From: a virus
Length of the DNA: 46,471 bases
Strand: one strand, 5' to 3'
IMG/VR virus record: IMGVR_UViG_3300031857_000349
Location: 1 to 46,471 of that record
The notes under the pieces were generated by a model. It saw only the letters and a program-made list of their open reading frames with translations. It was not told where the DNA came from and did no database searches. The position numbers and the translations under genes were made by a program. Below are positions 1-46,471 of the stretch, one piece after another (positions within the stretch are counted from its first letter, which is position 1; every line of letters starts with the position of its first letter).

Positions 1-58
1 ACAACTTGGTGATGGATCTAGTAATCTATCACTTGACGTTGATATAACTGAATTATAA
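1..58 (+). CDS. 3' end of an upstream gene (partial)
   Basis: An open frame enters from the left edge and stops with TAA at 56-58. The visible 18 codons end in LSLDVDITEL. The stop lies one base before the next ATG, the tight spacing seen throughout this window. Its position before tail/baseplate genes suggests another virion protein, but the fragment is too short to identify. Confidence 0.5.
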   Translation, partial: QLGDGSSNLSLDVDITEL

Positions 59-59
59 C

Positions 60-569
60 ATGCCAATACGAAATTATGTTACGGGTGATGTTCCCTACTT
101 AACTTCATATGAACCGTTTACGTTACCGAATGGCATAACGCAAGTGGACTTCATAAGTCAAATGATTTCGTATAATTTACAACCGTTAAAAACTCCAACC
201 GAAATAACATATTTTATTGGTGCAGAAAATTCTTATGTTACAACGTTAGAAATAAAAAATTTGACGGATAATGTAACATTGACTGGAACTATAACGTTTA
301 ACAAAGACGTATTTGTTATATACGACGAATTTAATAGATATATAGACGGAATAGATAGAGTAGAGTTTTCCTTAGAACCAGAAAAAATTGAATCATTTAA
401 GATTGAAGTTAATAAAAAAATATTGAACAGTGTAATTTTAAATACACCACTTAATACGTTGATTAATATCACTATCAAAAATGTTACGACAAACGGATTA
501 ACGCTCAAAAAAATAAATCAATCTTCTTTGGCAGAAAGCACGTTCCCACAAAATATAACCGTAAAATAA
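60..569 (+). CDS. Hypothetical virion-region protein, 169 aa
   Basis: I do not recognise this family. The protein is rich in Thr, Asn, Ile and Val, with alternating hydrophobic and polar residues through most of its length. That pattern suggests a beta-sandwich rather than an enzyme. There is no signal peptide, membrane segment or cysteine motif. It begins one base after the upstream stop and ends three bases before the large structural gene at 573, so it is probably co-transcribed and translated with it. A small baseplate or tail accessory role is inferred only from this position. Confidence 0.6.
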   Translation: MPIRNYVTGDVPYLTSYEPFTLPNGITQVDFISQMISYNLQPLKTPTEITYFIGAENSYVTTLEIKNLTDNVTLTGTITFNKDVFVIYDEFNRYIDGIDRVEFSLEPEKIESFKIEVNKKILNSVILNTPLNTLINITIKNVTTNGLTLKKINQSSLAESTFPQNITVK

Positions 570-572
570 ACA

Positions 573-3500
573 ATGTCAGAAAAGATAAATTTAAAAATTA
601 CATTTCCGATAAAAGTTCAAATTGTACCGATACAAAAACCCGTAGGATTGCGTGCTCCTATTAATGTACAAATAACTCCAACACCTACAGTAGAACAAAT
701 ACTGGATGTTAATTATAACTTTACCATTAACACCGTACCAATTGAAGTTAATATATCCGAGCCATTAATAGTAACTGCATTTGATTTCTTAAACACCGCA
801 TTAAATACATACGTTGACGAAGATCGTACTCTAAAAACACTATTAAATTACGGCGAAGATCGTCAATCTGTGGTTTTAAATTATAGATATGGTCCGTTGG
901 ATATAGCGGGACTAAGAACAATTCAGTTAAAATTACTACAACCTGTTCCCTCTGATATAGCACCTACAACGCCCGTATTTTTATCCAGAGAAGTTGCAAA
1001 GAGTACTATTGATAAAGTTAGAGTAAGATTTGCTCCTCCTATTGATACCACACCATACCTTCGTCCAAAAAATACAGCAGTAAACACTGACGTGGAATTA
1101 GGAAAAACGGTGCGAAACGTTACATTAAATCGTCTCGCACTAAAAACAGGATCGGTGGGATCTGACGACGTTTATAAAAACAAAACGTTTGAAGACGAAA
1201 TATTTAGACAGTGGTACTCATACGATTTTAATTCATCTGAATTAAACATAGACTTTACTAATTATAGTAATTTTATATTTTATGGATCTGCTGCAATGCG
1301 ATTAGCGGCGTTCAGAGAAAAAATAATAAAGTTAGAAAGTATAGATAAAAATAGATTACAATTTTTATCATCATCAACGTATACAAATCTTACCGCATCT
1401 GTCGGATATAATTTCGTTCAAGAAAAAACGGCAGAATACGCAAAGGAAAAAGAAAATGTAATAAGATCGTTTGATAGATACGAACAGTATTTGTATTTCA
1501 CACCATCCGGTTCTAATAGTGCATATAGTGCTTCTTTTGTATATGCGGACACGGGCACAGAGTATAATAATATTGGATACTGGCCCAAGACGGTATCAGG
1601 AAGTATACACTCAGTTTACAGTACAGAGGCGGTAAACTGGTATTCTACACAGAGTTTAATTGCCCAAAGATTTGATGAGTTTAATGAAAACAATTTAATC
1701 AATACTATACCAACGCACATACGTGAAGATGATAGTAATTCTGCATACATTACCTTTGTGTCAATGGTCGGACACTTTTTTGATCTCATTAAACCATATA
1801 TTGACCACATGTCAGATGTGTGGAGTCGTAATTTAAATCCAAACACGGAATTATCAAAAGATTTAATTAATGAAATTGTAGAATCCGTTGGATTTAAATT
1901 GCCTACGTTGTATTCTACATTTGATCTGACAAATAATATTTTGGGAACAAATGATCAAACTCCTCGTAGAGATTTGGTGGCAGAAATTTACAAACGACTG
2001 TTACACAACTTACCATTTTTTACCAAGGCGAAAGGAACAAAAACTGCATTACAAACATTCATAAAATCATTTGGAATAACACCACAAATTTTTGATGTTA
2101 AAGAGATAGGAGCTCCTGTAACTAGTTCATATTATGTGTTTGATGAATTTACGCAAGGATTGGATTTTGACGAAACTAAAATAGCCTACGTTATTTTACC
2201 GTTCTATCTAGGTTCTAAAACATTACAGTTTAATTGTAGTGTTGCAAAAAGTAAACAAATGACTGTTCTAGTGGGTGATAATAAATGGGCATTAAATGTC
2301 GTTCCGCATCCATCAAATAAAACGTTGGGACGATTTGAATTAGCATCCGGTAGTGCTCATATACCAATTTTAAGTAGTAGTTATCAAGAAATCTTCGGAG
2401 ATGAATTACTTAATGTAGCAATTAAAGTAAATGCTGGATATGCAAGTTTGTATGTAACGCAAGTAGAAGGAGAAGACATACTACATACATCGGCAATGTC
2501 GGAGAACAGTGCATTTGCTTCTTTATGGAATACTACTTCTATTCTGTATTTTGGAGGAGGTACATCAATCAGCGTTGGTAATTTTGATGGTACATTAGAC
2601 GAAATGCGGTTATGGAGTGACGCATTGTCCGATGAAACTATTTTGAACACAGCGTTTGACCCAGGATCAAATGCAGGTGATACGTACGATGCTGCGTCAG
2701 ATAAATTGTTGATACAACTTTCGTTTAACAAGTTAAATTCTGATCTACTTGTAGCATCTTCATCCCTTGTAAACGAAAGTCCATACAAAGATAAAACTTT
2801 AAATAACATAGATACGGTTCTCACATATAACATATCCGAATCGGATTTTTCACGGTATAATCGTACGGTTAGACAGGAAATGATGAACGTAGGATCATCG
2901 GGTATATTGACAAGTAAAATTAAAGTAGCGCCACCACCGGTGTTTATAGACGCATCACAGGGAAACAGATTATACAGAACAAAAAGTATAGTTAAACCTG
3001 AACAGAAAAAACTACAACGTGGACGTAATAAGATTATACTAACTGCGTCCCCAACGGAAATAGTAAATCAAAATATTATTCGTAATTTTGGATTGGAAAA
3101 TATTAATGCAGTATTGGGTTCTCCAACCACGTTGTACACTACATTCGAAAAATCATTACAGACATTAAAGCAACATTATCAACAATATTATTATGTGAGT
3201 GTGGATCCAAATAAATTTATCAGAATTCTTTCCGAGTTTGGATCTATTTTGAATCAATCTATTGATTATTTTATTCCATCAAAGGCAACTATACTAAGTG
3301 GAATAACAATAGAACAAAATATTCTTGAACAAGTAAAAATTCCACCTTTGAAAAATATCAAAGTTTATGGAAAAGATACTAGACGTACATTGAACGCCGC
3401 GGCCTCTCTTACGCAAAGTAGAGCAGACTATGGCGCTACATTTAATCTATCTCAGACCGTGGAGGCGACCAATGATGCTGATGCACTGGGTAATTTAAAT

Positions 3501-5273
3501 TCAATAAATTCAAATATTCAAGATATCGGATTTATAGAAATTGGAGGTGGATACCTTAATAAATCTGGATCATTGGTGGTAGATACTTCACTAGAAGGTA
3601 AAAATGAAAGACTGTCGGGAATATTAGACCCAAACAAACCAGTACCAGACGCACAGTATCTGCCGGCAAAGGGCGAGTTAAAAATTGTAAGTGATAATAC
3701 CGGTAGTTTTGATTACTATAAAACGGCGCTTCCAATAAGAATGGAATCCAGTGCAAGTTATCAAACTTGGGTAACCGAGCTAGTTCCTATTATAGAATCA
3801 ACTGGAAGTTATTCCACTGTTACCGCACAACTAGTTCCGAATTATGAAGTTGCCTCAAACGTGACTACGTACAATATAAAACATGAACAGTGGAACTCTA
3901 AACAATTCTGGCAAATTGAACAGTATGGCACGGGATCACCATTGCCTGCAAAACAATCAAGTGCAGAAACATATGTGGACAATTTAAATAAAATAAAATA
4001 CGATGATACTAATCTAGGAAATGAAGGAGCGGAACCGTATAATAGACTATATAGTAGAAAATTATTTGAGACAGAAATAAATAATAATAGAGATGGTGGA
4101 CTTACAAGCATGTACATTCCCGCATTGTATGACATACCACCCTCCGCAGATTTTACTGATTCTGGAGTATATACATATTTCAATAATTCTACTGGCGTTT
4201 ATTATTTTGAAGAATTATTCAAAACACCTGCATATCAAAAACCATTAAATGCATCCTGGGATGTGACAAATCAAACATTTATAGGGGCAACTACGTGGTC
4301 GTATGAAGAAAAATATAATATATATGATGTAGTCTACCAACAAGTAACAAGTAATGATAATAATACGCTGGGAACTTCTATAGTTAAATCTGCTCGTGCA
4401 GGTAACAATCTATACTATGCTTTCAAAACACGACCAGCATACAGAGCACCTACAAATAATACCGCATTTTATACAGGAAGTGTTCCTTCATATTTACCCC
4501 CGTCGTTGGATAAAGAGAACTGGGAAATCATAAGATTTACTCCAAGTGTAAAACGTATTACTAAACGAGTAATATTTGATGTGTTTAAAACACCAAATCC
4601 AGACGATAATAATTTTAGAACAACAACGGCGCCTGTAGAGACTAGAATTGATATTCCAGATAGATATGTTGATATTTATCCATTAACTGCAGTTGGTGCA
4701 GGATCATATGTAACTGGTGAAATCTTAGTACAAAATATTGCCACGTTATTGGCAATGCAATTAAATGTGGATAATATTCGGGTACGACTATACAGAACTT
4801 CTACGGATCGTGATGCGGATATATTAAGATCGGCAGAAACCAAACCTACGGGGTCACATGGCGTTCTTTTAGATACTACAATTAATGTAGCAAATGTTGC
4901 AACGTTAATTAATCCCGTGATCAATTTAGTGGCAGGTTCAACACCTACTGCGGGTAAACTATTTTATACTATAAATAATTTAAACCCCGTATCAAAGTTG
5001 GGAATAACAATGACGTTGTTATATTTTGCATTAGAAATTAATCCAAGAATTCCTTCCGGTTACTTACCGAAACATTATAAATTCTTTAGAAGTAATTCTA
5101 CTGCTACAAAACGTAGTAATTATGTTGGGTGTAAAAATACGAAAAGTACGACTATTGACGGACAAGAACCAATACAAATTTTCTTGAGCGAAGGCGTAGA
5201 TCTACGAGTAGCACCATCAATAGTAAACGAAGAAATTATCACCGGCGGTGGCGGAATATTAGACGCAACGTAA
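573..5273 (+). CDS. Large tail/baseplate structural protein with a LamG-like domain, 1566 aa
   Basis: This is a very long protein in the tail-gene cluster. Around residues 400-510 is a helical segment containing LLHNLPFFTKAKGTKTAL. This leucine-rich stretch followed by 'KGTK.AL..FI..FGI' recurs in large phage baseplate and tail proteins. It is followed at about 530-740 by a concanavalin A/LamG-like jelly roll (FDGTLDEMRLWSDALSDETI is its typical end). The remainder is Thr/Ser/Asn-rich beta structure with Pro-rich N-terminal repeats (FPIKVQIVPIQKP, APINVQITPTP). LamG folds usually bind glycans or proteins, so a role at the baseplate periphery or in receptor contact is plausible. The exact T4 equivalent cannot be assigned. 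The start at 573 directly follows the previous stop, and no strong ribosome binding site is visible. Confidence 0.75.
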   Translation: MSEKINLKITFPIKVQIVPIQKPVGLRAPINVQITPTPTVEQILDVNYNFTINTVPIEVNISEPLIVTAFDFLNTALNTYVDEDRTLKTLLNYGEDRQSVVLNYRYGPLDIAGLRTIQLKLLQPVPSDIAPTTPVFLSREVAKSTIDKVRVRFAPPIDTTPYLRPKNTAVNTDVELGKTVRNVTLNRLALKTGSVGSDDVYKNKTFEDEIFRQWYSYDFNSSELNIDFTNYSNFIFYGSAAMRLAAFREKIIKLESIDKNRLQFLSSSTYTNLTASVGYNFVQEKTAEYAKEKENVIRSFDRYEQYLYFTPSGSNSAYSASFVYADTGTEYNNIGYWPKTVSGSIHSVYSTEAVNWYSTQSLIAQRFDEFNENNLINTIPTHIREDDSNSAYITFVSMVGHFFDLIKPYIDHMSDVWSRNLNPNTELSKDLINEIVESVGFKLPTLYSTFDLTNNILGTNDQTPRRDLVAEIYKRLLHNLPFFTKAKGTKTALQTFIKSFGITPQIFDVKEIGAPVTSSYYVFDEFTQGLDFDETKIAYVILPFYLGSKTLQFNCSVAKSKQMTVLVGDNKWALNVVPHPSNKTLGRFELASGSAHIPILSSSYQEIFGDELLNVAIKVNAGYASLYVTQVEGEDILHTSAMSENSAFASLWNTTSILYFGGGTSISVGNFDGTLDEMRLWSDALSDETILNTAFDPGSNAGDTYDAASDKLLIQLSFNKLNSDLLVASSSLVNESPYKDKTLNNIDTVLTYNISESDFSRYNRTVRQEMMNVGSSGILTSKIKVAPPPVFIDASQGNRLYRTKSIVKPEQKKLQRGRNKIILTASPTEIVNQNIIRNFGLENINAVLGSPTTLYTTFEKSLQTLKQHYQQYYYVSVDPNKFIRILSEFGSILNQSIDYFIPSKATILSGITIEQNILEQVKIPPLKNIKVYGKDTRRTLNAAASLTQSRADYGATFNLSQTVEATNDADALGNLNSINSNIQDIGFIEIGGGYLNKSGSLVVDTSLEGKNERLSGILDPNKPVPDAQYLPAKGELKIVSDNTGSFDYYKTALPIRMESSASYQTWVTELVPIIESTGSYSTVTAQLVPNYEVASNVTTYNIKHEQWNSKQFWQIEQYGTGSPLPAKQSSAETYVDNLNKIKYDDTNLGNEGAEPYNRLYSRKLFETEINNNRDGGLTSMYIPALYDIPPSADFTDSGVYTYFNNSTGVYYFEELFKTPAYQKPLNASWDVTNQTFIGATTWSYEEKYNIYDVVYQQVTSNDNNTLGTSIVKSARAGNNLYYAFKTRPAYRAPTNNTAFYTGSVPSYLPPSLDKENWEIIRFTPSVKRITKRVIFDVFKTPNPDDNNFRTTTAPVETRIDIPDRYVDIYPLTAVGAGSYVTGEILVQNIATLLAMQLNVDNIRVRLYRTSTDRDADILRSAETKPTGSHGVLLDTTINVANVATLINPVINLVAGSTPTAGKLFYTINNLNPVSKLGITMTLLYFALEINPRIPSGYLPKHYKFFRSNSTATKRSNYVGCKNTKSTTIDGQEPIQIFLSEGVDLRVAPSIVNEEIITGGGGILDAT

Positions 5274-5292
5274 TAAAACGTAGTAAACTATA

Positions 5293-5300
5293 TATTTATA
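5293..5300 (+). promoter_or_regulatory. Candidate phage late-promoter element TATTTATA (site A)
   Basis: TATTTATA lies in the 57-base gap before the gene at 5331, inside the longer AT-rich string ATATATTTATATTAGA. The same octamer occurs in five other intergenic gaps of this window. It ends 30 bases before the ATG, and a GGAG ribosome binding site (5318-5321) lies between. Assignment as a promoter rests on recurrence and position only. Confidence 0.45.
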
Positions 5301-5330
5301 TTAGACCTCTTCTATTTGGAGTAAAATTTT

Positions 5331-5969
5331 ATGGGATATTTAAATAAGGCAACGGTCACCGTTGACGCAATTTTGACAAAAAAGGGACGAGAATTGCTGG
5401 CGCGAGGACGTTCCGCGTTTAACATCACCCAATTTGCGGTCGCAGACGACGAAATTGATTATGGACTATACGATCCAGCACATCCATTGGGAACAGAATA
5501 TTACGGTTCAGCAATTGAAAACATGCCAATCGTAGAAGCATCTACCGACGAAACACAAAATCTTCGGTATAAACTAGTAACATTGACGAGAGGAACCAAC
5601 CTGATTCCGACCATCCAAACAGGCATTTCTTCAATACAACTAACATTCAGCAATACACAAAATCCAGTAACTACTATTACTCCAACAACAAGTCAAGGAC
5701 TAAATGCGCTTCCATTCGGCTATACAGCAATTTTATATGATCGTGAAGCGGCAATTTTAACAAGTAATGGACTACCGGGAACTGCTACCGTGCCAACATT
5801 CTTGGGAGACTCGGTATCACAAAACGCAATTGTCGTTCGTGGTACGATTTTTACGATTTCACCGAGAGATGTAAATTCAGTAACACAGACACAATTGGTA
5901 ATTGTTGGAAATCAAACTGGTGCATCGGTAACGATTCCGGTAACAATCAATCCAGCCACCATAATTTAA
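5331..5969 (+). CDS. Virion structural protein, 212 aa
   Basis: The N-terminus (MGYLNKATVTVDAILTKKGR, then ELLARG and a F.VADDEIDYGLYD stretch) matches a type of small structural protein that recurs in tail regions of T4-like environmental phages. The family has no assigned biochemical role that I can name. The C-terminal half is Thr/Val/Ile-rich and likely beta-structured. The gene has a clear GGAG ribosome binding site 9 bases before ATG and a candidate promoter upstream, so it may begin a transcript with the two paralogous tail genes downstream. A tail or baseplate component is the best guess. Confidence 0.65.
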   Translation: MGYLNKATVTVDAILTKKGRELLARGRSAFNITQFAVADDEIDYGLYDPAHPLGTEYYGSAIENMPIVEASTDETQNLRYKLVTLTRGTNLIPTIQTGISSIQLTFSNTQNPVTTITPTTSQGLNALPFGYTAILYDREAAILTSNGLPGTATVPTFLGDSVSQNAIVVRGTIFTISPRDVNSVTQTQLVIVGNQTGASVTIPVTINPATII

Positions 5970-5988
5970 TACATAGGAAGAATATATT

Positions 5989-7176
5989 ATGAGTATTTAT
6001 AATCAATTTACAGACGACGATCTAGTATCAGCAAATCCTACAGTAGTCACAACAGGATTATGGTCTGGAGATACAGGATCGTTAGCATCAACCCTATGGC
6101 TAGGTACGGCGGCTGGTCAACAAGTACCGATTAGCGGTGAATATTATTTAGACGTATTTGATAAACGTCCTGATACCGACCCAACTGCGGAAGTACAATT
6201 TTCTGTAACCTATGGTCACATAAATGGCGGTGGTTCGCCGACGTTAGACGATAATGATCTGTCCACATTGTCAACGCAGGCAATTTATAGTCAATATAGA
6301 AATTTATTATTGGACCCATCGGATACAAAATTTACATTTAACAATGTAGAATCTGACCACATTTTTGTAATTAATTTTCAACGTTCTAGAATAAGAGAGC
6401 AACTGGATCCTGGTAACTGGGAACTCCCATTGTCAGGAACAAAGGGTATTAGTACATTCATCGATGATAGTGGTCAAACATTAGGTGCATTGACAGCAAA
6501 CAGTAAGGCCGGTCGTGTGTTTAATGTTGTGTCTGGAGCACTGGACATATTAACGGGTTCAGTAGTACATAGTTCTGGTTCTACCAACGGTGGTGGATAC
6601 GGATTGATATATCCCGATCTCGGTATTATTGTATTAAACCCAAATGCAATTGGTCCTACGGTTGGATTTGTAGCAACGGGGTCATCAAACGAGGGTAGCG
6701 GTTCAGCGAATATTACGGTTACAACACCATTTTATTCAAGTACTGATTTTAATACCGGCACAACTAGCGTAACGGCAGTATATGCACCTGTAACACACTC
6801 TGCGGTCGTTTGGGGTACTAAAAAATCTGCGTATAACCATACAGCACTATTTAATTCAATAAAAGGCGCCACTGCAGCAACAGGTACTCCTTCGGGTTCT
6901 GCATTTAAAGCACGTTCGGCAGAAACCATTTCTTCTACACACTATTTTGTACGTCTTAGAAATAAGGAATTCAATTATTCAAACAACCCCACGTTCTATA
7001 ATCCAGATACGGGAGTACTAACCAATCCAGATTTCCGTAATGATCCGCGAGTATACGTCACTACAGTGGGATTGTATAATAGTCAGAACGAATTACTCGC
7101 CGTTGCAAAGTTGAGTAAGCCGGTGCGGAAGAGCTTCGATGAGGAAGTTTTGTTGAGGGTAAGATTAGATTTTTGA
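5989..7176 (+). CDS. Tail structural protein, 395 aa (paralogue of 8143-9075)
   Basis: The last 45 residues (TTVGLYNSQNELLAVAKLSK, then PVRKSFDEEVLLRVRLDF) are closely similar to the end of the protein at 8143-9075. The two genes therefore share a C-terminal domain and probably arose by duplication. The middle is rich in Gly, Ser and Thr, with beta-strand character and 'YSQYRNLLLDP' and 'FNFQRSRIREQLDPGNWELP'-type segments seen in phage tail proteins. No enzyme motif is visible. GGAAGA at 5976-5981 can serve as ribosome binding site. A homing endonuclease gene now separates it from its paralogue. Confidence 0.65.
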   Translation: MSIYNQFTDDDLVSANPTVVTTGLWSGDTGSLASTLWLGTAAGQQVPISGEYYLDVFDKRPDTDPTAEVQFSVTYGHINGGGSPTLDDNDLSTLSTQAIYSQYRNLLLDPSDTKFTFNNVESDHIFVINFQRSRIREQLDPGNWELPLSGTKGISTFIDDSGQTLGALTANSKAGRVFNVVSGALDILTGSVVHSSGSTNGGGYGLIYPDLGIIVLNPNAIGPTVGFVATGSSNEGSGSANITVTTPFYSSTDFNTGTTSVTAVYAPVTHSAVVWGTKKSAYNHTALFNSIKGATAATGTPSGSAFKARSAETISSTHYFVRLRNKEFNYSNNPTFYNPDTGVLTNPDFRNDPRVYVTTVGLYNSQNELLAVAKLSKPVRKSFDEEVLLRVRLDF

Positions 7177-7208
7177 CGGAGAGTAAATAATAAGTGAACG
7201 TTTGGAAA

Positions 7209-7253
7209 TAATGTCCCCTATTTATATATAGAACGTATAAATAGGGGACATTA
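7209..7253 (+). promoter_or_regulatory. Perfect 18-bp inverted repeat just before the endonuclease start
   Basis: Arms 7209-7226 and 7236-7253 are perfectly complementary around a 9-base loop. The right arm holds the only plausible ribosome binding site (AGGGG, 7243-7247) for the ATG at 7256, so folding of a read-through transcript would hide it. The right arm also contains TATAAATA (7236-7243), the T4 late-promoter consensus, and the left arm contains TATTTATA (7219-7226), the octamer seen in other gaps here. T4 homing endonuclease genes such as I-TevI are known to be controlled by a hairpin that sequesters the ribosome binding site. A similar control is inferred here. Confidence 0.65.
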
Positions 7254-7255
7254 CT

Positions 7256-8146
7256 ATGACTACACCTGAGCAAAAAGAACGTTATAAACTAAAAGCACGA
7301 GAAAAAAGAGCAAAATTACGTAAACAAACCGATTCTGATATAACTTGTAGACTATGTAATTTATCAATAAATCCGAAAGGGATGTCTATACATGTGAAAA
7401 ATGTACATACGTTAGAATTTACCGTATATTTAGATCAATATCTATCCGATTTTTCTGCGCTTGGTTGGATACAATGTTCCGTATGTAAAAAAATTACCAA
7501 AGGTACAACTTGTTCAAGAAAGTGCATGGGCGTATTATACAAAGAAACTTATAGTGGACGAGAACCGTGGAATAAAAATTTAACTAAAGAAACCAACGAA
7601 AGTTTACGACAAATGGGCCAATCCATAAGTAAACGCAACACAGGTAACCCAAAAATAATGGGAACAAACAATCCAGCCAAACGAACGGAAGTTCGTGAAA
7701 AAATTTCAAAAACACGAATAGAACGTGGTGTTGCAAAAGGTCACAACAATCCCATGTTCGGAAAAGCGCACACCGAAGAAGCATTGAGAAAAATTTTTGA
7801 TAAACGTTCCATGACTAGACCGGAACAGCAACTCAAAGAAATTTTAGAAGAATTGCATATTACTTATAAATCACAATTTTTTATTAACACGGGTGACCGC
7901 ACTTTTTCGTACGACTTCTACCTACCAGATCATAATATTATCATTGAGGTTGATGGGGATTATTGGCATGGCGGACCAGGAGTATCAAAATATTGGCATG
8001 GCGTAGAAGTCACCAAAGAAACGGATATTCTGAAAGATAGTGTTGCTCAAGAACGTGGATATACTATAATTCGTTTATGGGAAAGTCAACTAAATACTGA
8101 CAAAAAACTAATTATTGATATACTTCAATCCGTACTACACACATGA
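7256..8146 (+). CDS. Free-standing homing endonuclease with zinc motifs and a Vsr-like nuclease domain, 296 aa
   Basis: The basic N-terminus is followed by a C2H2-like motif (C31, C34, H46, H51) and a four-cysteine motif (C74, C77, C86, C90). Residues 103-185 carry NUMOD3-style DNA-binding segments (NNPMFGKAHTEEA). The C-terminal 100 residues resemble Vsr/DUF559-type PD-(D/E)XK nucleases: D220 in SYDFYLPDH, then E231 in IIIEVDGDYWHGG. Such modular proteins are selfish nucleases that cut alleles lacking the gene. It lies between two paralogous tail genes. Its stop overlaps the downstream ATG (ATGA at 8143-8146), and its start follows the 7209-7253 hairpin. The fit at both borders is consistent with insertion into the intergenic gap without breaking either neighbour. 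Confidence 0.8.
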   Translation: MTTPEQKERYKLKAREKRAKLRKQTDSDITCRLCNLSINPKGMSIHVKNVHTLEFTVYLDQYLSDFSALGWIQCSVCKKITKGTTCSRKCMGVLYKETYSGREPWNKNLTKETNESLRQMGQSISKRNTGNPKIMGTNNPAKRTEVREKISKTRIERGVAKGHNNPMFGKAHTEEALRKIFDKRSMTRPEQQLKEILEELHITYKSQFFINTGDRTFSYDFYLPDHNIIIEVDGDYWHGGPGVSKYWHGVEVTKETDILKDSVAQERGYTIIRLWESQLNTDKKLIIDILQSVLHT

Positions 8147-9075
8147 AAACATTTGGTACACTTGACGCAAAAGATTACAACGTAGAAGAAATGTATACAT
8201 CTGCGCCTATGTCGTGGGAGTTAGTTTCTTCTTCAAACGGTGTTCAAGTAACTTCCCCCGCCGATTTGGTAGGAGCAGTAATGGTACAGCGGGCAAGTAA
8301 TGATTACACAAATTATTATTATACGAATAATCCTAAACTAAATACTGATTCTGGAACATACGAATATATTTTATATAGATCAATTAAACACGTATTTTAT
8401 AATGGTCGGTATTTTTATAGTGGATCCGTATTACAAACGTCTAGTTTAGCTGGATTACCCAACGATTTTTACGTAATAAGTGTTGGGCAAGACTTCTATG
8501 GCAATCGTATAAAGCCAGGAACATTTGAAATATCCACTGAAATTGCCAATAAAACTATTGTAGACGACGAAGTGGGTAATTTATATATTAGTCAGTCGGG
8601 CGTGGGTACGTACGTCGGTAATGTATTTTATGATTCAGGGATAGCAGTTGTAAAAATGGACACTGGATCTGTAGTGACGGCAATGTCTAGCGGGGGATTA
8701 AAATTAGTACAAGATTCGGAACTTTATGTAGATTATAGTAGTGACGTTAAATATCATCGCCACGAAGTAAACATAAAAATAGATCGTTCTGAATTTAATT
8801 TTTCACCATTCAATCCTTCAATATTTTCCACATATACGGCAACCACCGGTAGTGTAACGCAGTCATGGAATGACTTAAATATTAGGTCGTCTGCAAGTAG
8901 TCCAGATACGTGGAATATGTATAATTTAATGGGAGCGGGTGTAGTTAACCCGTATATTACCACGGTTGGATTGTATAACGAACAGTATGAACTATTAGCA
9001 GTTGCCAAATTAGTACAACCGATTCAACGTTCTTTTGATATTAACCAGATATTTATTATTAGGTTTGATACCTAA
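8143..9075 (+). CDS. Tail structural protein, 310 aa (paralogue of 5989-7176)
   Basis: The C-terminus (ITTVGLYNEQYELLAVAKLV, then QPIQRSFDINQIFIIRFD) matches the end of the 5989-7176 product, giving a shared terminal domain. Upstream residues are Tyr/Ser/Asn-rich with beta-strand periodicity and no catalytic motif. The ATG overlaps the stop of the endonuclease gene by four bases and no ribosome binding site is visible. Its translation may therefore now depend on ribosomes finishing the endonuclease. Before insertion it would have followed its paralogue directly. A tail or baseplate role is inferred from location. Confidence 0.65.
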   Translation: MKTFGTLDAKDYNVEEMYTSAPMSWELVSSSNGVQVTSPADLVGAVMVQRASNDYTNYYYTNNPKLNTDSGTYEYILYRSIKHVFYNGRYFYSGSVLQTSSLAGLPNDFYVISVGQDFYGNRIKPGTFEISTEIANKTIVDDEVGNLYISQSGVGTYVGNVFYDSGIAVVKMDTGSVVTAMSSGGLKLVQDSELYVDYSSDVKYHRHEVNIKIDRSEFNFSPFNPSIFSTYTATTGSVTQSWNDLNIRSSASSPDTWNMYNLMGAGVVNPYITTVGLYNEQYELLAVAKLVQPIQRSFDINQIFIIRFDT

Positions 9076-9089
9076 TTTTGGAGAATCGT

Positions 9090-9545
9090 ATGACCCTAGA
9101 AGAAAGATACAATCAAGCAGCAGCAACAACATATGTCGGCAAAGTTCGTGCTATGCAAGCAGCAGATGCGGGTGCAATTGATGGAGTAAACTTAATGAAT
9201 GGTGAAGGGTTTACAGGAAGACCACCCGCCCCCGATCAAGTACAAACAGAATTTAAACGAAATGCGGAAGGTGATTTTAAATATGGTGGCGGTAGTAAGG
9301 CACCTGCTACTACAAACGATAAATCATATCCTTTAAGTCGTTGGTTAACAAAAGGGATAGACAAAGCCGATACGTATTTAATTGATAGGTACAAAAAATT
9401 AAATGATGTACGTAATGGAAATAGAGAGATTAACCAATATGATTGGCGTACCGAAGCCAATTCTTTTGCAGGTAAGTTACCAACTGCAAAAACTAGAATT
9501 ACTTCTTCACCTGCTGGTCCTGCTCCTGGTGGGATCAACGGATAA
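9090..9545 (+). CDS. Small structural-region protein, 151 aa
   Basis: I place the start at ATG 9090 because TTGGAG (9078-9083) provides a ribosome binding site. A TTG at 9078 would use that same element as coding sequence. The protein has an N-terminal MTLEERYNQAAATTYVGKVR segment, a central DFKYGGGSKAP stretch and a conserved-looking SYPLSRWLTKGIDKADTY region, ending in a Pro/Gly tail. I have seen similarly organised proteins in T4-like tail clusters, but no function is assigned. It follows the tail paralogue by 14 bases and precedes the replication island. Confidence 0.6.
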   Translation: MTLEERYNQAAATTYVGKVRAMQAADAGAIDGVNLMNGEGFTGRPPAPDQVQTEFKRNAEGDFKYGGGSKAPATTNDKSYPLSRWLTKGIDKADTYLIDRYKKLNDVRNGNREINQYDWRTEANSFAGKLPTAKTRITSSPAGPAPGGING

Positions 9546-9566
9546 TACAAACACTAAAGAGGTTAT

Positions 9567-9926
9567 ATGAAGCCACGAAGCGCAAAAGCAAAGGGGCGTA
9601 AATTACAAAATAATGTTCGTGATCTAATACAGGAACACTTTCCGCAACTCCATCCAGATGACGTGGTATCTACGCAAATGGGAGGAGCTGGTGTAGACAT
9701 TCAGTTGTCACCAGCAGCACGGAAAGTGTTCCCGTATTCTATTGAGTGTAAGAACCAAGAAAAATTGAATATATGGGAAGCCCTTAAACAAGCAGAAACG
9801 AATATAAAAGATGGTACACAACCTGTCCTATTTTTCAAACGTAATCATTCCAAGACTTACGTTGCAATCGACGCTGACCATTTTTTTGAACTAATAAACA
9901 AATTACGAAAGGTTGACAATCCATAG
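9567..9926 (+). CDS. PD-(D/E)XK nuclease, Holliday-junction-resolvase-like, 119 aa
   Basis: This is a compact nuclease of the restriction-endonuclease-like fold. The metal-binding core is visible as D44 (GAGVDIQLS) followed by E60-C-K62 (YSIECKNQEKLNIWEALKQA). This spacing is typical of archaeal-type Holliday junction resolvases and related phage recombination nucleases. The basic N-terminus (KPRSAKAKGRKLQ) probably contacts DNA. GAGG at 9557-9560 precedes the ATG. Placement immediately before primase and the SbcCD-like fusion supports a role in recombination, branch processing or DNA repair. The exact substrate (junction, flap or ends) cannot be read from the sequence. Confidence 0.75.
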   Translation: MKPRSAKAKGRKLQNNVRDLIQEHFPQLHPDDVVSTQMGGAGVDIQLSPAARKVFPYSIECKNQEKLNIWEALKQAETNIKDGTQPVLFFKRNHSKTYVAIDADHFFELINKLRKVDNP

Positions 9927-9941
9927 ACAATCCGTTAGATT
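9913..9941 (+). promoter_or_regulatory. Possible sigma-70-like promoter for the primase gene
   Basis: TTGACA (9913-9918, identical to the -35 consensus) is separated by 17 bases from TAGATT (9936-9941, four of six -10 bases). Transcription would start near 9948, which is the A of the primase ATG, giving a leaderless or nearly leaderless message. No ribosome binding site is visible close to that ATG. ACAATC (9927-9932) and GATTGT (9938-9943) form a short hairpin over the same stretch. This is suggestive but a single occurrence. Confidence 0.35.
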
Positions 9942-9947
9942 GTATCT

Positions 9948-10853
9948 ATGACGATTCTATCCTTACTACAAGAAATTTTAGGTCCATATCAACAACAACG
10001 AGACGAATATCTTTTCTCGTGTCCTTTCTGCCATCATCATAAAAAGAAATTATCAATCAATATTGCCACCAACAAATGGAAATGTTGGATTTGTGGAAGC
10101 AAGGGTGGACATATTATTTGGTTAGTAAAAAAACTTCAAGTATCAAAGGATTTATTAAATAAGTTTAAAGAAGTATTGGGAGACGCAGAGCTAAAACAAT
10201 TTAAAGCAACAACCTCTGAAACAGTTCTTAGACTCCCACCAGAGTACAAACCGTTGTGGAAACCAGAAAAGAATTATCAGTATTATCATGCTATCACCTA
10301 TCTCAAGAATAGAGGAATTACAACAGATGACATCTTACGGTATCGTATCGGGTATTGCACTGAAGGTTCGTATGCTCATAGAATCATACTTCCTTCATAT
10401 GATAGAAATAATCACCTCAATTACTTCACCGCCCGACTCTTTTACGACGAAGGAATGAAGTACAAAAACCCACCAGTGTCAAAAAACGTGATCATTTTTG
10501 AAAATATGGTGGATTATAACGAACCAATAATTTTATGCGAGGGAATGTTTGATGCAATTGCGCTCCGCCGTAATGCTATTCCTCTTATGGGGAAGACGTT
10601 ATCAAAGAATCTTGAACGGGCTCTTTTAGAACATAATGTAAAACAAGTAATTGTTTTTCTTGATATAGATGCTCGACAAGATGCAATACAATTAGAACAA
10701 CATTTGAAACAGTATAATATTGAAACCAAATTAGTATTAACCGAAGGAAAAGATGCATCCGAAATGGGCTTTACAAAATCATGGGAATCCATTCAAAATG
10801 CACGAGAAACAAATTTTAAGCAGTTTATTGAACAGAGGTTATCTATTGCATGA
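9948..10853 (+). CDS. DnaG-type DNA primase (CHC2 zinc finger plus Toprim), 301 aa
   Basis: This enzyme makes RNA primers for lagging-strand synthesis at the phage replisome. The N-terminus has a CHC2-like zinc ribbon (C25, C28, C46, C49; CPFC...CWIC). The C-terminal half has a Toprim domain with the acidic motif E198-G-M-F-D (LCEGMFDAIAL) and the metal-binding D239-I-D241 (VIVFLDIDA). At 301 aa it is close to the size of T4 gp61 and lacks a helicase domain. The helicase must lie elsewhere. Its stop overlaps the start of the nuclease-ATPase fusion (ATGA at 10850-10853), so the two are translationally coupled. It is an early-type gene enclosed by late structural genes. Confidence 0.88.
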   Translation: MTILSLLQEILGPYQQQRDEYLFSCPFCHHHKKKLSINIATNKWKCWICGSKGGHIIWLVKKLQVSKDLLNKFKEVLGDAELKQFKATTSETVLRLPPEYKPLWKPEKNYQYYHAITYLKNRGITTDDILRYRIGYCTEGSYAHRIILPSYDRNNHLNYFTARLFYDEGMKYKNPPVSKNVIIFENMVDYNEPIILCEGMFDAIALRRNAIPLMGKTLSKNLERALLEHNVKQVIVFLDIDARQDAIQLEQHLKQYNIETKLVLTEGKDASEMGFTKSWESIQNARETNFKQFIEQRLSIA

Positions 10854-13800
10854 AAATACACGTTCCGTTTGAAAAATTAAAAGCCGTCGCACATCTGGCA
10901 GATATTCATATTCGGTTGTTCCGTCGCCATGAGGAATATGAAGCTGCCTTTGAACGTTTATACGCAGACATTCGGTCTAAAAATTTACAAGACTTTGTAA
11001 TCGTACTTGCGGGTGACATCGTACATGCCAAGACGGATATGTCGCCGGAAATGGTTGAGGTAACGTCAAAGTTTTTGAATGAGATGGCTGATATTGCACC
11101 TACCATTTTGATTGCCGGTAATCACGATTGTAATCTTGCAAATACTAATCGGTTGGATGCACTTACTCCGATTGTTAATAATCTCAATCATCCCAATCTT
11201 CATTATGTCAAGGGAAGTGATGTGGTATATGTTGCCGATACTGCATTTGCTGTGTGTTCCATTTTTGACGAACAAGATCAGTGGCCTTCGGTAGTTGATA
11301 TTGATAGTACGACAAAAATTGCTTTATATCACGGACCTGTCTACGGATCTACAACGGACGCAAATTACACCATTACATCCCGCCACGTCAGTGTAGAAAC
11401 GTTTAATGGATACGATGTGGTGATGTTAGGGGATATTCATAAGCATCAAGTACTTCAACAAGAAAATCCAATTATCGTCTATGCTTCATCGTTAATTCAG
11501 CAGAACCACGGCGAGTCGGTGGATGGGCATGGATGGTGTTTATGGGACATTCCAACTCGTTCGTTTGAGTTCGTCCCGTTACAGAACGACTATGGGTATG
11601 TAACACTTGAAGTACATGATGCACATATTACATACCCCGCTAACATGCCAAAGAACGTCCGTATGCGACTGTTTACGGAAGATTTGGACAACACGGAAGT
11701 CAAGAAGATTATTACCACACTCCGAAATAATCATAATATTATTGAACTATCGGTAAACAAAAATCGGTTTAATAAGAATACTCCTCGTATTGCGAGTGCG
11801 GGTCACGATACGTTTGATTTAACTCAAGTAAATGTACAAAATACGTTGATTACACAGTGGTTGAATCGGAATTATACTACGTTAGATCCCGAGGTATTGA
11901 CGGCAATTGAAAAGATTAATAAAGATCTGAACAATAAAATTATTAATGACGATCAATCACGTAATATTCACTGGCGTCCATTGAAGTTTAAATTCTCCAA
12001 TATGTTTTCGTATGGAGAAGATAATGAAATAAACTTTACGAATATGAAAGGTGTGTATGGGGTCTTTGCTCCAAACGCATCGGGAAAGAGTTCAATTATG
12101 GACGCACTGATGTTCTGTCTGTACGACAAGACGCCTCGTGCCTTCAAGGGTGACCACATCATCAACAATCGGAAAGATAATTTCGTCTGTGAATTGACGT
12201 TTGAAATTAACAACGAAGTGTTTGGTATTAAGCGCGTCGGTACTCGTAAGAAGAATGGGGATGTCAAGGTTGATGCCTCATTCTGGAAGGTACTGGACAA
12301 CGGTGATATTCTCAACCTCAATGGAGAAGATCGTCGTGACACCAATGCGAATATTCGGAGTTATGTGGGAACCTATGAAGACTTTGTGATGACCGCTCTG
12401 AGTAGTCAAAACAGTAATGCGTTGTTTATTGATAAGTCCCATTCAGAGCGGAAAGACCTGCTCATTCAGTTTATGGGATTGAATATCTTTGATAAGTTGT
12501 TTGATGCCGCTCACGATGAAGCAAAGGAAATCACGGGCATCCTCAAACGGTTTAAGAAGAGTGATGTGACTGACCAGATTGCAGAAACGCATAATAAGTT
12601 ACAGAAAGTTGAACAGAGTATTCATAGGTACGAACTGCAAAAGGATAACCACGAAGGGAACCTTGAAGATTTGGAAGAAGAATACCGTACCCATCAATCA
12701 ACCAAGCGTCCCGTACCAGAAGTGTCGGGGAACTTGGACGACCTAGAAGGCGCTCTCAAGAAAACACACCAGCTCCTCAAAAAAGCACAAGAAAATTACG
12801 AGTATACCAAGGTCAATTACGAAAAGGCAGTGGAGGAACATACGCAATTTACCAGCGACTTTGAAGCATACGATATGGAGAAGTTGCAGGAGTCGGTTGC
12901 CAATTACAATAAGTTAAATGACCTATTGGTGAAGGGGAACGCTGCTCTTCGTGTCGTGAATACCAAGATTGAAGAGAAAGTCAAGTTTAAGAATAAGTTG
13001 TCGGGCTACAAGTATAATCCTAACTGTGATGTCTGTGTGGCAAACAATAAGTCCGTCGTGGATGACCTAGCAACAGTCAATACGGAACTAGACGAACTCA
13101 ATACAAAGCGTCTCATTCAAGAGGACTCCATTACCAAGATTATTGAGGAACTGGAACCCTTGAAGTTGGAAAAGGAAACCTATGATGAAGCAATTACTGC
13201 TCAATCACTCATCCAGAAAGTACATCAGACCCAACAACGGTTGACGGTGGAACTGGAATCTGCGGGTATGACCATTGAAAAACATCAGTCCAAGATTACC
13301 AGCATTCAAACAGACATTGACAATTACAAGCTGAACGAAGAAAATATTTTGTATAATCAGCAGGTTGATGTGGAACTCAAAGACATTCAAACGAAGATTA
13401 ATGAAGTGAAACGGCACATTCAGCACGTGGATCGGGAACTTCGGTTGTTGCACGGCGATAGTTCGGTATTGACCGCAAAGAAAAAGGAATTGACGGATAA
13501 ATTGAAGGAAGCCGAAGAATTGGAAACCACGTATGAAGCATACAACCATTACATGCTCGCAGTAGGTCGTGATGGGGTACCGTATGAATTGATGAGTAAG
13601 GCCATTCCAAATATGGAAGCAGAAATTAACGGGATTCTTTCACAAATTGTGGACTTCACGGTGTCGTTGGAAGTGGACGGAAAGAATATCAATGGTAAGT
13701 TAAACTATGATTTTGATAGAATCTGGCCTTTGGAAAATTCTTCTGGCATGGAACGATTTGTGAGTAGTTTGGCAATTCGTGTGGCACTTTTGAACGCCAG

Positions 13801-14011
13801 CAACCTTCCAAAATCCAACATGTTAATTATTGATGAAGGATTTGGGGTATTAGATGCAGAACACATGCATTCCATGCAAACACTGTTTAATTTACTTAAA
13901 ACCCATTTCGACTTTATACTTATAGTAAGTCACTTGGATACTGCCCGGGATATGGTGGATCACCTCATTGAAATCCGCAAGGAGGATGGGTATTCGCAAA
14001 TATCGGTATAA
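10850..14011 (+). CDS. 47-46 fusion: Fused recombination nuclease-ATPase: Mre11/SbcD (gp47) plus Rad50/SbcC (gp46), 1053 aa
   Basis: Residues 1-335 form a calcineurin-like nuclease: D18-I-H20, G-D56, G-N91-H92-D, H161 and GDIHKH (194-199) are all present. Residues 377-1053 form a Rad50 ABC ATPase: Walker A FAPNASGKSS (406-415), a long coiled coil broken at the zinc hook C726-D-V-C729, signature SSGMERF (964-970), Walker B LIIDE (992-996), then GVLD and an IVSHLD switch. In T4, gp47 and gp46 are separate subunits that resect ends for recombination-dependent replication. Here both are intact in one reading frame with no stop, and a linker of about 40 residues joins them. Lys codons shift to mostly AAG in the ATPase part, unlike most neighbouring genes. 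Confidence 0.9.
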   Translation: MKIHVPFEKLKAVAHLADIHIRLFRRHEEYEAAFERLYADIRSKNLQDFVIVLAGDIVHAKTDMSPEMVEVTSKFLNEMADIAPTILIAGNHDCNLANTNRLDALTPIVNNLNHPNLHYVKGSDVVYVADTAFAVCSIFDEQDQWPSVVDIDSTTKIALYHGPVYGSTTDANYTITSRHVSVETFNGYDVVMLGDIHKHQVLQQENPIIVYASSLIQQNHGESVDGHGWCLWDIPTRSFEFVPLQNDYGYVTLEVHDAHITYPANMPKNVRMRLFTEDLDNTEVKKIITTLRNNHNIIELSVNKNRFNKNTPRIASAGHDTFDLTQVNVQNTLITQWLNRNYTTLDPEVLTAIEKINKDLNNKIINDDQSRNIHWRPLKFKFSNMFSYGEDNEINFTNMKGVYGVFAPNASGKSSIMDALMFCLYDKTPRAFKGDHIINNRKDNFVCELTFEINNEVFGIKRVGTRKKNGDVKVDASFWKVLDNGDILNLNGEDRRDTNANIRSYVGTYEDFVMTALSSQNSNALFIDKSHSERKDLLIQFMGLNIFDKLFDAAHDEAKEITGILKRFKKSDVTDQIAETHNKLQKVEQSIHRYELQKDNHEGNLEDLEEEYRTHQSTKRPVPEVSGNLDDLEGALKKTHQLLKKAQENYEYTKVNYEKAVEEHTQFTSDFEAYDMEKLQESVANYNKLNDLLVKGNAALRVVNTKIEEKVKFKNKLSGYKYNPNCDVCVANNKSVVDDLATVNTELDELNTKRLIQEDSITKIIEELEPLKLEKETYDEAITAQSLIQKVHQTQQRLTVELESAGMTIEKHQSKITSIQTDIDNYKLNEENILYNQQVDVELKDIQTKINEVKRHIQHVDRELRLLHGDSSVLTAKKKELTDKLKEAEELETTYEAYNHYMLAVGRDGVPYELMSKAIPNMEAEINGILSQIVDFTVSLEVDGKNINGKLNYDFDRIWPLENSSGMERFVSSLAIRVALLNASNLPKSNMLIIDEGFGVLDAEHMHSMQTLFNLLKTHFDFILIVSHLDTARDMVDHLIEIRKEDGYSQISV

Positions 14012-14023
14012 TAGAGAGAATGG

Positions 14024-17000
14024 ATGGCAAGAACTAGAAAGTCGATACAACCGTTAAATTTATATAAGTACGATGTATTAATTGAGGATCAAGGTCCACG
14101 TTCCGACTACTTTAAGATTAGTCAATTTGATGGCTATTTTTATGGTGGTCGTAACGCATTTTTGTTAGCAGGAGCAGGTATACTGAAACCAAATACTAGT
14201 ATTTTAGTAGAAATATTAAACGTGAATGGTAATACAGTATACAGTGTTCCAGTAACGAACTTTACGGAAGGTAACTCCAGATTAATTCAAACAGAAGTAT
14301 ATTCCGACACACCTATTGGTCCAGGCAAATTAGTGATATTGGGATGTGCAGACACCTACATTGATGGTACGCCAGTTCCAGATATATGGAAAAATAAATA
14401 CAATGTTCGTTGGATAACTGATATAATTATTTCTCCATTGGTTCGTAATAAAACGCCTATACGATTTGAAAAAGAACCGTCAATTGTCGTGGAAGAAAAA
14501 TTTTACAAAGCGCCAGAATCAGCAACATTCACGGAAAAAATATATGTTCCCGTGGATGTGGAATTAACTCCTAAATATTTTAATATTTTTCCTAACGGAT
14601 ACCAAATCCGATTGACTGGACCTGGTAACACACGATATTTCTCCGATTACAGTAACGGTATAATTACTGGATCGGCAATGATTTCTCCATCCAATGAATA
14701 TGCAACTATAGAATTACCAATTACTAAAATTTTAAACTCAACCCGTGCAGAATCAGATGGACGACTTATATACACGGATAAAAACACATTATTATTGGGT
14801 GGATTTTTAAGTAACAGTGGCGCGTATAACACAACACTTTTACCATTCGGCTCAACTACTGTATCCGGTAGTATGCAACTCGTGTATAGTAAATTGGATA
14901 CGGTGTCAACTGGATCCGATATTTCTTTTGCAAAAATACGAATTGTTGATACAAAAACATTGTCCGGTGAAATTAATAAGGTTAGAGTTTCATATAAAGA
15001 AAGTACACGACCTGGAGAATATGTAACGTTGTCTGATGTAGACGTGGGTGTTACGGAATTATTCGCAGTGGACAGCGGAAGTAAAATTGTAAGTACAGGG
15101 CAATTTAAAGATTTACTAATTAATGATTACTGGTACACTGCTACCATGTCATTACAAAAAACAGACGCTATCCCACAACCACCCATATACTTCAACTCAT
15201 CGTCACTAATAACTAGCAATTCAATTATAACGCAGTGTTGTGTAGATTTACTTGATTCAATAAATGCAACACCGTTAATATCGGCAAGTACATATTTAAA
15301 CAATGTTTCATATTTTATTGGGAATAGAACGGAAAATTCGTTGACTTTATTCCCACGTACAGAATATACACTTGCGTTTGATGCGTTTATTACAAAAACT
15401 TCAGCATCATTAGAAGTAGACCAAGCAGATTATTCAATGGAAGTATATCTGGTACAACAAGAAAACTCTACGGGTGTAGTACTAACTGCGGATAAACGTG
15501 GACAATTAATTGGTACCTTAACACCAAAAACTGGATTTTTAAGACAAAATTTTGAAACTGTAGAATTTAACTTTACACCACAAATATTAAGTACCGGTGA
15601 GTTTGGACTCCGATTTGTCGTATACGGTGGATACTGGAATATTGCAAATGTGTCTGTAAAGACTGCACAGGAACCATATTTTAGTCCTGATGAAATTGAT
15701 ATTTTGATTCCAATTGTTAATTACCAAAATACAATTTTACAATTTAGAGCAGAATATCTAGACATCAATAATAATACGGCAGGGACAACTACAATCTCTA
15801 CGCCGTTGTATGTTACGGGATCTGATAAATATGCAGTGAATGGGTTTCCGTACACGGGTAGTGCCATGATTTCGGGATCACTTGGTATTACTGGATCATT
15901 AACAATTACTGGATCCGGTACTTTAATTAATATTGGACCCGCACGATTCACCGGATCAGTTTCAACAACCGATAATCTATTAGTTAATGGAAACGTCGGT
16001 ATCGGCACAGTTACACCGCAAGGTAAATTACACGTAGTTACCGGATCGTTAGTAAACGCACATTATAATAACCAAGGCGCATTCTTGTTTGAAGCGCAAG
16101 AAGCACAGATGCAAGTTATTTCCGATGATAGTGGTAATCACGCATCTAAATTTGTACTATCAACCGTATCTTCATCAACGGTAAATAAGCATTGGATGTT
16201 GGATCAGAAAGGACCTGGTTTAGGAAATAGGTTTGATATTTCATACTTTACGTCATCTAACAGTGGTAATATTTTAGCACCGTCTGGCGTAGAAAAGCTT
16301 ACCATAACTACAAATGGACATGTTGGTATAGGAACTACCACACCTACCGCAACCCTACATGTACAAGGTACAATCTCCTCATCTGGAAATGTAACAGTTG
16401 ACGGTAACCTAACGGTCTCGGGTCTAGTAACTGCTGCATCACAGTCCATAACATATATTAGTTCATCGCAATTAAATGTTGGAACGAACATCATTACCGT
16501 TAACGTTCAAAATCCAACTGTACAATTTGGTGGATTGGCGGTCATTGATTCGGGATCATCACCACAACGTAGTGGATCATTACTATTTGATTCAATAAAT
16601 GATCAATGGATATTTGTACACCAAAATCAAACATCACCGACATCCTCCGTGTTATTGATGGGTCCACAAACCTATAATAATATTGGAAACGAAACGAATT
16701 TAACCAACAACTATTTGTTGAAGTCGGTCAACGCAGAACATGTTGGGGATTCACAAATTTATGATAATGGAACGAATGTTGGCATTGGTACATCAAGTCC
16801 CGTTGGCAAGTTAACTGTAAACGGTTATACAGGAGGAACGGTAGGTAGTGCAATTGCCGCTCACCAAAAAAACGTAGTGATAGGTGGAGCATACAATCAA
16901 CTGTATAATACCAGTGCATCGGTAATGTTTCTCATCGCCGATTACAGTAACGATACTACAGACGATGTATATCCAATATATGTCGAAGATGAAAATAACG

Positions 17001-20000
17001 TTGTAGACTTTTTCTTACATGCTGGAAATGATCAAACGACTGCTACCAAACGAGCATATTTTGGTGGGAAGGTGGGCATAGGTACCACAAGTCCAAGCTA
17101 CTCCCTTGAACTGGGCGGAGCAACTGCAAACATTAGAATTGCTCCTTCAACGTTAACAAACAATGCGTTAATTAGATATGCCAATAATGCGGGTAATGCA
17201 TACGTTGGGTTAGATAATAGTTCTGGTGGATTGGGTGGTGCGTATACATTAAATATGTGGCATGCGGGAGCATACTCTATTGTGTTTGGCACTAATAATA
17301 CGACACGAGCGGTCATTGACTCTAGTGGTAATGTCGGTATTGGAACCACAAGTCCAAGTTACCCGCTGCAAGTACGAAGAGCCGGTGGAGCAGGGTCACT
17401 TGGAATTACGATAGACAATGTGTTCAGTGCTTCGGATAGAACAACAAAATATTTAGCAGTTGCAGATAGTACGTCAGATACTACCGGGCATGTATTTTAT
17501 GTTAGAAATGGAACTGCAACCGATGTAGCAGTTTTATCGCTTCGGTATGACGGTAATGTCGGCATCGGTACTACAAGCCCTGCACAAAAATTACAAGTTA
17601 TTGGAAATGCAATTATTGGGGCAAACTCAAATTCATCAGTGGCGGCACGACTGGATATTACCGCAGGTGGCAATGGATATGATTCGGTTATTGATTTCGG
17701 ATATTATGATACGTTTGATGCAGGTATTTGGAATATTGGAAGAAAGGGAAGTACGGGAGCATTCTTCATTAGTAACTATGGATCTGGTACAGAAGCAAAT
17801 GTAGTGACGATTAATGCGTCTAACAACGTCGGTATTGGTACCACAAGTCCATCATATAAATTGGACGTTTCAGGAACGATTGGGTTATCTGGATTCCCAT
17901 TCGCAGTAAAATCTGGAAATTACAATCAAATATACGAACCCGCCGGGAATACTGCAATTTATTTAGGTAATGCCACCGATCCTACGAACTATTACGATAA
18001 TTCAGTTCATCAATGGCGGAATCGTGGTGGTGGTACAGACTATATGCGTCTTAACAGTGTCGGTAACGTTGGTATCGGAACCACAAACCCACTCCACAGA
18101 TTACAATTATCCACTGCTGCCAGTATTGCAATCCCACCAGCATACTCTCAAGTGCCATCATCGTGGACTCGTGATGCAGGCGGAATTATTCTAGCAGGAT
18201 CGGAAACATCAGATGGCAGTAGTGGATGGAGATACGGTTCACGTATCATGACCAAAGATTATGGAGACGGTCTAGGGGTATCATGGGACGTATTGTATAA
18301 TGGAACATGGACGAATGATGCACTCTTTGTTGGAGGACGTTCTGGTAAACTTGGATATGTTGGAATTGGTTCTACTAATCCTCTTACACCATTATATGTG
18401 GTTGGAAATATACAAACAACGACGGGAGTAATTGCGTCAACGTTCTGGACAAATACGGATATTAGAAAATTAAATGCGTCTACCGCGATGAATTTTAGAG
18501 ATTCTGCGGGTAATATTGAAATGATTATTGATGGATCTGGTAGAGTTGGTATCGGTACAACAAGTCCATCATATAAATTAGATGTAAATGGAGGAGTGCG
18601 ACTTGCAGATGGTGGAAGTAGACCAACGGTGATAGAAACCGGAGGAATGATATATTCTCAAGGTAATACCGGTGGTTGGGCATTTGGACATCATATAAAG
18701 GGTTCTTCCGGAACTGACCGTGGTGGGTTTGGGTTTTACGGTGGAGTAAATGCGTTAACTTATTACTACATCGGACAAGATTATTTATCTCCAACGATGG
18801 TCATTCAAAGTGGAAGTTCTGGTAATGTCGGTATTGGAACAATAAGTCCTTCAACAAAACTTCACGTATATACTGGAACGACTTCAAATATTGCAATACT
18901 AGAAGGTTCTGCTGGACAATATTTGCAAGGTGGTACTGATGGCGGTGGATTTTATTTAGAGCAAGTTGGAACTACTTCGGGAAATAGAATTCTGCGTATT
19001 CAAAATTCAAATGGGTCGGGAACGTATACTCAACTATTTTTACACGGAGCCAATCAAACAATATACACTAGTGCGAATGTTAATTTCGGCATAGGTACCT
19101 CAAGTCCATCATATAAATTAGATATTGCTGGAGCAGGAAGCGGCAACGTTGCCGTACGACTTACACCGGATACTGGTATAATTAGATTATACGGATATGA
19201 TTTGCTCGGGTATAGTAATGGTACTTTGTGGACTATTAGTAATACTACGTACAACGAATTTGTATTAGGAACGAGTTGGGATTGGGATAGATCAATGAGT
19301 TTCAAATACACACCAGGCACAACAGGAGCAGCTACCGGTGAACTCATCATAGGCCAACAAAGTAAAAATGATGCCAATTGGACACATGGTATAATTAATT
19401 TACAAACAAACGGGACCACCCGAATGTACATCAATTCATCGGGAAAGGTCGGTATAGCAACAACCAGTCCACAGTCAACACTTCATGTAGCAGGAACAGT
19501 TGGATATGGCACTATCCGTATAACACCAACGAGTGCAAACGGTGAATCAGCAATGGCGTTTTTCACAGATGTCGCGGGAACGGATACGAATGACGCGTGG
19601 GTAGTTGGACATGCAGGATGGGGTCACACTGGTGATTTTGTAATTGGTAATGAAAATAATGGAGCAGGTGGTGATGTTAGACTACTGATAGAAAAAAGTG
19701 GTAATGTTGGAATTGGAACAACCAGCCCAGGAGAAAAACTGGAAGTAAATGGTAATATTAAAACCCAAGGTTATGTCATTTTTAAAGATACTAACAATTC
19801 CAATACATATGGATTGCGTGGATTGTCGGGAGTTATTACACTAGATGGTGGCGCACAATATCCAACTGCCTGGAATTTTCAGTACGGAAACTCTAGTAAT
19901 TCGGGAATGTATATTAGTTCTTCTGGATATGTTGGCATCGGAACTACAAGTCCTGGAGTAAAACTAGACGTTAGTGGTGTTATACGATCCCCATCATTAA

Positions 20001-22609
20001 TAGATAGCGATTCAACACGTATAGTAAATCCTGGTGGAGCATATTACGTAAGTTCGGCCGGTACCGAAGTAGGTGCATTTAAGATCAAACTTCCCGTTGC
20101 AAAAAATAATTCGTCCACTATGATGCGTATGACAGTACAAATCTATCAATATAGTACTGGTACGTCACACACATTTTTAATTGGGGGATACAATTATGGA
20201 GGAGGAGGTTGGTACAACGTATTTGCAACAAATATAACTGACATCGGAGGAAACTATACAGTTAGATTTGGATATGATGGAACGAGTGATTGTATTTGGA
20301 TCGGTGAAACGAATTCTTCGTGGTATTATCCACAAGTGTTTGTCACGGATTTTCAAATGGGTTATAATGCATATGATACAAGTTGGGCAACGGGATGGAC
20401 AATCACACGAGTTACCAGTTTTGATACGGTTGAAACTAGTAGAACTGCTGCATATGTTTGGACCAATAATAACGACGGAGCAGGTTCTGGACTAGACGCT
20501 GATTTATTAGACGGATATAGTTCAGCAACTTCTGCAACAGGAAATACCATAGCATTGCGTGATGCAAATGGGGATTTAACAAACCGATACAACTTTGCAA
20601 GTTATAATAATACCTCGGATGATGTGAGTTCTGGTACTATCACATATATCATGGCAAAGTTTGGAGATAATTATCATCGTTCTGCAACTGCTGCAAAAGT
20701 AGCTGCATTTATTAGTGGCCAGTCCATGAATATTGCTGGCAATGCGTCAACCGCAACAACTGCGGTAAACTTATCAACCGATAGAACGAACTGGAGTACT
20801 AATGGAACGATAAGTGCGGTGGTTGGACAGTTAGCATGGAAAAATTATGGTAACGGCCACACCATAATTGATGCATCTGCAGGTACTGCTCCGAACGGAA
20901 CTGCTATAAACAATACAAATTCTACATACGCTTGGACCGGAAATTATCCCACATTGATGGGATGGAATGGATCGGATACATACGGAGTACGAGTAGATTC
21001 TGCGAGAGTTGCAGATACTGCGGGAAACATTACCGCATATACCATTAATCAAAATGTAGGATCGGGTAACACACCAACGTTTGCTGGTTTATATATAAGC
21101 ACGGGCAACACCAGCGCAGCATATCAATACTTTTCAAATAACGGTGGACAATTTTATATAGGAAAAGAAAATTCTGCGGGTAGTGCATTTGGTGTTGATG
21201 CATATGCAAATATTTTGTATACTTCTAATACGTACCCCATGATATTTTTAATAAATGGTTCCGAAAAAATGCGTTTGACAAATACCGGAAGACTTGGGAT
21301 TGGTAACACCAGTCCTTCATTTACACTGGATGCATCAGACAATACGGTTCGCACGGGTCGCATTTATCGGTCATTCCAATCGTATACGGGAACAACTAAT
21401 AATCTAGTTCGTACATGGGATGGTGTGTTGGTTGCAGGATCCGATAGTGGTGGAGCAGAAACATACACCATCATTGACACGGGTGTTCCACAAGACAGTT
21501 ACATGATGGGTGGGTTTACGATTGATTGGTTTGAAGACTATGGTTCAACCAATGCAAAAACACAAATTAAACTGGGCGGTTACTGGAATGCAGAAAGCAA
21601 CGGTGGATTTCAGGGATGGGAATATACGTCTACGAATCCCGATATACGTCCTACAATACAAATTGCACGAAATAGTAGCACAGGAAATACCGCATTTATA
21701 TTGAGTCATTTTGGGGCAAGTTATGCAATTATCATGGCCCGTGATTTATGGCTCGGATATAATAGTGGTGCCGAGACATATGGAAGCGGGTGGACTATAC
21801 AACAAGTAAGTTCAACGTCTGGATACACGAATTTTGATACGGTAGTTCCACGTATTGCGCCATCACCAACCGGCACAGGTGCATCCGGAACATGGGGAAT
21901 TAGTATTTCTGGCAACGCAGCAAATATTACTGCATACACCATTAATCAAAGTGTGGGAACTGGTAATAGTCCAACATTTGCTGGATTAACCATAAATGGA
22001 TCAAATTCTGCAAAGATTGCGCTTGTTGCCGGTAGTTCAAAGGGCGTACGATTAGGAGCCGATGGTAGCTATGGATATGTTGAAGCGGTAGATAACACTG
22101 GAGTGGCAAGTTATCAGCCTATGTATTTTGGTGGATCTGTTATAAACTTTGCCATAGCCGGATCAATAAAAGCATACATGGATGCAAGCGGTAATTTGGG
22201 AATTGGTACAACAAGCCCAGCTGCAAAACTTCATGTGGTTGGTGATATCGTAGCAACTGGCAATATCACGGCATACTACTCTTCGGATAGAAGATTAAAG
22301 AAAAATATCAGTCTATTGACTAATGCGTTGGATAAACTTTCCAAAATCAGTGGCGTGGAATTTGACTGGACCGATGAATATATTAAAACACATGGTGGAG
22401 AAGATGGATATTTTATCCGACGCCATGATGTCGGTGTAATTGCTCAAGAAATTCAAGACGTTCTACCCGAAGTTGTAGCAGAAAAAATAGACGGATATCT
22501 CGGAGTTCGTTATGAAAAAGTGGTCCCGTTATTGATCCAAGCAATCAAGGAACAACAACTACAAATTGAAGAATTAAAAAAAACAATTAGTAAACTAGAT
22601 GTTATATGA
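14024..22609 (+). CDS. Giant tail fibre with GIGT repeats and C-terminal S74 intramolecular chaperone, 2861 aa
   Basis: This is the largest gene in the window and a probable receptor-binding long tail fibre. Residues 1 to about 620 are unique beta-rich sequence, probably virion attachment. From about residue 657 to 2743 there are 17 copies of a 'VGIGTTSP..KLDV.G' unit spaced by variable inserts, and two copies of ITAYTINQ.VG.GN.PTFAGL. Residues about 2750-2861 are a Peptidase_S74 chaperone: S2754-DRRL-K2759 matches the catalytic Ser-Lys spacing of endosialidase-type chaperones. VGVIAQEIQDVLPEVV and a terminal coiled coil follow. Self-cleavage before S2754 after trimer folding is expected from the family. 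It overlaps the next gene by four bases (22606-22609). Confidence 0.85.
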   Translation: MARTRKSIQPLNLYKYDVLIEDQGPRSDYFKISQFDGYFYGGRNAFLLAGAGILKPNTSILVEILNVNGNTVYSVPVTNFTEGNSRLIQTEVYSDTPIGPGKLVILGCADTYIDGTPVPDIWKNKYNVRWITDIIISPLVRNKTPIRFEKEPSIVVEEKFYKAPESATFTEKIYVPVDVELTPKYFNIFPNGYQIRLTGPGNTRYFSDYSNGIITGSAMISPSNEYATIELPITKILNSTRAESDGRLIYTDKNTLLLGGFLSNSGAYNTTLLPFGSTTVSGSMQLVYSKLDTVSTGSDISFAKIRIVDTKTLSGEINKVRVSYKESTRPGEYVTLSDVDVGVTELFAVDSGSKIVSTGQFKDLLINDYWYTATMSLQKTDAIPQPPIYFNSSSLITSNSIITQCCVDLLDSINATPLISASTYLNNVSYFIGNRTENSLTLFPRTEYTLAFDAFITKTSASLEVDQADYSMEVYLVQQENSTGVVLTADKRGQLIGTLTPKTGFLRQNFETVEFNFTPQILSTGEFGLRFVVYGGYWNIANVSVKTAQEPYFSPDEIDILIPIVNYQNTILQFRAEYLDINNNTAGTTTISTPLYVTGSDKYAVNGFPYTGSAMISGSLGITGSLTITGSGTLINIGPARFTGSVSTTDNLLVNGNVGIGTVTPQGKLHVVTGSLVNAHYNNQGAFLFEAQEAQMQVISDDSGNHASKFVLSTVSSSTVNKHWMLDQKGPGLGNRFDISYFTSSNSGNILAPSGVEKLTITTNGHVGIGTTTPTATLHVQGTISSSGNVTVDGNLTVSGLVTAASQSITYISSSQLNVGTNIITVNVQNPTVQFGGLAVIDSGSSPQRSGSLLFDSINDQWIFVHQNQTSPTSSVLLMGPQTYNNIGNETNLTNNYLLKSVNAEHVGDSQIYDNGTNVGIGTSSPVGKLTVNGYTGGTVGSAIAAHQKNVVIGGAYNQLYNTSASVMFLIADYSNDTTDDVYPIYVEDENNVVDFFLHAGNDQTTATKRAYFGGKVGIGTTSPSYSLELGGATANIRIAPSTLTNNALIRYANNAGNAYVGLDNSSGGLGGAYTLNMWHAGAYSIVFGTNNTTRAVIDSSGNVGIGTTSPSYPLQVRRAGGAGSLGITIDNVFSASDRTTKYLAVADSTSDTTGHVFYVRNGTATDVAVLSLRYDGNVGIGTTSPAQKLQVIGNAIIGANSNSSVAARLDITAGGNGYDSVIDFGYYDTFDAGIWNIGRKGSTGAFFISNYGSGTEANVVTINASNNVGIGTTSPSYKLDVSGTIGLSGFPFAVKSGNYNQIYEPAGNTAIYLGNATDPTNYYDNSVHQWRNRGGGTDYMRLNSVGNVGIGTTNPLHRLQLSTAASIAIPPAYSQVPSSWTRDAGGIILAGSETSDGSSGWRYGSRIMTKDYGDGLGVSWDVLYNGTWTNDALFVGGRSGKLGYVGIGSTNPLTPLYVVGNIQTTTGVIASTFWTNTDIRKLNASTAMNFRDSAGNIEMIIDGSGRVGIGTTSPSYKLDVNGGVRLADGGSRPTVIETGGMIYSQGNTGGWAFGHHIKGSSGTDRGGFGFYGGVNALTYYYIGQDYLSPTMVIQSGSSGNVGIGTISPSTKLHVYTGTTSNIAILEGSAGQYLQGGTDGGGFYLEQVGTTSGNRILRIQNSNGSGTYTQLFLHGANQTIYTSANVNFGIGTSSPSYKLDIAGAGSGNVAVRLTPDTGIIRLYGYDLLGYSNGTLWTISNTTYNEFVLGTSWDWDRSMSFKYTPGTTGAATGELIIGQQSKNDANWTHGIINLQTNGTTRMYINSSGKVGIATTSPQSTLHVAGTVGYGTIRITPTSANGESAMAFFTDVAGTDTNDAWVVGHAGWGHTGDFVIGNENNGAGGDVRLLIEKSGNVGIGTTSPGEKLEVNGNIKTQGYVIFKDTNNSNTYGLRGLSGVITLDGGAQYPTAWNFQYGNSSNSGMYISSSGYVGIGTTSPGVKLDVSGVIRSPSLIDSDSTRIVNPGGAYYVSSAGTEVGAFKIKLPVAKNNSSTMMRMTVQIYQYSTGTSHTFLIGGYNYGGGGWYNVFATNITDIGGNYTVRFGYDGTSDCIWIGETNSSWYYPQVFVTDFQMGYNAYDTSWATGWTITRVTSFDTVETSRTAAYVWTNNNDGAGSGLDADLLDGYSSATSATGNTIALRDANGDLTNRYNFASYNNTSDDVSSGTITYIMAKFGDNYHRSATAAKVAAFISGQSMNIAGNASTATTAVNLSTDRTNWSTNGTISAVVGQLAWKNYGNGHTIIDASAGTAPNGTAINNTNSTYAWTGNYPTLMGWNGSDTYGVRVDSARVADTAGNITAYTINQNVGSGNTPTFAGLYISTGNTSAAYQYFSNNGGQFYIGKENSAGSAFGVDAYANILYTSNTYPMIFLINGSEKMRLTNTGRLGIGNTSPSFTLDASDNTVRTGRIYRSFQSYTGTTNNLVRTWDGVLVAGSDSGGAETYTIIDTGVPQDSYMMGGFTIDWFEDYGSTNAKTQIKLGGYWNAESNGGFQGWEYTSTNPDIRPTIQIARNSSTGNTAFILSHFGASYAIIMARDLWLGYNSGAETYGSGWTIQQVSSTSGYTNFDTVVPRIAPSPTGTGASGTWGISISGNAANITAYTINQSVGTGNSPTFAGLTINGSNSAKIALVAGSSKGVRLGADGSYGYVEAVDNTGVASYQPMYFGGSVINFAIAGSIKAYMDASGNLGIGTTSPAAKLHVVGDIVATGNITAYYSSDRRLKKNISLLTNALDKLSKISGVEFDWTDEYIKTHGGEDGYFIRRHDVGVIAQEIQDVLPEVVAEKIDGYLGVRYEKVVPLLIQAIKEQQLQIEELKKTISKLDVI
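15992..22250 (+). repeat. Seventeen coding repeats of the GIGT..P type in the tail fibre
   Basis: Units of about 19 residues with consensus (N/K/Y/R)VGIGTTSPSYKLDV.G recur 17 times, separated by inserts of very unequal length. Several adjacent units are near-identical, for example VGIGTTSPSYKLDVSG and VGIGTTSPSYKLDVNG. Such units are thought to fold as short collar segments between receptor-contacting modules. Near-identical copies give homologous sites for module exchange. The third-base differences show they are not recent exact copies. Confidence 0.85.
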
Positions 22610-23469
22610 CACTAAATAGTTCAGGACAAATTAGTATGGGTGGATCTACTACTGGACAATCTATTAATTTGGAGTTAGGACAAAGTGCAACTGCACAAGT
22701 TTCACTAAATGACGGGGGACTTCGTTCACTCGCAGGAGTTCCTTCCGGTCAAATTAGTCTAAACAATTTTTGGGGAAAAGCCTTTGAAAATAAAGTGTAT
22801 GTCGGATTTACGGAAACCTGGACAGGCGACGGTTTTGGTTTACAACGTCAACCTGGAGACTTGGTTATTGGTTATGTAGTTAGGTCTTACGGTGGAAGTG
22901 CGGCATTTAATATGAATAATCCGAATTTTCAATATTTACCCGGTGCTATAGATTTACAACATTATACTTCATTACCCGAATATCCGTGGTACGTGTCTCT
23001 TTGGATTAATGTCATATATGGGTTTATAACAGAACAAAACGAAACATTCCCAGCACCAGCGGGTGGTTTTAGCGGTGCTGGGTATTATGTGTTTAGAAAC
23101 GTAGGAACTCCAAATGTTAACCAAGTAATTAATACAAGAACAACTTCAATGGACGGAAACTTTGCAGTATCTGGATTATCTGGAACATATGGCGGGGCTC
23201 GATGGGGGTTAGTGATTGGTTTAACCGATCTTAATTTTTATCAAGGATACGCATACAGTCCAAATATTACTACCGGATTTAAAGCACCAATAACTACTAA
23301 TAACAACATAATTTATAGTTATGTAGCACAGGCATCTAATGGGGGAAGTACTAGTAATATGGTTTTTTACAATGAAGTGTATAACGAAGAATTTCAAGAG
23401 AATGTTACGGTTGAAACAACAGGAACATACAGTTTCCTTACTGCAGCAATTAACATACCACCCGTATGA
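22606..23469 (+). CDS. Second tail fibre/adhesin protein, 287 aa
   Basis: The N-terminal 58 residues (LNSSGQISMGG, INLELGQSATAQVSLND, then VPSGQISLNNFWGKA) are the tail-protein module seen at the start of many phage distal tail proteins, where 'I.L.D..VR.LAG...G.ISL..F.GK' is typical. The rest is an aromatic- and Gly-rich beta domain without a catalytic motif, likely receptor-contacting. Its ATG lies within the last codons of the giant fibre, which indicates coupled translation and a functional pairing. It could be a short fibre, a fibre tip or an assembly partner. Receptor specificity cannot be read. Confidence 0.7.
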   Translation: MTLNSSGQISMGGSTTGQSINLELGQSATAQVSLNDGGLRSLAGVPSGQISLNNFWGKAFENKVYVGFTETWTGDGFGLQRQPGDLVIGYVVRSYGGSAAFNMNNPNFQYLPGAIDLQHYTSLPEYPWYVSLWINVIYGFITEQNETFPAPAGGFSGAGYYVFRNVGTPNVNQVINTRTTSMDGNFAVSGLSGTYGGARWGLVIGLTDLNFYQGYAYSPNITTGFKAPITTNNNIIYSYVAQASNGGSTSNMVFYNEVYNEEFQENVTVETTGTYSFLTAAINIPPV

Positions 23470-23490
23470 TTTTGTTTCATAGATTAATAG

Positions 23491-23982
23491 AATTCTTTTC
23501 TATATTTAAAAGTAAAACCTAAAAAATTAAATGGACAATTTAAAGTAGGACTCCGTTGGTCGGGAAATCCAGAATTTGAACATCAACAACATAGAAGGTT
23601 TGATCCCAAATTAATGTTAGATTTGGCAGATATCCCAGGGGTTACCTTTTACTCGTTACAAAGAGATCATGACTTATTTGACGTATCATTTACTGATTTA
23701 CGTCATAAAATGAAGACGTGGGAAGATACGGCACGTGTTTTAGCGGGACTGGATTTGGTGATTACCTCGGATACATCAGTTGCACATTGCTCTGCCGCTC
23801 TTGGTATAGAAACATGGATTATTGTTCCAATATTACCGTATTATCCGTGGGCCTTGCCTGGAAATTGTACGTCGTGGTATGATAGTGTAAAATTGTATAG
23901 ACAATCAACTTATGGTAATTGGGACGCACCGTTTGAACAAATTAAAAAAGATTTACAAGACAAAATAAACAACGCACCGTGA
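23491..23982 (+). pseudogene. 5'-truncated glycosyltransferase (heptosyltransferase/GT9-like) remnant
   Basis: From ATG 23614 the frame encodes 122 aa with TWEDTARVLAGLDLVITSDT followed by SVAHCSAALGIETWI and PYYPWAL. This is the C-terminal nucleotide-sugar-binding half of ADP-heptose/GT9-like transferases. The same frame is open upstream to the stop at 23488-23490 and still encodes family-like sequence (FKVGLRWSGNPEFEHQQHRR). That conserved part has no ATG, GTG or TTG start, and the N-terminal acceptor domain is missing altogether. I read it as the decayed remains of a host-derived surface-glycan or fibre-modifying enzyme. It remains possible that a short protein from 23614 is still made. 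The gap 23470-23490 holds nothing recognisable. Confidence 0.65.
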
Positions 23983-24007
23983 TTTTTTATTGTTAGACAT
24001 GATGAGT

Positions 24008-24017
24008 TATATATATA
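24008..24017 (+). promoter_or_regulatory. AT-rich promoter-like element TATATATA upstream of 24049
   Basis: TTATATATATAG sits about 32 bases before the ATG at 24049, at the same distance as the TATTTATA elements in other gaps. It lacks the exact octamer, so it is a weaker candidate. A strong GGAGG ribosome binding site (24040-24044) follows. Confidence 0.25.
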
Positions 24018-24048
24018 GACGTACAACTCTTAATTTTACGGAGGTTTT

Positions 24049-24453
24049 ATGAAGTTACGGAATGAACAAATTTTAAATGTATTTACGGGTCTAAACTCAC
24101 TAGGTAATGAAAAGTTCGCAGCAAAATTAGCATGGAAGATTTCTACTGCACGCGGTGCGTTGACCCCGTTTGTTGAGTCATTGGAAAAGACGATGGTTGA
24201 GGTACGTGCCAAGTATGCGGTGAAGGACGAAGAAGGAAAGATTGTTCCTGCTGTAGGAGAAAATGGATTACCAATTGAGGGTACAATGCAAGTAGCAAAA
24301 GAAAATGTGATATTACTTAATCAAGAATTAACAGAATTACTCAGTATTGAAACTGAAGTGGAAAACGTCAGTTTATCCATCAACGACTTCCCAGATACAT
24401 TGGAAATCTCACCAAATGCATTGGCAGCACTCCAACCAATCCTTCACGATTAA
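24049..24453 (+). CDS. Hypothetical helical protein, 134 aa
   Basis: The start is fixed by GGAGG five bases upstream. The protein opens with MKLRNEQILNVFTGLNSLGN, then has two amphipathic helices and a Glu-rich middle (VRAKYAVKDEEGKIV). This layout resembles the small phage proteins of the DUF1617 type, but the match is by eye only. It ends in an acidic LSINDFPDTLEISPNALAAL stretch. There are no cysteines, membrane segments or catalytic motifs. It follows the glycosyltransferase remnant and has its own upstream AT-rich element, so it may be separately transcribed. Function unknown. Confidence 0.6.
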   Translation: MKLRNEQILNVFTGLNSLGNEKFAAKLAWKISTARGALTPFVESLEKTMVEVRAKYAVKDEEGKIVPAVGENGLPIEGTMQVAKENVILLNQELTELLSIETEVENVSLSINDFPDTLEISPNALAALQPILHD

Positions 24454-24464
24454 ACATATTTGAC

Positions 24465-24507
24465 TATTGGGTAGATATTTATAAGAAGTTCAAATATTTA
24501 CCCAATA
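24465..24507 (+). promoter_or_regulatory. Inverted repeat with embedded TATTTATA (site C) before the 1311-aa gene
   Basis: Arms 24465-24480 and 24492-24507 pair over 16 positions, with one G-U-type mismatch, around an 11-base loop. TATTTATA spans 24476-24483, ending 30 bases before ATG 24514, the same distance as at 5293-5300. No purine-rich ribosome binding site lies between the hairpin and the ATG. The only candidate (AGAAG, 24484-24488) is in the loop. This repeats the architecture of the 7209-7253 hairpin. Confidence 0.5.
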
Positions 24508-24513
24508 TCATTT

Positions 24514-27500
24514 ATGAATATTGAATCATTATTATACGAAGCGCTCCAACTCCCGTCAACTAACCGAGCCCATATTAATGCGCTGCGGTACATTTTACAT
24601 AAAGAAGTTTCCGTTGATTTAAAGTTCTTAGCGGCACAGTCCCTAACGGAAATTCATAATCAATATAATTGGTGGATAACAGAACGGGGGTTGGACGAAT
24701 CGTGCATTGTGGGACCAAACGATAGTGCCGCAACCGTCCGTAAAAAATGTAAAAAAGCGTTCAAACATGGGGAGAAGGTGTACCCCATGCACTGGATTTA
24801 TGCTGTCTCTGGCTCCCCTATGGCGTCTGGATTGGGGGAAGAACACAATCCCTACGATTCTCCAGACTATGCCTTAAACGGGTTCACGGGAACGTTTAAA
24901 AAGAAACAAGACCCAGAAGATAAAGAAACGTTAACTCGTCGATTTGCGGATTTAGACCCGATAGAAGAAGAAAAATCCAGTACGGAACGAGTTAGAAGAT
25001 ATTATAAAAGACATCCCGAAAAGGTCCGTAAATATTTGAAAGATACGGTCAAGGATCGTGTTGCTCGTAATCGGGACCGGGCAAAGGCTATCAAAAAACA
25101 TGGTAAAGAAAAGATGAAGAACCATGACGTGCACCATCCGAACGGACCACAAAACGGTGGGGCACGATTGGCTAAAAAAGATCATGGACGGGATAAGGTG
25201 AATGAAGAATACTCACCAGATGTCATTTCTAGTACGATTCAAGAGTTTGTGAATTTTGCCGTACAAAAACTTCAATTACAAACTCTTCCTACCGTTACTA
25301 TTATCCCATCATCTGACCATATGACGAGTTTGGGATATTATGATCCCATGACGAAGCAAATCAATGTAGTCGTAGAAGGAAGATTACTAGCAGATATTTT
25401 ACGGACACTTGCCCACGAATTAGCACATAGAAAACAAGACGAATTGGGATTGATTACCAACCCAATGATTGATGGTGCAACGGGATCTCCCATAGAAAAT
25501 AACGCAAACGCAATTGCAGGAATTCTACTCCGTCAATATGGTCAAAGTAATCCTCGTATATTCATGACCGAAGGATTGTTGATGGAAGGTGGTGCACATG
25601 GACATCTAGCACATCCATTTGAAGACACAGATTTATCGTTTGATGACTTTGATGAAATGATTAGTCGGTCGTTAGTGGGTAATTTAGAAAAGGAAGGACC
25701 GGTCGTAGAAAAAATGGACGGTCAAAATATTGCGTTCACTGTTCGTGATGGAAAGGTTGTATTTGCACGAAACAAAGGACATGTAAAAAATCGTGCAGAA
25801 AAAGCACTATCAGCAGAAGAATTAGCCAAAATGTTTGCAGGTCGTGGGGAAATCTCCGATGCATTTGCTAAAGCAGCAGAAGATATTGAAGTGGCAATGA
25901 GTAAACTGTCACCTGAAGAAATTGAACAAGTATTTGGAGACGGTAGACGAGTGATGAGTACCGAAATTATTTACCCGGGCACTCGTAACGTAATTCCATA
26001 TGACAAGACGGTGTTGGTATTTCATGGTACATTGGAACATGATGATGATGGCGAAAAAGTCGGTGTTCAAAACACTGAAAATGGACAAATTATTGCTAAT
26101 GCCGTAACTAAAGCAAACGCAGATAAACAACGTACGTTTGGTATTTCGGGTCCACGAACAGTTGCTATTTCGGATCAAGTCACTGAAGAAATGCAGCAAG
26201 TATACACTCGATTATCACAAAAATTAGAAGATCTTCGTGCGCAATATAATTTAAAACCATCTGCTACGTTACACGATTATTTGGAAGAATGGTGGAACGA
26301 ACAATTAACCGAAATAGAAAGTCAACAAGGATTTAAGTTCACCAATCAAGAACGTGCTGGACTTATTGCTCGTTGGATTGATAACGATAAAAAGTTTGGA
26401 GTAAAAAATCTATCCGATGAAAAGAAAGAATGGTTTAGAGAATTTGAAAAGAATGATCTAACACCAATGCTAAAACAATCCGTGAAACCTGTTGAGCAAG
26501 TATTTTTAACCGCAGGTGTATATGCATTAAAACGTGTTGTAGAGTTTCTATCGGCAAATAATCCTGCAATGGCAGAAGAATTGAAAAAACAATTTGTAGA
26601 TAGTATACGTGGTATACAACAAGCGGGTGGTCCTGGAAAATTACAGAAATTAGAATATGAACTAGCTAGATTAAAAGAACTTGGTATTGATAACGTGGTA
26701 CCAAGTGAAGGATTAATATTCACATATAATGGTAATCCGTATAAATTAACAGGTGCATTTGCTCCGGTAAATCAAATTATTGGAACAATGAAATATGACA
26801 GAGCTCCTGAAAAACCAGAGGCTTCATCAACAGAGCCGCAAAAGACCGAAGCACCGCCAGAAAAAGCACAAGACGAACCTGTACAGCCAGAAACTCCCGT
26901 ACAACCACCTAAACCAATTGCCATCTATCCAGGACGTTTTCAGCCATATCATGCGGGACATCATGTGACGTATGAAGCATTGGTTGAAAAGTTTGGAAGG
27001 GAAAACGTGTATGTAGTGAGTTCAGACAAGCAAGATAGTATTACGTCACCATTTGGGTTCAGTGACAAACAGGAAATCATGACAAGTATGTTTGATATTC
27101 CAGAAGATCGTATTATTCAAGTAAAAAATCCATACAATCCAATAGAAGTAACAAAAGGATTACCCGAAGGAACTCCTGTAATATTTGCAGTGGGTGAGAA
27201 AGATGCGCAACGATTGGGTGGTAAATACTTCCAAAAATATGATCCAAATGAAAAAATGTTAGGGTACAAACAAGCAGGATATGTGTGGATTGGACCCCCA
27301 CCAAATCTGGAAGTTAATGGAAAAGAAATTAGTGGTACACAACTTCGTGCAGTTATGGGTGATCCAGCTATTACGGATAGAGCAAAACAAGAAATTTTTA
27401 TTAAAATATATGGTAAGTTTGACAAGAACATTTTTGATAAAGTAGTCAAAAAAACGTCGGATGCAGAAGAGGCACGTAAATTAACGGATATGCACGGTAA

Positions 27501-28449
27501 ACCAGAGAAACCTACCACAGAACCAGAAACTACGCCAAAAAAAGGACGTGGAAAAAAACCTGACGAAAAAGCACTTGGTCGTGCTAAATCTGTACTAGGG
27601 CAAAAAGTTCGTAATCCAAAAACGGGTCGGGATATCTTGGTGGCAACTGCATTAAAGTACCCAGAAGATGAACCTGTACGAAAGGCGGCTGAACGTATGG
27701 TACAACAAGCAATGGCGGAAAAAAATGAAATATTATCCGAAGGAAAAGCACCAAAAAAACTTAAGGTATATACACACATCCGTGAATATACCGATGAAGA
27801 TTTGGAATATGAAAAAGACGAATATTTTAATAATGAACGAACATTTGAAGCATTTCCAGATTTAGCAGATTCAGCAGATGAATTAAAAAAATTAATTTCT
27901 AATGCGGCAAGTGAAGTACTAGAAGTGGAAGAACTACAAGCATTAGAAAATAGTGATGTTGGGGAGGTCTTACGTGGTGAAAATAAGATGAAAGTATTAA
28001 AAAATCTTATTAGTAAAGAAAAAGACGTAAAAGGATTACTTAGTGATATTAAAAATAAGAAGCCGATTGCCATGCCAATTATTATTAAGCACACCAACGG
28101 ATACTACTTATTGGGGGGAAACACTCGGTTGTCAGTCCTTGCGGCAATTGGACATACAATGCCTGTGAAAGTTTTGGGTCAAGCAAGTCCATATCCATCC
28201 CCGTATGTAGTTGGAAAGTCGGGAGACGTAAAAAAGACGGGTAAGAAAAAGACAGGAAACAAAGATTTATTTAAAAAGTTAATGCAGATGCGTATCACTA
28301 ATCCTGAGACGGGTAATCAAGTCAAAGTGGATACGGCAATGGATTATGATAGATTACATCCTGCTCATAAAGCAGCAATGGCGTTTATTCGTCAACACAT
28401 GAAAGGAATTTCCAACCGAGCAGGTATACCAAAAAACAGAAATGACTAA
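24514..28449 (+). CDS. Multi-domain 'polyvalent' protein with capsid-targeting-like leader, 1311 aa
   Basis: Domains in order: leader MNIESLLYE (1-9, L-Y-E then A); a basic segment with HDVHHPNG (204-211) and DHGRDK (223-228); a zincin-type peptidase, H301-E-L-A-H305 with candidate third ligand E328 in ENNANAIAG; a ligase-like covalent nucleotidyltransferase with motif I K400-M-D-G, ARNKG (418-422), FHGTLE (503-508), SEGLIF (731-736) and YKLTGAF (743-749), split by a helical insert of about 220 residues; a Pro/Glu linker; an NMNAT-like domain (GRFQPYHAGH 807-816, ISGTQLR 939-945); a NP.TG repeat (1033-1067 and again 1262-1297); and a ParB-like segment (LGGNTRLSVLAAIG 1200-1213). All motifs look intact. 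I infer that it is packaged in the head and injected. Activities are inferred from motifs, and substrates are unknown. Confidence 0.75.
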   Translation: MNIESLLYEALQLPSTNRAHINALRYILHKEVSVDLKFLAAQSLTEIHNQYNWWITERGLDESCIVGPNDSAATVRKKCKKAFKHGEKVYPMHWIYAVSGSPMASGLGEEHNPYDSPDYALNGFTGTFKKKQDPEDKETLTRRFADLDPIEEEKSSTERVRRYYKRHPEKVRKYLKDTVKDRVARNRDRAKAIKKHGKEKMKNHDVHHPNGPQNGGARLAKKDHGRDKVNEEYSPDVISSTIQEFVNFAVQKLQLQTLPTVTIIPSSDHMTSLGYYDPMTKQINVVVEGRLLADILRTLAHELAHRKQDELGLITNPMIDGATGSPIENNANAIAGILLRQYGQSNPRIFMTEGLLMEGGAHGHLAHPFEDTDLSFDDFDEMISRSLVGNLEKEGPVVEKMDGQNIAFTVRDGKVVFARNKGHVKNRAEKALSAEELAKMFAGRGEISDAFAKAAEDIEVAMSKLSPEEIEQVFGDGRRVMSTEIIYPGTRNVIPYDKTVLVFHGTLEHDDDGEKVGVQNTENGQIIANAVTKANADKQRTFGISGPRTVAISDQVTEEMQQVYTRLSQKLEDLRAQYNLKPSATLHDYLEEWWNEQLTEIESQQGFKFTNQERAGLIARWIDNDKKFGVKNLSDEKKEWFREFEKNDLTPMLKQSVKPVEQVFLTAGVYALKRVVEFLSANNPAMAEELKKQFVDSIRGIQQAGGPGKLQKLEYELARLKELGIDNVVPSEGLIFTYNGNPYKLTGAFAPVNQIIGTMKYDRAPEKPEASSTEPQKTEAPPEKAQDEPVQPETPVQPPKPIAIYPGRFQPYHAGHHVTYEALVEKFGRENVYVVSSDKQDSITSPFGFSDKQEIMTSMFDIPEDRIIQVKNPYNPIEVTKGLPEGTPVIFAVGEKDAQRLGGKYFQKYDPNEKMLGYKQAGYVWIGPPPNLEVNGKEISGTQLRAVMGDPAITDRAKQEIFIKIYGKFDKNIFDKVVKKTSDAEEARKLTDMHGKPEKPTTEPETTPKKGRGKKPDEKALGRAKSVLGQKVRNPKTGRDILVATALKYPEDEPVRKAAERMVQQAMAEKNEILSEGKAPKKLKVYTHIREYTDEDLEYEKDEYFNNERTFEAFPDLADSADELKKLISNAASEVLEVEELQALENSDVGEVLRGENKMKVLKNLISKEKDVKGLLSDIKNKKPIAMPIIIKHTNGYYLLGGNTRLSVLAAIGHTMPVKVLGQASPYPSPYVVGKSGDVKKTGKKKTGNKDLFKKLMQMRITNPETGNQVKVDTAMDYDRLHPAHKAAMAFIRQHMKGISNRAGIPKNRND

Positions 28450-28458
28450 GGGGTTATT

Positions 28459-29049
28459 ATGGCAGATCATGAAGCAATTAATAATGTACGACGAAAAATT
28501 AATGAAGTAATGAAAAAAACCGACGAACGTATCGTCGTCGGGTGGCGCCCAGAATTGGCAGAAAAACGAAACGAAGGTGATGTGTGGGAAGATTTGGATG
28601 GAAAGAAATGGACGATTAAAAATGGTATTAAGCAAAACGTTACGAAACTAGACGGAGCAAAAACGCCATGGTTCTGTCCTATGTGTAGTAAAGCAATGAG
28701 TCACCGATTTGATACAAAATTTTGGATGTTACAGGGCAAATGCATGGACTGCGTTATTAAGGAAGAAACAGAAATCCGTCGCCAGGGAAAATGGAAAGAA
28801 TACGAACGAAAAAAACTTCAACAAAATTATGTTGCTTCACTAAAAGATCATATCAATGAATTACAAGATTATCATGATACGGTAACTGCTCCATCTTTTG
28901 TCCACGCGGATGAAGAAAAAATACTCATGATAGAAAAATGGGATGTTGATATAAACAAAATAAAAACGGATCTTCAAAAAGATATTGAAGAGTTAACAAA
29001 ACACCTCGCAGAGTGTGAAGCGGAGATGATGTATGGACAAAGTGATTGA
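28459..29049 (+). CDS. Hypothetical zinc-binding, coiled-coil protein, 196 aa
   Basis: A strong AAGGGG ribosome binding site precedes ATG 28459. The N-terminal part contains VGWRPELAEKRNEGDVWEDL, then a four-cysteine zinc-ribbon-like module (CPMC at about 73-76 and CMDC at about 94-97) with KTPWFCPMCSKAM. The C-terminal half is a long charged helix or coiled coil. Position two genes before the large terminase is where T4 has gp16, the small terminase, but the zinc module is not a known feature of that family. I therefore do not assign it. It overlaps the next gene by 17 bases. Confidence 0.6.
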   Translation: MADHEAINNVRRKINEVMKKTDERIVVGWRPELAEKRNEGDVWEDLDGKKWTIKNGIKQNVTKLDGAKTPWFCPMCSKAMSHRFDTKFWMLQGKCMDCVIKEETEIRRQGKWKEYERKKLQQNYVASLKDHINELQDYHDTVTAPSFVHADEEKILMIEKWDVDINKIKTDLQKDIEELTKHLAECEAEMMYGQSD

Positions 29050-29692
29050 TGCATTTAGAAAATTGATAAAAGATTTTGCCAAGATGCCACAACCAACACA
29101 ACTAATAGTGGCGTGCGTGTTGGTTGTTGCTGCATTTAGTACTGGTCAATGTAACAGTGATTCCAAACTTAATCAATTTAGACAAGAATTTGCAAAACTA
29201 CAAAAAGAAGCAAACACGGCAAAACAATTTGCGGATAGCACCAATAATATAGTCATTCGCTTAACAACAGAATCACAGCAAAAAGATAAACAAATTGCAT
29301 CATTGACGGTCACTATAGATGTTACAAATAAGCAACGATCTATTCTCAAGGGAAGCCTTTCCAGATTAGAGGATAGTTTAGAGGTAACCAAAGACACAGC
29401 ACAAATGGTAGCAATACAAGAAGGAATTATTTATAACTTAAAAGAACAAGTGTCCAACGCAGAATCGGTTATCGGACAACAAAAAGAAGTTATAACGGCA
29501 CAACAATTTAAAATCACCAAGTTAGACAGTGCCGTAGCAATTGCAACACAGCGTGGCGATAGTTTACAAACAGTTGTTACTAAATTGATTACTATGCCAA
29601 AACCACCACGTCAATGGATTAGTAAGAAGACCGCTGGTATGATTTCATTTGCAGCAGGTGTCATTATTGGAGATCGGTTGGCAGGGAGATGA
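29033..29692 (+). CDS. Membrane-anchored coiled-coil protein, 219 aa (spanin-like?)
   Basis: Residues 20-37 (PTQLIVACVLVVAAFSTG) form a membrane-spanning helix. Residues 45-180 are a long Gln/Lys-rich coiled coil, and the C-terminus has a second weakly hydrophobic stretch (GMISFAAGVIIGDRLAGR). An N-terminal anchor followed by a periplasmic coiled coil is the layout of an inner-membrane spanin (Rz-like). However, no partner outer-membrane lipoprotein gene is visible nearby, and the cysteine at about residue 40 is not in a good lipobox. It overlaps the preceding gene and ends one base before the terminase ATG. Lysis or membrane-associated structural roles are both open. Confidence 0.55.
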   Translation: MDKVIDAFRKLIKDFAKMPQPTQLIVACVLVVAAFSTGQCNSDSKLNQFRQEFAKLQKEANTAKQFADSTNNIVIRLTTESQQKDKQIASLTVTIDVTNKQRSILKGSLSRLEDSLEVTKDTAQMVAIQEGIIYNLKEQVSNAESVIGQQKEVITAQQFKITKLDSAVAIATQRGDSLQTVVTKLITMPKPPRQWISKKTAGMISFAAGVIIGDRLAGR

Positions 29693-29693
29693 G

Positions 29694-31271
29694 ATGTCGC
29701 AAGATTTAAAAGAAATTATTAAACAAGAATACAAAAAATGTGCAACCAATCCTGCATATTTTTTGTCTAAGTATTCTTACATTCAACATCCAACCCGTGG
29801 TCGGATGTTGTTTGATTTGTACCATTACCAAAAAGATGCACTGAAAGATTTTGACAATCATGATTATAATATTGTACTCAAGGGTCGGCAGATTGGTATT
29901 TCTACATTGGTTGCTGGATACTCACTGTGGCTCTTGTTATTTCACCGAGACAAAAATATTCTCGTTATTGCCACCAAACAAGAAACTGCAAAGAACTTGG
30001 TAACGAAAGTACGATTCATGCATCAAAATCTTCCTGTGTGGCTACGGGGAAGTGTAACTACTGATAATAAACTCTCCTTACAGTTCGCAAACGGATCACA
30101 AATTAAAGCAGTGGCAAGTAGTAAAGATGCGGGTCGTTCTGAGGCACTGTCTCTCCTTATTCTTGACGAGGCCGCATTCATTGACGATGCAGAAATTATT
30201 TGGACAGCTGCATCCAGTACGTTATCTACGGGTGGTAAAGCCATTCTTTTATCCACCCCAAATGGCATTGGTAATTTTTTTCATAAGATGTGGCAACAAG
30301 CAGAAAATAAATCAAATGGATTTAATCCCATTCTCCTAGATTGGCGGGTCCATCCAGAACGTGATCAAGCATGGCGTGATCGTCAAACAGAATTAATGGG
30401 TGAAATGGAAGCATCTCAAGAACACGATGCATCCTTTATTTTCTCGGGTAACACAGTTATACCGCCGGATATTATTGAGTTTTATAAAAAGACTTATGTG
30501 CAAGAACCCATCTCCAAACAAGGATTTGATGGGAACTTATGGATCTGGGAATATCCGTTGGCTGGAAAATCGTATGTAGTATGTGCTGACGTTGCACGAG
30601 GTGACGGCGAAGATTATTCTACTTTCCATGTTATTGACGTTGAAAAATCTGTACAAGTTGCCGAATACAAAGGAAAGGTGGAAACAAAACAATTCGGTAA
30701 TATGTTGGTATCTATCGCCACAGAATACAATGATGCACTATTAATACCTGATAATAGTTCTATTGGATGGAACTGTATTCAACAAATTATTGATCGGGGA
30801 TACAGAAATCTTTTTTACATGTCACGAGATTTACAATATGTAGACGTAGAACATCAGGTAACGGGTAGATATGCTCGTGATGAACGAAACATGGTACCAG
30901 GCTTCATGATTTCCCAACGCACTCGTCCATTAATCATCGCTCGACTAAAAGAATATATGTTGGATAACTCGTTTACAATTCGGTCTGGACGGATGATTGC
31001 TGAACTAGAAACATTTATTTGGAAAAACGGTCGTCCAGAAGCATTGCAGGGATATAATGACGATTTAGTGTTGGCGTTGTGTATTGGACTATGGGTTCGT
31101 GATACAGCCTTACGATTACGAATGGAAGGAATAGAATTGACAAAAATGGCGTTGGATAAAACATCGTATAACACTGTTCCCTTCGTACAACGTGGTGGAT
31201 TACAAGAAAATCCCTATGAAATGCCCATCGGTGACGACCGGACAGAAAATATCAGTTGGTTGATTGGATAA
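29694..31271 (+). CDS. 17: Terminase large subunit (gp17-like packaging ATPase-nuclease), 525 aa
   Basis: This motor pumps DNA into the prohead and cuts the concatemer. I start it at ATG 29694, directly after the previous stop and behind AGGGAG, rather than at 29649 inside the upstream gene. The ATPase domain has the T4-type Walker A VLKGRQIGIST (61-71), Walker B LLILDE (154-159) and coupling motif LLSTPNG (185-191). The RNase-H-like nuclease shows D299 (CADVARGDGEDYS), D353 (LIPDNSSIGW) and a late YNDDLVLAL acidic pair. Length is close to the family's usual size. Sheath and tube genes, which follow gp17 in T4, are not next. A 5.4-kb block of small genes is. Confidence 0.92.
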   Translation: MSQDLKEIIKQEYKKCATNPAYFLSKYSYIQHPTRGRMLFDLYHYQKDALKDFDNHDYNIVLKGRQIGISTLVAGYSLWLLLFHRDKNILVIATKQETAKNLVTKVRFMHQNLPVWLRGSVTTDNKLSLQFANGSQIKAVASSKDAGRSEALSLLILDEAAFIDDAEIIWTAASSTLSTGGKAILLSTPNGIGNFFHKMWQQAENKSNGFNPILLDWRVHPERDQAWRDRQTELMGEMEASQEHDASFIFSGNTVIPPDIIEFYKKTYVQEPISKQGFDGNLWIWEYPLAGKSYVVCADVARGDGEDYSTFHVIDVEKSVQVAEYKGKVETKQFGNMLVSIATEYNDALLIPDNSSIGWNCIQQIIDRGYRNLFYMSRDLQYVDVEHQVTGRYARDERNMVPGFMISQRTRPLIIARLKEYMLDNSFTIRSGRMIAELETFIWKNGRPEALQGYNDDLVLALCIGLWVRDTALRLRMEGIELTKMALDKTSYNTVPFVQRGGLQENPYEMPIGDDRTENISWLIG

Positions 31272-31297
31272 TTTTGTAGTATTAGGAAACAGAGTTA

Positions 31298-31305
31298 TAT
31301 TTATA
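31298..31305 (+). promoter_or_regulatory. Candidate phage late-promoter element TATTTATA (site D)
   Basis: The octamer lies in the 69-base gap after the terminase, within GTTATATTTATATATTGATA, and ends 35 bases before ATG 31341. A GGAG ribosome binding site (31331-31334) lies between. It would drive the block of small genes up to the portal. Confidence 0.45.
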
Positions 31306-31340
31306 TATTGATATACTTTATCTACTCTACGGAGATTTGT

Positions 31341-31631
31341 ATGAAACGTAGTGAATTAGAAGAAATTATTATGGAAGAAATTTATAAGACACTGCACGAA
31401 GAACGTCTTATGAACGAACATGTACTTGACGAAAAATCCGTTCCAGAACCATATGATAGAAAAAATCGTCGTAGAATGAATAGATCACAAATTCTTCGTA
31501 GAGACAAGATAGGAAAAGCTATGAAGAAAAATAAAAAAATTGTTGCAAAATTTAAAAAGCAATATGGTAGTGAATGGATAGATTATTTATGGGCAACCGC
31601 AACGCATAACGCCATTAAGGGCGGAGAATAA
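31341..31631 (+). CDS. Small basic protein with capsid-targeting-like leader, 96 aa
   Basis: ATG 31341 is chosen because GGAG lies six bases upstream. An earlier in-frame ATG at 31308 overlaps the promoter-like element. The N-terminus MKRSELEEIIMEEIYKTL has an I-M-E site that resembles a gp21 cleavage point. The remainder is very basic (RKNRRRMNRSQILRRDKIGK) and ends IDYLWATATHNAIKGGE. A protein of this charge could bind packaged DNA. It is first in the row of small genes between terminase and portal. Function is not known. Head-internal location is inferred. Confidence 0.6.
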   Translation: MKRSELEEIIMEEIYKTLHEERLMNEHVLDEKSVPEPYDRKNRRRMNRSQILRRDKIGKAMKKNKKIVAKFKKQYGSEWIDYLWATATHNAIKGGE

Positions 31632-31633
31632 AT

Positions 31634-32503
31634 ATGATTAGAATGATGGGATTAGTGGACTTACGTCCTATAAAAACATTACGAAGTACCGTAGATATTG
31701 AAGAAGCGTTGGATCCGGTTGGAAAAGAAGATAGTGATGTTGATAATGATGGAGATACGGATAAGTCAGACGAATATTTAAAGAATCGTCGTGATGCAAT
31801 TTCCAAGAACGTTGACGAAGATTCTGCCCGTAACCAACTAATGGCAACGATAGTGAAGTGGAAGGGCGAAGATGGAAAAGATCATGAAGCAACATTAAAA
31901 TCCATCTACGGTAGCCCACAAACGTATCCAAAGGGATCTCCAGCTCGTCGTGCAGCAGACCAAATTTACGCACGTGCCAAGAATCCACAACAAGCACGTC
32001 CAGCACGAACATTTGCACCACCAAGAAAGTCCAGTAAATATAATTTTAGACCTGGTACAGATGACGAGTTTGAATATGAAAGAGACAAACGTGGTTTGTG
32101 GGGTGCTGATCTTGACGAAACGATTACTGAAGACGATAATCCACAGCCATCTAATGACCATGAAGTGTCGATGGCAAACAATTCATTAGATATTATTATT
32201 CAAAGTGCTAATGAATTAAAAACTAAATTAGGACAAGAAGAAAAAGATATTCCTGCGTGGATTCAAGATCATATCACAAATGCCGCTAATTTCATTCAAC
32301 AAGCAGCAAATAATTATCACGAGTACAATACGCCTGACCAACCACAACCTGATCAACTGGAACAAGAACCAATGAACGAAAAGGCTCCAGAAGGTTGGGA
32401 AGGTACTGTCAAGGCAATGAAAAAACATAAAGAAATTGACAACCCTTGGGCACTTGCATATTACATGAAGTCCAAGGGATATAAATCCCACAAGAGCGAA
32501 TAA
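31634..32503 (+). CDS. Modular internal-type protein with EF-hand/dockerin-like loop, 289 aa
   Basis: GGAG at 31622-31625 supports ATG 31634. Residues about 24-55 hold EALDPVGKEDSDVDNDGDTD followed by KSDEYLKNRR. The D-x-D-x-D-G-D-x-D run is a calcium-loop pattern known from small proteins of T4-like marine phages. A helical 'SPARRAADQIYARAK' unit follows, weakly like the repeat in the 1311-aa protein. Next come an acidic linker, a four-helix-like segment (WIQDHITNAANFIQQAANNY), and a C-terminal APEGWEGTVKAMKKHKEIDN / PWALAYYMKSKGYKSH module. Leader-like cleavage could occur at VDIEE-A. It is clearly a shuffled assembly of short modules. The biochemical role is unknown. Confidence 0.65.
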   Translation: MIRMMGLVDLRPIKTLRSTVDIEEALDPVGKEDSDVDNDGDTDKSDEYLKNRRDAISKNVDEDSARNQLMATIVKWKGEDGKDHEATLKSIYGSPQTYPKGSPARRAADQIYARAKNPQQARPARTFAPPRKSSKYNFRPGTDDEFEYERDKRGLWGADLDETITEDDNPQPSNDHEVSMANNSLDIIIQSANELKTKLGQEEKDIPAWIQDHITNAANFIQQAANNYHEYNTPDQPQPDQLEQEPMNEKAPEGWEGTVKAMKKHKEIDNPWALAYYMKSKGYKSHKSE

Positions 32504-32504
32504 T

Positions 32505-32867
32505 ATGGAACAGATTGCAAAGTTTCTTGGCACTTTGATGTCAAGTCGGACTCAGGCACACATCTTTCATCTTCAAACTCCATCATTTGCTGCACATAAA
32601 GCGTTAGATGATTATTATAGTCAAATTACTGACTTGATTGATTCGTATGCAGAAATGGCACAAGGTCGGTACGGGATTATTCGTGGATACGTCATGCAAG
32701 GTCAAATTTTTGAAGACGACACGGCAATTAAATATTTTGGCGGTTTGCAGAAGTTTGTGGACGGTATTCGCGGTTCTCTTCCACAAGACGGTGAATTGAA
32801 TAATACCGTAGATGAAATTTCAGGATTGATATCCAGTACATTATATAAACTTAAATTCCTCAAGTAA
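32505..32867 (+). CDS. Helical ferritin-like-looking protein, 120 aa
   Basis: The sequence is almost entirely helical, with the run SSRTQAHIFHLQTPSFAAHK, then ALDDYYSQITDLIDSYAEMA and a C-terminal LISSTLYKLKFLK. The spacing of H and E/D residues over four helices recalls small ferritin-like (Dps-type) proteins, and similar proteins exist in T4-like phages as a family of unknown function. I cannot confirm a metal site. It has no hydrophobic L/I-x-E leader, unlike most of its neighbours. It starts two bases after the previous stop and ends two bases before the next gene. Confidence 0.6.
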   Translation: MEQIAKFLGTLMSSRTQAHIFHLQTPSFAAHKALDDYYSQITDLIDSYAEMAQGRYGIIRGYVMQGQIFEDDTAIKYFGGLQKFVDGIRGSLPQDGELNNTVDEISGLISSTLYKLKFLK

Positions 32868-32868
32868 A

Positions 32869-33201
32869 ATGAAATACAAAGAATTTTACGAAGATATCTG
32901 TCGGTGTGATGAAGGATGTGGATGCGAAGAAACTACCAATGAATACACGGGTGATACGTTTAGTGCCCCCCAACCAGATTTTGATACGTATTCAACACAC
33001 AATCCCGACCCACATAAAAAGAAAATTGAAGAGTTGGTAGCATTATTAGAAAAGAATGTTCCAACAAGTCCTGATAAATGGGCAAAAGCAAAAGCCGCAG
33101 CTCGTGCTAAATTCAAAGTGTACCCTTCCGCTTACGCCAATCTCTGGGCAGCTAAGAAATATAAAAGTATGGGTGGTGGATGGAAGAAAGGAAAGAAGTG
33201 A
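32869..33201 (+). CDS. Small Cys-rich N-terminus, basic 'VYPSAYAN' module protein, 110 aa
   Basis: The N-terminus MKYKEFYED resembles a capsid-targeting leader (F-Y-E then D). It is followed by a five-cysteine cluster (CRCDEGCGCEE) that could bind metal. The C-terminal 45 residues carry KWAKAKAAARAKFKVYPSAY followed by ANLWAAKKYKSMGGGWKK. This basic helical module recurs in many phage small proteins and in polyvalent proteins, with no established activity. The gene is packed against both neighbours: two bases upstream, and an overlap of four bases with the next GTG start. Confidence 0.65.
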   Translation: MKYKEFYEDICRCDEGCGCEETTNEYTGDTFSAPQPDFDTYSTHNPDPHKKKIEELVALLEKNVPTSPDKWAKAKAAARAKFKVYPSAYANLWAAKKYKSMGGGWKKGKK

Positions 33202-33353
33202 TTAAATTAGTTGATATTATTTTGGAAAAGTGGACAAAGAAATATAAAAAGTCCATTAATTGCAGCAGTCCCAAAGGGTTTTCCCAACGAGCTCATTGCG
33301 CTGGTCGTAAAAAACGGAAGCGTGGGGGCACAACAAAATCCAAATCTGTATGA
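33198..33353 (+). CDS. 51-aa basic Cys-His mini-protein with targeting-like leader (GTG start)
   Basis: This gene starts at GTG 33198, overlapping the upstream stop as GTGA, and ends in TGA overlapping the next ATG as ATGA. These are the coupling signals used by its neighbours. The product opens MIKLVDIILE-K, a leader-like I-L-E site. It continues with INCSSPKGFSQRAHCAGRKK, a C-x11-H-C motif, and a basic tail. 'C..PKGFSQ.AHC.GRKK' recurs in small proteins of T4-like marine phages. A metal-binding, DNA-binding head-internal peptide is plausible. The function is not known. Confidence 0.65.
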   Translation: MIKLVDIILEKWTKKYKKSINCSSPKGFSQRAHCAGRKKRKRGGTTKSKSV

Positions 33354-33673
33354 TTAGTCTCACTGAATTGTTGGAAGACGTAGTAGAAGAACTTGACGAA
33401 AAATATAAAACCAAGGGTAACTTGGGCAAATGGCTTCGTCAAAAATGGGTGGATATTTCTCGTAAAGATAAAAGTGGGAAGCATCCACCGTGTGGCGCAT
33501 CTGCGGGTAAAAAGGAACGGAAGGGTGGTTCTGCGAAATATCCGAAATGTCGTCCAGCTCGTTCAGCGGCAGCAATGAGCAAGGGTGAAAAACGATCAGC
33601 AGTTGTTCGTAAACGTAAAGCGGGAAATCCTGGCGGGAAACCTACGATGGTCGCAACATATAAAAAGAGTTAA
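33350..33673 (+). CDS. Small basic protein with targeting-like leader and Cys motif, 107 aa
   Basis: The N-terminus MISLTELLEDVVEELDEK matches the leaders of its neighbours (L-L-E). The body contains NLGKWLRQKWVDISRKDKSG, then HPPCGASAGKK...YPKCRPARSA with paired cysteines, and ends with the strongly basic KRSAVVRKRKAGNPGGKPTM. The WVDI...CG...YPKC...KRKAGNPGGKP order is common in phage accessory proteins, with no assigned activity. Its net positive charge suits packaging with DNA. The start overlaps the previous stop by four bases and the next ATG follows after four bases. Confidence 0.65.
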   Translation: MISLTELLEDVVEELDEKYKTKGNLGKWLRQKWVDISRKDKSGKHPPCGASAGKKERKGGSAKYPKCRPARSAAAMSKGEKRSAVVRKRKAGNPGGKPTMVATYKKS

Positions 33674-33677
33674 TACT

Positions 33678-34100
33678 ATGGATAATATTAATGAAGCTTG
33701 TTGGGAAGGATATAAGCAGGTGGGAATGAAAGAAAAGGGTGGTAAGATGGTTCCCAATTGTGTCCCCTTAGACGAAAGTTGTATATATGACGGTGAATTT
33801 TGTCCTGCATGTCTTGCCAAGTATATCTTAGAAAACAAAAAAGCAGGATACTTAGAAGAAGCCGAATACCAAGGACGCAAGGTTCCTTTAGGTAAACCAA
33901 TGCGCGGCGATGTAAAAAAATTCAAAGTATTTGTCAAAGACCCCTCGACAGGCAATGTCAAAAAGGTTAATTTTGGCGATAAGACTATGAGAATTAAAAA
34001 GTCTAATCCTGCTCGTCGCAAGTCATTCAGAGCACGTCACAATTGTTCTAATCCTGGTCCACGAACAAAAGCAAGATTTTGGTCGTGCAAAAAATGGTAA
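33678..34100 (+). CDS. Two-module basic Cys protein, copy A1 of the tandem duplication, 140 aa
   Basis: I choose ATG 33678, five bases after the upstream stop, over an ATG at 33585 lying inside the previous gene. The N-terminus MDNINEACWEGYKQVGMKEK then GGKMVPNCVP is a recurrent phage module, and N-I-N-E-A resembles the gp23 leader FINEAG. A CPAC pair follows. The last 55 residues (KDPSTGNVKKVNFGD, MRIKKSNPARRKSFRARHNC, then SNPGPRTKARFWSCKKW) form a basic two-Cys module. That module is duplicated as an independent gene at 35226-35402. Function unknown. DNA or metal binding is possible. Confidence 0.65.
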   Translation: MDNINEACWEGYKQVGMKEKGGKMVPNCVPLDESCIYDGEFCPACLAKYILENKKAGYLEEAEYQGRKVPLGKPMRGDVKKFKVFVKDPSTGNVKKVNFGDKTMRIKKSNPARRKSFRARHNCSNPGPRTKARFWSCKKW

Positions 34101-34106
34101 ACTACT

Positions 34107-34817
34107 ATGAATGATCTAACACTAACACAACTTATACAAGAAATTCTTGACGAAGAATCAGAAACGGCCAAAAAAGCAAAAGCTATGGGATTGACCTACA
34201 TGAAATTTGGTCGTTGGGGCAAGGACGGTAAAGTTACCCACACAACACAAAACGGAGTTCTGACTCCTGCAAAAACAAACGCCGTAGGTACTAATCCTAC
34301 CGCAGGTACGACGACACCTACGCCAATGAATAAAGTTCAGACCCCAGCAACTTCTCAACAACCAACTATAAAATCTCCGGGGTCGTTTAAAAAAGATGCC
34401 GGACAATCAATGTATAACGCAACATATCGTAGTATTTCTGCGGCAGGACTAGGTAATAAAGATGCCTTTGACAAGGGATATGTCCCATTGACTGTTAAAT
34501 CAGCAAGTCCTAAAAGTTGGTCTAGAGGTGATGGAGCACGACATAAAGATTGGATAACCGTGGAGCCCAACAGTGAGTGGCAACAATTTGACTCGGCAAA
34601 GGAAAAAGATCCCCAAGTAGTACAAAAGTCTCTACAACAATATATTGATTCTACGGGTGCCAAGAAAATCGGTCAAATTAAAGGTCAGTTTGGTTCTTCC
34701 GCACACAATGATGTATATAAGTTGGGATCAACGTTGTTTGTTAATCGTGGAGATAGAGTAGAAGTGGGAAGCACGGGTAGATTAAAAAATAAGGATGTGT
34801 GGGGGTTTAAAAAATAA
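34107..34817 (+). CDS. 'GRW' module protein, copy B1 of the tandem duplication, 236 aa
   Basis: The leader-like N-terminus MNDLTLTQLIQEILDEE has L-I-Q-E and I-L-D-E sites. It is followed by AKAMGLTYMKFGRWGKDGKV, a module shared with the 35396 product (AKKRNLHHIGWGRYADASGK). A Thr/Pro-rich linker (residues about 60-95) leads to a unique C-terminal domain of about 130 residues. That domain includes YRSISAAGLGNKDAFDKGY and WSRGDGARHKDWITVEPNSE, and ends GSTLFVNRGDRVEVG. The Arg/His/Glu content could suit an enzyme, but I cannot assign one. Divergence of B1 from B2 outside the N-terminal module indicates domain replacement after duplication. Confidence 0.6.
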   Translation: MNDLTLTQLIQEILDEESETAKKAKAMGLTYMKFGRWGKDGKVTHTTQNGVLTPAKTNAVGTNPTAGTTTPTPMNKVQTPATSQQPTIKSPGSFKKDAGQSMYNATYRSISAAGLGNKDAFDKGYVPLTVKSASPKSWSRGDGARHKDWITVEPNSEWQQFDSAKEKDPQVVQKSLQQYIDSTGAKKIGQIKGQFGSSAHNDVYKLGSTLFVNRGDRVEVGSTGRLKNKDVWGFKK

Positions 34818-34818
34818 T

Positions 34819-35229
34819 ATGATACGTCTCCGTGATTTATTGACCGAAGCAGAGACTAAAAAAGACACTCCCTACATGAGTGGGGATACTTATATTAGTA
34901 AGGAAGAAGCAAAGCGTATCTATGATTATATGGAATATGACTTTGACTTCAACCAATTTGTTTTGGGCATGAACACGGAATTAGAACACCAAGATGTAAC
35001 GGACGGGAGTTTAGTAAAAACAGCAATGATAGCTGCTGCTCATTTACGGGAAGTTCCAGACTATTACACGAAATTAAAACAACACGTAGAAAAACAAAAA
35101 GTTTCCGAAGATGGTGCTCCAACGGGAGGAATCGGATTAAGTCTTCCCGGCGGTTATATTAATGGAGCACCAAAACCCAAAGATGTCAAAAAGATGCGGA
35201 AGCATCTCAATAAGGAGAAAGATCAATGA
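34819..35229 (+). CDS. Leader-bearing acidic protein, copy C1 of the tandem duplication, 136 aa
   Basis: The start is ATG 34819, one base after the previous stop. The N-terminus MIRLRDLLTEAETKKDTPY is the clearest capsid-targeting-like leader in the window (L-T-E then A). Residues 1-92 are about 89% identical to the entire product of 36144-36422 (ten differences). C1 carries an extra 44-residue C-terminus (GAPTGGIGLSLPGGYINGAP, then a basic KDVKKMRKHLNKEK) absent from C2. The shared part is acidic and helical (ELEHQDVTDGSLVKTAMIAA). Function unknown. Co-packaging in the head is inferred. Confidence 0.65.
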   Translation: MIRLRDLLTEAETKKDTPYMSGDTYISKEEAKRIYDYMEYDFDFNQFVLGMNTELEHQDVTDGSLVKTAMIAAAHLREVPDYYTKLKQHVEKQKVSEDGAPTGGIGLSLPGGYINGAPKPKDVKKMRKHLNKEKDQ

Positions 35230-35402
35230 TTCGTCTAAAAGATCCATCGTCGGGAAATGTCAAGAAAGTCAATTTTGGTGATCCGAATATGAGAATTAAA
35301 AAGTCTAATCCAGCTCGTCGGAAGTCATTTAGAGCACGTCATAATTGTGCAAACCCTGGTCCACGCACAAAAGCTCGTTATTGGAGTTGCAGAAAATGGT
35401 AA
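35226..35402 (+). CDS. 58-aa basic Cys mini-protein, copy A2 (truncated duplicate of A1)
   Basis: This short gene starts at ATG 35226 inside the stop of C1 (ATGA) and ends by overlapping the next ATG (35396). After MIRL it encodes KDPSSGNVKKVNFGDPNMRI and PARRKSFRARHNCANPGPRT, ending KARYWSCRKW. It is nearly identical to the last 55 residues of the 33678 product. The N-terminal CWEGYKQVG module of A1 is missing, and the new start MIRL resembles neighbouring leaders. The retained reading frame and coupling signals argue it is expressed rather than decaying. Confidence 0.65.
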   Translation: MIRLKDPSSGNVKKVNFGDPNMRIKKSNPARRKSFRARHNCANPGPRTKARYWSCRKW

Positions 35403-36142
35403 ATTTAACATCGTTATTACTATCGGAAGACGTGGGTGAAGAAGCCAAAAAACGTAATCTTCACCATATAGGTTGGGGACGTTACGCTGATGCTTCTGGT
35501 AAACTTGTAGCCAAAAGTGTGGATGGTAAACTAGTGGATGTCCCAAAGGATGAACTTGACCCTGAAGTAGACCAACCAACTAGAGACATTGAAGGTTTAC
35601 CTAACGAAAAACGTCCGGGTGCATGGAAAAACTGGAAACCAAAATTATCTACTACTGACGATGAATTACGTCAGTACAATTACGCAAGTAGAGCAATTAG
35701 AGCAATTGGCCCCGTGATGGGTTCTGAACGAGAGATAAAACATAGAAAACTTCCTCCTGGCGAAGTGACATATGAAAAAGGAGCGGGTAATCCATACGTG
35801 GCCAGAAATCCAGATGGAAAATTAGCATCATTTTCACACGACACATTTGCAGCCGCATTTGCAAACGGGAAATCATTGAAAGGATATGATTTTGTAAAAG
35901 ATTATGATGGTTCTATGAAAAAATTATCAAAGGAACTAAAACCTACGCTTGATAAACTAAAGTCAGCTGAAACTGGTACCAATGATAAAGGTAAGATAAA
36001 ATCTTTTTTAAGAGATTTAGTTACCGCATTTGTTTTAGGTACGCGCCGGGGCCGTAAAGGTTCCCGAGCGTCAAGTTCTGGAGGTAGCGGATTCGGCGGC
36101 GGAGGCGGGTTCAGTGGCGGCGGCGGGGGTTCATCGTTCTAA
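35396..36142 (+). CDS. 'GRW' module protein with Gly-rich tail, copy B2 of the tandem duplication, 248 aa
   Basis: ATG 35396 is preferred over 35345 because it sits at the end of the previous gene like the other coupled starts, and gives the leader MVNLTSLLLSED (L-S-E then D). The GWGRYADASGKLVAK module follows, shared with B1. The middle is unlike B1: SRAIRAIGPVMGSEREIKHR, KGAGNPYVARNPDGKLASFS and a Lys-rich helix. Residues about 198-215 are hydrophobic (SFLRDLVTAFVLGTRRGRKG). The last 25 are almost only Gly, Ser and Phe (GSGFGGGGGFSGGGGGSSF). No enzyme is recognised. The tail resembles low-complexity ends of some membrane-associated proteins. Confidence 0.6.
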   Translation: MVNLTSLLLSEDVGEEAKKRNLHHIGWGRYADASGKLVAKSVDGKLVDVPKDELDPEVDQPTRDIEGLPNEKRPGAWKNWKPKLSTTDDELRQYNYASRAIRAIGPVMGSEREIKHRKLPPGEVTYEKGAGNPYVARNPDGKLASFSHDTFAAAFANGKSLKGYDFVKDYDGSMKKLSKELKPTLDKLKSAETGTNDKGKIKSFLRDLVTAFVLGTRRGRKGSRASSSGGSGFGGGGGFSGGGGGSSF

Positions 36143-36143
36143 C

Positions 36144-36422
36144 ATGATTTTACTTCGTGATTTATTGACCGAGGCCGATACCAAAAAAGACACTCCGTAT
36201 GTGAGTGGGGATACTTATATTAGTACGGATGAAGCAAAACGTATCTATGATTATATGGGATATGATTTTGACTTCAACCAATTTGTTTTGGGTATGAATG
36301 TAGAACTGGAACACCAAGATGTGACGGACGGGAGTTTAATCAAAACTGCGATGATTTCCGCCGCACATCTCCGAGAGGTTCCTGATTATTATACAAAGTT
36401 GAAACAATATGTGGAGAAATAA
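36144..36422 (+). CDS. Leader-bearing acidic protein, copy C2 of the tandem duplication, 92 aa
   Basis: ATG 36144 follows the previous stop by one base. An earlier in-frame ATG at 36114 lies in the Gly-rich end of B2 and is rejected. The N-terminus MILLRDLLTEADTKKDTPY is a capsid-targeting-like leader. The whole protein aligns with residues 1-92 of the 34819 product with ten substitutions, most of them conservative, and high nucleotide similarity. The copies differ at many third positions, so selection has kept both. It lacks the C-terminal extension of C1. Confidence 0.65.
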   Translation: MILLRDLLTEADTKKDTPYVSGDTYISTDEAKRIYDYMGYDFDFNQFVLGMNVELEHQDVTDGSLIKTAMISAAHLREVPDYYTKLKQYVEK

Positions 36423-36423
36423 A

Positions 36424-36759
36424 ATGATTCGTCTTACCGATTTATTGATGGAAAACGCAGAACGTCGGGTCAACTTGATGAAAATTCAAGCCATCATGGA
36501 AAAATTGTACCCAGAACTAACAGATACCCAATCAAAAAAACTTATGGAATTGTGCACAGAAGTTCATATGATGGCTTCCCAAATGAATACCATCCCCTAT
36601 ATTAGAACAGAGAGTAGTTTAGTTGAATGGACCATTTTAGCTGCAGCATTTAAGGCAAAAGTCACTGAATTAAAAGAAGAAGTAGTCAAAGTATGTGAAG
36701 ATAAAAAAATTGATTCGGCGACTGTAGTAAAAGCACTTGACGAAGTATTAACATATTAA
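36424..36759 (+). CDS. Helical protein with capsid-targeting-like leader, 111 aa
   Basis: ATG 36424 follows the previous stop by one base. MIRLTDLLMENAERRVNLMK carries an L-M-E site like the neighbouring leaders. The rest is predicted helical (IQAIMEKLYPELTDTQSKKL, then MELCTEVHMMASQMN) and ends VVKALDEVLTY. It does not share the C1/C2 body, so only the leader is common. It is the last small gene before the portal. Function unknown. Confidence 0.6.
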   Translation: MIRLTDLLMENAERRVNLMKIQAIMEKLYPELTDTQSKKLMELCTEVHMMASQMNTIPYIRTESSLVEWTILAAAFKAKVTELKEEVVKVCEDKKIDSATVVKALDEVLTY

Positions 36760-36769
36760 GTGAGGTTTT

Positions 36770-38644
36770 ATGGCAGACACTAGTGTTTTCGGAAGACTTA
36801 AAAAACTTTTTTCTACTAACACCATTGTAAGAAACGTTGGAGGAAAAAAATTAAGAATTGCCGATACTGATCAAATCCAATCATTTGTCAATCGTCGTGG
36901 TGTAGACCGATATCATCGTGTATACCAGTCAGGCACTGGCGGGTATGGGTCACACCACGGTCGTTATGAAGCAGCTGCGGCGTTTCAAGGGGCTAGACTT
37001 CAACTGTTCCGTGATTATGACATGATGGATAATGATCCTATTGTCGCCTCTATCTTAGATATTTACGCAGACGAAAGTACGGTAAAGGACGAATTTAGTC
37101 GTATTTTGACAATTAAAACCGACGACACACAAATTCAAGAAATTCTTCATAACCTATTTTACGATATTCTGAACGTCGAGTTCAATCTTTGGCCGTGGAT
37201 TCGTAACATGGCAAAGTATGGGGATTTCTTCTTGTACTTGGACATTGATCCAGAATACGGAATTGTGAACGCCATTCCACTCTCCGTGTATGAAACGATT
37301 CGTGTAGAAGGTGAAGAACCTGGTAATCCTTTTTCCGTTAGATTTACTATTCAAAATGATTTCTTAGCTCTCGGAAAAACAGAATTTGATAATTATGAAA
37401 TTGCCCATTTCCGTTTATTAGCCGATACTAACTTCCTTCCATATGGCAAAGCAATGATTGAAGGCGGTCGTCGTGTATGGAAACAACTTCAACTCATGGA
37501 AGATGCAATGTTAATTCATCGTATCATGAGAGCACCAGACAAACGGAAGTTCAAGATTGATATCGGAAATATTCCACCCGCTGAAGTGGAAACTTACATG
37601 CAACGGATTATTGACCGAATGAAGAAGATTCCGTTAGTGGATCCAAAGACGGGCGATTACAATCTCCGTTATAACATGATGAATATTACGGAAGATTTCT
37701 ACCTCCCGGTACGTGGTAAGGACAGTGGGACAGAAATTGAAACCATGCAAGGTCTGCAATTTAATGCTATTGAAGATATTGAATATCTCCGTAAGAAACT
37801 CCTTGCTGCATTCAAAGTACCGAAGTCATTTATTGGATACGAAGAAGATATTAACGGTAAAGCAACGTTAGCGGCACAAGATGTTCGTTTTGCTCGTACG
37901 ATTGAACGTATCCAACGGATTATGATTTCGGAACTCACGAAGATTGCTATTATCCATCTATATGTTCAAGGGTTCACGGACGAAAAACTCATCAATTTTG
38001 AATTATCGTTGACCAATCCATCCACGCTGTACGAACAAGAAAAGATTAATATCTGGAAAGAAAAGTTTGCTCTTGCCAAGGATATGACCGGTGGTCAAGC
38101 AGTTCTTCTCTCACAAGACTGGGTATATAATAATATCCTGGAAATGTCCGATGAAGAAATTGTGAAGGAACGTGAAAAGATCATGGAAGACATGAAACGT
38201 CAACAGGAACAACAGGCGGCAATGCAACCTCCAATGCCGGGGCAACCTGGAATGGACGGAGGAATGCCACCGGAAGGAGCTGAACTTCCTCCCGAAGAAA
38301 CTCCGTCTGAAGAACAACCGCCAGAAGGAGACGGAGAACAACAAATTGATGACGTAGATCAAATCCTTTCTAGTCTAGAAGATATGGAAGATGATGAATC
38401 TGAATTGGAAGAAATGTTGATGAAAAACAAAGGAGGTCGTCCCCGTGAAGGATTAAAGTTTGGAACCGACAAACATCCGTTGGGACGTGATCCATTGGGA
38501 CATAAAGAAAATAAAAAAGCCATGAAAAGAACACTTTCTGCTGAAACTAAGACATTTTTGGACGTACTACAGAAAAAAGGAGTGAGTAAATACAGACAAA
38601 TGATCTCCGAAAATATTCTAAGTGATGAAAAATTAGAAGGTTAA
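36770..38644 (+). CDS. 20: Portal vertex protein (gp20-like), 624 aa
   Basis: This protein forms the dodecameric ring through which DNA enters and leaves the head, and on which the prohead is initiated. GAGG five bases before the ATG marks the start. T4 gp20-like features include FQGARLQLFRDYDMMDNDPI, VASILDIYADESTVKDEF, the MAKYGDFFLYLDIDPEYG strand and RRVWKQLQLMEDAMLIHRIM. The C-terminal 130 residues are an unusual Gln/Pro/Glu-rich acidic extension (MQPPMPGQPGMDGGMPPEGA) ending in a basic tail (GRPREGLKFGTDKHPLG). T4 gp20 is about 520 residues, so this extension explains the greater length. The acidic tail may contact core or internal proteins. Confidence 0.9.
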   Translation: MADTSVFGRLKKLFSTNTIVRNVGGKKLRIADTDQIQSFVNRRGVDRYHRVYQSGTGGYGSHHGRYEAAAAFQGARLQLFRDYDMMDNDPIVASILDIYADESTVKDEFSRILTIKTDDTQIQEILHNLFYDILNVEFNLWPWIRNMAKYGDFFLYLDIDPEYGIVNAIPLSVYETIRVEGEEPGNPFSVRFTIQNDFLALGKTEFDNYEIAHFRLLADTNFLPYGKAMIEGGRRVWKQLQLMEDAMLIHRIMRAPDKRKFKIDIGNIPPAEVETYMQRIIDRMKKIPLVDPKTGDYNLRYNMMNITEDFYLPVRGKDSGTEIETMQGLQFNAIEDIEYLRKKLLAAFKVPKSFIGYEEDINGKATLAAQDVRFARTIERIQRIMISELTKIAIIHLYVQGFTDEKLINFELSLTNPSTLYEQEKINIWKEKFALAKDMTGGQAVLLSQDWVYNNILEMSDEEIVKEREKIMEDMKRQQEQQAAMQPPMPGQPGMDGGMPPEGAELPPEETPSEEQPPEGDGEQQIDDVDQILSSLEDMEDDESELEEMLMKNKGGRPREGLKFGTDKHPLGRDPLGHKENKKAMKRTLSAETKTFLDVLQKKGVSKYRQMISENILSDEKLEG

Positions 38645-38705
38645 TGATGTTTCAAGATATTTACTTATATATGGTGGTTGTTTACTCGTCTAATACGGAT
38701 AACAT

Positions 38706-39584
38706 ATGAACATCAAACATAATAAACTACGTAATACAGGCATTCTTTTTGAACTATTGGTAAGAAAAGTAGCCTCAGATGTCCTTGATAATAAATCTGA
38801 CAGCTTTGCGGTTAGACTTATGCGAGAACATTTTCATTCAAAATCGGAACTTGGAAAAGAACTCCAATTATACCGTTCGTTTTTTAACGCCACTAAATTA
38901 TCAGAAACAAAAGCACTTGATATGTTAGATTTAGTATTGGCAAAACGTAAAACATTAAATGAAAAAATGTTGGACGTACAAAAATTCTTGTTAATTAAAG
39001 AAATCAAACAACACTGTGACTTAAAGCAATTTATGTCAGGACGAGTTCCTTCGTATAAAGTGTATGCGTCCGTATATAAACTATTTGAATCCATGACCCG
39101 TGCTGATTCTGACCCATCTATGTTTATGCAAATAGACGAAATGGTGAACGCACGGTTTGTTGTTGTGGAGCACTTAAAGGGTGAAATTAAAGAAGAAAAG
39201 ATTGTCAAGGAAAGTAACTATTCGGAGGCATTAAAAGAGCAACCAGAAGAAATTCGGTATCTTTCATACAAATTCTTATTAGAACGATTTAACGAAAAAT
39301 ATAGTAATTTCAGTGATAAGCAGAAAGCATTATTACGTGAATATATTAATAACGGGACTGACCTTGAAAAGTTCGGTACGTACGTTGTTCAAGAAGCAAA
39401 AGAATTAACTCAACGAATCAAGAAAAATTCCCATAAAATTAAAAATGACGTTACGAGAATTAAAATAAATGAAGTCACTTCTCAATTACAAAATATTCAA
39501 ACAAAAACCGCAATAAAAGACAATTATATTACTGCGTTATTAATTGCCTACGAAATTTCACATCAACTTGATTCGTTGAGTTAA
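38706..39584 (+). CDS. Conserved-type capsid-operon protein of unknown function, 292 aa
   Basis: The protein is almost entirely helical and charged: MNIKHNKLRNTGILFELLVR, LGKELQLYRSFFNATKLSET, then a C-terminal coil. 'R.TGILFELLVR.V..D' starts are found in proteins encoded between portal and prohead protease in T4-like environmental phages. T4 has small core proteins gp67 and gp68 there. The size and sequence do not match them, so equivalence is not claimed. The 61-base gap before it contains an AT-rich string (TATTTACTTATATA at 38658-38671), a weak relative of the promoter motif. A prohead core or assembly factor is the best guess. Confidence 0.6.
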   Translation: MNIKHNKLRNTGILFELLVRKVASDVLDNKSDSFAVRLMREHFHSKSELGKELQLYRSFFNATKLSETKALDMLDLVLAKRKTLNEKMLDVQKFLLIKEIKQHCDLKQFMSGRVPSYKVYASVYKLFESMTRADSDPSMFMQIDEMVNARFVVVEHLKGEIKEEKIVKESNYSEALKEQPEEIRYLSYKFLLERFNEKYSNFSDKQKALLREYINNGTDLEKFGTYVVQEAKELTQRIKKNSHKIKNDVTRIKINEVTSQLQNIQTKTAIKDNYITALLIAYEISHQLDSLS

Positions 39585-39587
39585 TAT

Positions 39588-40052
39588 ATGAATAGAGAAG
39601 AAAAACTTCGTGAAATGATTCGGGAATTAATTGAACAAGAATTGAATGAAATCAGTACCACTGCTGGTGTTGCGGGATATTTAACACCTAAAGCATTTGT
39701 TGGTGATAAGAAAGCAAATACTGATCACATCAAACAAATGGCCAAACGTATTGGATATACATTAACTAAGCGTGGCGCAGAAGCTACGGGCAAAGGTGAT
39801 AAGTTAAACGAAAATTATTATACTTACCGTAACGATCCCAATAAACTTCCACATCAAAAGATTGGAGAAGCCATTTCCGCAATTAATAAACAATTAAAGT
39901 TAATGGAAAAGGCGTTACATTACAACACACGTTTAAAAAACGAATATGGTATCAGTAACGAATCGTTGTGGAAACGAACACAACATCAAATGACTAAATT
40001 AGAAGCACGACTCATGGAAATGGCTCGTCGCCTTCGTGAGATGCGAGGATAA
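39588..40052 (+). CDS. Probable prohead core protein, 154 aa
   Basis: The helical N-terminus (MNREEKLREMIRELIEQELN) leads to EISTTAGVAGYLTPKAF, then NYYTYRNDPNKLPHQKIGEA and a C-terminal basic coiled region (TKLEARLMEMARRLREMRG). This order recurs immediately upstream of gp21 in T4-like environmental phages. By position it could play the role of the T4 core proteins gp67/gp68, and the I-E-Q-E and N-E-I segments could be gp21 sites. It ends one base before the protease ATG. Function is inferred from location only. Confidence 0.6.
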   Translation: MNREEKLREMIRELIEQELNEISTTAGVAGYLTPKAFVGDKKANTDHIKQMAKRIGYTLTKRGAEATGKGDKLNENYYTYRNDPNKLPHQKIGEAISAINKQLKLMEKALHYNTRLKNEYGISNESLWKRTQHQMTKLEARLMEMARRLREMRG

Positions 40053-40053
40053 T

Positions 40054-40638
40054 ATGGGACTTCTCTGTGAATATACCGAATTACATTATGACCGTAACAT
40101 TCTAACGGAAGCGTTAGATGGAAGTAAACCTTTCATCCTAAAAAACGTCGTATTACAACGGGCTAATGCAAAAAATCAAAATGGTCGTGTGTATCCAAAA
40201 GAAGTATTGATGCGTGAGGCAGCAGTTTACAAGAAAAACTTCGTAGATAGTCGTCGTGCATTAGGTGAACTGGACCATCCTGAAAGTCCCGTCGTCAACC
40301 TCAAGAATGTGTGCTGTAACGTGGTGGGGTTGTGGACGGACGGTGATGATGTTAAAGGCGACATTGAAATTTTGACCACACCAACCGGTAATATTGTACG
40401 GGAACTCATCAAGAACAATATTCGTCTCGGAGTATCATCCAGAGGTATGGGATCGGTGCGCCAAATGGGAGAAAATACGGTAGAAGTTCAAGAAGATTTC
40501 TCACTAATTTGCTTTGATATTGTAAGTAATCCCTCAACAATTGGGGCATTCATTAACGAAAATGTACAGTCTAAGATTGTTACACCATATGATGCAATTG
40601 ATAAATTGGTTCACGATTTCTTAAGCGAAGTTAAATAA
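40054..40638 (+). CDS. 21: Prohead core protease (gp21-like), 194 aa
   Basis: This serine protease matures the prohead by cutting scaffold, capsid and internal proteins after L/I-x-E. I place the start at ATG 40054, behind GAGG. The 40036 ATG lies in the previous gene. Catalytic signatures of the herpes-type/gp21 fold are visible: H75 in GELDHPESPV and S128-S129 in LGVSSRGMGS. AKNQNGRVYPKEVL is the conserved strand before them. The N-terminal N-I-L-T-E19-A20 is a good self-processing site, as in T4 where gp21 matures itself. Its own cleavage rule matches the leaders found on the small genes upstream. Confidence 0.88.
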   Translation: MGLLCEYTELHYDRNILTEALDGSKPFILKNVVLQRANAKNQNGRVYPKEVLMREAAVYKKNFVDSRRALGELDHPESPVVNLKNVCCNVVGLWTDGDDVKGDIEILTTPTGNIVRELIKNNIRLGVSSRGMGSVRQMGENTVEVQEDFSLICFDIVSNPSTIGAFINENVQSKIVTPYDAIDKLVHDFLSEVK

Positions 40639-40648
40639 GGAGAATTAT

Positions 40649-40924
40649 ATGTTACTATTATCGGTAGTTCTTGTCGTTGCATGTGTTATTGCATGGTTTG
40701 TCATTAAAGATATGAATCAACCACTGGCAGATAAACTTGCAACTGCTGCAAAGAAAGTAGAAGATAAAGTTGAAACGGTAGTTGAAAAAGTTGCCGATGT
40801 CAATAAAGACGGAGTAGTCACTGTTGCCGACGCTAAAATTGTCGCTAAAAAGACAAAGAAGGTAGCAAAGACGGTAGTAGAAAAGGTTAAGAAGACACGT
40901 GGCCGTAAAAAGAAAACGGATTAA
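40649..40924 (+). CDS. Membrane-anchored basic protein with dockerin-like loop, 91 aa
   Basis: Residues 2-20 (LLLSVVLVVACVIAWFVIK) form one membrane-spanning helix. They are followed by an amphipathic Lys/Val/Glu helix (KKVEDKVETVVEKV), a dockerin/EF-hand-like loop DVNKDGVVTVADAK, and a strongly basic end (KKTRGRKKK). GGAG seven bases before ATG is a good ribosome binding site. T4 prohead assembly starts on the inner membrane, so a membrane-tethering assembly factor is conceivable, but this is inference. A lysis-related or DNA-binding role cannot be excluded. Confidence 0.55.
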   Translation: MLLLSVVLVVACVIAWFVIKDMNQPLADKLATAAKKVEDKVETVVEKVADVNKDGVVTVADAKIVAKKTKKVAKTVVEKVKKTRGRKKKTD

Positions 40925-40927
40925 CAC

Positions 40928-41317
40928 ATGCCAGCAGTTAGTAAGCAACAACAAAAACTATTTGGACTAGTTCACGCGTATCAGATGGGAAAAGTTTCTT
41001 CTGATAAAGTGAACGATAAAATTAAAAAAATTGCCAAGAGTATCTCACCAGAGGACGCAAAAAAGTTTGCGTCTTCTCGTGTTAGTATTGATGAAGTAAA
41101 AAAAGTATTTAATTCACCAACATATGTTCACGAAACATTACAAGAAATTGTGAATACGAAAACGCCAACCTATGTGAAGGGAGAATTGGTAGATACATTT
41201 ACTGCACAAATGCTTACAACTGTACTCAAGAAGTTAAATGAACATAATAAAACTATGTTGTTACAAAAGCCACTGACTGAAATGGTGGCAATTTCATATA
41301 AAATATTAACGTATTAA
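40928..41317 (+). CDS. DUF3008-like small protein, 129 aa
   Basis: The N-terminus MPAVSKQQQKLFGLVHAYQM, followed by KIKKIAKSISPEDAKKFASS, follows the pattern of DUF3008-type proteins ('MPA.SK.QQ..MG.....KG...AKSM...D...FA.T'), whose function is unknown. These also occur in T4-like phages near capsid genes. The C-terminal 70 residues are a helical extension (VHETLQEIVNTKTPTYVKGE) not typical of the short family members. It sits between the protease and the bS21 gene in the capsid operon. Confidence 0.6.
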   Translation: MPAVSKQQQKLFGLVHAYQMGKVSSDKVNDKIKKIAKSISPEDAKKFASSRVSIDEVKKVFNSPTYVHETLQEIVNTKTPTYVKGELVDTFTAQMLTTVLKKLNEHNKTMLLQKPLTEMVAISYKILTY

Positions 41318-41326
41318 GGGGGTTAC

Positions 41327-41542
41327 ATGTACGTAAAGGTCAATGAAGGAAAGGATGAATTAGGAAAGGCATTAAAACAGTTTACTAAAATGGTAAAAAA
41401 GTCAGAGTTAATACAAGAACTCAGAAATCGTGAACATTTCTTAAAACCCTCTAAGAAGCGTATTTTTAAACGCCAAGAAGCATTACGCCGCAGAAAACGT
41501 GAAGAAAGACGAGCGGCACGACAAAAACATTACGATAATTGA
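41327..41542 (+). CDS. rpsU: Phage-encoded ribosomal protein bS21, 71 aa
   Basis: The sequence follows bS21 along its length: MYVKVNEGKDELGKALKQFT matches the 'V.EN.....ALR.FKR' start. KSELIQELRNREHFLKPSKK matches the 'G.L.E.R.RE.YEKPS..RK' core, and the rest is the basic C-terminal helix (ALRRRKREERRAARQKH). bS21 binds near the anti-Shine-Dalgarno region of 16S rRNA and affects initiation. Phage copies of bS21 are known from metagenomes and from pelagiphages. A strong AAGGGGG ribosome binding site (41316-41322) lies four bases before the ATG. The gene sits between assembly genes, ahead of the gp22 promoter-like site, so late expression is likely. Confidence 0.88.
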   Translation: MYVKVNEGKDELGKALKQFTKMVKKSELIQELRNREHFLKPSKKRIFKRQEALRRRKREERRAARQKHYDN

Positions 41543-41563
41543 TATTTTAAAAATCCAACTATA

Positions 41564-41571
41564 TATTTATA
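41564..41571 (+). promoter_or_regulatory. Candidate phage late-promoter element TATTTATA (site E) for gp22-gp23
   Basis: The octamer lies in AACTATATATTTATAATAG within the 126-base gap after bS21. It is 97 bases before the gp22 ATG, further than in other gaps. A separate transcript from here to the 44417 terminator would cover only scaffold and capsid genes, which need high output. Confidence 0.45.
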
Positions 41572-41622
41572 ATAGTAAAACACTAATTTTTTAATATTGG
41601 TGGTATTTTATTACATTTTAAT

Positions 41623-41642
41623 AACAGATCCTAATATCTGTT
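41623..41642 (+). other. Short 7-bp hairpin in the gp22 leader
   Basis: AACAGAT (41623-41629) and ATCTGTT (41636-41642) pair around a six-base loop, 12 bases before the AGGAGT ribosome binding site (41655-41660). It has no T-run of terminator type. It may be an mRNA leader structure. A chance hairpin cannot be excluded. Confidence 0.3.
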
Positions 41643-41668
41643 TCTAATCCTTATAGGAGTAACATAAT

Positions 41669-42793
41669 ATGGCACAAATTACCAACAAGCTTTTAAAAGA
41701 AGCCATTGCCGACGCAGAAGCAGTTCGTGAAACTGCTGTTGCGAACGCAAAGCTCGTTTTAGAAGAAGCAATTACACCACAAATTCGTGATATGATTGCC
41801 CGTCGTCTTCGTGTTGAAGCAATGGAAGGCGAGGAAGAAAAGGAAGAAGTGAAAGAAGAATCAGTAAAAGAACTTCCACACCAAGACGCTGAGGCAGAAG
41901 GAGGTGCAGACTTCCCAGCCGATTCATCAACAGTTGGCGCTTCCGATAACAAGGAACCATCTGATGATGCATTTGACACATCGGCAATTGGCGACGGTGG
42001 TGAAAATAAAGAAGATAGTCACACGGATTGGTACGATGATTGGTCCGAAAGTGATTTTGACCTTGACGAAGTAATCAAGGAATTAGAAGAAGATATTGCA
42101 CGTCTTTCAGAAGCAGAACACGAAGACGAAGCAGAAGAGAAGGAAGAAGCTCCAGAAGCTGAAAAGGCTCCAGAAGCAGAGGAAGAAATGAAGAAGGAAG
42201 GATGGAAGAAAAATGAAGTTTCACACGAAACTCAAGATGCAGATCCATCAAAGTTTGCCAAAGCACCAGTCGTTGAAGACGATATGGAAGCTGGTGAAGA
42301 AGGTGAAGAAGAACTTGATCTTGAAGCAATTCTTGCAGAACTTGAAGCCGACGAAGACGAAATGGGCGCAAAGCCAGATGCTCATGACGCCAAAAAAGCA
42401 ATGGCTGCTAAACTTGCGGGACTCAAGAACGAATTGGCACAATATCGGGAAGCAGTCAATATTCTCCGAGGCCGTTTACAAGAAGTTAACTTATTAAATG
42501 CTAAGTTACTCTTCACAAACAAGATGTTCCGTAAGGACTCTTTGACCAACGAACAAAAGATTCGCATTGTGGAATCATTTGATCGTGCAACAACGGTTCG
42601 TGAAGTGAAGTTAGTATACACAGCATTAGTTGAAAATCTTGCAACAGCAGCAAAGACGTTCAACACATCACGCAAGAAAGTTGTTACCGAAGGATTAGCC
42701 TCTAAGGCAACTCCAACAACGGCACCAAAGAAAGAAGTTATCGTTGAAAATACGGTAGCTCGTCGTTTACAAGAACTCGCAGGAATTATCTAA
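41669..42793 (+). CDS. 22: Prohead scaffold/core protein (gp22-like), 374 aa
   Basis: Scaffold proteins fill the prohead core and are degraded by gp21. This one is extremely acidic (Glu-rich, with Ala/Pro, residues 45-240). It ends in the helical module typical of gp22: LLNAKLLFTNKMFRKDSLTN, then EQKIRIVESFDRATTVREVK. AGGAGT precedes the ATG by eight bases. The N-terminus MAQITNKLLKEA and the internal I-E-x/L-x-E sites fit gp21 cleavage. It is longer than T4 gp22 because of the acidic middle. The acidic core would complement the very basic small proteins encoded upstream if these are recruited to it (inference). Confidence 0.85.
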   Translation: MAQITNKLLKEAIADAEAVRETAVANAKLVLEEAITPQIRDMIARRLRVEAMEGEEEKEEVKEESVKELPHQDAEAEGGADFPADSSTVGASDNKEPSDDAFDTSAIGDGGENKEDSHTDWYDDWSESDFDLDEVIKELEEDIARLSEAEHEDEAEEKEEAPEAEKAPEAEEEMKKEGWKKNEVSHETQDADPSKFAKAPVVEDDMEAGEEGEEELDLEAILAELEADEDEMGAKPDAHDAKKAMAAKLAGLKNELAQYREAVNILRGRLQEVNLLNAKLLFTNKMFRKDSLTNEQKIRIVESFDRATTVREVKLVYTALVENLATAAKTFNTSRKKVVTEGLASKATPTTAPKKEVIVENTVARRLQELAGII

Positions 42794-42814
42794 TATTATA
42801 GGAGATTTACCATT

Positions 42815-44389
42815 ATGTCAGATGTACAAGAATTTATCAACGAAGCAGGTAGTGCACATAAGCACGTCATTGATCAAACCCGCAAATTAGCAGGTAAGTG
42901 GGAACGTTCAGGTCTTTTGGAAGGGTTGAAGGGATATGATCGTCAAGGTATGGCGGTTATGTTGGAAAACCAAGCAACGCAACTTCTCCAAGAAAACAGT
43001 AAGACAAACTCAGCCGGAACAAGTGGTGAACAATGGGCAGGTGTTGCACTTCCATTAGTTCGTAAGGTTTTCGGAAGCATTGCAAGTAAGAACTTCGTCT
43101 CAGTTCAACCAATGAACCTCCCAGCCGGACTTGTTTTCTACATGGATTTCAAGTATGGCAACACACGTAACGGACAAACGTCTGCTACATCACTCTATGG
43201 AACAGCTGCAAGTTCAACGTGGGGTGGATTTGGAAACACGGATGCGGGTGGTTTGTATGGTGCAGGACGGTTTGGATACTCCATTAACAACGCAACAACA
43301 AGTTCACTTGCAGTAACTTCAGCATCGGTTTCATTTGCTGATGTAAATTTCAACGATACATACGTTGCAACCGGTTCATTGAAGAAATACACAGTAAGTG
43401 CAGGTGTATTACCAAATGCTGATTGGTTAGCAGTACGTACATTCGTACCAAGTGGTTCAGGAATTGATTTTGGTGCATTGGTTCTTCCTGAATTTACCAA
43501 GTATGATGGAACAAACGTAACCTTCATCGTCAATAGTTCATTCGGTGGTGTTGCCCCTCTCCAAGCAGTAACATGGGTCAAGCAACCAACCGATACAACA
43601 CGTGGTGATTTTGAAGATCGTGATGGTTCAACTGATTTGAACATTCCACAAATTGATTTGGAACTCAAGAGTGAAACCATCGTTGCCAAGACACGTAAGT
43701 TGAAGGCGGTATGGTCACCAGAACTTGCACAAGACTTGAATGCATACCACTCAGTTGATGCAGAAGCAGAATTGACCAGTATGTTGTCAGACTATGTTGC
43801 AACAGAAATTGACCTTGAAATTCTTGACATGTTGATCAATGCAGCACAAACAACCGAATACTGGTCAGCAGAAATCGGTTCAACATGGAACGGTTCAGCA
43901 TTTGCCGCTTCATCCTTCACAGGAACAGCATGGACCAACATGACCTGGTTCCAAACACTTGGTCAGAAGATGCAAAAGGTCAGTAACCGTATCCACCAAC
44001 TCACAATGCGTGGTGGTGCAAACTTTGCAGTGGTTTCACCAACGGTTGCAACAATTCTCGAAACCATCCCTGGCTTCCAAGCTGGAACAGATGGTGACAA
44101 GATGGAATTTGCTGCTGGTGTAACCAAGATTGGTTCATTCCAAAACCGTTACACCGTATACAAGAACCCATATATGAAGGAAAATGTTCTTCTTATGGGC
44201 TTCCGTGGTTCACAATTCTTGGAAACTGGTGCAGTCTATGCCCCATACATTCCATTGATCATGACACCACTTGTGTACGATCCAAACAACTTCACGCCAC
44301 GCCGTGGTGTGATGACACGTTACGCAAAGAAGATCGTCCGTCCAGAATTCTTCGGCAAGATCTACATCGACAAGCTTGCACAAGTCTAA
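42815..44389 (+). CDS. 23: Major capsid protein (gp23-like), 524 aa
   Basis: This HK97-fold shell protein shows T4 gp23-type segments: GEQWAGVALPLVRKVFGSIA, VQPMNLPAGLVFYMDFKYG, KAVWSPELAQDLNAYHSVDA and, near the end, TPRRGVMTRYAKKIVRPEFF. The N-terminal propeptide probably ends at LLQE60, followed by N61, an L-x-E site for gp21. The start MSDVQEFINEAG also resembles the internal-protein leaders. Codon use differs from most neighbours: Lys is nearly always AAG and Gln nearly always CAA, a pattern expected for a very highly translated gene. AGGAG lies about ten bases before the ATG. A terminator follows. Confidence 0.93.
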   Translation: MSDVQEFINEAGSAHKHVIDQTRKLAGKWERSGLLEGLKGYDRQGMAVMLENQATQLLQENSKTNSAGTSGEQWAGVALPLVRKVFGSIASKNFVSVQPMNLPAGLVFYMDFKYGNTRNGQTSATSLYGTAASSTWGGFGNTDAGGLYGAGRFGYSINNATTSSLAVTSASVSFADVNFNDTYVATGSLKKYTVSAGVLPNADWLAVRTFVPSGSGIDFGALVLPEFTKYDGTNVTFIVNSSFGGVAPLQAVTWVKQPTDTTRGDFEDRDGSTDLNIPQIDLELKSETIVAKTRKLKAVWSPELAQDLNAYHSVDAEAELTSMLSDYVATEIDLEILDMLINAAQTTEYWSAEIGSTWNGSAFAASSFTGTAWTNMTWFQTLGQKMQKVSNRIHQLTMRGGANFAVVSPTVATILETIPGFQAGTDGDKMEFAAGVTKIGSFQNRYTVYKNPYMKENVLLMGFRGSQFLETGAVYAPYIPLIMTPLVYDPNNFTPRRGVMTRYAKKIVRPEFFGKIYIDKLAQV

Positions 44390-44416
44390 TACAATTCGTA
44401 ACGTGGTTAATAAATT

Positions 44417-44441
44417 GGGTGGTCTTCGGACCACCCTTTTT
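44417..44441 (+). terminator. Rho-independent terminator with UUCG tetraloop after gp23
   Basis: GGGTGGTC (44417-44424), loop TTCG (44425-44428), GACCACCC (44429-44436) and then TTTTT (44437-44441) form a textbook intrinsic terminator. The perfect 8-bp stem closes on an extra-stable tetraloop. It separates the gp22-gp23 unit from the neck genes. Confidence 0.92.
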
Positions 44442-44477
44442 ATTATCTATAAGTCATGGTTAACATGTGGTATTTGA

Positions 44478-44485
44478 TATTTATA
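44478..44485 (+). promoter_or_regulatory. Candidate phage late-promoter element TATTTATA (site F)
   Basis: The octamer lies just after the gp23 terminator, in TTGATATTTATATATGTC, and ends 23 bases before ATG 44509. AGAGGG (44498-44503) follows as ribosome binding site. Its place between a terminator and the next gene is the strongest positional argument that the motif is a promoter. Confidence 0.5.
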
Positions 44486-44508
44486 TATGTCTCTAATAGA
44501 GGGCATGT

Positions 44509-45693
44509 ATGCAGAATCGTGAACCTATAATATTTGAAGAAACACGAATTAGTCCTGTTAATGCAACTCCGTTTGGTTTTTATGACGGGGATGTGGAATT
44601 TCAACAAGAAGCGCCAGAAGTTGCCACGTTTGTTGCTAGACGACTGGGATATCCTGTCGTTGATGTAGAATTAACACATAAGCAAATTTATGCATGCTTA
44701 GAGGAAGCAATTACAACATACAGTAATCAGGTAAATCAATTCAATGCACGTGAACATATGTTTGCTTTGCAGGGAATGAACACAAGTATTAATATTACTC
44801 AAAGAAATATATTAGCAACGCCACTACCTCAATTGGTTAAATTATCCGCTCAATACGGAACAGAAGCAGAAAGCGGTGGAAATGTTACAATAAAACGAGG
44901 ATATATCAGTGCGTCTGCGTATCAACAAACATATGATTTGAAGTCATTGTGGGCAGATCCATATGAAAGCGGGTCTGCTATAGAAATTCGTCGTATCTAT
45001 CACTATATGCCACCTGCCATTGCTCGTTACTATGACCCATTTGCAACGACGGGTCTTGGATTAACTAACTTGATGAGTGAATTTGGATTTGATGGATATT
45101 CACCGCCCGTGACATTCGTGATGATGCCTGCATACGAAGATTTACTCCGTATTCAAGCAATTGAAGTGAATGATATGATTCGTAAAAGTCAATATAGTTT
45201 TAGTGTATCCAATAACGTTGTTAAATTTACCCCCATATTTACAAAAAATACAACTATTTGGTTTGATTATATGGTAGTAGGTGATAAACAAAATGGATCG
45301 TCTAATAATGGAATTGGCGGAGTAATTCAATCGGGATCAGAAAATAGTGTGGTTTCAGATTTATCTAATATTCCATATGAAAACATTCAATATAAAAATA
45401 TCAATAGCATTGGACGGTTGTGGATTTATCGGTACACACTAGCTTTGGCAAAAGAATTACTAGGTAACGTACGATCAAAATATCAAGAAATTCCAATACC
45501 AGACGCAACAATACGAATGGATGGAGAAACACTTCGCCGAGAAGCGTCTGAAGAAAAGAAAGGATTGATAGAAGAAATTCGTGAAACCTTAGAACAAACT
45601 GGTATGCAAGCACAGTTGAAAAAACAGATGGAAAATGCACAAGCAATGCAAAGTATTTTTGTACACGTTCCTACTCAAATTTTTATAGGATAA
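44509..45693 (+). CDS. Probable neck/head-tail connector protein (gp13-like), 394 aa
   Basis: The N-terminal VARRLGYPVVDVELTHKQIY followed by ACLEEAITTYSNQVNQFNAR is characteristic of connector or neck proteins of T4-like environmental phages. Aromatic-rich strands follow (IRRIYHYMPPAIARYYDPFA), with an embedded Gly/Ser-rich loop (NGSSNNGIGGVIQSGSENS), then IGRLWIYRYTLALAKELLGN and a C-terminal coil. At 394 aa it is longer than T4 gp13 (about 309). Position after gp23, with the next two genes also structural, supports a neck role joining head and tail. Equivalence to gp13 rather than another connector is inferred. Confidence 0.6.
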   Translation: MQNREPIIFEETRISPVNATPFGFYDGDVEFQQEAPEVATFVARRLGYPVVDVELTHKQIYACLEEAITTYSNQVNQFNAREHMFALQGMNTSINITQRNILATPLPQLVKLSAQYGTEAESGGNVTIKRGYISASAYQQTYDLKSLWADPYESGSAIEIRRIYHYMPPAIARYYDPFATTGLGLTNLMSEFGFDGYSPPVTFVMMPAYEDLLRIQAIEVNDMIRKSQYSFSVSNNVVKFTPIFTKNTTIWFDYMVVGDKQNGSSNNGIGGVIQSGSENSVVSDLSNIPYENIQYKNINSIGRLWIYRYTLALAKELLGNVRSKYQEIPIPDATIRMDGETLRREASEEKKGLIEEIRETLEQTGMQAQLKKQMENAQAMQSIFVHVPTQIFIG

Positions 45694-45694
45694 C

Positions 45695-46156
45695 ATGCCA
45701 AGATTCGTTTCTGCAAGAGATTATCAATTTTTTCAACATATCAACCGAGAAATCGTAGTTGATGTTATTGACGTTGAAGTCATATTATATAAAATAATAA
45801 ATGATGTAGTCAACGTAAACATATACGGGGAATCAACTGAAAAAACATATTACAAAGGCATTAGTTTGAATGGATTAATTAAATACCCAAAAAAGACTGC
45901 AGCAACTGACGATGGATTTGGATATGATATTACCCAAAAAAACGTTGAATTTAGGTTTGTAAGACAAATATTACAAGATGTAAATGTATATCCTGATGTT
46001 GGAGATATCATCAAATATAATGAAAATTATTATACAATTGATAATATTAACGAGGCACAACTAATTGCCGGTAGACCAGAATATAATCAAGCCATTATAT
46101 GCCAATCGCACTTAACTCGTAAAAGTAATATTAATCTTGAGGATACGCATATATGA
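45695..46156 (+). CDS. Probable neck/head-completion protein (gp14-like), 153 aa
   Basis: A small beta-rich protein: MPRFVSARDYQFFQHINREI, a central YYKGISLNGLIKYPKKT, then VEFRFVRQILQDVNVYPDVG and DIIKYNENYYTIDNINEAQL. The 'Y.DVGD.I.Y...YY.I..I.' segment resembles the oligonucleotide-fold core of phage neck/tail-completion proteins. It begins one base after the connector stop and its own stop overlaps the next ATG. T4 gp14 is larger, so it may correspond to only part of that protein or be a distinct neck component. Confidence 0.55.
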   Translation: MPRFVSARDYQFFQHINREIVVDVIDVEVILYKIINDVVNVNIYGESTEKTYYKGISLNGLIKYPKKTAATDDGFGYDITQKNVEFRFVRQILQDVNVYPDVGDIIKYNENYYTIDNINEAQLIAGRPEYNQAIICQSHLTRKSNINLEDTHI

Positions 46157-46471
46157 ACCGTCCAACATTTGACGTAAACAATTCTACAGTACGTAACAGA
46201 TATAATCGTGGGTTTGATACAAAACACGAACCGGGAGTGAGTAAACAAGTTGAGATTGGATTACAAACAATAGATACTGCAATATTACGGTATCTGCAAA
46301 ATAATATAAAACCAGTGGTGTCACAACAAGGTAAACAAATACCCGTTCCAGTCATATATGGAAATCCAGAACGATGGAAAAGTGCACAACAAGATGGAGC
46401 GTTGCGAGATAAGAACGGGATGATTATGTTACCTATCATGATGATTGCACGAACAGGACTAAAAGAAAATA
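46153..46471 (+). CDS. Virion structural protein, 5' portion (partial, runs off the window)
   Basis: ATG 46153 overlaps the upstream stop (ATGA) and the frame stays open for 106 codons to the window end. It encodes MNRPTFDVNNSTVRNRYNRG, LQTIDTAILRYLQNNIKPVV and VPVIYGNPERWKSAQQDGAL, then IMLPIMMIARTG. The 'VIYGNPERWKS...DG.LRD..G.I.LP' stretch is typical of a structural protein located next to neck genes in T4-like environmental phages. The exact role is unknown. Its C-terminal part is missing here. Confidence 0.65.
   Translation, partial: MNRPTFDVNNSTVRNRYNRGFDTKHEPGVSKQVEIGLQTIDTAILRYLQNNIKPVVSQQGKQIPVPVIYGNPERWKSAQQDGALRDKNGMIMLPIMMIARTGLKEN

Follow-up and report, generated by a model that had tools for sequence, protein, structure and literature searches.

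A T4-type leader on clustered genes between terminase and portal, and on a multi-enzyme protein, points to head-packaged cargo in a T4-like phage

In the window (the whole analysed stretch of 46,471 nucleotides), a large multi-enzyme protein and some dozen others, for the most part unrelated, appear from their sequences to carry short cleavable labels for loading into the phage head, for trimming or cutting into pieces there, and for delivery with the DNA. The phage is T4-like, with a host probably among the Bacteroidetes, and very probably has a head-packaged internal-protein set of the T4 type, with predicted docking, cutting, packaging and injection. Late in infection, an N-terminal leader with hydrophobic residues in positions 4, 7 and 8 and a glutamate at about position 10 would dock the precursor on the prohead core, in the manner of the T4 capsid-targeting sequence; the S77 prohead protease would cleave behind L/I-x-E and release the body within the head ahead of DNA packaging, and the freed bodies would exit with the DNA at infection. 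The interval between the TerL gene and the portal gene contains 13 genes, A to M (slashes mark predicted cuts):

29694..31271, + strand: large terminase TerL (PF03237), left border of the cassette
31341..31631, + strand: gene A, leader MKRSELEEIIMEEI..., L-D-E/KSVPEPY at the body boundary
31634..32503, + strand: gene B, MIRMMGLV...DIEE/ALDPVGKED, DxDxDG module
32505..32867, + strand: gene C, DUF5856, Dps-like family (PF19174, 2.5e-22; phrog_858)
32869..33201, + strand: gene D, leader MKYKEFYE/D
33198..33353, + strand: gene E, leader MIKLVDIILE/KWTKKYK, short basic body
33350..33673, + strand: gene F, leader MISLTELLE..ELDE/KY, DUF5872-like basic body
33678..34100, + strand: gene G, short leader MDNINE/ACW, CWxGYKQVGMK module, DUF5754-like end
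34107..34817, + strand: gene H, leader MNDLTLTQLIQE/, AKxxGLxxxxFGRW module
34819..35229, + strand: gene I, leader MIRLRDLLTE/A, DUF5661 (PF18905, 1.2e-13)
35226..35402, + strand: gene J, MIRLKD- fused to the DUF5754-like body of G, without cut site
35396..36142, + strand: gene K, leader MVNLTSLLLSE/D, AKxxxLxxxGWGRY module, Gly-rich end
36144..36422, + strand: gene L, leader MILLRDLLTE/A, DUF5661, paralogue of I
36424..36759, + strand: gene M, leader MIRLTDLLME/N, conserved pre-portal gene
36770..38644, + strand: portal gp20 (PF07230, 1e-70), right border of the cassette
40054..40638, + strand: prohead protease gp21 (S77; PF03420, 1.8e-25), predicted processing enzyme, own N-terminal site NILTE/A
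41669..42793, + strand: gp22-like scaffold, placed between gp21 and gp23, many L/I-x-E sites, no match in a Pfam search
42815..44389, + strand: major capsid protein gp23 (PF07068, 9.6e-74), start MSDVQEFINE/A, main site QLLQE/N at 60

The nine leaders quoted in the original prediction occur in the place and frame claimed (starts at 31341 for A, 32869 for D, 33198 for E, 33350 for F, 34107 for H, 34819 for I, 35396 for K, 36144 for L and 36424 for M), with the GTG start of gene E overlapping the stop of gene D; the upstream gene for a 1311-aa protein likewise begins with MNIESLLYE. Beyond these nine, genes B and G carry cryptic versions of the leader. Gene J, a probable leader/body chimera, retains MIRLKD- alone, and gene C serves as an internal negative, the leader being absent both here and in every homologue read; the lack of a cut site in these two genes counts against packaging. 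The bodies had been described as unrelated, which holds only in part because I and L are paralogous (89% identical in alignment), G and J have the same body, and H and K the same module; as to their being mostly basic, this is true of 7 of the 11 small leader-bearing bodies, the remaining four being acidic.

The register of the leader is that of T4 capsid targeting, with hydrophobic residues at 4, 7 and 8 and E at 10; it is exact in E, I, L and M and offset by 1-2 residues in the 1311-aa protein, F, K, H, D and A, although in the residue counts over the leaders P1, P3, P4 and P7 are fixed by the detection pattern itself. The same register is found in T4 ipII/ipIII (MKTYQEFIAE/A), in T4 gp24 (MAKINELLRE/S) and in the window's own gp23, and the L/I-x-E motif recurs in this phage's gp23, gp22 and gp21. 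In the T4 leader, positions 4 and 7 act in targeting, positions 8 and 10 in processing (PMC9026906). Across three relatives, the T4-register pattern occurs in 8/22 cassette genes versus 10/431 other genes (P=2.5e-7); the background rate is 0.48% of internal protein segments. Three of the ten non-cassette matches are gp23 starts, and the rest include, as further candidates, a free metallopeptidase and a gene of 189 aa that bears the H/K module. Conservation of the leader acts at the protein level: a DNA-level repeat as the source of the likeness is rejected because the leucine codons vary widely, with five of the six possible ones occurring at position 4 of the leader and the full set of six at position 8.

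The leaders also vary and move among relatives. Across 34 dereplicated loci, the same leaders pass from one unrelated body to another, and the search of relatives for a shared leader ahead of unrelated bodies found it on different bodies in the TerL-portal interval. In most gene A homologues, [LIV]xE precedes KSVPxPY or RTVARxPP; gene D homologues have the leaders MEYKEYYTYIFE/D and MNYKDFFSDLYE/A, gene E homologues MIKLVDILLTE/KW and MIKLMDLIPE/TW, and the gene G counterpart of another clade MIRLTDILCE/DCW. Cutting of the gp21 type had been proposed, and there is an S77 protease in the same head cluster, with L/I-x-E both in the leaders and where gp23 cleavage is expected; all sequence-level predictions of the earlier reading that lent themselves to testing were borne out. 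S77 is encoded in the window, by each of the six relatives searched and by six reference records in which leader bodies occur. A natural control is provided by four phages that have the gene F body and lack S77: the leader is missing in all four. Two observations count against the packaging reading: gene F has no leader in one clade (L015-L022), and seven of 21 DUF5661 homologues are leaderless, and packaging is therefore not required everywhere for this body.

Short amphipathic N-termini are common, and the leader could be a general element of this kind, binding a membrane or partner or acting as a translation start element with no link to the head; this is very improbable, given the fixed boundary Glu, the match to the starts of gp23, gp24 and the internal proteins, the loss of the leader in phages without S77, the synonymous codon variation, and the detection of leader proteins in virions of the T4-like cyanophage S-CREM2.

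In the published S-CREM2 virion proteome, 5/6 leader genes were detected versus 47/213 others (P=0.003), and with the pattern fixed beforehand, 5/9 non-structural matches were detected (P=0.004). The detected leader proteins include an NMNAT and a kinase (ORF14), whose first module matches that of window gene H (41% identity, E=2e-8). Against this stand genes 191 and 192 of S-SZBM1, which bear the leader and went undetected in a shallower proteome. Leader proteins are enriched in S-CREM2 virions; those of this phage may be present in its own.

The small leader proteins could also be parts of the prohead core or its assembly, like T4 gp67/gp68, with a role in forming the head and broken down or kept afterwards, and so not injected effectors. 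Gene M, by the portal, is nearly universal and has a weak similarity to the T4_CASP scaffold family (E=0.011); moreover, scaffold, gp23 and gp21 bear the same sites, and T4 core proteins are likewise cut by gp21. This is unlikely: in contrast to essential core parts, the TerL-portal content varies from 2.6 to 5.9 kb in close relatives, elsewhere the leader proteins are enzymes (NMNAT, SAM hydrolase, kinase), and in most bodies a cut site sits at the boundary, instead of many being spread along the protein. Under the packaging reading, the small bodies may be host-takeover or anti-defence effectors, and some may be core or assembly proteins.

Assignments for the bodies are sparse. Apart from sub-threshold matches, Pfam gave no function for the relatives' variable bodies, and PADLOC returned weak, partial matches only. 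The modules of genes B and G co-occur within single PHROG families. No relatives of gene I were found among 50,697 phage records; its model places the leader in a separate helix of low confidence, and a function for DUF5661 was not obtained from the fold (AF2 mean pLDDT 65.9, moderate; no meaningful match in the PDB). For DUF5661, DUF5856, DUF5872 and DUF5754, the literature search found nothing beyond a giant algal virus study and a polinton-like virus study. Homing endonucleases were rejected as the basis of the variable interval: GIY-YIG genes are present in three loci (L006, L017, L018) but are leaderless, and served as negatives.

The upstream modular protein looks, from its sequence, like a polyprotein:

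24514..28449, + strand: 1311-aa protein, leader MNIESLLYE/A, metallopeptidase (HELAH), ligase/NMNAT part, ParB-like domain
GLLME/GG (E358) and EILSE/G (E1076): predicted cut sites in the 1311-aa protein, flanking the RNA-ligase-like and NMNAT-like domains

Pfam places CTP_transf_like over the cut-off, and DUF6782 weakly, alongside the HELAH motif. The NMNAT assignment is firm, with a profile match to NMN adenylyltransferases (3.7e-6); the ParB-like part is a putative one, read from sequence. In the ligase domain, KxDGQN is invariant among homologues, PF09414 is found in 1/16 sequences at 0.008, and T4 Rnl1 ranks 2-3 with E>0.05; phmmer against the PDB gave no sequence match. NAD salvage of the NARP2 type (NadV plus NMNAT) is unsupported, PF04095 being absent from six relatives, which may be fragments, and from three reference phages.

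The inner cut sites are new, being absent from the original prediction. The same S77 protease probably cuts at E9, E358 and E1076, yielding three products (metallopeptidase, ligase-NMNAT enzyme and ParB-like protein); if the protein is cut in the head, one targeting leader would therefore import several enzymes. It is rather unlikely that the leaders are real and this protein stays whole, its inner L/I-x-E sites being flexible linkers only: N4 virion RNA polymerase is packaged uncut (PMC5512222), and L/I-x-E is short and common by chance, occurring 16 times in the 1311 residues. However, [LI][LI]xE followed by A/G occurs only three times, at the start and the two module joints; at the ligase joint, 15/15 homologues have Glu at P1 and Leu/Ile at P3, whereas P2 differs among them and the module upstream is exchanged exactly at this joint. 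The ParB joint is kept in 8/8 ParB-bearing homologues, and both inner sites lie in predicted disordered linkers (pLDDT<50); on the opposite side, jumbo phage LR756508 has lost the ligase joint. That the protein's own HELAH metallopeptidase does the processing, a role proposed for polyvalent proteins (PMC5512222), is improbable: homologue ORFs without the metallopeptidase retain the same joint, and the sites agree with the motif of S77 and with the small leaders. In another clade the metallopeptidase is a free gene with its own leader.

Cutting by the prohead protease is preferred, and it is reasonably likely that a cargo polyprotein with a single leader is processed inside the head by protease cuts at the joints, delivering the metallopeptidase, the ligase-NMNAT (RNA repair, NAD supply) and the ParB-like protein together with the dozen small leader proteins, new bodies being recruited by recombination that moves the leader and the L/I-x-E joints.

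The system resembles T4 IPI/IPII/IPIII and Alt in its leader (10-19 residues, hydrophobic at 4, 7 and 8), its L/I-x-E cut, its S77 protease (gp21) and its diverse basic bodies, with no Pfam match seen between the window bodies and the T4 internal proteins or Alt. Unlike T4, where genes 18 and 19 directly precede gene 20, the window clusters about 11 leader genes between TerL and portal and adds a multi-site polyprotein. Polyvalent proteins (Iyer et al. 2017, PMC5512222) are likewise large, late and multi-domain, with metallopeptidase and ParB-like parts, both putative in the 1311-aa protein, and predicted early delivery; here, in contrast, the leader is of T4 type and the predicted cutter, acting at joints that carry L/I-x-E, is the prohead protease and not the metallopeptidase. 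The inner-body proteins of phiKZ/SPN3US are also numerous, packaged in the head and freed of N-terminal propeptides by an S77-like prohead protease; unlike the window's leaders, these propeptides are mostly long, with a different motif, and belong to giant-phage heads. Another close case is that of cyanophages S-CREM2, S-SZBM1 and S-SCSM1, with virion-associated NMNAT, kinase and SAM hydrolase: the NMNAT has the leader MKNFSSFLTE/A or MRFRQFIIE/A and the kinase the gene H module, but each enzyme is its own gene, unlike in the 1311-aa protein. The available parts of the S-CREM2 and S-SCSM1 papers leave packaging versus contamination undecided and make no mention of the leader.

The leader would provide a readable sequence rule for proteins carried in T4-type phage heads. 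It bears on a question raised in the S-CREM2 and S-SCSM1 papers, whether NMNAT, kinases and comparable enzymes of cyanophage virions are true cargo or contaminants, as the virion-detected examples read carry it; it yields a concrete list of unstudied candidate delivered proteins; and it suggests that the prohead protease splits multi-domain cargo.

The 46,471-base contig derives from a T4-superfamily phage nearest, among isolates, to Flavobacterium phage immuto and Microcystis phage Mel-JY01; its head genes follow the T4-like order of TerL, portal gp20, S77 prohead protease gp21 and gp23, with a putative gp22-like scaffold assigned from its position. The TerL-portal interval is wholly occupied by the cassette of genes A-M; in relatives it is variable in content and spans 2.6-5.9 kb (52 loci with both borders; 34 dereplicated). 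The nine leaders originally quoted, short N-terminal segments of the T4 capsid-targeting type, were all found at their positions, and genes B and G carry cryptic ones. Across three long relatives, the T4-register pattern occurs in 8/22 cassette genes vs 10/431 other genes (P=2.5e-7), its background at internal segments being 0.48%; three of the ten matches outside the cassette are the gp23 N-terminus, and others among them are plausibly further cargo. The leucine codons of the leaders vary freely, so selection acts on their protein sequence. The head cluster also contains the following gene:

41327-41542, ribosomal protein S21 gene, without leader

This is reminiscent of the freshwater Bacteroidetes phages described in PMC9723584, in which, unlike here, the S21 gene lies on the opposite strand. 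That study raises the question of phage bS21 packaging; the leader model predicts none by the leader route. In two related records, a second gp23-like fragment lies near gp23 within an 886-887 aa frame (G002 79013-79288, G001 141047-141343). The tail genes of the window include a PDDEXK endonuclease-like gene (9567-9926), a NUMOD3/DUF559 endonuclease-like ORF (7256-8146) and a repetitive 2861-aa protein (14024-22609) with many GNVGIGTTSP-like repeats, whose end resembles, by eye, a peptidase S74-like autochaperone.

The leaders go with the S77 protease. T4 gp21 cleaves at L/I-x-E (PMC9026906), and this motif is present in the window at gp23 (INE/A at 10, LQE/N at 60; the slash marks the predicted cut), gp22 and gp21. 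Four phages that lack any S77 match encode homologues of the gene F body, and each of these begins at the body, leaderless (4/4); where S77 is present, T4-like leaders are found on related bodies, namely the B23 metallopeptidase (MNYKQFLRE/S) and the LR756500 ligase (MKFLKSYEEFLNE/N).

Relatives were searched for shared leaders on differing bodies within the TerL-portal interval, as the original prediction had proposed, and leaders are indeed exchanged. The CWxGYKQVGMK body is preceded by MDNINE/A in one clade, by MIRLTDILCE/D in another, and within fused ORFs by GLNE/A, RLEE/A, CIEE/K or TLDE/K; the KWTKKYKKSINC body follows MIKLVDIILE, MIKLVDILLTE or MIKLMDLIPE, or SSLDE within a longer ORF. 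Of 21 aligned DUF5661 sequences, 14 begin with a leader and 7 start cleanly without one; GIY-YIG insertions in the interval are leaderless. The claim that the bodies are unrelated fails for three pairs: genes I and L both encode DUF5661 and are paralogous, G and J have a DUF5754-like body in common, and H and K an AKxxGLxxxGFGRW module. Gene J (35226-35402) passes from a MIRLKD start directly into the G body and, judged by sequence, is likely a chimera produced by recombination. Gene C (32505-32867) belongs to a DUF5856/Dps-like family whose examined homologues all lack a leader; such a leaderless gene is found in almost all TerL-portal intervals. Chrysochromulina parva virus, a giant virus of algae, likewise has members of the DUF5872 and DUF5754 families (33350-34100 in the window; PMC12085832).

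Upstream of the cassette, the 1311-aa protein (24514-28449) comprises a leader (MNIESLLYE/A), a putative metallopeptidase, a ligase-like part, a firmly assigned NMNAT and a ParB-like part. The ligase-like part has an invariant KxDGQN, a weak PF09414 match and T4 Rnl1 among its top structural matches, none significant alone. Before it, [LI]-x-E/GGA is found in 15/15 homologues that cover this part, with V, M, S, L or N at P2, the residue before the terminal E; the module upstream depends on the clade. A hydrophobic-x-E site likewise precedes the ParB part in 8/8 homologues; no such joint site lies ahead of the NMNAT, which would therefore remain attached to the ligase. The predicted inner cuts, E358 and E1076, both fall in segments with pLDDT <50 flanked by better-predicted parts (AlphaFold2, mean pLDDT 64). 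Elsewhere the modules are rearranged: the metallopeptidase of another clade is a free-standing leader gene (MRLKALLNE/N), Mel-JY01 has the order NMNAT, IIAE/GG, ligase, and LR756508 the order ParB-like, NMNAT, ligase, without the joint. The protein is likely a multi-enzyme polyprotein cut inside the head, a reading that disagrees with the polyvalent-protein proposal (PMC5512222), in which the metallopeptidase would do the cutting.

In cyanophages, leader proteins are present in virions. The S-CREM2 proteome (Table 3 of PMC10665884) includes the ORF6 SAM hydrolase (MKDFDSFLEE), ORF13 (MKDLHSFLTE), the ORF14 kinase (VKRFDAFLTE), ORF136 (MQTFSMFFSE) and the ORF154 NMNAT (MKNFSSFLTE). A strict leader pattern, composed only once the N-termini had been read, has 5/6 matches virion-detected vs 47/213 others (P=0.003); with a pattern fixed earlier, 5/9 matches among non-structural genes were detected (P=0.004). 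Residues 13-74 of gene H match residues 8-66 of ORF14 (41% identity, E=2e-8), the alignment beginning where the leader ends. The S-SZBM1 NMNAT (MRFRQFIIE/A) is present in virions, where leader genes 191 and 192 of that phage were undetected; NMNAT is also found in S-SCSM1 virions. The virion-detected Cas9-like nuclease ORF12 of S-CREM2 (L110:7704-10313) has FASFMAE/A about 25 residues in, possibly a displaced leader. In immuto, a 5'-nucleotidase, NT5C (L081:1236-1835), starts with MKKVMGNLADLLLE/E and is predicted to be a further head cargo enzyme. Beyond the T4 review, our search of the open-access literature turned up no account of capsid-targeting leaders in cyanophages.

In the favoured reading, by analogy with T4, the leader would dock the precursor onto the prohead core and the S77 protease would cleave after L/I-x-E; the freed bodies would remain in the head and then exit with the DNA. 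The analysis establishes the sequence features, their conservation, the connection with S77 and the occurrence of leader proteins in virions of relatives, from which docking, cleavage, injection and the roles of the proteins are inferences. Candidate roles at the start of infection are NAD supply for the NMNAT and RNA repair for the ligase (PMC9503650); a NadV partner for the NMNAT was searched for in six relatives, which may be fragments, and three reference phages, and not found. The principle is that of the T4 internal proteins; what is new is how large and modular the set is, its exchange of leaders and joints, and the likely cutting of a multi-enzyme polyprotein within the head.
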